Positions 1 through 28,116 of a stretch of DNA of 28,116 nucleotides are shown here, piece by piece (the stretch's first letter is position 1; every line of letters starts with the position of its first letter). The translations under genes were made by a program, and so were the position numbers. The stretch lies in the IMG/VR virus record IMGVR_UViG_3300017949_000043, positions 1 to 28,116 of that record; one strand, 5' to 3'. A model generated the notes under the pieces. The model saw only the letters and a list, made by a program, of their open reading frames with translations, was not told the DNA's origin and made no database searches. The stretch comes from a virus.

Positions 1-1641
1 CTGTGAACTCCTTATAGGATTAGAAGAACCATATAAATAATCACTATATGCCTCTAATTCTTGATGAGTAAGGTTGCTATCTATCTGTCCCAAAAGAACT
101 GATATAACATTAGCTAATTTATAACCATGCCTAAGAGTTATAGTTTGTGTTATAGACTGTAATAAATTTGTCGCTGCATCATGATCGAACCAAAAGCTCT
201 GCTCTGTCCATTCATCTGAATTGACTGGAATTAATGAATTATCAGTATCAGCACTCGGTCTTGAAAAATGATTACCCGAAAAATAAAGAGCATCATCAGA
301 AAAAATGCCGAAAACATCTAACGCTACAGAGTTCTCATCAGAAACAACAAACTGAGAAGCATTCAATGATATTGGAGCAGCATATTTATAATTATCATTT
401 GGAGGTGTTATATCATCATCTGGCTTATCATACCCTAACGGAGCTAATCCCAAAACTCCAAGTTGTAAGAGAGAATCGCACAAAACACGAGAATAAACGT
501 GATGCACTAACAATTTAACCTGACTATCACTTGTCCTACTAGTAAAAACAACACCCTTATTATAAGTAGGTATTTCATTCAATGGCTTATTAACTGGAGC
601 AAGATATACATAATCTGCACCAACGGTATCATAAATAGTCATCCTATAGACTTGACCACTATTAGGGTTTCCCGTATATACTTGATTGCCAGTATTGGTA
701 GCTCCAGACACATGAACAAGAGTGCCACCTGTAGGAAATGTTGGTAGTGCATTATTTTTATCATTCCTAAAGCAGTATTTGTCAAGGTCAGGATCATAAC
801 CTATATAATAACAAGTCTTACTACCAACTTGCCATTCAGAATTAAAATCATCATCAGTAAGAGTAGCAGATGGAATGGTGAAAGCTAAGTTGCCAGGATG
901 CTGGTCTAAGTCCGCCCCCACATCACCTGTTACGTCAGGGTCAAAAACAACGCCATAGTCAATTATCTGATAACGACTGTCAGACAACCTTGTAAAAACA
1001 TCCTTGCCACTACCAAGACCATCTAGGTCTACAAAGACATCTACATACTCTCCAGTAACATCAGGAACAGGATTCTCCCCAACACCAGCTATAAACATCT
1101 TGGTAAAATCGTCTTCACTAAATTTATAGTCATCGACAAGAGTCCTATGTTCAGAAACTACCTTGCAATCTTGCTCCCAATACCTACCCCCTATTATATT
1201 TGTAATCTTTAGGGATCCAGGCTGATATAACTGTAGTATTGGAAACTTTAAATAACGAACATCTAGAGTTCCCGGATTATACTTCAAGAAATCATACTCT
1301 ATATCCAAACCCTCCAAGAAAGTAGTGTACCTATCAACGGTAACCGGAGTGACTTCTAAACTCCTTACATCAGCATCTATCTTGCAATCTAGCTTAGAAA
1401 ACTTACCCCTCACAACCTCTTGATAGTCTCCATCTATCAATTCCTCTAAAATAAGTATGTACTGATACCTTATAGAACCATCATTGACTAAATCGAAATC
1501 CCTACCGGTAAGCCTTATATTGGGCATTTTCTTTCTAAGAAACATAAAACCTTCCTCTCGTTCCTCACTTACGGCAGCATTAGAGTAAGTAGGACTTACA
1601 TCATAAGTAGAATTGTATATTTGCAACTTCCACCTATACAT
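1..1641 (-). CDS. Distal tail protein (putative), 3' end outside window
   Basis: An open frame begins with ATG at 1639-1641 and runs without a stop to base 1, giving 547 codons; the C-terminus is outside the window. The protein starts MYRWKLQIYNST and is rich in beta-type and acidic sequence (for example DVTGEYVDVFVDLDGLGSG), with no catalytic motif or membrane segment that I recognise. Its start overlaps the end of the tape measure gene by 8 nt, so it is translationally linked to it. In siphophages the gene after the tape measure usually encodes a distal tail or baseplate protein that begins the tail tip. The call rests on this position. The reading frame is secure; the exact tail role is inferred. 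Confidence 0.75.
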   Translation of the reverse strand, partial: MYRWKLQIYNSTYDVSPTYSNAAVSEEREEGFMFLRKKMPNIRLTGRDFDLVNDGSIRYQYILILEELIDGDYQEVVRGKFSKLDCKIDADVRSLEVTPVTVDRYTTFLEGLDIEYDFLKYNPGTLDVRYLKFPILQLYQPGSLKITNIIGGRYWEQDCKVVSEHRTLVDDYKFSEDDFTKMFIAGVGENPVPDVTGEYVDVFVDLDGLGSGKDVFTRLSDSRYQIIDYGVVFDPDVTGDVGADLDQHPGNLAFTIPSATLTDDDFNSEWQVGSKTCYYIGYDPDLDKYCFRNDKNNALPTFPTGGTLVHVSGATNTGNQVYTGNPNSGQVYRMTIYDTVGADYVYLAPVNKPLNEIPTYNKGVVFTSRTSDSQVKLLVHHVYSRVLCDSLLQLGVLGLAPLGYDKPDDDITPPNDNYKYAAPISLNASQFVVSDENSVALDVFGIFSDDALYFSGNHFSRPSADTDNSLIPVNSDEWTEQSFWFDHDAATNLLQSITQTITLRHGYKLANVISVLLGQIDSNLTHQELEAYSDYLYGSSNPIRSSQ

Positions 1642-4600
1642 ACCTCTTTATTCGGTTTCCTTTGATAACAACTTTCTTACCATTGTCATATATTGTCTGA
1701 GTCTCTCCTTGCCTACGGATGGCTACCAACTCTTTCTCCATTCTACTCGTATCTGTTCTTGCATTAACGACTAATGAAGGTATTGGACTATTAGTACCCT
1801 TCAAGGCATCTATGTCAAAAGTACCTCTATTAAGGGATTCAAATAAGTCAGGCAATACATCCTTATACTTAGCAGTAACCCTTCTTGACAATATCATTCT
1901 CGCCTCGCCTTGCTCAGCAAATTGCGCCCTACCGCCTGAGAAACCTACCAACGTATCATTACCACTACCATGCCTTCCTCCTCCTATAATACTCAAATCA
2001 CCTTCTGCAAAATTTTGGCGAGTAAGCTCAAACGCCTTTGCCTTAGCAGCTACAAATGCACCAAACATAGGGGCAACGAATGCTAACCCAAGAGGAAAAG
2101 GAAACTGCTTAAAAATATTAACCGCAGCAGATGTAAGACCACTCGCTTGTGATATACTGTCGGCAATCAACTGTTGCCTCTGAAACGCCTGTCTCTGCCT
2201 TAGTGCTTCCTCTTGATTTTTCTTTGCTTGGTCGAGCCTCTTCTGAGCATCATCAACAAAGTTGGCATATCCAGCATTCCTTGAAGCTATCTCTCGGTCT
2301 AATGCTCTCTCTGCACTTGCCACCTCTTGGTTTCTCTGTTGAACCAACTCATTAGATAATTGTATTGCCGTTCTATAGTAGTCAGTCATAGCATCTTTGG
2401 CTAAAGCAAATCCACTAACAACGGCTTCAAATGCTCTATCTACTTTCTTCTCATCTCCTGCTACTTCTTCTGGCAACAATTTTTTAATGCCTTTCCTTAA
2501 ACTAAACCCAAATATTTTAGCATCTTTAGTCTTGCCGACCGCATCAACACCTTGAGTAGATTTAGCAATAAACTTTGATTCAGCAGCATCTATCTGAGAC
2601 TGAATTAGCCTCTGCTCATCATCTGTCTTTGCTAAGTCCTTCAGTTCCCTCAAATACCTAATTTTGTTTCCGAGAAGCTCCAATTCTTCTTGTAGCTTGT
2701 CAAGATTTTGTGCTTTAACTTTGTTGTTTTCTATTTCAAGCTCTATAGATAATTGTTCTTTTTTTAATCTTAATTCTTCCTTATCACGTTTTTCTCCTTC
2801 TTTATCATATTTGTCTTGTAAATCATTTATATCTTTTAATGCTTTAATATTTATCTCAAGTTTCTGTTTTAAATACTCTTGTTCGGCATCAAACTTATCA
2901 CTACTTCCTTCTTTTGCGTTAAGAATATCTCGATCTCTAATCAATTCAGCTTTTTCAAGATCAAGTCTCCTCAACGCTTCTATTTTCTTAAAACTTTCTT
3001 CGGCAGATTGTACATAAATTCTTTGTAATTCTATTTCAGCTAATCTTTCCGCAATATTCCTTTTTATTACTCCAGATTTTTCACCCTCTTCAAGCTCTGC
3101 AAGTTCTCGTTGGTACTTTTTTTCTATAAGAATCAATAAATCTTTATGCCCCCTCCATTCCCATGCTTCCTCGTCTCGATTTAGCTTTAGAAGTCTTTTC
3201 CTTTTCTCAAAGCCATCTTCCATCGTATCTATAATAGCTCTCTCTTTCTTAAATGCAGCAGCCTTTTCATCATCTGCCGGAGGGGTGGTATCGTCATCTT
3301 TGGTTTTTTTATTAGATTGACCTTGTGAGAAAAGAGTAGACCTTCCCATTTCTCCTAGTGGATCAACCAAAGCCACTTCTTTCAATTCTTTAGATAAACC
3401 GCTCAACTCGCTCCTTGCCATAGCCAAAGCTCTAGCAATTCCAGGTGACTGCATTACACCGGAAAGCCTCTCTATCTGAGCCTCCTTTTCTCGCATCTTC
3501 AACCTTATCTCTTGAATTTTTGCTTGTTTCCACTCTTCTGTAGTCCTTTTTGTCAAATCGGCAATAGACTCTTTATCTTCGGGCTTCTTTTCTTCGTTAA
3601 GCCTAATATTCTCTCTAAGTTGTTCGTTTAAGTCAGAATATATGCGATTAGTCCTTTCTAATTCCGTATTTGTTGGTGCAAGTTCATTCCTAAATGCAAA
3701 TAAAAGACCTGCTACGGTAGACAATCCGGTAATCATTATTCCCAATGGGTTTGATCGCAATGCAAGGTTCCAGGCTTTTGTGGCAACTACTGCCTGTTTA
3801 ATAGTAACAATAAGCCTAAGCATCCCAATTCTGGTCAATCTAATAGATGAAATAAAAGCCCCAAAATTAAGCCCAGCATAAGCAATGCCTAAAGCGGTAA
3901 TAGATTTAATTAAATTCTTTATAGCATCTACATTCCTCGCTATAAACTTAACGCCATCAGCCATAGCGGTATAGAAATCCCTGAATGTTCCAGTAGTCTC
4001 CATCGCATCTACAAGCTCTATAATGGCAGTCTTTAATCTACCTTGAGAAGCAGCAAGGTTCTCCACCCTAGTCAAATTCTGAATACCATAAGTAATCTCC
4101 AACTGCTTAGCAAACTTAGGTAACGCATCCTCAGAAAGTATCTTACCCTCTTCAAGCATCTTAGATAACTCAAGGGTTGTAACATCTAAGGCATCAGCCA
4201 TTATCTCCATTGAACCTGGCAATGAATCACCCAACTGCTGCCTTAATTCCTCTGAACTGACCTTTCCCTTACTAAGCATCTGCTCCAATGCGTTAAACGC
4301 CCTATCCATCCTTATCGCCTCCAATCCCATCACAGAACCAGCTTTGGCTACAGAATTAAAGATGGCTTGAGTTTCCTCCATAGACAAGTTGGTAGACCTT
4401 GATGCTGCCGTAAAACGTAAGTAATTCTTACGAAGACTATTTATGTCTATACCATAGTTCTCTGCCGTCTTCGACAAGAAGGCATTAGTTTTAGCCAACT
4501 TGCCTGAGTCAGGAATAATCTTACTATATGCAAGTCTTAGTGAGTCAGTTTGAACCGTCAAGTCTCTAGTAATCCTTACGGCACTCCTAAATGCCTCAAA

Positions 4601-5239
4601 TCCTAAATATACCGCAACAAAACGCTTAACAAGTCCAGTAACATTCTTTACTGTTTTTCCATAATTGTCAGTCTGTAACTTAGCACCTTTGAGAGCCGAG
4701 CTGTAGTTTCCTACGTTACGCCTGTAATTACCCATCTCTTTATCAAAGTCTGTAATGGATTTATTGAGCCTATCAACCTCCTTCCTTAACTCCTTACCTC
4801 TTTGACTTGTTTTAGATTCAACTATTTCCATTGACTGGAGTTCATCTACCGCAATCTTTAATTGTGCCGATAACTGCTTATAACTTCCAGCTTTAGCCAT
4901 TACTTCTTGAGCAGCAATCTTGTTTTTATAGTTTGCCTTTCTAGTTTGCTCATTCCAAAAGGCTTGGGCTTTACCCGCCTCACTAGTTGCCATCTCAAAT
5001 CGTGATATAACTCTTTGTAATTGCTGGATTTCTTTAGACATCTTCTTGATCTGATCTTGACCTCCAGATGTGCTTGTACTTGTTTCTTCTAATGATTTCC
5101 TTACCCCCTTACCAGCAGCTTGTAACAACTTAGCGACGGCTCTAACATCCTCGCCTAGCTTACGCCATTGTTCAGCAATTTCCTTGAGGTCTTTCTTATA
5201 CCCATCATCAAAAAAGTCGGATGTCTTTATTAGTGTCAT
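1634..5239 (-). CDS. Tail tape measure protein
   Basis: At 1201 residues this is the longest gene in the window, as expected for the protein that sets tail length and helps DNA cross the host envelope. Residues about 205-400 match the conserved N-terminal tape-measure region, including SSEELRQQLGDSLPG near 330-340. A hydrophobic stretch (ALGIAYAGLNFGAF) lies near 450-466 and another (GLAFVAPMFGAFVAA) near 1050-1066. Between them, about 560-960, is highly charged coiled-coil sequence. The C-terminal part has the glycine-rich GGGRHGSGNDTLVGFSGG and AEQGEARMILSRR typical of phage tape measure proteins. It overlaps its upstream neighbour by four bases (ATGA) and its downstream neighbour by eight. 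High confidence. Confidence 0.95.
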   Translation of the reverse strand: MTLIKTSDFFDDGYKKDLKEIAEQWRKLGEDVRAVAKLLQAAGKGVRKSLEETSTSTSGGQDQIKKMSKEIQQLQRVISRFEMATSEAGKAQAFWNEQTRKANYKNKIAAQEVMAKAGSYKQLSAQLKIAVDELQSMEIVESKTSQRGKELRKEVDRLNKSITDFDKEMGNYRRNVGNYSSALKGAKLQTDNYGKTVKNVTGLVKRFVAVYLGFEAFRSAVRITRDLTVQTDSLRLAYSKIIPDSGKLAKTNAFLSKTAENYGIDINSLRKNYLRFTAASRSTNLSMEETQAIFNSVAKAGSVMGLEAIRMDRAFNALEQMLSKGKVSSEELRQQLGDSLPGSMEIMADALDVTTLELSKMLEEGKILSEDALPKFAKQLEITYGIQNLTRVENLAASQGRLKTAIIELVDAMETTGTFRDFYTAMADGVKFIARNVDAIKNLIKSITALGIAYAGLNFGAFISSIRLTRIGMLRLIVTIKQAVVATKAWNLALRSNPLGIMITGLSTVAGLLFAFRNELAPTNTELERTNRIYSDLNEQLRENIRLNEEKKPEDKESIADLTKRTTEEWKQAKIQEIRLKMREKEAQIERLSGVMQSPGIARALAMARSELSGLSKELKEVALVDPLGEMGRSTLFSQGQSNKKTKDDDTTPPADDEKAAAFKKERAIIDTMEDGFEKRKRLLKLNRDEEAWEWRGHKDLLILIEKKYQRELAELEEGEKSGVIKRNIAERLAEIELQRIYVQSAEESFKKIEALRRLDLEKAELIRDRDILNAKEGSSDKFDAEQEYLKQKLEINIKALKDINDLQDKYDKEGEKRDKEELRLKKEQLSIELEIENNKVKAQNLDKLQEELELLGNKIRYLRELKDLAKTDDEQRLIQSQIDAAESKFIAKSTQGVDAVGKTKDAKIFGFSLRKGIKKLLPEEVAGDEKKVDRAFEAVVSGFALAKDAMTDYYRTAIQLSNELVQQRNQEVASAERALDREIASRNAGYANFVDDAQKRLDQAKKNQEEALRQRQAFQRQQLIADSISQASGLTSAAVNIFKQFPFPLGLAFVAPMFGAFVAAKAKAFELTRQNFAEGDLSIIGGGRHGSGNDTLVGFSGGRAQFAEQGEARMILSRRVTAKYKDVLPDLFESLNRGTFDIDALKGTNSPIPSLVVNARTDTSRMEKELVAIRRQGETQTIYDNGKKVVIKGNRIKRYV

Positions 5240-6003
5240 CTCTTAGCCATTATCTTTTTATGCTCTTTAGCCTCTTTCTTTGCCAACTCAAGACCTTGAT
5301 AGAACTCTAATGCAGTAAGATTAGAAGCATCAATCCCTAAGTATTTTGAAAGGCTTATAAGCGTTTCATTAAAGTTTTTCACATACTTTACCTCTTCTCC
5401 ATCCTTGCCCCCATACGTCTTAGGCGTGTATGTACCATAAAGCTGCTCTTCGACAACATAAATATCTTCAGTAGTATCTTCTCCATCTATCTTATCAAGC
5501 ATCAGTAATGCCCTCTTCTTTAAAAGAGAAAAATACTCAAGAGATGTCAGAGGGTTTACCATTGAAGGAAAAAAGAGTTCTTGCTCGGTCTTTAATTTTT
5601 TTTTTACTTCGGTGAGCCACTCCTTCATCTTGCCAATCGTTAAGTCCCTACTTTTAAGGTCTTCCATAATATCATGGATGTCATCTTCAGACAGCTTATT
5701 CGGATATTTCTTTCCATTGATAGACTTTACTAAGGAAGCAAATGCCATAAACTCCATACTATTCATATTGACGGCAAATATCATGTTTTGCCTCATATTA
5801 ACCATCTCCTTGAGAGCATTCTCTTTGTCCTCCTTCAGTATAAACCTCTGTAGGTTGGCAAAATGATTTACTATGCTATCCATATCTGAGCCAATACCAG
5901 CATCTATCATCACATATCTATTATAAAGGATATACCTCATAATATTCATGCTTTCCATACTGTCATACAACTCTACATAGTTGCCATTAATCTTTTGCTT
6001 CAT
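5236..6003 (-). CDS. Unknown protein in tail-assembly-chaperone position
   Basis: This 255-residue, mostly helical and charged protein has no motif I recognise. It sits directly upstream of the tape measure gene with an ATGA overlap, the place where siphophages encode the chaperone that coats the tape measure during tail assembly (lambda G/GT). The gene contains a run of ten A residues on the coding strand (5601-5610 region, about codons 131-134, Val-Lys-Lys-Lys). A -1 slip there would add about 18 residues and stop, giving a product of about 150 residues; a +1 slip stops almost at once. Chaperone function is inferred from position only. Confidence 0.8.
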   Translation of the reverse strand: MKQKINGNYVELYDSMESMNIMRYILYNRYVMIDAGIGSDMDSIVNHFANLQRFILKEDKENALKEMVNMRQNMIFAVNMNSMEFMAFASLVKSINGKKYPNKLSEDDIHDIMEDLKSRDLTIGKMKEWLTEVKKKLKTEQELFFPSMVNPLTSLEYFSLLKKRALLMLDKIDGEDTTEDIYVVEEQLYGTYTPKTYGGKDGEEVKYVKNFNETLISLSKYLGIDASNLTALEFYQGLELAKKEAKEHKKIMAKR

Positions 6004-6006
6004 CTA

Positions 6007-6594
6007 TCAACAAGTTTCGACATATCGCAAATTACAATCCACCCTTAGACCACCATAAGGTCGCATCAAGGCAGACCTCAAACCCTCTCTGTGAAGGTAA
6101 GAATCTGCAATACGAGTCGAAAAGGTACTGTATATCTCCTTTGAGCTTTCGTGTACCATATAGGGTTCTAGCTTAACGCCTTTGAACCCCTTTTTAATTT
6201 CGGTGAGTATGTCGTACTTGATATTATCAATAGTACGATTAACGTGGTCAGATGGATAAACATCTCTATAGTCAAACCAAAATATCAGAGATACCCTTAC
6301 ATCAAAATCCATATCCGTAAGGGTAGTCTGAAATGATTGGCTGGTTTCAACATCTATAAACATGAAATTACCTAAGTCTTGGTCTGGGAGCAGTAAAAGA
6401 TAAGAATCATCTGCCCTGCCTCCAACATAAATAGCCGGATATACCTCATCACTTCCTACCTCTACGGCATTGATGTATTTCTCACATCTACCATAAGCAT
6501 TATTCAACCAAGACAGTCTCGTATTGAGTGTGGAAGCTATTATGTCGCAAGGGACATCTAATAGACGAGCATCAGCTTTACTAGGTACATTCAT
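6007..6594 (-). CDS. Neck / tail-terminator-like protein (putative)
   Basis: A 195-residue protein starting MNVPSKADARLLDVPCDI, with mixed alpha/beta character and no membrane segment. It is translationally coupled to the gene before it (ATGA overlap) and lies three bases upstream of the next gene, between a small connector and the tape measure module. Tail terminator or tail completion proteins, which cap the tail tube and join it to the head, occupy this place and are about this size. No sequence motif confirms the role. Confidence 0.75.
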   Translation of the reverse strand: MNVPSKADARLLDVPCDIIASTLNTRLSWLNNAYGRCEKYINAVEVGSDEVYPAIYVGGRADDSYLLLLPDQDLGNFMFIDVETSQSFQTTLTDMDFDVRVSLIFWFDYRDVYPSDHVNRTIDNIKYDILTEIKKGFKGVKLEPYMVHESSKEIYSTFSTRIADSYLHREGLRSALMRPYGGLRVDCNLRYVETC

Positions 6595-7043
6595 CTTAGC
6601 AGATAATCTCTAAAATCAGTTACAAAATCATCCTTAAACAAAGATAATAAATATCGCTTAGATTCCTCAGTTAGACCGAAGATTTCTTTACCATATTTGC
6701 GCTCTAAAGCAGGGGCTTTATCATCATTGGAAAAGATAGCAAACCAATCATTGCCAAACCTCACCTCAAAAGCCCCTTGAAAGTCTCCCTCAGCATATAG
6801 AGTCACGTTTGCAGTCGGTGTTTTACTTTGATTACCAGGAAACTTTGACGTATTCGGACTGTATGGCTGATAAGACTTTATCTTAACGCCATCTGATGTC
6901 TCACCCCTCTCCCTTAATTGTTCTGTATTTAAGTCAATAATGTCAGCCTCTAATTCCTTCAAGTGTTTGATAATAATCCTATCCCTCTGAACTCTGTCAA
7001 AAGTCTCTATCCTACGAGCTATCTTCTTGAAAGGACTTATCAT
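6591..7043 (-). CDS. Head-tail connector protein (gp10-like, putative)
   Basis: This 150-residue protein has a charged helical N-terminus (MISPFKKIARRIETFDRVQR), a central segment that includes YSPNTSKFPGNQSKTP and a beta-rich middle (NVTLYAEGDFQGAFEVRFG), then KYGKEIFGLTEESKRYLLS. The last motif and the overall size are typical of small phage neck proteins that plug or complete the connector. Both ends overlap neighbours by four bases, placing it in a tight neck operon between the adaptor and the tail-terminator-like gene. The family call is from general resemblance plus gene order. Confidence 0.75.
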   Translation of the reverse strand: MISPFKKIARRIETFDRVQRDRIIIKHLKELEADIIDLNTEQLRERGETSDGVKIKSYQPYSPNTSKFPGNQSKTPTANVTLYAEGDFQGAFEVRFGNDWFAIFSNDDKAPALERKYGKEIFGLTEESKRYLLSLFKDDFVTDFRDYLLR

Positions 7044-8278
7044 ATCCCACTATATTTAACACCTCGCCTCCTACATGGAAGACACACCTCATCAACGCCA
7101 CTATTGTCAAAGGCGATAGAATTTAAGGCTTCCTCATATTGCACTTTCATACTTCTATTCACTAGGCTATTACCTCTCGAATCTCCGTCTATCTCATACA
7201 ATATCTGAGCAGTATCTATCTTATTCTCCCTTCTGTTGACATTAGCTTCCGGATTCAAAGCTAGTTTCCTAAGTACATACATAGCAACACTCAACTGCAT
7301 CGGTATTAAGAACTCATCGGCTTGGTCTATAATGAACTGAGTGTAATCACATTGTACCCTCACCTTAAAGTTCATACCGTAGTTATTCACCACGTTATAG
7401 GTGTTTTCAGTAAGATCCCATAAGGCATCATTGTCATTACTGTGATAGCCCCCTACGGCATCATAGAACTTACCCACAGGAAAAGTAATGTAGTCTTGAT
7501 AGTAACCTCTATCGACAAGACCATTGATGGAATCTCCAGTTATGTCAGACTCATTATACGTTATCCAATATCTGAATCCACCCTCGAACTCTACGTCTAA
7601 GTCAAACCATTGCATAGAATTGGCATTGGTATATGCAAATGTTTCGGTGTGTATCGGGGCTGACTGTCCAGACTTAAATATCTTTATTGGGATGTTCTCG
7701 GCAACAGTAAATTGAAGACCTATCTTATAAGGCTCAAACTTCAAATTAAGACTCTGCGGTGGAGTAATCTCTATAAACCTCGTCTTGCCACTATTGGCAG
7801 TAGTATCACTTATGTCTCCGGTAGTCTTAACCATATACTCATTAGAAAGCAAGTTATTTGCCGTCTGGAGCTTACTCTTCTTATTAAACCAATCCGATAC
7901 ACACTTTACTATACCGGCTTCTGTCTCTTGTCTTAGCGTTTCTGTTAAAGATTCGTACTCCCTCCAATAAGTAGAATTGGGAGGCGTATTGCCTGTACTT
8001 GGCGTCTGATTAATGTATATGTAATTCGTTCCAGAACTCTCTACCACTTCACCAAAACTATACTCCGTTCCAGCCCCATAAGAACTATACGTCACTTGAG
8101 AATCATCAAAGGCTAAAGCCTCCAGCAATCTAGGTGTTAAAAGAGGATGGGCATCATTATAATATAAACCACTTGTAGATGTGGTAAGGTCTACAAGCTG
8201 AGTTTTATTCGGATCAACATTCTGTCTCCATCCGATCTTTGGAAGAAAAGCTGCCTTTATAGTGCTATAATTTATCAT
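7040..8278 (-). CDS. Head-tail adaptor with inserted carbohydrate-binding-like and beta domains
   Basis: A 412-residue protein encoded just after the major capsid gene. The ends look like a connector or adaptor: N-terminal NDAHPLLTPRLLEALAF (about 41-57) and a helical C-terminus with IPMQLSVAMYVLRKLAL. Between them are insertions. Residues about 72-108 (YSFGEVVESSGTNYIYIN, then TGNTPPNSTYW) match the short aromatic Y-G-V-Y-TGN-P-W pattern of chitin/cellulose-binding-type modules. Residues about 175-290 look like a beta-sandwich. The C-terminal CLPCRRRG holds a CxxC. Connector function is inferred from position and the end regions; the inserted domains may bind host glycans or stabilise the neck. 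Confidence 0.8.
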   Translation of the reverse strand: MINYSTIKAAFLPKIGWRQNVDPNKTQLVDLTTSTSGLYYNDAHPLLTPRLLEALAFDDSQVTYSSYGAGTEYSFGEVVESSGTNYIYINQTPSTGNTPPNSTYWREYESLTETLRQETEAGIVKCVSDWFNKKSKLQTANNLLSNEYMVKTTGDISDTTANSGKTRFIEITPPQSLNLKFEPYKIGLQFTVAENIPIKIFKSGQSAPIHTETFAYTNANSMQWFDLDVEFEGGFRYWITYNESDITGDSINGLVDRGYYQDYITFPVGKFYDAVGGYHSNDNDALWDLTENTYNVVNNYGMNFKVRVQCDYTQFIIDQADEFLIPMQLSVAMYVLRKLALNPEANVNRRENKIDTAQILYEIDGDSRGNSLVNRSMKVQYEEALNSIAFDNSGVDEVCLPCRRRGVKYSGI

Positions 8279-8290
8279 AATGGATATTTA

Positions 8291-8330
8291 TTGAAGAAAG
8301 GGGAAAGAATAACCATCCCTCCCCCTTCAA
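8291..8330. other. Inverted repeat between capsid and adaptor genes
   Basis: TTGAAG (8291-8296) and GGGG (8300-8303) are complementary to CCCC (8321-8324) and CTTCAA (8325-8330), giving a 10-bp stem with a three-base bulge. It lies in the 91-base gap after the capsid stop codon. There is no U-tract after it on either strand, so it is not a standard terminator. It could slow RNA decay or partly reduce read-through from the capsid gene into the neck genes. Confidence 0.5.
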
Positions 8331-8369
8331 AAAGTTATCAAACTAACCAAATCACCTTTCAGTTATCCA

Positions 8370-9413
8370 TTACGCATCGGTAACTTCCCACTTCACGATA
8401 GGAGCAGCTACAGTAGTCAAATCATCAATGTAAGCATTGATAAGGGCAACTTCCATAGAGAAACCATAAGACTGTACTGCCGTTCTTTCTAGGTGAGCCG
8501 TTTCAGCACCACCAAGAGCAGACTTGTCAGCCCTTCCTTCGTAGTAGTAAGTAGAAATTGGCACGTTAAGAACAGGAAGAGTATCTATACCCCACTCTGT
8601 ACCATCAGCCAACTGCGTTCTCAAGATTGAATCAGCTTCGTGAGTGAACAAAACACCAAGAGATCCAGAGTTAACCATATAACCGGTAGCCTCTACTCCT
8701 GCACCATTAGAGATGTTTTGAGAGAAATGCTGAGTCTTATCAGCATACTCAAGAGTCTTATTTACCTCATTGAACTGACCATACTTCTCTTGTTGTCTCA
8801 AGATAGCCTCACCACCAGCATTAGTGATAAGTCGGTAAGGTGCGCCAAAATATTTATTAGCCTTCATGATAACAGAAAGGTCAGAATAAAGTCTGTCCTT
8901 ATTAGCTTGTGTAGACTGAATAACATTTGAAGCATTAGTATGTACCAAAGTGTCGGCAAATACCTGAGACTTGTTGGTGTTCAAATTAGAAGCAGCAGCA
9001 GCATCCAAATCATCAATGATCTGGTCAAGATACTTCTTGAACTTTCTGTTAAAGTCTTGTTGCATCTTGATTTCGTTGTTGCCGTATCTAGCCGGAACAA
9101 TAGTGAAACCCCAAGAGTAAATGGTTTTTGTAACGCTCATTAGAGCAGATGTATTCTCATCATCAGCAATAACAACCGGTCCAGTACCAGTAGCTACGGT
9201 TACTGTCTCAGAATCAAATACTGGGACTTTAATATCCCTTCCAGAAGATATAGCTGCTTTCTCAAGCATCTCTGGAGTAATAATTGAGTCAGGCTCAGAA
9301 TTGCCCATAACGAAGGCATCAAAGCAACCTGCTCTTCCTGTCCTCGTGGTATATTTCGAGGCTTCGGGTGAAGCAATCCTAAATTCTTGCACCCTTGTTG
9401 CTAACAAACTCAT
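8370..9413 (-). CDS. Major capsid protein (putative)
   Basis: The protein has 347 residues, a usual size for an HK97-fold capsid protein without a long delta domain. It begins MSLLATRVQEFRIASPEASK and has the mixed alpha/beta texture of such proteins, including SWGFTIVPARYGNNEIKMQQD and FGAPYRLITNAGGEAILRQQ (a helix and strand region seen in related proteins). It follows a coiled-coil scaffold-like gene and precedes neck genes, the classic place for the shell subunit. The ATG at 9411-9413 is preceded by an A-rich leader resembling that of the 12693-13361 gene, suggesting both are expressed at high level. The call combines position, size and sequence texture. Confidence 0.85.
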   Translation of the reverse strand: MSLLATRVQEFRIASPEASKYTTRTGRAGCFDAFVMGNSEPDSIITPEMLEKAAISSGRDIKVPVFDSETVTVATGTGPVVIADDENTSALMSVTKTIYSWGFTIVPARYGNNEIKMQQDFNRKFKKYLDQIIDDLDAAAASNLNTNKSQVFADTLVHTNASNVIQSTQANKDRLYSDLSVIMKANKYFGAPYRLITNAGGEAILRQQEKYGQFNEVNKTLEYADKTQHFSQNISNGAGVEATGYMVNSGSLGVLFTHEADSILRTQLADGTEWGIDTLPVLNVPISTYYYEGRADKSALGGAETAHLERTAVQSYGFSMEVALINAYIDDLTTVAAPIVKWEVTDA

Positions 9414-9481
9414 TTCGTAAGTTTTTAAAGGTTTAAAAAATAATTAGGTGCTTTGCTCTTTTACACCACGAAAAAATATTT
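9414..9481 (-). promoter_or_regulatory. Leader of the capsid gene
   Basis: This 68-base gap between the scaffold-like gene and the capsid gene contains, in transcript sense, GGTGTA, then GAGCAAAGC about 45 bases before the ATG, a T-run followed by AA, and AAAAACTTACGAAATGAG at the start. The leader of the 12693-13361 gene has the same order of elements (GGTGTA, GAGCAAGTCGC, T-run, AAAAACTTTTAGAAATGAG). No Shine-Dalgarno motif is present. The shared layout suggests a common way of boosting translation of abundant virion proteins. Confidence 0.45.
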
Positions 9482-10387
9482 CTATCGAACCGGCAATTCT
9501 CCTACGCCAAGTTCTTTATACATCGCATCTTTCCGTTCTTGAAACTGCTCACTACCATAGGCAACGCCTTGAGTAGCAAGAGTGTCTTCAATATATCTCA
9601 TTGCCTCTACCTTTGTAGAGAAATTTCCATTCGACCTAGATGTGTTATCCGGCTTCGCTTTATTGCCAAGACCAGACTTCTTGTCATTTCCGACAAGATA
9701 ATTCGACAATTTTCCGACTACCGCCTTGCTAAATGTCAATGGCTTAGTAATGTCAGAAGGATCAGCAATAGGAGTATTGTTCTCATCGACAAAAACAATC
9801 TCATCCTTGCCATTCACTTGACTTATCTGCGGAGTACCCATAGACATCACTTCAGCTATCGCTTGTTTGCTGAAACTATCCTGGGCGAAGCTATCATAGT
9901 TATCAGAAAACTTTAGCTGAGATAAAACGCCACTCTGAATGCTATTTATGTTAGCCTCAAAGTTTTGTCTCTGCATATTCTCAAGCTCAGACTTATGCGC
10001 CATGTTAAGTTCGCTAATCTTATCGTTTAGAGCTTGAATGCTATTCTTAGCACTCTCTAACTCTGATCTTAAAGCATCGTCAGGAGATTTATTAGACAAC
10101 TCTGCAATGTCTGACTTATATTTCTCAACCTCAGACTTCAAAGTCTCCACATTATCCCTATAACTAGACAACACTTGGCGATTAAACTCGTAGCTCTTCT
10201 TGTCAATAGGCTTATCTAAGCCAGTAATCTCACGAATGTCTTTGTCGTACATATCGTGAGTCTCTCTGAGTTGAACTGCCACAGCTTTATCTACTGTCGT
10301 TTTCAATATTCCGGCAATAGCATCATATTGCTCGTCTGTCAATCCACTTAACGCTTCTTGACTCTTTAATTCATTGGTGGTTAGCAT
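9482..10387 (-). CDS. Capsid scaffolding protein (putative)
   Basis: A 301-residue, lysine- and glutamate-rich protein. Residues about 75-150 form a long predicted coiled coil (for example VETLKSEVEKYKSDIAEL and QALNDKISELNMAHKSELEN). It begins MLTTNELKSQEALSGLTDEQ and has a basic, low-complexity region near 240-260 (GLGNKAKPDNTSRSNGNFST). It sits immediately upstream of the capsid gene, where scaffold proteins are encoded. No protease motif was seen, so it is probably a pure scaffold. The function is inferred from coiled coil and position. Confidence 0.75.
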   Translation of the reverse strand: MLTTNELKSQEALSGLTDEQYDAIAGILKTTVDKAVAVQLRETHDMYDKDIREITGLDKPIDKKSYEFNRQVLSSYRDNVETLKSEVEKYKSDIAELSNKSPDDALRSELESAKNSIQALNDKISELNMAHKSELENMQRQNFEANINSIQSGVLSQLKFSDNYDSFAQDSFSKQAIAEVMSMGTPQISQVNGKDEIVFVDENNTPIADPSDITKPLTFSKAVVGKLSNYLVGNDKKSGLGNKAKPDNTSRSNGNFSTKVEAMRYIEDTLATQGVAYGSEQFQERKDAMYKELGVGELPVR

Positions 10388-10403
10388 TAATTACTCTTTT
10401 TTA

Positions 10404-10781
10404 TTAAACAATACCCTTCGATTGCTTCCACTCTTCATAAGATGGAAATCCGTCAGGTAAATACACTTCTTCAAGAATAAGATGACTGTTAAAGACACCT
10501 ATTTTCTTTCCATTGCTTATCCTTAATCCTCCCAACTTCAAGAAAGTCTTGTAGTCTTGATAATTAAAGGTGCATACAAATGGCTTGAACAATGGCTCTC
10601 CTGTTACCTCATCTACTCCAATCCTTCTAATTCTAACTTGAGCAATGTTTGGATTATCTCCCTTCTTTAAGATAGCATCCACTTTTACTTTTTCTACCTC
10701 GTTGTCGTTGTCATAGTTCTCTACAACTTCTTCAACAACTGGCTTTTCCGGTGATTGTTTTCTTGGTCTTCCTCTTCCCAT
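10404..10781 (-). CDS. Small unrecognised protein upstream of scaffold-like gene
   Basis: The 125-residue protein has a basic, AT-hook-like start (MGRGRPRKQSPEK), then an acidic low-complexity stretch (VVEEVVENYDNDNEVEKVKV), then a compact beta-rich domain ending EEVYLPDGFPSYEEWKQSKG. I do not recognise a family. It is the first gene after its own TAnnTTTG box at 10823-10830 and the palindrome at 10801-10819, so it probably starts the scaffold-capsid transcription unit. The GRGRPRK core resembles a minor-groove-binding AT-hook, so DNA contact is possible but unproven. Confidence 0.75.
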   Translation of the reverse strand: MGRGRPRKQSPEKPVVEEVVENYDNDNEVEKVKVDAILKKGDNPNIAQVRIRRIGVDEVTGEPLFKPFVCTFNYQDYKTFLKLGGLRISNGKKIGVFNSHLILEEVYLPDGFPSYEEWKQSKGIV

Positions 10782-10800
10782 AACTTTTTTATTAATTAAA

Positions 10801-10819
10801 TAGTGTAAATACTACACTA
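10801..10819. promoter_or_regulatory. Palindromic operator candidate, copy 1
   Basis: TAGTGTA-AATAC-TACACTA is a perfect 7-bp inverted repeat with a five-base spacer, a member of the GTGTA-N5-TACAC family found five times in this window. On the minus strand it starts three bases after the TAnnTTTG box at 10823-10830, so it would cover the transcription start point of the scaffold-capsid unit. That is a classic place for a repressor. Confidence 0.7.
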
Positions 10820-10822
10820 AGG

Positions 10823-10830
10823 CAAATATA
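10823..10830 (-). promoter_or_regulatory. Bacteroidetes -7 box (TATATTTG)
   Basis: The minus strand reads TATATTTG, an exact match to the TAnnTTTG -7 element of Bacteroidetes primary promoters. It lies 42 bases before the start of the 10404-10781 gene, in a short AT-rich gap after the portal gene. No clear TTTG -33 element was seen. The operator-like palindrome follows directly. Confidence 0.6.
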
Positions 10831-10855
10831 ATCACTTTAACACTATTTATAAAAA

Positions 10856-12547
10856 TTAATTAACTACAGGTAAATAGGTCTGAATCCTAGCTCTAATAGA
10901 CTCTATTAATTGCCTCATAGGTTGGTCTGACATACTGCCAAATACCTCAAGAGAACCATTCTCTCTTTCAAACCTAGATATCAAGGAACTGAAATTAATC
11001 TTCATATATGCCTCAGATTTATCTATAACACCCTCTTTCACCAAAGAAAGAACTTCATCCCTCTTAGAGTGTCTGAAAGGCTCTAATTCAAACATTATCT
11101 TAGCCCTACGGTAGCCTCTCGGATTATCCTTATGCTCTGCCTCCAAATACTTTTGATAAATACTATCCAAGATAGTTTCTGAGAATCCAGACCTCAAACC
11201 CTTATTATATGCCATAAGTAACACATCGGCACTAAATACATAATGCTTGGTACCATAGCTTACATAGTAGTGGTCAAAGGCATCTTGGTACCGTATCTTT
11301 AAGCAAGTGTTAATGACCCACTTCTCAATGTGTTCAAAATGCTTCTGTAGGGTGAGCAAGGTCTGTTCAGCACCATCGAATATAGACATGATCTGAGTCT
11401 CATTCATAGCCTCATAGTCTGAAGGATTATAAAGGTCATTGGTAATACCCTTATAAATCTCTTTTTCCAGATTCATTACATCCTCCCTAAGCATCTTAAT
11501 GCCTTTCACATCGGCATCCAACTTACCTACCGGAGCTTTAATTGCCGGTATGTCCTCTCCGTCAGGGAATGGAACGCTTATATATGTTCCTACACCAACC
11601 TTGTTGTTACAACTTGGACACTTTATCGGCTGACCAGCCTTTCTCAAGTAGGTGTCAGCAGTCTTATTCTTGAGATAACCCTCGTGGCACTCCGTATCGG
11701 CATCCTCGAAGGTACATTCTCCACTATATCCCCAATAGATAGGATATGCAGCATATAACTTAGCATACTTGGTATTAGTCTTCTCGAAAAGAAGGTCATC
11801 AAGCGAACCTAAGTACATACTTAGAGGTGAGTTTGCCGTCACGCAGTTACCCAGCTTATCGTTCCAAAACCAAGTCACAGGACACATACCAAGATTATGC
11901 TCCGTCTGTTCTGTAATATCTACTGCACCATTGGTTAGATTGAAAATACGGTACGATTCATCATCTATAATGCAATAGTTTTCCGCATCCTTCTTGTATA
12001 TCAAGTAATTAAAGTTGCCCCTTTCATCCTCATCGAACTCTATTATTTGACTTATATCAACATCATAAACAAATGGCTCTGGTCTAGTAGAGTCTTGCTC
12101 TTCCGGTAGACCAACAACCAATACTGAATTTATGGATGTCTTAAATAGCCGGTAAAAGTAATTTCTAAGCTCTTGAGGAAATCCGAACTGGTCTTCCAAG
12201 TATTGCAAAGCATCACCTTGCAAGTCTCCGGAGTCACTTCTGAATATAAGGCGATATATGGGATCTACGCCATCAAATACCTTTGCCAAACACCGATACA
12301 CCTCATCTACCGTCTTAGTGGTATCTAAGGGAAAGTCCATTAGCTTGATGAAGGTCTTTTGCTTATCCTCAGTCAAAAGGCTTCTCACTTTCTCCAAGAA
12401 GATTGCTAAATATCTTGGTGCTGAGTTCCTATTAACATTTTCGGTATGAAAAAGCAGTCGATCTTGTTGATCAACTGCCTCTCGTAAAAAGCGATTATTC
12501 TTCTTCTCCGCTAATATCTCCGATATCTGTTCCTTGAGTATTGGCAT
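10856..12547 (-). CDS. Portal protein
   Basis: A 563-residue protein of the size and layout of a phage portal, the dodecameric ring through which DNA is packed. The central part shows portal-type sequence such as YDVDISQIIEFDEDERGNFN and, near 350-400, helices with PVGKLDADVKGIKMLREDV and YKGITNDLYNPSDYEAMNET. A cysteine-rich insertion lies at about 275-320 (a C-x8-C pair followed later by CPSC and GVGTY), probably a small zinc ribbon; this insertion is a feature I associate with portals of Bacteroidetes phages. The ATG at 12545-12547 lies inside the preceding small gene (53-base overlap). High confidence from position near terminase and capsid plus layout. Confidence 0.85.
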   Translation of the reverse strand: MPILKEQISEILAEKKNNRFLREAVDQQDRLLFHTENVNRNSAPRYLAIFLEKVRSLLTEDKQKTFIKLMDFPLDTTKTVDEVYRCLAKVFDGVDPIYRLIFRSDSGDLQGDALQYLEDQFGFPQELRNYFYRLFKTSINSVLVVGLPEEQDSTRPEPFVYDVDISQIIEFDEDERGNFNYLIYKKDAENYCIIDDESYRIFNLTNGAVDITEQTEHNLGMCPVTWFWNDKLGNCVTANSPLSMYLGSLDDLLFEKTNTKYAKLYAAYPIYWGYSGECTFEDADTECHEGYLKNKTADTYLRKAGQPIKCPSCNNKVGVGTYISVPFPDGEDIPAIKAPVGKLDADVKGIKMLREDVMNLEKEIYKGITNDLYNPSDYEAMNETQIMSIFDGAEQTLLTLQKHFEHIEKWVINTCLKIRYQDAFDHYYVSYGTKHYVFSADVLLMAYNKGLRSGFSETILDSIYQKYLEAEHKDNPRGYRRAKIMFELEPFRHSKRDEVLSLVKEGVIDKSEAYMKINFSSLISRFERENGSLEVFGSMSDQPMRQLIESIRARIQTYLPVVN

Positions 12548-12683
12548 CCTTTACTTCAATAGGTTCTGACTGCCATCCAGGCTTTGATAAAAGATAGTCT
12601 CTCTGCCTACCATCCTTAAACTCTCTACCCTCAGGAGCAATAACCTCGTGATATAATATGTGATTCTTCTTAGTTCTAGGCAT
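12495..12683 (-). CDS. Small unrecognised protein before portal
   Basis: A 62-residue hydrophilic protein, basic at the start (MPRTKKNHILYHEV) and very acidic at the end (TQGTDIGDISGEEE). It begins nine bases after the stop of the 12693-13361 gene, and its 3' end overlaps the portal gene by 53 bases in another frame, so the two are likely coupled. No family recognised. The long overlap leaves some doubt whether it is translated, but ATG start, spacing and composition are gene-like. Confidence 0.6.
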   Translation of the reverse strand: MPRTKKNHILYHEVIAPEGREFKDGRQRDYLLSKPGWQSEPIEVKDANTQGTDIGDISGEEE

Positions 12684-12692
12684 TTTGCTCTA

Positions 12693-13361
12693 TTATAGGT
12701 CTGTTACAGGGTTAAATGTACCAGCCGGAGAAAATGCGTAGAGAAGATTACTGTAATCCTCCTCTAAAGAGAATCTAACCATATTTTTATCAATACCATC
12801 TCTCTGACCCATCATCTTATCACCAACGTGCCAAGACTGAATAGGGAATCCTCTGAAGGTAGTAGGAGATGACTGAGAATCTACAATACCAGAAATCTGA
12901 CCTCCTTCGTGTACGAAGAAAGCACTTAGGTTGCCATCCTCACAAGAGTAAGTCTTTAGAACAGTAATCAACTGCTGATTTACTCTCAAGAACTCACCAT
13001 TAACTTGCACGAACTCAGAACCTCTAACGATTGGAATACCACCCTTAGTAGCATTTCCTCCACCGTACTCTCTAGGCTCTCCACCACTCATTTCTACGGC
13101 ATGGATTATTGGAGTAGGGATAAACTTCGTTGCATCTGCAGTATCTGATGTAGTACCGGTATAGACATTCCAAAACGTAATTGTTGTTGGATCATCAGTA
13201 TCATCACCAGCATCATCATTGGCATCAAAAGCATATACTGAGCCAGAAGGATTCTTAGTTCTGTGAAGAATTAATTTTACAGGAACACCCAAGTCCTCAA
13301 GACAAGCACTTGGAAGGGATGTCATTTGATCTGCCAAAGGACAAGCGCATACTAAACTCAT
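12693..13361 (-). CDS. Tail tube or head decoration protein (putative)
   Basis: A 222-residue protein with an odd cysteine-containing start (MSLVCACPLADQM, CLEDLGVPVKLILHR) and a beta-rich body with GFPIQSWHVGDKMMGQR and a surface-like acidic loop (DANDDAGDDTDDPTT). It stands alone behind its own terminator, -7 box and palindrome and has the same leader layout as the capsid gene, which points to an abundant virion protein. No other candidate for a major tail tube protein lies between the neck genes and the tape measure, so this may be the tube subunit placed in front of the portal. A decoration or head protein is the main alternative. Confidence 0.8.
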   Translation of the reverse strand: MSLVCACPLADQMTSLPSACLEDLGVPVKLILHRTKNPSGSVYAFDANDDAGDDTDDPTTITFWNVYTGTTSDTADATKFIPTPIIHAVEMSGGEPREYGGGNATKGGIPIVRGSEFVQVNGEFLRVNQQLITVLKTYSCEDGNLSAFFVHEGGQISGIVDSQSSPTTFRGFPIQSWHVGDKMMGQRDGIDKNMVRFSLEEDYSNLLYAFSPAGTFNPVTDL

Positions 13362-13394
13362 TTCTAAAAGTTTTTATTTCTTAAAAAAAGTTCA

Positions 13395-13405
13395 GCGACT
13401 TGCTC
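13395..13405 (-). promoter_or_regulatory. Shared leader element GAGCAAGTCGC
   Basis: In transcript sense this reads GAGCAAGTCGC and lies about 44 bases before the ATG of the 12693-13361 gene. The same 11 bases occur within the 31-bp repeat at 22024-22054, with one change in the repeat at 22364-22394, about 51 bases before the next ATG in both cases. A degenerate form is in the capsid leader. It could be an RNA element or the start of a short upstream peptide (VTKEQVAELFL here). Confidence 0.4.
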
Positions 13406-13420
13406 CTTCGTCACTAATTA

Positions 13421-13435
13421 GTGTACTTAATACAC
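13421..13435. promoter_or_regulatory. Palindromic operator candidate, copy 2
   Basis: GTGTA-CTTAA-TACAC, a perfect 5-bp inverted repeat with five-base spacer, matches the family seen at 10801, 18041, 18064 and 20412. It lies 18 bases downstream of the TATCTTTG box at 13453-13460 on the minus strand, inside the early transcribed leader of the 12693-13361 gene, where a bound protein could block elongation or initiation. Confidence 0.65.
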
Positions 13436-13452
13436 CAAATAAATTATCATGT

Positions 13453-13460
13453 CAAAGATA
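13453..13460 (-). promoter_or_regulatory. Bacteroidetes -7 box (TATCTTTG)
   Basis: The minus strand reads TATCTTTG, an exact TAnnTTTG match, in the gap between the terminator at 13484-13516 and the 12693-13361 gene. It is placed to start a new transcript just after the upstream one ends. A weaker second candidate (TTTATTTG, 13436-13443) touches the palindrome directly. Confidence 0.6.
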
Positions 13461-13483
13461 GTAAATAATAAAGTAGTTATAAA

Positions 13484-13516
13484 ATAAAAAAAAAGAGACA
13501 TCGGGGAGATGCCTCT
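13484..13516 (-). terminator. Intrinsic terminator
   Basis: In minus-strand RNA, AGAGGCAUC pairs with GAUGUCUCU (13508-13516 with 13494-13502, one G-U pair) across a five-base loop and is followed by a long U-rich run (13485-13493). It ends transcription from the 13575-13970 gene and isolates the next transcription unit. Confidence 0.75.
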
Positions 13517-13574
13517 AAAATCGTATTCACTAACAAAAAAAAACTACAACATGAATTACAATACTAAGGATTTT

Positions 13575-13970
13575 TTATCGCCTTGTCAATCTTATGTGTT
13601 CTAATTTTTTTCTTTTGTTTTCTATTTGCCTCTCCATATTGGCAATTTCGTTTTTTAGTAGGCATATCTTATCTAGCACACATTGATCGGACAAGTCTTT
13701 AATCACATCTGACAACCTAGAACCCTCATTTAAGCAGAAGGCAGTAGTTCCGCTAGAATTTAGGCATAAAATCTTATATGATGACGTACATCCTATAGGA
13801 AACAACGTAATACCGCCATTAAAGTCTACAGCTACCGTAAGTCCCCACTCAGAAACAAAATGAGCCATCTCTTTCTCTATACCAGAAATGCTGCCTATAC
13901 CACTCAAACCCTCGTAGTGCTTCTTCACCTTCTTAATCAAAGAACCTACCGTTATGTCTATAAAAATCAT
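13575..13970 (-). CDS. Unrecognised small protein between large terminase and tail-tube-like gene
   Basis: A 131-residue protein with N-terminal MIFIDITVGSLIKKVKKHYE, a central segment with LFPIGCTSSYKILCLNSSG, and a C-terminal coiled coil (ICLLKNEIANMERQIENK). It has its own -7 box (13990-13997) and a terminator after it, so it is a single-gene unit. No family recognised. The central segment could be a small beta domain and the coiled coil suggests oligomerisation. Confidence 0.75.
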   Translation of the reverse strand: MIFIDITVGSLIKKVKKHYEGLSGIGSISGIEKEMAHFVSEWGLTVAVDFNGGITLFPIGCTSSYKILCLNSSGTTAFCLNEGSRLSDVIKDLSDQCVLDKICLLKNEIANMERQIENKRKKLEHIRLTRR

Positions 13971-13989
13971 TGCAGTTATTGTGTTTTTA

Positions 13990-13997
13990 CAAAATTA
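13990..13997 (-). promoter_or_regulatory. Bacteroidetes -7 box (TAATTTTG)
   Basis: The minus strand reads TAATTTTG, an exact TAnnTTTG match, 20 bases before the ATG at 13968-13970. It would give a very short leader for the 13575-13970 gene. It lies in the 113-base gap after the large terminase gene. Confidence 0.5.
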
Positions 13998-14057
13998 TCA
14001 TTAATTTAACAGAATTATTAACCCTGTGGGTTTAAAAAGTGTTCAAATAATCGAAAC

Positions 14058-14085
14058 GCCTTTCATAAAGATGAGAGGCTTTTTT
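14058..14085 (+). terminator. Terminator-like hairpin, better on the plus strand
   Basis: On the plus strand GCCTTTCAT (14058-14066), loop AAAG, and ATGAGAGGC (14071-14079) form a 9-bp stem with one U-G pair, followed by six T residues. On the minus strand the same stem has a C-A mismatch and no U-tract after it. It overlaps the stop codon of the large terminase gene. A plus-strand transcript ending here would be antisense to the 13575-13970 gene; no plus-strand promoter was identified. Confidence 0.55.
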
Positions 14086-15307
14086 AATTAAAGAACTTCA
14101 GACCTAGTTTTCTTCTTTTACTTAGTTCATTAAAAGCATACCTCATAGCATCCATAAGGTGATTGTAATCATCAATAGGAATACTAGACTTCTTATCATT
14201 CCAATGGTATAGCCTCAATTCCCTCTTTATTTCATTCGAGTTATAATCAACTACTAGGTGATAATCCTGGAGAGCGGTAATCTCTTCTTTTACCTTACCC
14301 TTTTTAGCTAACTTAACATTCAAGCCATGACTCTTTAGCTCAGCAACAGTCTTCTTATCGTGGTCACAAGCAATAAGATCGGTCATCCTATCTATGCTCC
14401 TAGTCACCTTTCTCTTTATCTCATCATTGCTCAGCTCGGTTTCATATATCTTCTCTTGGAGGTACACTTTTTTATTCTTATGATCTACGGCAACCTTGAT
14501 AAAGGCTAGAGGGTCTGGATAATACCCAAAGTCAAGCCCATAGCAGTATGGTAAGTTATTGTCAAAGTGTCCTTCCACCCAATTCTTAAAAACAGCACCT
14601 TCGTCATTCTCTCTCCATCCACCAAGCATAACCTTGTGGTACTTGTCAGGATGGTCTTCCCTCAATCTGTCTACTTGGTTAAGGAAACTGGGAGATAAGT
14701 TATCTAAGTTGTCCATATAGGTCGTATGGATATGCAATACCTCCGGATGGGTAGAAATAGGTACTTTATAGCCATCTACATACTCATACTTCATCGACTT
14801 CTCGAAAAACCTCTTCCATATCCAATGCTCAATGGTGGTAGGGTTTAAGATTAGGACAACCAAGTTCCTAGCATGGGCAGAACGGATAGAGTAATCGACT
14901 TTATCGAAGATGTCCTCCTCTACAAGCTCTTCGGCTTCCTCTACAATCCATACAGAAACACCTTTTAGTGACTTTAGATTGGCAGTAAGGTTTCCAGAAG
15001 AGGACTTTATACCCCTAAACAGGATGTCAGAACCGGTCTGTAGGTTCTCTATCTGATTCTTCCTTACTTGAAAATCTTTTTCAACCTTGAGAAGCTCAAG
15101 TTTTTCCTCAAATTCGGGGATAATGGATATTTCAGCAGATACGAGGGTATAACGGGAATAAAGAATACGGTTTTTCTTCTCATAAGTTATTAAATTGGCT
15201 ATAGTTGAAATGGCAAAAGACTTACCTGAGCCACGACCACCGGTAATGATGACGTACCTCTTGTCGGTAGTTAAAATCTGCTTGTATTTAGGGTTTAACT
15301 CTACCAA
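14084..15307 (-). CDS. terL: Terminase large subunit
   Basis: The ATP-driven motor and nuclease that cuts and packages phage DNA. The 407-residue protein has Walker A GGRGSGKS (23-30), Walker B WIVEEAEE (120-127) and the RNase-H-like nuclease core: D259 in YGLDFGYYPDP, D315 in ACDHDKK and D386 in YNHLMDAMRYA. The layout fits the PBSX-type family. The only available start is a TTG at 15305-15307; an in-frame stop lies just upstream and the N-terminus ELNPKYKQILTTDKRYV is complete for the family. That TTG lies inside a TATCTTTG sequence that also matches the -7 consensus. A DNA methyltransferase gene separates it from the small-subunit candidate. Confidence 0.95.
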   Translation of the reverse strand: MVELNPKYKQILTTDKRYVIITGGRGSGKSFAISTIANLITYEKKNRILYSRYTLVSAEISIIPEFEEKLELLKVEKDFQVRKNQIENLQTGSDILFRGIKSSSGNLTANLKSLKGVSVWIVEEAEELVEEDIFDKVDYSIRSAHARNLVVLILNPTTIEHWIWKRFFEKSMKYEYVDGYKVPISTHPEVLHIHTTYMDNLDNLSPSFLNQVDRLREDHPDKYHKVMLGGWRENDEGAVFKNWVEGHFDNNLPYCYGLDFGYYPDPLAFIKVAVDHKNKKVYLQEKIYETELSNDEIKRKVTRSIDRMTDLIACDHDKKTVAELKSHGLNVKLAKKGKVKEEITALQDYHLVVDYNSNEIKRELRLYHWNDKKSSIPIDDYNHLMDAMRYAFNELSKRRKLGLKFFN

Positions 15308-15337
15308 AGATAATTAGTTGATATGTCAATTATTATT

Positions 15338-16045
15338 CTAAAATAGCTCAACTTGCGACTTTTGACACTCAATTCTTTTATTAGCTAAATCACAATAACC
15401 TTTAGATATCTCACAACCCAAGTAAGTTCTTTTTTCCTTAATGGCAGCTAATGCTGTTGTACCGCTTCCCATGTAGGGGTCAAATATCAATTCAGCGTCA
15501 GGAAAGCAAAGAATAAGTCTTCTAACTAATTTTAAAGGAAACGCCCTCTTGTGGTCTTTACTTGTTCCCTCTGGGGTATCTTGTATTAAGTCGTGTTGAT
15601 TTATAGTATTAATAAAATTCGTGTTCGTGCCTTTTGATAACCAATAAATTCGTTCTGTCATTGGATAAAACCTGCACTTATCAAAGTTTTGTGAACGATT
15701 AAACCAAACCAATTCTTGCTTTAATGTCCACTTCGTCTTCAATAGCCACTCGTAGGGCGTTATTTGCTTTTTATCCCTAATTCTGTTTTTATGGTTATAC
15801 ATTATGCTCCCGCCCTGCCTTGTTACTCTATAAATTTCATCTAAAACCCTTATTTGCTGAGACTGATATTCATATTCATCCATTTCATCGATGTATTCAT
15901 CGTAAGCCGAAAAAATCTTACCACCAGTATGATGTTTTGCTCCTAAGTTGTAGGGAGGAGAGGTTATGGTTAAATCAATAACCTCGTCATTAATTTGACC
16001 AAGAAAATTTAAACAGTCAGTGTTTTTTATCGTATTTACTTGCAC
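15338..16045 (-). CDS. DNA methyltransferase, N6-adenine/N4-cytosine type
   Basis: A 235-residue amino-methyltransferase. Motif IV TSPPYNLG (28-35) comes first and motif I FDPYMGSGTTALAA (about 189-202) comes near the C-terminus, the beta-class order. The region between is short, with a small target-recognition part. It would methylate an exocyclic amino group on phage DNA, most likely to protect it from host restriction. It starts with GTG at 16043-16045. No restriction enzyme gene is nearby, so it is a solitary enzyme. It lies between the two terminase genes, an accessory insertion in the packaging operon. The base methylated (A or C) cannot be read from the sequence. Confidence 0.9.
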   Translation of the reverse strand: MQVNTIKNTDCLNFLGQINDEVIDLTITSPPYNLGAKHHTGGKIFSAYDEYIDEMDEYEYQSQQIRVLDEIYRVTRQGGSIMYNHKNRIRDKKQITPYEWLLKTKWTLKQELVWFNRSQNFDKCRFYPMTERIYWLSKGTNTNFINTINQHDLIQDTPEGTSKDHKRAFPLKLVRRLILCFPDAELIFDPYMGSGTTALAAIKEKRTYLGCEISKGYCDLANKRIECQKSQVELF

Positions 16046-16081
16046 TATATTAGTATTAAACCAATGAAATTCACAAATGGC

Positions 16082-16573
16082 TCATTCTTCTTCAATCTCC
16101 GCATCATCAAACTTGTCTCCCTTAATCTTCTTTCTCAAAGCCTCTGGGTCAGCAAAGTTGATAGCTGGAATATTAACCTTATGCTCAACGGTAGAGGTAG
16201 AAACGGCAGTAGCTTTGTCGGCAAACATCTCTATGATGTCTTTGACTTTCTTGTAAGATCCCCACTTGATAGCTTCATCGAAGCACCTAGCAGCTACTTT
16301 CTCCAGGGCAGTACAAGTTTCATCTTTGAGAACCCTCACAAGCTCATCTTCGGTCATACAAGCCACTATAGCGAAGGTATCTCTGACCTCTTGCTTGGAA
16401 TACTTGCCATCTTTACTCAACTTGGTCAGTAGCTTCCTAGAGCCAGTAGGCGCACCAACATTAGGGTTTTCACCAACATGGATGATAGAATTTCGACCCA
16501 TCTCTTTGATCTGCTCAACCCTCTGCTTAGTGAGTCCCCTACGGTAATTTTTATTTTTGCGATTATCGGACAT
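16082..16573 (-). CDS. Terminase small subunit (putative)
   Basis: A 163-residue, charged, mostly helical protein. The start is basic (MSDNRKNKNYRRGLTKQRVE), followed by NVGAPTGSRKLLTKLSKDGKY, a helical core with ACMTEDELVRVLKDETCTAL and KWGSYKKVKDIIEMFADKA, and an acidic tail (DDAEIEEE). Small terminases bind the packaging start site and form rings. The call rests on its place upstream of the large terminase, with the methyltransferase gene between, and on the helical oligomer-like texture. It overlaps the upstream membrane protein gene by 11 bases. Confidence 0.7.
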   Translation of the reverse strand: MSDNRKNKNYRRGLTKQRVEQIKEMGRNSIIHVGENPNVGAPTGSRKLLTKLSKDGKYSKQEVRDTFAIVACMTEDELVRVLKDETCTALEKVAARCFDEAIKWGSYKKVKDIIEMFADKATAVSTSTVEHKVNIPAINFADPEALRKKIKGDKFDDAEIEEE

Positions 16574-16775
16574 TCTTCGATAGTAAGTAAGTTAAAAAGT
16601 TGCCTAAAAGCTGAAAGAACACGCCTAAAACAACAATACCAACGACAAAAAGAGTAAGTACGTCAAGAATGCTAATAGAACTAATCTGAAAAGCAGATAT
16701 ATGCCCACAAAGAACATACAAGGCAATAATAAACCACGCCACAAGGAAGGTGGTATTCCAAGGGAATTTATCCAT
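16563..16775 (-). CDS. Small two-segment membrane protein, holin-like
   Basis: A 70-residue protein with two clear membrane helices, about 9-26 (TFLVAWFIIALYVLCGHI) and 36-57 (ILDVLTLFVVGIVVLGVFFQ), and a short basic tail (LLSKNVR). This size and layout are those of class II holins, which open the inner membrane to end infection. No endolysin gene is in the window to support that, so the role is inferred. It is the first gene after a terminator and a -7 box and overlaps the small-terminase candidate by 11 bases. A second hydrophobic frame overlaps it but needs a TTG start. Confidence 0.65.
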   Translation of the reverse strand: MDKFPWNTTFLVAWFIIALYVLCGHISAFQISSISILDVLTLFVVGIVVLGVFFQLLGNFLTYLLSKNVR

Positions 16776-16843
16776 AACTTAATTTTTTGGTAGATTGATA
16801 AAATAGAAACATAAATCAGTATAAACATTGACTTAATCATATA

Positions 16844-16851
16844 CAAAGATA
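16844..16851 (-). promoter_or_regulatory. Bacteroidetes -7 box (TATCTTTG)
   Basis: The minus strand reads TATCTTTG, an exact TAnnTTTG match, directly after the U-tract of the terminator at 16853-16885 and 69 bases before the ATG of the membrane protein gene. It is well placed to start the packaging (late) transcript. Confidence 0.6.
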
Positions 16852-16852
16852 T

Positions 16853-16885
16853 AAAAAAAAGCCCAAGAACTTAATCTAGGGCTTT
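16853..16885 (-). terminator. Intrinsic terminator
   Basis: In minus-strand RNA AAAGCCC (16879-16885) pairs with GGGCUUU (16858-16864), followed by a run of U residues down to 16853. It ends the transcript of the 17004-17362 genes before the packaging unit begins. Confidence 0.75.
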
Positions 16886-16915
16886 CATAAATAAAATCAA
16901 TGCATAAACTATTTC

Positions 16916-16960
16916 TTAATAAGATTTTTTCTTACCTCCGGTGTACATACACTTTTTCAT
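16916..16960 (-). CDS. Possible 14-residue peptide
   Basis: A tiny frame, MKKCMYTGGKKKSY, lies between the 17004-17186 gene and the terminator. It begins with ATG and is basic with a central GG. Short MKK/GG/KK-rich peptides recur in Bacteroidetes phages in my general experience, but nothing in the sequence proves translation. The start is preceded by ATCTTATAGAT, not a clear leader. Low confidence. Confidence 0.25.
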   Translation of the reverse strand: MKKCMYTGGKKKSY

Positions 16961-17003
16961 ATCTATAAGATTTTAATGATCAAAATCCTAAGATACAAAA
17001 AAT

Positions 17004-17186
17004 CTATAAATTATGCTTAAACAAGTTGAAAATGGCAAAAGCAACAAAGAAGATGGAGAACAAACATATGGCTGATACAAACATCAATTCCCTCCAATCT
17101 ATCTTAGGCTCATCAGAATCATACTCATGCAATCCGGAGTAAGTAGGTACTTGCGTAATGTCGGTGTTTTTGTCAGTTCTTTCCAT
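17004..17186 (-). CDS. Small single-pass membrane protein
   Basis: A 60-residue protein with a hydrophilic N-terminus (MERTDKNTDITQVPTYSGL) and one C-terminal membrane helix, about 33-54 (LMFVSAICLFSIFFVAFAIF), ending NLFKHNL. The layout suggests a C-tail-anchored protein with the N-terminal part in the cytoplasm. Its ATG shares one base with the stop of the upstream gene (TAATG), so it is coupled to it. Function unknown; lysis helper or membrane-based exclusion are possible. Confidence 0.65.
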   Translation of the reverse strand: MERTDKNTDITQVPTYSGLHEYDSDEPKIDWRELMFVSAICLFSIFFVAFAIFNLFKHNL

Positions 17187-17362
17187 TATTCTTCTTCCGT
17201 TATGTGATGACCAGGTTCTCTATTCCTAGCAATCAAAACAATAGAGTCGCTAAGCATCTCCAAAGCATTGTCCAACTCATCAACACCATCAAAGTCCAAC
17301 TCGAAATGGATAGGTGTGCCAAACTCATCTTCTATGACAATCTTTAATCTACCCTCATTCAT
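17186..17362 (-). CDS. Small unrecognised acidic protein
   Basis: A 58-residue protein, MNEGRLKIVIEDEFGTPIHF followed by a helical acidic part (DGVDELDNALEMLSDSIVLI) and REPGHHITEEE. I chose the ATG at 17360-17362; a TTG six bases upstream is possible but less likely. It is the first gene after the long control region 17370-18360 and is coupled to the membrane protein gene that follows. No family recognised. Confidence 0.65.
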   Translation of the reverse strand: MNEGRLKIVIEDEFGTPIHFELDFDGVDELDNALEMLSDSIVLIARNREPGHHITEEE

Positions 17363-17454
17363 GCTCAATAACTTTATCCCAAAACTACAAATTCCAATCC
17401 AAATTCCCTACCCCAAACACATACTTTTTTAATCTAACTAGGTGTATAGCTGAG

Positions 17455-17580
17455 CTAACATAATATATTATAGTACTATAATATAGTAATATTACAGTAA
17501 TAGTAACATTACAGTAACTATGTAACAGTACTATTACAGTTATTGTACTATAACTTGTACTATAACTTATACTTTAAATA
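17455..17580. repeat. AT-rich repeat cluster with AGTA/TACT cores
   Basis: This stretch is almost only A, T and the core AGTA/TACT. It holds a perfect 14-bp palindrome TTATAGTACTATAA (17468-17481), three ATTACAGTAA-like 10-mers (17491-17500, 17508-17517, 17533-17542) and a 12-bp tandem repeat TTGTACTATAAC (17543-17566). Such clusters occur at replication origins and at multi-site regulator targets. It lies in the gene-free region, 93 bases upstream of the 17186-17362 gene. Confidence 0.65.
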
Positions 17581-17613
17581 AAAAAAACTAAAGGAAAAAA
17601 AAGAAAACTCAGT

Positions 17614-17643
17614 AAAAGGGGGCTTCATAGCCATCCCCCTTTT
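17614..17643. terminator. Symmetric hairpin, possible bidirectional terminator
   Basis: AAAAGGGGG (17614-17622) and CCCCCTTTT (17635-17643) form a perfect 9-bp stem with a 12-base loop. Because A-runs and T-runs flank the GC core on both sides, it could end transcripts in either direction. It lies inside the gene-free control region. Confidence 0.55.
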
Positions 17644-18040
17644 ATACCACAAGACTAAACCAGCAACCCCCTGCCTAGTAGACTCGCCAAGCCTCGTCAA
17701 CTAATTTCTCATAAAACATGAAGACAAAGAACTTACGGATTGTAAGTCTTTGGCAGAATGTAAGCAACCAAAATCAACAAATGCAATCCATAACATATCC
17801 GTAAAATGCCTCAGAATGCCTCTAATTTGCTCTCTAAGAGACTTTCTCCTAAAAATGGTAGTTATACCCCACTTTTTAATTTAAAGCTCTTAAATCAAAC
17901 GAGAGAGGCTCAGATGTAAACATTGGTCATATCCCAACAACCTAAAATCAAGCCAAAAACTCTAATCCCCTATGAAATTTTGAAAATTTGAAGGGGAGGG
18001 TAAGGTAGGCGGCATTTCCGGCACCATAGGGGGGGGGTAA
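17644..18040. other. Gene-free stretch with a hairpin and G-runs
   Basis: I find no convincing gene here on either strand. A hairpin with an 11-bp stem and one bulged A (17725-17752, CAAAGAACTTAC / GTAAGTCTTTG) sits inside a possible 28-codon plus-strand frame that starts at 17719. GAGGCATT occurs twice near 17806-17822 (minus sense). Plus-strand G-runs (GGGGAGGG at about 17993-18000, then nine G at 18029-18037) could form a quadruplex. The stretch probably serves control or replication functions with the repeats beside it. Confidence 0.4.
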
Positions 18041-18078
18041 GTGTATGATCTACACTAAGCATAGTGTAAGGAATACAC
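18041..18078. promoter_or_regulatory. Tandem palindromic operator candidates, copies 3 and 4
   Basis: GTGTA-TGATC-TACAC (18041-18055) and GTGTA-AGGAA-TACAC (18064-18078) lie 23 bases apart, start to start, about two helical turns, so bound proteins would sit on roughly the same face. Copy 3 shares GATCTACACTAAGC exactly with copy 5 at 20412. They lie in the gene-free region between the terminators at 18269-18397 and the 17186-17362 gene. Confidence 0.7.
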
Positions 18079-18097
18079 GAACTCAGCCGTTTATACT

Positions 18098-18135
18098 TTG
18101 GGCATTGGGCAGAATACATTGGGCATTGGGCAGAA
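18098..18135. repeat. TTGGGCATTGGGCAGAA direct repeat, two copies
   Basis: A 17-bp unit occurs at 18098-18114 and 18119-18135; each holds two TTGGGCA cores, so there are four in 38 bases. The related core TGGGCA also occurs four times at 20504-20577. In both places the repeats lie just to the right (higher coordinate) of a GTGTA-N5-TACAC palindrome. Confidence 0.7.
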
Positions 18136-18268
18136 GATAGGCTAAAATCCTTTCTAAGGCTATTTTAAGCCTCTCTGAGCCACGATCTATGCTCAGCAAG
18201 GGTAAGATACCACACACCTGGAGAACGTGGCTTAAATCGGCTCTAATTGGCTTATGGGGTATGGATGC

Positions 18269-18303
18269 AAAAAAGCACCTCACATCAATATGTAAAGTGC
18301 TTT
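18269..18303 (-). terminator. Second intrinsic terminator after the AT-rich cassette
   Basis: In minus-strand RNA AAAGCAC (18297-18303) pairs with GUGCUUU (18272-18278), followed by further U residues to 18269. It is a backup to the stronger terminator at 18364-18397. Together they stop cassette transcripts before the control region. Confidence 0.6.
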
Positions 18304-18363
18304 AAAATTGGTTAGGGAAAAACAGGGCAAAAGGAACACCCCCTCAGCCCTAAATAATAAGCA

Positions 18364-18397
18364 TAAAAAAAGCCCTACAACGTCAGTTGTAAGGCTT
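18364..18397 (-). terminator. Strong intrinsic terminator of the AT-rich cassette
   Basis: In minus-strand RNA AAGCCUUACAAC (18386-18397) pairs along 12 bp with GUUGUAGGGCUU (18370-18381, one U-G pair) across a four-base loop, then a U-run to 18364. It follows the 18418-18681 gene by about 20 bases and is one of the clearest terminators in the window. Confidence 0.85.
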
Positions 18398-18417
18398 AAT
18401 GTATCCGGTGCAATTAG

Positions 18418-18681
18418 TTATATGATACGGTGCTTTATAAAGTCTTTAAATTGTGTAGGCTTTAATTCCATGGGGCTACTATCCGTATATTTCAGTTGTA
18501 AAGTATCTTTATTGTAAACGTATATAAGTTGTAACCATGTGTCAAAGGCTTTAATCTTATATAAATTGGTTGATGTTGTTATATGTAGTTGATACCAATT
18601 ATCTTTATTTTGTAACCTTATCTTATTAATTACATTTGATAATTCATGTTGTTGATCGGGTTGAATATTATAAGTTTTCAT
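18418..18681 (-). CDS. Unrecognised small protein, last gene of AT-rich cassette
   Basis: An 87-residue protein, MKTYNIQPDQQHELSNVINK, with a polar, beta-rich body (NWYQLHITTSTNLYKIKAFD) and a basic end (FKDFIKHRII). It has no cysteines or membrane segment. It is the last gene before the strong terminator and has an A-rich leader (AATCAAAAACTAATAAACATG). Family unknown. Its codons are AT-rich like those of the other cassette genes. Confidence 0.65.
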   Translation of the reverse strand: MKTYNIQPDQQHELSNVINKIRLQNKDNWYQLHITTSTNLYKIKAFDTWLQLIYVYNKDTLQLKYTDSSPMELKPTQFKDFIKHRII

Positions 18682-18700
18682 GTTTATTAGTTTTTGATTG

Positions 18701-18913
18701 TTATTTAATAGTTATCCGCTCAATTTCAATGATGTTTCTACTATTAAGCGGGTCAAAGAAAGTTACAAAATCATTGTATTTTAACAACCTTTGATACTTA
18801 CGATAGTTTAGTGAATGTATCCGGCAAAGTTTAGCCAATGTAGTATAGTAGCTTTTTTCATTTTGTAGCGTTCCACATTTGGAACTAATTTTAAATTTGT
18901 ATGCTATTCTCAT
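18701..18913 (-). CDS. Small unrecognised basic protein of AT-rich cassette
   Basis: A 70-residue basic protein, MRIAYKFKISSKCGTLQNEK, followed by a helical segment LAKLCRIHSLNYRKYQRLLK that could be a helix-turn-helix-like DNA-binding unit. It ends ENI-like beta sequence (RNIIEIERITIK). Its ATG overlaps the end of the larger upstream gene by four bases (ATGA), so the two are co-translated. The DNA-binding idea is weak and rests only on charge and helix pattern. Confidence 0.65.
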   Translation of the reverse strand: MRIAYKFKISSKCGTLQNEKSYYTTLAKLCRIHSLNYRKYQRLLKYNDFVTFFDPLNSRNIIEIERITIK

Positions 18914-19755
18914 AATTCTAGTTTTAGTAATTTTTCCCCAATTTCGTGCATGTCAATTTTATTAATATTGTGGCACCCAATTTTTAAAGTGCCGTTTATT
19001 CCAATTACGGTAAAATTGTCAATTTTATAGCCTTTAATATCTTTGCCGGATTTGATTAATTTATATAATATTTTGGCTTCTTTAATGTCAACCTTTGCAC
19101 CCATGCTAGTCTCAATATTATTTGCGTTTATTCGCAAATATTGTTCATTGCTTCTAAAATATCCTTTCTCAAAAGATTTAAATTTTTTGATGTTGTCTTT
19201 TAATTCTTTTGCTTCTTTAATTGCCTTTCTTTCTTTTGCTATTCTTTCGGCTTTTAAAACTTTTATTCTAGCATGAGTTAACTTTTCTTGAAAGTTATCG
19301 GAATTAATTTCATTTATAAGCCTTTTTATATATTTATATTCTTTTGATCTTTTTACTTTTAAATTCCTATATTCTAGATATTCATTAACGCAATTCCACA
19401 AATATTCAATTTCATCAGAATAGATATATGGCTTTCTAGCTTTTATAAGTTTTGGATATAAATAATTCTTTATATGGCTATAAACATATTTTAACTCATG
19501 TTTAGTGACAAAAAATTGCTTATAATGTCCTGTAGCTTGAATAACTAAATTTATGTGTTTTCCGGTTGAAACTGAATAGCCTACATCATTTATTAATATG
19601 GTATTATTGTCAATAAATTCAGCCATCAAATAATGATACCCATATGAATATATTTTATCATTATAAAAAAATATGGATCCGCTTTTGCCATGTGTGTTAT
19701 TCCTTTGTGCGTATTCGTGTACGCAATCCCAATTTGATTTAAATACGTGTCTCAT
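18910..19755 (-). CDS. Phage/plasmid protein with IYSYGYHY motif (DUF8033-like)
   Basis: A 281-residue protein and the main gene of the AT-rich cassette. The N-terminal region has the pattern S.IFFYNDKIYSYGYHYLMA (about 27-45), which resembles a small domain of unknown function recurring in phage and plasmid proteins (IYSYGxH(F/Y)xxA). The middle is long, basic and helical (ARIKVLKAERIAKERKAIKE), probably coiled coil. The C-terminus, about 215-280, is a compact beta region with NFTVIGINGTLKIGCHNINK. Composition suggests nucleic acid contact. The function is unknown. The domain name is from memory of the motif, not from a search. Confidence 0.75.
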   Translation of the reverse strand: MRHVFKSNWDCVHEYAQRNNTHGKSGSIFFYNDKIYSYGYHYLMAEFIDNNTILINDVGYSVSTGKHINLVIQATGHYKQFFVTKHELKYVYSHIKNYLYPKLIKARKPYIYSDEIEYLWNCVNEYLEYRNLKVKRSKEYKYIKRLINEINSDNFQEKLTHARIKVLKAERIAKERKAIKEAKELKDNIKKFKSFEKGYFRSNEQYLRINANNIETSMGAKVDIKEAKILYKLIKSGKDIKGYKIDNFTVIGINGTLKIGCHNINKIDMHEIGEKLLKLEL

Positions 19756-19796
19756 TGTTATAGTTTTTTTTAGTTAATTCTTTTGAATAAATGATA

Positions 19797-20003
19797 TTAT
19801 TTTACTTTGTAATACCATTGATTATTTTTAATCCAATCTTTCCAATCATTCTGCGTGAAATATTCGCAATCCTCAAATTCTTGACGATTAAGCCTAAGAG
19901 TTCTAAACTTTAGATAACATTTACCATAATCGAAATATCTAATAGTGAAAGTTTTTTTACTATGGTTTGGAGTTGCCTTAATTTGTATCCTTTCATTTTT
20001 CAT
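19797..20003 (-). CDS. Small unrecognised protein of AT-rich cassette
   Basis: A 68-residue protein, MKNERIQIKATPNHSKKTFT, beta-rich first half and an acidic-aromatic second half (DCEYFTQNDWKDWIKNNQWY). Leader TTAACTAAAAAAAAATTACAACAATG matches the A-rich start pattern used across this phage and is nearly the same as that of the 18910-19755 gene. No family recognised. Confidence 0.65.
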   Translation of the reverse strand: MKNERIQIKATPNHSKKTFTIRYFDYGKCYLKFRTLRLNRQEFEDCEYFTQNDWKDWIKNNQWYYKVK

Positions 20004-20039
20004 TGTTGTAATTTTTTTTTAGTTAAGTAATTAATTTGA

Positions 20040-20147
20040 TTAATAAGGTAAATAATAAGGAGCGAAAAAATTAAAAGCTAGGATCATAAAACATGCAAAT
20101 AGGCTTAAGGTAATAAGGGACAAAAAAGCAATTTTAAAAGTTTTCAT
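20040..20147 (-). CDS. 35-residue hydrophobic peptide
   Basis: A short frame from ATG at 20145-20147 encodes MKTFKIAFLSLITLSLFACF and ends in FFAPYYLPY. It is one hydrophobic helix with a basic start, so it is a small membrane or signal-like peptide; LFAC could act as a lipobox but little would remain after processing. It is the first frame after the -7 box at 20176-20183 and opens the cassette. Length keeps confidence moderate. Confidence 0.5.
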   Translation of the reverse strand: MKTFKIAFLSLITLSLFACFMILAFNFFAPYYLPY

Positions 20148-20175
20148 GTTAATAGTTTTTATTATTGAAATAATG

Positions 20176-20183
20176 AATACAAA
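20176..20183 (-). promoter_or_regulatory. Bacteroidetes -7 box (TATATTTG) of the AT-rich cassette
   Basis: The minus strand reads TATATTTG, an exact TAnnTTTG match, 29 bases before the 35-residue peptide. The transcript would run through the 20040, 19797, 18910, 18701 and 18418 genes to the terminator at 18397-18364. The sequence from 20184 to 20411 holds only AT-rich non-coding DNA with two GTACTTTTT repeats. Confidence 0.55.
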
Positions 20184-20410
20184 AGCAAATATAAAAAGCC
20201 TTTTATCAATTTAAAGCGTTTTGTACTTTTTTTTTATCAAATAAGTACTTTTTATATCATATTACAAATTATCGTAATGCGTTAAAGCATTGATATACTT
20301 ATCTTTATAGGACTGATTTATGAGAAATACCATATTTGTGGTGAATTTCATATATAGATTTTTGCAATATGTTTTAATATTGATCAGCATAATTGCACCC
20401 AATTATAGAT

Positions 20411-20431
20411 AGTGTAAGATCTACACTAAGC
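20411..20431. promoter_or_regulatory. Palindromic operator candidate, copy 5
   Basis: AGTGTA-AGATC-TACACT is a 6-bp inverted repeat with a five-base spacer; the core GTGTA-N5-TACAC is at 20412-20426. Together with the flank (GATCTACACTAAGC) it repeats the 18041 copy. It lies about 230 bases upstream of the AT-rich cassette promoter, in a gene-free gap. Confidence 0.65.
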
Positions 20432-20503
20432 CAGGAGCAAATCCGCCACAGATCCGGCAACTACTTTTTACCAAATCGGTAATGTATCAAAAATGAAACC
20501 CCC

Positions 20504-20577
20504 TTTGGGCAAAACCCCTCTGGGCAAAAATCTGAATCTCGCTCTGGGCAAAATTCTCAATCTCCCTCTGGGCAAAA
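20504..20577. repeat. TCTGGGCAAAA repeat, four copies
   Basis: Copies at 20504-20514 (TTTGGGCAAAA), 20519-20529, 20543-20553 and 20567-20577 are nearly identical, with spacings of 15, 24 and 24 bases. They end two bases before the stop codon of the 20579-20839 gene. The TGGGCA core is shared with the repeats at 18098-18135. The regular spacing suggests an iteron-like protein-binding array, perhaps for replication or partition. Confidence 0.65.
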
Positions 20578-20578
20578 A

Positions 20579-20839
20579 TTAAATTTCAAACTTCTGCCAC
20601 ATCTCTCGCAGCTTTTTTTCGATGATTGGCAGTAGGACTGCATAGTGAGCTATGAAGACCAGATAGAGCTCTTCTCTCGTCTTCCAGTCTTTAGAGGCTG
20701 CATTGCGGTAGCTGACCTCAGATGCGTAGCCATGGATCTCTTTCATTATGCTTTGCTCCGATACGCCAAGCTCTTTTATGATCCTCTTGAAATGGATGTA
20801 GATGTCTTGATCTCCTTTGTAATTTTTAGGGATTTCCAT
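20579..20839 (-). CDS. Unrecognised small helical protein
   Basis: An 86-residue helical protein. The segment IHFKRIIKELGVSEQSIMKE (about 14-33) resembles a helix-turn-helix (ELGVSEQSI), and the C-terminus is a helix with VLLPIIEKKLREMWQKFEI. A small DNA-binding regulator is possible; this makes it one candidate, not a proven one, for the protein that binds the nearby repeats. Its ATG shares one base with the stop of the upstream gene. Confidence 0.65.
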   Translation of the reverse strand: MEIPKNYKGDQDIYIHFKRIIKELGVSEQSIMKEIHGYASEVSYRNAASKDWKTREELYLVFIAHYAVLLPIIEKKLREMWQKFEI

Positions 20840-21060
20840 TAGTTATAGTTTATTCTGTCGAATGGGTGAACTCCGGTGTCTGGAACTGCTGCAACTACGA
20901 TGAGATAATCTCCTTTGCCCAGGACTCTTATCATTCCGAGGTCTTCAATTAATTCATCTGATGCTATTCCTTCTGTAATTATATTTTCTATAAAAGAATC
21001 AATTTTATTTTCAAATTCATTTAAAATCATTTTTTTTAATTTTTTTTGATTTTTTTCCAT
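20839..21060 (-). CDS. Small unrecognised protein with A-rich start region
   Basis: 73 residues if read from the ATG at 21058-21060. The first ten residues (MEKNQKKLKK) come from an A-tract, so the true start may be the second ATG at 21028-21030, giving 63 residues beginning MILNEFENKIDSFIEN. The rest is helical then beta (GKGDYLIVVAAVPDTGVHPF). It is coupled to the next gene by TAATG. No family recognised. The unusual leader is described separately. Confidence 0.6.
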   Translation of the reverse strand: MEKNQKKLKKMILNEFENKIDSFIENIITEGIASDELIEDLGMIRVLGKGDYLIVVAAVPDTGVHPFDRINYN

Positions 21061-21150
21061 TTTATTTTTTTTGATTTTTTTGATTTTTTTGATTTTTTTG
21101 ATTTTTTTTGATTTTATTTTTTTTCGTTTTTTTTATTTTTTCTCTTTTAG
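21045..21150. repeat. Phased A-tract microsatellite leader
   Basis: On the plus strand a GATTTTTTT unit repeats with spacing 9, 9, 9 and 10 bases (G at 21073, 21082, 21091, 21100, 21110) inside a long T-rich run; in transcript sense it is (AAAAAAATC)n. A-tracts at about helical spacing bend DNA. It is the leader of the 20839-21060 gene and reaches past the stop of the 21133-21387 gene. Repeat number could vary and tune translation. Confidence 0.6.
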
Positions 21151-21387
21151 GTACACAACCGGCTTAAAGTCCTCCACACTTATATAAGACTCGAATCCAG
21201 CTTTGTCTAGGCGATCACACACCCCAAACAGTTTTTTTGTACTCATAAGCATTCCTTCGCCCCTAAATTTCAATTTTAAGGCACTTAGCGTTACTTCTAA
21301 GAGCATTTCTCCCCTTATGTGAGGGGTGAGTACCTTTTCATACTTTGAGCGTCTTAAATCGAGTCTGTTGGCTTTTGTCTGTTTCAT
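21133..21387 (-). CDS. Unrecognised small basic protein
   Basis: An 84-residue basic protein, MKQTKANRLDLRRSKYEKVL, with a central GEMLLEVTLSALKLKFRGEG and a beta-rich end (YISVEDFKPVVYLKEKK). It begins just after the terminator at 21402-21429, with TATCTTTA (one mismatch to TAnnTTTG) in the gap, so it likely opens its own unit. Function unknown; the small-gene cluster as a whole looks like host-takeover genes. Confidence 0.65.
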   Translation of the reverse strand: MKQTKANRLDLRRSKYEKVLTPHIRGEMLLEVTLSALKLKFRGEGMLMSTKKLFGVCDRLDKAGFESYISVEDFKPVVYLKEKK

Positions 21388-21401
21388 AACTTAAAGATAA
21401 T

Positions 21402-21429
21402 AAAAAAAGCCCCACCGAAGAGGTGAGGC
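21402..21429 (-). terminator. Intrinsic terminator
   Basis: In minus-strand RNA GCCUCACC (21422-21429) pairs with GGUGGGGC (21409-21416, one U-G pair) across a five-base loop, then seven U residues (21402-21408). It ends transcription from the small genes at 21463 and above. Confidence 0.85.
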
Positions 21430-21462
21430 ACTAACAAAACAGTAACATGAAAAAACTATATC

Positions 21463-21768
21463 TTATGCTTCTCCCTTTATTGATTGACTCAAGTCTAAAT
21501 TTTCTAGCATATTCACCATATCTCGCTCTCTGTTATATTCTTGTATTGCTATAGAATGTTTCATGCCGATCAAATACATCAAGAAGCCAAAATCTTTTTT
21601 ATTGGTTGTGTTGTCATTGGCTTTATTCATAAAATAGGCAATGTCTTTTGGCTTATCGCAATATATTCCATTGTCATCAAGATAATCTAAAACATCACGA
21701 ACGATGTGTATGTTTTCTTCAAGGAATGATATATCATAGTTGCAATCTTTAGCTTTTAATTTTTTCAT
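21463..21768 (-). CDS. Unrecognised helical small protein
   Basis: A 101-residue, mostly helical protein, MKKLKAKDCNYDISFLEENI, with HIVRDVLDYLDDNGIYCDKP, a methionine-rich helix (FLMYLIGMKHSIAIQEY) and an acidic end. No family recognised. Its leader (TTAGACTTAAAAAAAATC) is A-rich. It is the last gene before the terminator at 21402-21429. Confidence 0.65.
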   Translation of the reverse strand: MKKLKAKDCNYDISFLEENIHIVRDVLDYLDDNGIYCDKPKDIAYFMNKANDNTTNKKDFGFLMYLIGMKHSIAIQEYNRERDMVNMLENLDLSQSIKGEA

Positions 21769-21796
21769 GGTTTTGATTTTTTTTAAGTCTAATTTA

Positions 21797-21994
21797 TTAT
21801 ACTAATTTAATATATAATCCATTTACTTGCATCGTGTCTATTCTAAAAGAACTGATTGAGTCAAATTCATTTTCAGAATTAAGCTCTAAAAATCCTCTTT
21901 TGCTTTCTGTTACATCTATAAAAGTATAAATGCTTGAATCTTCACCTACTTGAAATTTGTCTCCTCTTTGTAATGTAATGCCTTGAATTTTCAT
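21797..21994 (-). CDS. Small beta-rich protein
   Basis: A 65-residue protein, MKIQGITLQRGDKFQVGEDS, with alternating beta-type sequence (IYTFIDVTESKRGFLELNSE), consistent with a small SH3-like barrel. No catalytic residues recognised. The first copy of the 31-bp repeat element lies about 30-60 bases upstream of its ATG. Confidence 0.65.
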   Translation of the reverse strand: MKIQGITLQRGDKFQVGEDSSIYTFIDVTESKRGFLELNSENEFDSISSFRIDTMQVNGLYIKLV

Positions 21995-22008
21995 GTCTTT
22001 GCTTGTTT

Positions 22009-22116
22009 TTAAGTGATAAAAAAGTGAGCAGTTTGCGACTTGCTCAGGTCAAGCGTTTTACTTGTACCTTTTTTGTATGTAGTGTTATTTGTCATTGTAA
22101 ATGGAATTTTCTCCAT
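22009..22116 (-). CDS. Possible 35-residue peptide containing the repeat element
   Basis: An open frame from ATG at 22114-22116 gives MEKIPFTMTNNTTYKKGTSK and then TLDLSKSQTAHFFIT. The second half is encoded by the 31-bp repeat; the second repeat copy encodes a similar 14-residue frame (MLDLSKSQTAHLFN, 22352-22396). The start codon lies inside a 7-bp hairpin stem (22099-22118), which might control its translation. It fits snugly between neighbouring genes. Both a peptide and a non-coding RNA leader remain possible. Confidence 0.35.
   Translation of the reverse strand: MEKIPFTMTNNTTYKKGTSKTLDLSKSQTAHFFIT
22024..22054 (-). repeat. 31-bp leader repeat, copy A
   Basis: In transcript sense it contains TGAGCA-AGTCGCAAAC-TGCTCA, a 6-bp hairpin followed by C and six T residues, which resembles a short terminator or attenuator. 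It differs by one base from the copy at 22364-22394, and the change keeps the stem (C-G becomes U-G). It lies upstream of the 21797-21994 gene. Confidence 0.65.
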
Positions 22117-22155
22117 TTTCAGACCTTATTACTTTCTCAATAAGCGGTTTGTTTT

Positions 22156-22335
22156 TTACCAATTACCAAACTGTTCAACCCCATCAACATAAGTTCTCAT
22201 TAATTCTCCCCTAAAACCACCACACTTTTTCATCGCACGTCTATATTTCCATTCTTTAAAACCCATGTTAGATTGCTCTTCAAATGAAGAAATCAACTTC
22301 TTCCCATCCCATTTTTCTATTTTGTAAATTTTCAT
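22156..22335 (-). CDS. 59-residue unrecognised protein
   Basis: A small gene from ATG at 22333-22335 to TAA at 22156-22158: MKIYKIEKWDGKKLISSFEE, then a basic helical middle (FKEWKYRRAMKKCGGFRG) and end MRTYVDGVEQFGNW. Tryptophans and basic charge suggest a folded, perhaps nucleic-acid-contacting, protein. The leader (TTTTTAACTAAACAAAAATAAAC) is A-rich, and repeat copy B lies about 30-60 bases upstream. Confidence 0.6.
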   Translation of the reverse strand: MKIYKIEKWDGKKLISSFEEQSNMGFKEWKYRRAMKKCGGFRGELMRTYVDGVEQFGNW

Positions 22336-22363
22336 AGTTGTTTATTTTTGTTTAGTTAAAAAG

Positions 22364-22394
22364 GTGAGCAGTTTGCGACTTACTCAGGTCAAGC
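22364..22394 (-). repeat. 31-bp leader repeat, copy B
   Basis: Second copy of the element, 340 bases from copy A, with one base different. In transcript sense it has the same hairpin followed by CC and five T residues. It lies between the 22409-22519 gene and the 22156-22335 gene, in the same relative place as copy A before its gene. Confidence 0.65.
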
Positions 22395-22408
22395 ATAAAG
22401 ATAAACGA

Positions 22409-22519
22409 TTAACGCTCGTGTCTCTCTTCAACATCCATTGGTTCGTCATCCAATGGCTCACAAGGGTATTCCAAGTGCCAATTTTGAGCTTCTGGTGGTA
22501 GGTTCGGATCCCAATACAT
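22409..22519 (-). CDS. 36-residue acidic protein
   Basis: A short frame from ATG at 22517-22519 to TAA at 22409-22411: MYWDPNLPPEAQNWHLEYPC and then EPLDDEPMDVEERHER. It is acidic and proline- and tryptophan-rich, the kind of composition seen in small phage proteins that bind host enzymes, although no family is recognised. It follows a 54-base AT-rich gap containing TAATTTAG, one mismatch from the -7 consensus. Confidence 0.5.
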   Translation of the reverse strand: MYWDPNLPPEAQNWHLEYPCEPLDDEPMDVEERHER

Positions 22520-22573
22520 TTGTTAGTGTTTTAGTGAATAATAATGCTAAATTATATATACCTAGTTAGAAAG

Positions 22574-22777
22574 TCAAGTGTTGGAGGAATTATTTTTTAT
22601 TTCTTCTGCACATTCATCACAAATAAACCTCGTTCCATCATTATAAACCATGTGTACATACTCGGTTTCTATGTCTTCCCACCGGTAGTGACAAGAGTTG
22701 CATATCAACCAACATTTCCTCTTATTGGGCATACGTTGGAAATCTAAATAAGTGTGTACTCTTTCAAGGATTTTCAT
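22574..22777 (-). CDS. Small zinc-ribbon protein
   Basis: A 67-residue protein with two cysteine pairs, CNSC (about 26-29) and CDEC (about 53-56), the spacing of a zinc ribbon. The start is basic and aromatic (MKILERVHTYLDFQRMPNKR). Such small zinc ribbons often bind nucleic acid or host transcription proteins. It follows the 50-residue gene with a one-base TAATG overlap, so it belongs to the replication transcript. Confidence 0.7.
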   Translation of the reverse strand: MKILERVHTYLDFQRMPNKRKCWLICNSCHYRWEDIETEYVHMVYNDGTRFICDECAEEIKNNSSNT

Positions 22778-22929
22778 TAGTTCAGATTAATAGCGACTAT
22801 TTGTTCTTCCTCAAAAAAGCCATTGGTGACATAATACCACAACACTTGTGAGCATCCCATAGGCTCTAACAGTTCCAAAGAGGTGAGTTCTATCTCGTAG
22901 TCTCCTTGCATGAAACCTAAATCATTCAT
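22777..22929 (-). CDS. 50-residue unrecognised protein
   Basis: A short gene from ATG at 22927-22929: MNDLGFMQGDYEIELTSLEL, then LEPMGCSQVLWYYVTNGFFE and EEQIVAINLN. It overlaps the end of the helicase gene by eight bases and the start of the zinc-ribbon gene by one, which supports real translation as part of this operon. Acidic and beta-like; no family recognised. Confidence 0.6.
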   Translation of the reverse strand: MNDLGFMQGDYEIELTSLELLEPMGCSQVLWYYVTNGFFEEEQIVAINLN

Positions 22930-24169
22930 ATTTTCTGTTTTTAAAAGTTAATTTAATCATTCCGGTATCTCCCATCCTATGCTTGGGAATTAAAAGTTCG
23001 GTAAAATCATCCTCTTTAGCAACATCAACATAATACCCTTCTCTGTATAAGAATAATACTATGTCCGCATCTTGCTCTATAGCTCCACTCTCCCTGAGAT
23101 CAGAAAGCATAGGTCTTTTATTCTCTCTCCTCTCAAGGTATCTTGACAACTGGCTCAAGCATATAATAGGTATGTTGCAATTAGCCTTATGAGCAGTCAG
23201 CTTCAGCATCCTAGACATATACTCCACCTCTCCTTGCTTACTATTGAATCCCGACCTTTGCGAACTCATCAACTGAAGATAGTCAATAACCACCAAGCCT
23301 ACGCCATACTTCCGTACAGAGAACTTTATGGAATTGACAATATCCTCAACGGTTATCTTATCATCATATATGAAGATAGGTAATTTATTGATGTGCTCAA
23401 GAGCTTTTTCTATCTCCCTTATTTCCTCGCTATTCAACGACCCAGTCCTCATATATTGTGTGCTGATGCCTGTTTTTATCTCTACCATACACATAAGGAG
23501 CTGATCGGAACTCATCTCCAAGCTATAGATGGCACTAGGAACGCCACTCTCTGCACTCGCCAATAACTGATTAAGGCTAAAGGTAGTCTTACCCATTCCT
23601 GGTCTAGCCCCAAGAATTATCAAATCTGAATTCTGCCATCCACCGGTAAGAGAATTTAACTTAGGAATACCGCTTGATACACCACTCATCCCCTTATGTT
23701 CCGTAGAGGCATAAATGGAGTCCATAAAATCCTTAGTCATAGCTCCAACGTGGTAATCCTTCTTGTCGGAATCCTCATAAAAGGAATCTAAGCCACTAAG
23801 AGCCAAAGAAATTATCTTCTCCGGAGCATCGCCACTCAAAATGCCATCAGAGATCGTTGAATTTATCTCGTAGAGCTTGGTTTTCATATATGCCTCTATA
23901 ATGCCATCCTCATACTTTTTAAAGTTTTTGGTGACACAAGCATACATATAATCATCCTTGAGTTTCTCAAAACTGATTTTAAAGCGTTCTAAGGCGATAT
24001 CTGACACCAAGCTAAGGTCAATATCATCTTGGTCGTAGATATGCTCTGAAATCGCCTCAAAAAGCCCTCTATGGGCATTATTTGAAAAGTGCTGAGGTCT
24101 GATTCTGGAATCGTATATTAAACTAGGCTTTCTGAGTAGGCATCCTATGAGCGATTTTTCTAAGTTCAT
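22922..24169 (-). CDS. dnaB: Replicative DNA helicase (DnaB-like)
   Basis: This helicase would form a ring at the phage replication fork and unwind DNA with ATP. The 415-residue protein has the DnaB N-terminal helical domain (starts MNLEKSLIGCLLRKPSLI), Walker A GARPGMGKTTF (187-197), Walker B VVIDYLQLM (293-301) and the family block SQLSRYLERRENKRPMLSDL, followed by RESGAIEQDADIVLFLYREG. It ends slightly early (KHRMGDTGMIKLTFKNRKYE) but is complete for a phage version. Its ATG overlaps the initiator-like gene by four bases, so helicase and probable loader are made together. High confidence. Confidence 0.95.
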   Translation of the reverse strand: MNLEKSLIGCLLRKPSLIYDSRIRPQHFSNNAHRGLFEAISEHIYDQDDIDLSLVSDIALERFKISFEKLKDDYMYACVTKNFKKYEDGIIEAYMKTKLYEINSTISDGILSGDAPEKIISLALSGLDSFYEDSDKKDYHVGAMTKDFMDSIYASTEHKGMSGVSSGIPKLNSLTGGWQNSDLIILGARPGMGKTTFSLNQLLASAESGVPSAIYSLEMSSDQLLMCMVEIKTGISTQYMRTGSLNSEEIREIEKALEHINKLPIFIYDDKITVEDIVNSIKFSVRKYGVGLVVIDYLQLMSSQRSGFNSKQGEVEYMSRMLKLTAHKANCNIPIICLSQLSRYLERRENKRPMLSDLRESGAIEQDADIVLFLYREGYYVDVAKEDDFTELLIPKHRMGDTGMIKLTFKNRKYE

Positions 24170-24786
24170 AGTTCTCTATACGTCTTAGTTTGTTTCTCTA
24201 GTGAATTATCCAACTTTGCCTCTCTGATAAACAATCCTTGCCATCCATTAGCCTCAGATGAGTCTACGGCAGTCTTTAAATCGACATAAGAATTTGCAAG
24301 GAACTTGTCCACCAAGTTTCTAGCGGTAGACTTTATCTTAATAGGCTTTTTTAACTCTTGGCGGTAATTTACCCACTTTAAGAGTAGTTCTTTCTTCTCT
24401 ATAGATAACTTATCCGTTAAACCTTCAAAGGCTTTAGGGAACACCAGAGAGTCTTCTACCGGCTCATCTTCTTGAGCCACAACACCGAATCCTGGAATGG
24501 GCAAATTCTTATGCTTTAAAAGAACAATAGTCCTTCCAATAATTTCACCCCTCTCCTTACGGATCTCACTACGGATATATCCCTTATTCTTCAAATTGGT
24601 GACTATCTGAGACACCCTACCCTTAGTAAAACCAAAGTAGTCACTAAAGTAAGCATTGGACTGGCGTACTGCACCCTCCCTATTTAAACTCATTACCTTA
24701 GAGTAAAACAATATCTCCATAAAAGTCAGGTTGGTATCATCCCACACCTCTGCCGGTATCCACAACCCTAAATCATCATGTATCAT
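24166..24786 (-). CDS. Winged-helix replication initiator / helicase-loader-like protein
   Basis: A 206-residue protein. Residues about 40-80 form a winged helix (NAYFSDYFGFTKGRVSQIVT, NLKNKGYIRSEIRKERG), preceded by LWIPAEVWDDTNLTFMEILF, a start typical of phage replisome organisers. The C-terminal region (KPIKIKSTARNLVDKF and SSEANGWQGLFI) resembles DnaD/DnaT-like loaders that place the helicase on the origin. It is translated with the helicase through an ATGA overlap. The role is inferred from this pairing and the motif pattern. Confidence 0.85.
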   Translation of the reverse strand: MIHDDLGLWIPAEVWDDTNLTFMEILFYSKVMSLNREGAVRQSNAYFSDYFGFTKGRVSQIVTNLKNKGYIRSEIRKERGEIIGRTIVLLKHKNLPIPGFGVVAQEDEPVEDSLVFPKAFEGLTDKLSIEKKELLLKWVNYRQELKKPIKIKSTARNLVDKFLANSYVDLKTAVDSSEANGWQGLFIREAKLDNSLEKQTKTYREL

Positions 24787-24986
24787 ATTTCGTTGATTTT
24801 TTTAAGTAATCTAAAGAACTCATCATCTTCAGCCTCTTGCCTCTTCGCCTCTTGGAGATCAAACTTGATGAGCATTCTCTTTTCTTCGTCTGACAAGTCA
24901 AACCACCCATCTACATTGAGAAGCTCCCTAAGTGAGAACTTCTGCAATGCAATAGGTTTTCCATCCTTAAATATAATGTCTGCCAT
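24783..24986 (-). CDS. Unrecognised small acidic protein
   Basis: A 67-residue protein, MADIIFKDGKPIALQKFSLR, then ELLNVDGWFDLSDEEKRMLI and a charged C-terminal helix (EAKRQEAEDDEFFRLLKKI). It overlaps the initiator gene by four bases and shares one base with the SSB-like gene, so it lies within the replication operon. It may be an adaptor of the replisome, but no family is recognised. Confidence 0.7.
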   Translation of the reverse strand: MADIIFKDGKPIALQKFSLRELLNVDGWFDLSDEEKRMLIKFDLQEAKRQEAEDDEFFRLLKKINEI

Positions 24987-25258
24987 CAGAAAGGTAAGTC
25001 ACCATCTTTTTTAGGGTTTTTTAAACTACCAGCCTTCTGATTATCCGGCTTCCATTGGCTTACCTCCATATAGTGAGTCCATCCCTTTGCAGAAGGAGAC
25101 TTTCTCTCTCTGGAGTCAATAGTGATGAAATCAGTTCCCTCGCTCTTCATAAACTCCACCATCTTATTGATGTCATCCTTGTGGAACTGAATCTTTTGGA
25201 AATCACCATACTTACTGTTGATTGTTTTTGCGTTGCCAACATAAATTTTGTCTGTCAT
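24986..25258 (-). CDS. SSB-like protein with DLPF tail
   Basis: A 90-residue protein, MTDKIYVGNAKTINSKYGDF, with a small beta domain (QKIQFHKDDINKMVEFMKSE) and RERKSPSAKGWTHYMEVSQW. It ends in a flexible segment and DGDLPF, which resembles the C-terminal tip by which bacterial SSB proteins recruit partners (typically DDDIPF). It is short for an OB-fold SSB, so it may bind DNA as a minimal version or mimic the SSB tip. Its place beside the initiator and helicase genes supports a replication role. Confidence 0.75.
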   Translation of the reverse strand: MTDKIYVGNAKTINSKYGDFQKIQFHKDDINKMVEFMKSEGTDFITIDSRERKSPSAKGWTHYMEVSQWKPDNQKAGSLKNPKKDGDLPF

Positions 25259-25272
25259 TTCTATTGTTTTTA

Positions 25273-25467
25273 TTAATTAATAAATGTTGCCTTATTTAAT
25301 ACTTCCTCACTTATCTTTCCCTCCCACTCGAAACCCAACCGGTTTCTACATTTAACTCTATAGATAGGCATATTGCCCATACTCCACACAAAAGTGTCTA
25401 TGCCTAATACCTCATAGGTTATAGACTTAGCTACCAGCTTATCACCTATATTAAATTGATGTTTCAT
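25273..25467 (-). CDS. Unrecognised small SH3-like protein
   Basis: A 64-residue protein, MKHQFNIGDKLVAKSITYEV, with FVWSMGNMPIYRVKCRNRLG and WEGKISEEVLNKATFIN. The G-D-x-V opening and alternating strands suggest a small beta barrel. It overlaps the end of the NinG-like gene by 17 bases. No family recognised. Confidence 0.65.
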   Translation of the reverse strand: MKHQFNIGDKLVAKSITYEVLGIDTFVWSMGNMPIYRVKCRNRLGFEWEGKISEEVLNKATFIN

Positions 25468-26080
25468 TGTTATAAATTCCTATAAGTTTATTAATATCAT
25501 CTCTACTAAGCTCCTCCCCAGACTGCAACCTCTTGAGAACATCATTAGCCCTCTTCAATGCTGCCATCTTATCCGGCTTTGTTAATTTAAGAGTAGGGTA
25601 CAACAAAGGTAATCCTTCTACATACTTCCGCCTCTCGAAACCATATCTGACCTCTAATCCCTCTAGCATCAATCCATCGTCAGTCTGACTCCTATTGGAA
25701 AAAGTGCCTTGCTTATGTATGTTCCAAAGGTGATAAGACAAAGACTTATATCTACCACGAGGAATTACATGACCAGCCTCAAACCTATTGTTATTGTCAA
25801 AAGGTCGTGCCATACATGGTTGGTCTTCATCTAAGACCATCACTATCTTATTGATAACTTTTTGAAGGGTGTCGACCTTTGTCGTAAGCCCCAACTCTTT
25901 CTTATATTGCTCTTTTTTCTGTCTCCACGCTTTCTTCCTCTCTTTTTCTAATACTCCCTTAATGTAGACATCTTGACATTCTTCACTACACCACTTGCAC
26001 CAAGTATTACCCATCTTCCTTTCATACTTAGCCTTACACACTCTACAAGTGTATGTCTTTATCTTATTCGGATCACTCAT
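25451..26080 (-). CDS. ninG: NinG-like recombination/nuclease protein
   Basis: A 209-residue protein using the ATG at 26078-26080, which overlaps the lipoprotein gene by eight bases; an ATG eleven codons further upstream is less likely. It has the NinG (Rap) layout: an N-terminal cysteine ribbon (C12, C15, C28, C31, C35), a long charged helix, and the HNH-like block EAGHVIPRGRYKSLSYHLWN. In lambda this protein helps recombination by resolving branched DNA. Here it would act in phage recombination or replication-linked repair. Family call is by motif pattern; good confidence. Confidence 0.85.
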   Translation of the reverse strand: MSDPNKIKTYTCRVCKAKYERKMGNTWCKWCSEECQDVYIKGVLEKERKKAWRQKKEQYKKELGLTTKVDTLQKVINKIVMVLDEDQPCMARPFDNNNRFEAGHVIPRGRYKSLSYHLWNIHKQGTFSNRSQTDDGLMLEGLEVRYGFERRKYVEGLPLLYPTLKLTKPDKMAALKRANDVLKRLQSGEELSRDDINKLIGIYNNETSI

Positions 26081-26336
26081 CACATTTATTTGGACACAAA
26101 GGACATGGCTCATACTGAGATAGTATTCTTCTATCCATAATTAGCACCCGACAGTCCACCTCATCCTCTTTAAGCTCATTCCATATCATTCTTGCCTCTA
26201 TGGTAGACTCATTGCGAGATAAGACCTCTATGGCAAAATTATAGCCTACAGCCTTGTACTTATCTGTATGATTATTATAGCATGATGCCATTAGTAAAAG
26301 TAAGAAAAACCATTTATTTGATCTGTTCTTTATCAT
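26073..26336 (-). CDS. Small lipoprotein
   Basis: An 87-residue protein from ATG at 26334-26336, MIKNRSNKWFFLLLLMASCY; a longer upstream start is possible but would spoil the signal. The basic start, hydrophobic core and MASC give a lipoprotein signal with the lipidated cysteine at 19. The mature part ends cysteine-rich (CPLCPNKCDE). It starts two bases after the nuclease stop and overlaps the NinG-like gene by eight bases. A cell-surface role such as superinfection exclusion or an outer spanin is possible; an odd neighbour for DNA genes. Confidence 0.7.
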   Translation of the reverse strand: MIKNRSNKWFFLLLLMASCYNNHTDKYKAVGYNFAIEVLSRNESTIEARMIWNELKEDEVDCRVLIMDRRILSQYEPCPLCPNKCDE

Positions 26337-26338
26337 AG

Positions 26339-26785
26339 CTATTCTATGTTGATGCTTTCTTTTATCCAAGAACTGCACCACTTTTTTATAAGATGCACCG
26401 GAACTAAATAAGCCTTTTTACTTGCCTTATCACCATTACCCACAAACTTAACATAAGGCTTATTCCATAACATGATCTGCCTTATAAGTTCTTGTGGTTC
26501 TATCCAATAAAAATAATCCCCTGTGCATATTACCCAGTCATCTGCTTTGGTTGTAAGCAATCCAGATGGTCTGCCAAACATTTCAATCTCAATAACTATA
26601 TTACCAGTCTCTTGAGATTTAAGATCAGCTTTAACCTCTATCGCTCTGTTTATTTCTGGAATCCAAATGTCGTAAGGCTTAAACTTTCCTGGAACAATAA
26701 ATGCACATGGATATTTTAAATGCACCCTATCAAGAATGTACTCCTCAAACTTTTTACCATATGCCAATGCTTCTTTAAATTCCAT
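26339..26785 (-). CDS. PD-(D/E)XK-type nuclease (putative)
   Basis: A 148-residue protein with the restriction-endonuclease-like fold signature: YGKKFEEYILDR helix, D39 in KPYDIWIP, and E50-V-K52 in RAIEVKAD. These are the expected metal-binding and catalytic residues. Size and context next to NinG-like and replication genes fit a phage recombination or Holliday-junction-type nuclease. The exact substrate cannot be read. Confidence 0.8.
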   Translation of the reverse strand: MEFKEALAYGKKFEEYILDRVHLKYPCAFIVPGKFKPYDIWIPEINRAIEVKADLKSQETGNIVIEIEMFGRPSGLLTTKADDWVICTGDYFYWIEPQELIRQIMLWNKPYVKFVGNGDKASKKAYLVPVHLIKKWCSSWIKESINIE

Positions 26786-26891
26786 TCAACATAATTGCAG
26801 ATGCAACCCCAATTAAAGACACAATAGCTCCTACCACCATGCCTAAATAAAAACTATTATCGTCTTTCGTCTTCATCAATGCTTTGCTCAT
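26775..26891 (-). CDS. Small single-pass membrane protein
   Basis: A short frame read from ATG at 26889-26891 (38 residues; a start at 26876 or 26939 is also possible): MSKALMKTKDDNSFYLGMVV, then GAIVSLIGVASAIMLNGI. It is one membrane helix near the C-terminus. It overlaps the zinc-ribbon gene by about 35 bases and the nuclease gene by 11, so all three may be coupled. Length and start remain uncertain. Confidence 0.45.
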   Translation of the reverse strand: MSKALMKTKDDNSFYLGMVVGAIVSLIGVASAIMLNGI

Positions 26892-26994
26892 TGCCACACC
26901 AATCACACCAATAGTGGTCGTGCCTTTTTTCCATTTCATAACATCCACAGTTATTGCAGATTGCTGATAGCTTGTTTATCTCTTTCATTGTCAT
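26857..26994 (-). CDS. 45-residue zinc-ribbon protein
   Basis: A short frame from ATG at 26992-26994 (or 26986-26988): MTMKEINKLSAICNNCGCYE, then MEKRHDHYWCDWCGNEQSID and EDERR. Two CxxC pairs (C13-C16 and C30-C33) make a zinc ribbon. The frame overlaps the 3' end of the cytosine methyltransferase gene by 44 bases and the small membrane frame. The cysteine pattern makes chance unlikely. Confidence 0.6.
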   Translation of the reverse strand: MTMKEINKLSAICNNCGCYEMEKRHDHYWCDWCGNEQSIDEDERR

Positions 26995-27937
26995 TGTCTA
27001 TGATTTGTATTGCCTTAAAAATAGGATATACCACTTGAGGAACTATTGCGTTTCCGTAGGCTTTGATGGATTCTTGCCTCCACTTTGAAAAGGGGATAGA
27101 GTCCAAACTATCGGAAATCCCATCATTTCTGCTACAAACAGGGGGTTGAGTTGGGAAGGAATCAAAGTTGGGTCGTTCGTATCTTCTGCGATTGTTTTCA
27201 TAACCACAGTAAGACCTACTTGTTTCCCCAATTCTGCCCTCCTTTTGTTGCATTTGTTGTTCATACTCCCTCGATCTCTGTTGTCTGAGGCATTCGGTGT
27301 CGGCAGCATCTTCGCCACTTGTGCTAAGTTTAGACCGAATCCGTTGCCTGTTTTCACTCCACCCTCCTTGCTGTTTGTCTGCTCCTTTACTTGTCTCTGC
27401 CTCTCCTCTATTTCCTCTATAGTCCAATCCTCCCTCGTGTACATGACAGTTGTAGTAGGCAACAAACCACACTCTATCTCTTCTGTGGGGAGCGTTGACA
27501 CTTGCAGCCGGAAGAACAACCGATTGTACTTCGTACCCTTCATTTTCCAAGTCATTATGCACCTCCTCGAATACCAATCCTCCATCCCAAGTAATAATTC
27601 CAGAAACGTTCTCCCCCACGATGTACTTTGGCTTAATTTCTCGTATTGCTCTAAGCATTTCAGGGAAGAGATGTCTCTCATCTTCTTTTCCCTTTTGCTT
27701 TCCTGCAACTGAGTAGGGTTGGCATGGGAATCCTCCTGTAAGAACATCGACTCGTCCTCGCCAAATAGTGAAATCTGTTTTCGTAATGTCTTCATAACTT
27801 TTGCTTTGTGGGAAATGGTATTCCAAAACCTTTCTCCCAAATTGATTAATCTCACAATGAAATAGGTTTTCCCACCCCATCCACTCGGCAGCTAAATCAA
27901 AACCACCGATACCACTAAATAGACTTGCGTGTGTCAT
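26951..27937 (-). CDS. C5-cytosine DNA methyltransferase
   Basis: The enzyme transfers a methyl group to carbon 5 of cytosine in a specific site. The 328-residue protein has motif I SLFSGIGGFDLA (5-16), motif IV with catalytic cysteine GGFPCQPYS (68-76), motif VI ENV (109-111), motif VIII NAPHRRDRVWFVA (148-160) and motif X AYGNAIVPQV (about 292-301); the target-recognition region lies between VIII and X. No restriction partner is seen, so it is likely a solitary phage enzyme for evading host restriction. It follows the partial gene at 27969. About 250 codons of another open frame lie inside it. Confidence 0.95.
   Translation of the reverse strand: MTHASLFSGIGGFDLAAEWMGWENLFHCEINQFGRKVLEYHFPQSKSYEDITKTDFTIWRGRVDVLTGGFPCQPYSVAGKQKGKEDERHLFPEMLRAIREIKPKYIVGENVSGIITWDGGLVFEEVHNDLENEGYEVQSVVLPAASVNAPHRRDRVWFVAYYNCHVHEGGLDYRGNRGEAETSKGADKQQGGWSENRQRIRSKLSTSGEDAADTECLRQQRSREYEQQMQQKEGRIGETSRSYCGYENNRRRYERPNFDSFPTQPPVCSRNDGISDSLDSIPFSKWRQESIKAYGNAIVPQVVYPIFKAIQIIDNDNERDKQAISNLQ
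27043..27795 (-). CDS. Overprinted frame inside the C5-methyltransferase gene
   Basis: On the same strand, shifted by one base, an open frame runs 250 codons from ATG (27793-27795) wholly inside the methyltransferase gene. It begins MKTLRKQISLFGEDESMFLQ and contains SWGRTFLELLLGMEDWYS, GTKYNRLFFRLQVSTLPTEE, MLPTPNASDNRDRG, and ends LNPLFVAEMMGFPIVWT, a sequence set I recall in proteins annotated as separate genes in other Bacteroidetes phages. In part the alternative frame may be constrained by the methyltransferase motifs (GGFPCQP reads as QEDSHANP). Whether it is translated is unproven. Confidence 0.45.
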   Translation of the reverse strand: MKTLRKQISLFGEDESMFLQEDSHANPTQLQESKREKKMRDISSLKCLEQYEKLSQSTSWGRTFLELLLGMEDWYSRRCIMTWKMKGTKYNRLFFRLQVSTLPTEEIECGLLPTTTVMYTREDWTIEEIEERQRQVKEQTNSKEGGVKTGNGFGLNLAQVAKMLPTPNASDNRDRGSMNNKCNKRRAELGKQVGLTVVMKTIAEDTNDPTLIPSQLNPLFVAEMMGFPIVWTLSPFQSGGKNPSKPTETQ

Positions 27938-27968
27938 TTACTTACACTATTCGTTTGTTTAATTTTTT

Positions 27969-28116
27969 TTATGGCTTAAAGTATATCTTCTCACCACTCT
28001 TCTTATCAAAGAAAAAGAAACGTGGTACTGCAATGGTGTCAAGCACAGTCTCTGTTCTGATAAAGAACTTTGTCTCCGCAGTAATGCCAACTCCAGTTGT
28101 ATCACTCGCCACAATA
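27969..28116 (-). CDS. Unrecognised protein, 5' end outside window
   Basis: The last 48 codons and the TAA (27969-27971) of a gene that enters from the right: IVASDTTGVGITAETKFFIR, TETVLDTIAVPRFFFFDKKS and GEKIYFKP. It is beta-like without recognised motifs. A short A-rich gap of 31 bases separates it from the methyltransferase gene, so the two may share a transcript. Confidence 0.7.
   Translation of the reverse strand, partial: IVASDTTGVGITAETKFFIRTETVLDTIAVPRFFFFDKKSGEKIYFKP

Follow-up and report, generated by a model that had tools for sequence, protein, structure and literature searches.

A dispersed set of palindromic candidate operators, two of them at capsid and tail-tube promoters of a phage, resembles the NrtR/AraR operators of Bacteroidota

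AraR of B. thetaiotaomicron binds AGTGTATTTGATACACC, and a second site lies 24 bp further on (PMC4666351). Among phages, the 13-bp stoperators of cluster A lack symmetry, occur many times per genome, mostly with the same orientation, and are read by a phage repressor (PMC6550527). How virulent-type Bacteroidota phages control their transcription has been little explored; a literature search on the subject found no relevant paper, and one for the motif described below found no report of it in phages. What we describe here is a concrete set of candidate late-gene operators; its likeness to known sites links it to a class of host regulators responsive to sugar or NAD status.

The window analyzed, a stretch of 28,116 nucleotides from a phage of Bacteroidota bacteria, is a 28-kb fragment of a phage genome whose better-known relatives measure 43-48 kb. 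It contains five exact copies of GTGTA-N5-TACAC, against 0.013 expected under a dinucleotide model (Poisson probability about 3e-12), and no copy with one mismatch. Among 5-bp inverted repeats with gaps of 0-20, a search space of about 2e4 motifs, this one ranks top in over-representation in the window. The copies are dispersed across 10 kb and all five are intergenic, in a window of which intergenic DNA makes up 11.7% (P about 2e-5). A sequence-only reading had held that ten fixed bases would be far rarer than one by chance and that every copy lies between genes, and both statements proved correct, the motif not being scattered inside genes; its positions for copies 2-5 also stand, but copy 1, placed at 10802-10816, is really at 10803-10817, one base away. 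Judging from the sequence, the five palindromes very probably constitute a real operator regulon. The sites and their surroundings are as follows; operators and noncoding regions carry no strand.

10800..10820, operator copy 1, exact core at 10803-10817, downstream of the head/capsid operon promoter
10823..10830, minus strand, Bacteroidota-type -7 box TATATTTG, 5 bp before copy 1
13418..13438, operator copy 2, exact core at 13421-13435, in the leader of the tail-tube gene
13453..13460, minus strand, -7 box TATCTTTG, 17 bp before copy 2
13494..13516, minus strand, intrinsic terminator
17369..18417, noncoding region of about 1 kb that holds copies 3 and 4 and separates the early genes from the TerS/TerL unit
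18038..18058, operator copy 3, exact core at 18041-18055
18061..18081, operator copy 4, core at 18064-18078, 23 bp from copy 3
20148..20578, noncoding region holding copy 5, an AT-rich stretch and CTCTGGGCAAAA repeats
20409..20429, operator copy 5, exact core at 20412-20426

Both -7 boxes fit TAnnTTTG; TATATTTG belongs to the promoter of the head/capsid operon and TATCTTTG to that of the tail-tube gene, and the earlier reading had already placed promoter boxes ahead of copies 1 and 2. Few intergenic -7 boxes exist on the coding strand, and two of them have an operator copy downstream. The terminator lies just upstream of the copy 2 promoter, and the tail-tube unit therefore starts anew there. 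For copies 3-5 the earlier description of their surroundings as a control region fits, but no promoter box was found within 75 bp of them. Small mechanical open reading frames run across copies 3 and 4 and are not conserved. The genes that bear on the argument are these.

10404..10781, minus strand, 125-aa gene with no function assigned, first after copy 1 and heading the head/capsid genes 9482-10387 and 8370-9413
10856..12547, minus strand, portal protein gene, B40-8/P2559S type
12693..13361, minus strand, tail-tube (major tail) protein gene by fold prediction, first gene after copy 2
20579..20839, minus strand, 86-aa protein, earlier proposed as the regulator
24166..24786, minus strand, lambda-O-like replication initiator, a disfavored candidate site binder

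In the fold search, the product of 12693-13361 matched best the tail tube of phage T1 and further tail-tube/head-tail proteins, at E values from 5e-4 to 8e-4, which backs its initial description as tail-tube-like; the PHROG assignment, “major head protein,” is probably mistaken. A regulatory role for 20579-20839 was not borne out: its Pfam match is only sub-threshold, and it has no helix-turn-helix family and no significant fold match. No DNA-binding family was recognized among the other small window proteins or in 18910-19755 (phrog_7247), a gene common to the window and L007-type phages at the site, and the 28-kb fragment contains no recognized repressor or integrase.

The close relative L125/G070, 98% identical in structural genes and about 90% elsewhere, retains all five sites in place, each fitting TAGTGTA-N5-TACACTA. 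Between the two phages the spacers drift and the arms are invariant, and the outer bases are more palindromic in the relative, giving TTAGTGTA-N5-TACACTAA. At copy 1 the entire 74-bp intergenic stretch is identical to that of the window; copy 2 of the relative is a perfect TTAGTGTA-N5-TACACTAA; copy 3 has its spacer changed from TGATC to CAATG, and copy 5 shows a single spacer change, the arms being retained in both. The close spacing of copies 3 and 4, part of the original description, is 23 bp in the window and 24 in the relative. Beyond this relative, GTGTA-N5-TACAC is absent from 79 portal-related contigs, distant relatives of the structural module, and is therefore lineage specific and not a trait of the phage type; it recurs in other distant phages, frequently in tandem arrays with a period of 22-25 bp where the early genes meet the terminase unit. 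Across the viral collection, where single matches to the 14-base pattern are mostly chance, the same arms are found with an N5 gap in 68 contigs versus an N6 gap in 18. Conservation in the relative with drifting spacers, the exclusively intergenic placement, the two structural-gene promoters and the recurrence of the site in other phages together give good support to the original proposal of one operator family for one regulator.

The extended operator, WWAGTGTA-N5-TACACTWW, is 21 bp long, has a tandem spacing of about 24 bp and matches the operator class of the NrtR/AraR-family repressors, which are common in Bacteroidota. Of the 110 tandem pairs in genome contigs, 21 lie next to NrtR genes. 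The surroundings of 39 Bacteroidota NrtR genes yielded 9 exact sites where 0.03 are expected, and four of these lie beside, or in between, an nrtR and a pfkA gene that diverge; 31 of the 39 sampled loci have no exact site, and NrtR_WHD is encoded in 34 of 118 Bacteroidota genomes, the other 84 being without it. The frequency of WWA before GTGTA is 0.89 in the window plus L125, 0.87 at NrtR-flanking sites and 0.67 at Bacteroidota NrtR genes, and 0.13 at TetR-flanking sites and 0.03 in O-gene arrays. Proteins of other families (TetR-type regulators, Rep_3 plasmid initiators and O-like initiators) use GTGTA-N5-TACAC as well, so that identity of the motif is no proof of family, and the neighbors of the sites in the window are virion and early phage genes, not NAD, sugar or glycolysis genes. 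NrtR_WHD and NUDIX domains are encoded in none of 37 site-bearing phage records, and on these records a phage-encoded NrtR was rejected. Since none of the phage records carries an NrtR/AraR-type gene, the repressor would most likely be host encoded, and the sites are plausibly, if tentatively, read by an NrtR-type repressor of the host.

We infer that one dimeric repressor, the host's own member of the Nudix-related winged-helix NrtR/AraR family, would bind the five WWAGTGTA-N5-TACACTWW operators, whose arms would fall in two consecutive major grooves. Bound to copies 1 and 2, the dimer would cover or closely follow the point where transcription of the capsid and tail-tube units begins and would block initiation or elongation until release, and the tandem pair of copies 3 and 4, together with copy 5, might aid cooperative binding, promoter looping or titration of the repressor during multiplication of the phage DNA. 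Late gene expression would then be tied to a host metabolic signal (ADP-ribose/NAD for NrtR, arabinose for AraR). Since the sites match NrtR-family operators of the hosts, the phage late genes may be under a borrowed bacterial switch. The full version, in which the capsid and tail-tube operons of a phage with no recognized repressor of its own have come under the control of a host NrtR-family repressor and virion production follows a signal such as ADP-ribose from NAD breakdown, is a speculative and rather unlikely extension.

Alternatively, the regulator may be encoded in the missing part of the phage genome, the likeness to NrtR operators being convergence and the late units being repressed in a lysogen or during the early phase of infection, a serious possibility that we hold short of probable. 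The window is incomplete, as are most of the relatives that carry exact sites, which leaves room for such a gene, yet the near-complete genome G023 (37.6 kb) has the site and no recognized repressor or integrase. The same architecture occurs in other phages with other palindromes, suggesting that operator and regulator change together; the related phage L179 has six copies of GTTAA-N6-TTAAC, one upstream of its tail-tube gene. The family shared most widely among the 37 site-bearing records is that of stand-alone DnaA-domain-IV proteins, present in 19 of them versus 1 of 40 site-free relatives, but we rejected these proteins as the binder, as more distant phages encoding them have the site no more often than chance predicts (one occurrence in 857 kb against 0.47 expected); the gene (Bac_DnaA_C) is also absent from the window and G070, both fragments.

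It is improbable that the sites serve as iterons of a replication initiator, with the O-like protein 24166-24786 as their binder and the noncoding regions as origins. Copies 3-5 do lie in repeat- and AT-rich DNA, arrays of GTGTA-N5-TACAC occur inside O-like initiator genes of other phages (the L036, L277 and L278 groups), and in Hymenobacter plasmids such arrays neighbor Rep_3 genes. However, the WWA flank is missing from the O-gene arrays, copies 1 and 2 lie at structural-gene promoters, and the motif does not occur within 24100-24850, the initiator gene and its surroundings. The O-like protein is disfavored as the binder by G023, whose initiator gene carries iterons of its own (GGTAAAGAAACTTTACC, three times), and by L007, L070 and L107, in which the site is identical despite different initiator N-termini. 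A role of the palindromes at the RNA level, with leader hairpins stabilizing mRNA or binding a protein, is very improbable: copies 1 and 2 would fall in leaders and can fold, but the arms are invariant while the spacers vary, the predicted stability of copy 1 is unremarkable (z -1.0) and copies 3-5 have no known transcript, and the absence of an Rfam match and of compensatory changes led us to reject an RNA element. We give as little credence to a titration decoy, in which a host NrtR-type repressor would be drawn onto the many copies of phage DNA and metabolic genes of the host would be derepressed; the match to the host operator class and the distance of copies 3-5 from any promoter box agree with it, but copies 1 and 2 are placed like working operators and there are only five sites per genome. 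A recombination site is rejected because the spacers are not conserved.

Among described systems, lambda-type origin iterons in O-like genes of other phages share the tandem palindromes, the 22-24 bp period and the same core, whereas the window sites lie outside the initiator gene, have other flanks and are found at promoters. Like the cluster A mycobacteriophage stoperators (PMC6550527), the sites would be the many sites of one regulator dispersed through a phage genome; unlike them, they are five in number and symmetric, not asymmetric with a single orientation, and no repressor was found in the 28-kb fragment. Compared with the Bacteroides AraR/NrtR operators (PMC4666351), the candidate operators described here differ in belonging to a phage, in lying at virion-protein promoters and in having no NrtR gene alongside in the phage records; both are promoter-proximal 21-bp palindromes of Bacteroidota, with a GTGTA-N5-TACAC core, A/T-rich outer bases and tandem sites about 24 bp apart.

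The palindrome GTGTA-N5-TACAC occurs five times in the window, where the sequence-only reading had placed it, except that copy 1 is shifted by one base.

10803-10817: copy 1, downstream of a promoter box
13421-13435: copy 2, downstream of a promoter box and upstream of the tail-tube gene
18041-18055: copy 3, in a 1-kb noncoding region
18064-18078: copy 4, in the same region
20412-20426: copy 5, in a separate noncoding stretch

A dinucleotide model predicts 0.013 copies in the window versus the five observed, and the pattern is the window's most over-represented short inverted repeat; no copy with one mismatch to it was found there. All five copies lie in intergenic DNA, which makes up 11.7% of the window (P ~2e-5), bearing out the earlier claim that they occur only between genes. 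The close relative L125 (contig G070; IMGVR_UViG_3300010318_000086), which is 97.8% identical to the window in structural genes and ~90% identical in early regions, retains all five sites in position, each matching TAGTGTA-N5-TACACTA exactly. The spacer of copy 3 changes from TGATC in the window to CAATG in L125 with the arms unchanged, one spacer base differs at copy 5, and the outer bases of copies 2 and 4 shift in L125 towards the full palindrome TTAGTGTA-N5-TACACTAA. Arms that stay fixed, spacers that vary, and outer bases that become more palindromic are the signature of a DNA site bound by a dimer. The copies very probably constitute a real operator family.

The window, a 28-kb viral record from IMG/VR, carries nearly all its genes on the minus strand, has PHROG family matches for virion genes, the portal and tape-measure genes among them, and encodes portal and tail-tube proteins ~30-33% identical to those of B40-8/P2559S-type phages of Bacteroides, Parabacteroides, Alistipes, and Croceibacter. 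Among the best structural matches to a model of the 12693-13361 protein (36 sequences; pLDDT 80) are the tail tube of phage T1 and further tail-tube or head-to-tail proteins (E 5e-4 to 8e-4); TM-scores are just ~0.4, yet almost every match is to the same kind of protein, and the predicted fold thus agrees with the earlier description of this product as tail-tube-like. The corresponding PHROG, phrog_8193, is labeled "major head protein" but by fold appears to be a tail-tube protein, and related records may carry the wrong label.

TAnnTTTG, the Bacteroidota-type -7 promoter box, is rare in intergenic DNA on the coding strand, and two such boxes precede copies 1 and 2, by 5 and 17 bp, respectively, with an intrinsic terminator upstream of the second. 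The order of terminator, promoter, operator, and tail-tube gene points to a separately controlled unit. A dimer bound downstream of a -7 box would repress rather than activate; the tail-tube and capsid units are likely repressed through the sites. The noncoding region of copies 3 and 4 lies between the early genes and the terminase unit; no promoter box was seen within 75 bp of the sites, either there or in the region of copy 5. The copy 3/4 region also holds ATAGTAATATTACAGTA-type repeats (17450-17570), one unit shorter in the relative, and CTCTGGGCAAAA repeats lie near copy 5 (20495-20578).

No copy was found in 79 related-portal contigs (1.13 Mb), indicating that the site is not part of the structural module. 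Across the viral collection, TTAGTGTA-N5-TACACTAA is present in 68 contigs, versus 18 for the same arms with N6. One site-bearing group (L007, L009, L046, L055, L070, L107, and others) has in common with the window only distant TerL, DnaB, methyltransferase, phrog_7247-like, and SSB-like proteins; its site occupies the divergent region between the terminase and early operons, and in some cases a further copy lies close to where a neighbouring operon begins. A second group (L231, L254, L214, and L274) has 2-4 copies in tandem arrays with a 22-25-bp period at a similar boundary. Of the 73 regions tested upstream of tail-tube genes, only those of L125 and L179 contain a palindrome recurring in the same contig; the control regions contained none. 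In L179, a B40-8-like contig, the palindrome is GTTAA-N6-TTAAC, with six copies (L179:1112-7505): one copy lies upstream of the tail-tube gene, another precedes the terminase genes, and two sit between divergent genes. That a different operator recurs in the same layout supports the regulon reading and suggests that operators have been swapped between phages. Other repeated elements were seen: nine dispersed, regulon-like GTGTACTCARTACAC sites with a conserved spacer in the 60-kb contig of L322 (G118); three AAACAAT-N-ATTGTTT palindromes upstream of a putative terminase small subunit gene (L209:5838-6272); and six CAGCTG-N9-CAGCTG elements in a 29.5-kb fecal phage contig (L126; MT835637).

Tandem pairs of the site occur in 110 stretches of bacterial genomes, roughly estimated to be far more than chance would give, near NrtR Nudix regulators (21 loci), TetR-type regulators (25 loci), and plasmid/phage replication initiators, and in another phage set, arrays lie inside O-like initiator genes. 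Since the site is used near several unrelated kinds of protein, its core alone is not diagnostic. At L036, L277, L278, L281, L285, and related viral loci, the arrays in O-like replication genes encode a repeated peptide and are likely lambda-type origins; in Hymenobacter (L366 and L379), plasmid-like GTGTAGTCGATACAC iterons with a 22-bp period adjoin a probable Rep_3 initiator gene. On base preference, the site flanks do separate the regulator classes. WWA precedes GTGTA in a fraction of 0.89 of half-sites in the window and L125, whose flanks are unbiased (those of L007-type and L231-type contigs, found via the motif, are selection-biased), and the fraction is 0.87 for NrtR-adjacent sites (Bacteroidota NrtR-adjacent, 0.67), 0.13 for TetR-adjacent sites, and 0.03 for O-gene arrays. 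The tandem search demanded one T behind the first copy, a requirement that inflates the last base to the same degree in all those classes. Around 39 Bacteroidota NrtR genes there are 9 exact sites versus 0.03 expected, 4 of them at divergent nrtR-pfkA pairs. At L439, L450, L459, and L460, the operator lies between Bacteroidota nrtR and divergent pfkA, a possible case of NrtR control of glycolysis.

The window and 36 other site-bearing records yielded neither an NrtR winged-helix nor a NUDIX domain, and NrtR_WHD is encoded by 34 of 118 sampled Bacteroidota genomes, so that a host repressor would be the simplest match. A few viral contigs also encode NrtR_WHD, two of them with exact sites near the gene. 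Our best single proposal, held tentatively, is that a host NrtR-type repressor may read the sites. Rated equal to it, and fully possible, is a phage-encoded regulator specified by a part of the genome missing from the window; the product of 20579-20839, put forward as the regulator in the sequence-only reading, matched no helix-turn-helix family and no fold. A stand-alone DnaA-domain-IV protein is encoded in 19 of 37 site-bearing records versus 1 of 40 site-free relatives, but as a reader it was rejected: across 857 kb from 66 more distantly related loci that encode it, the site appears once, which is chance level, and the gene is absent from the window. Such a protein occurs in contig G023 and many site-bearing phages, in some with a coiled-coil-looking C-terminal stretch. 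The O-like initiator is disfavoured because the initiator gene of G023 contains iterons of its own (three GGTAAAGAAACTTTACC, 22-23 bp apart; L436:13715-13776) and the site is common to related phages whose initiators differ at the N-terminus.

The proposed host NrtR-type repressor can be set beside AraR of B. thetaiotaomicron, a member of the NrtR family: published oligonucleotides for AraR include AGTGTATTTGATACACC together with another site at a distance of 24 bp, and the same paper reports a 21-bp motif with tandem sites (PMC4666351).
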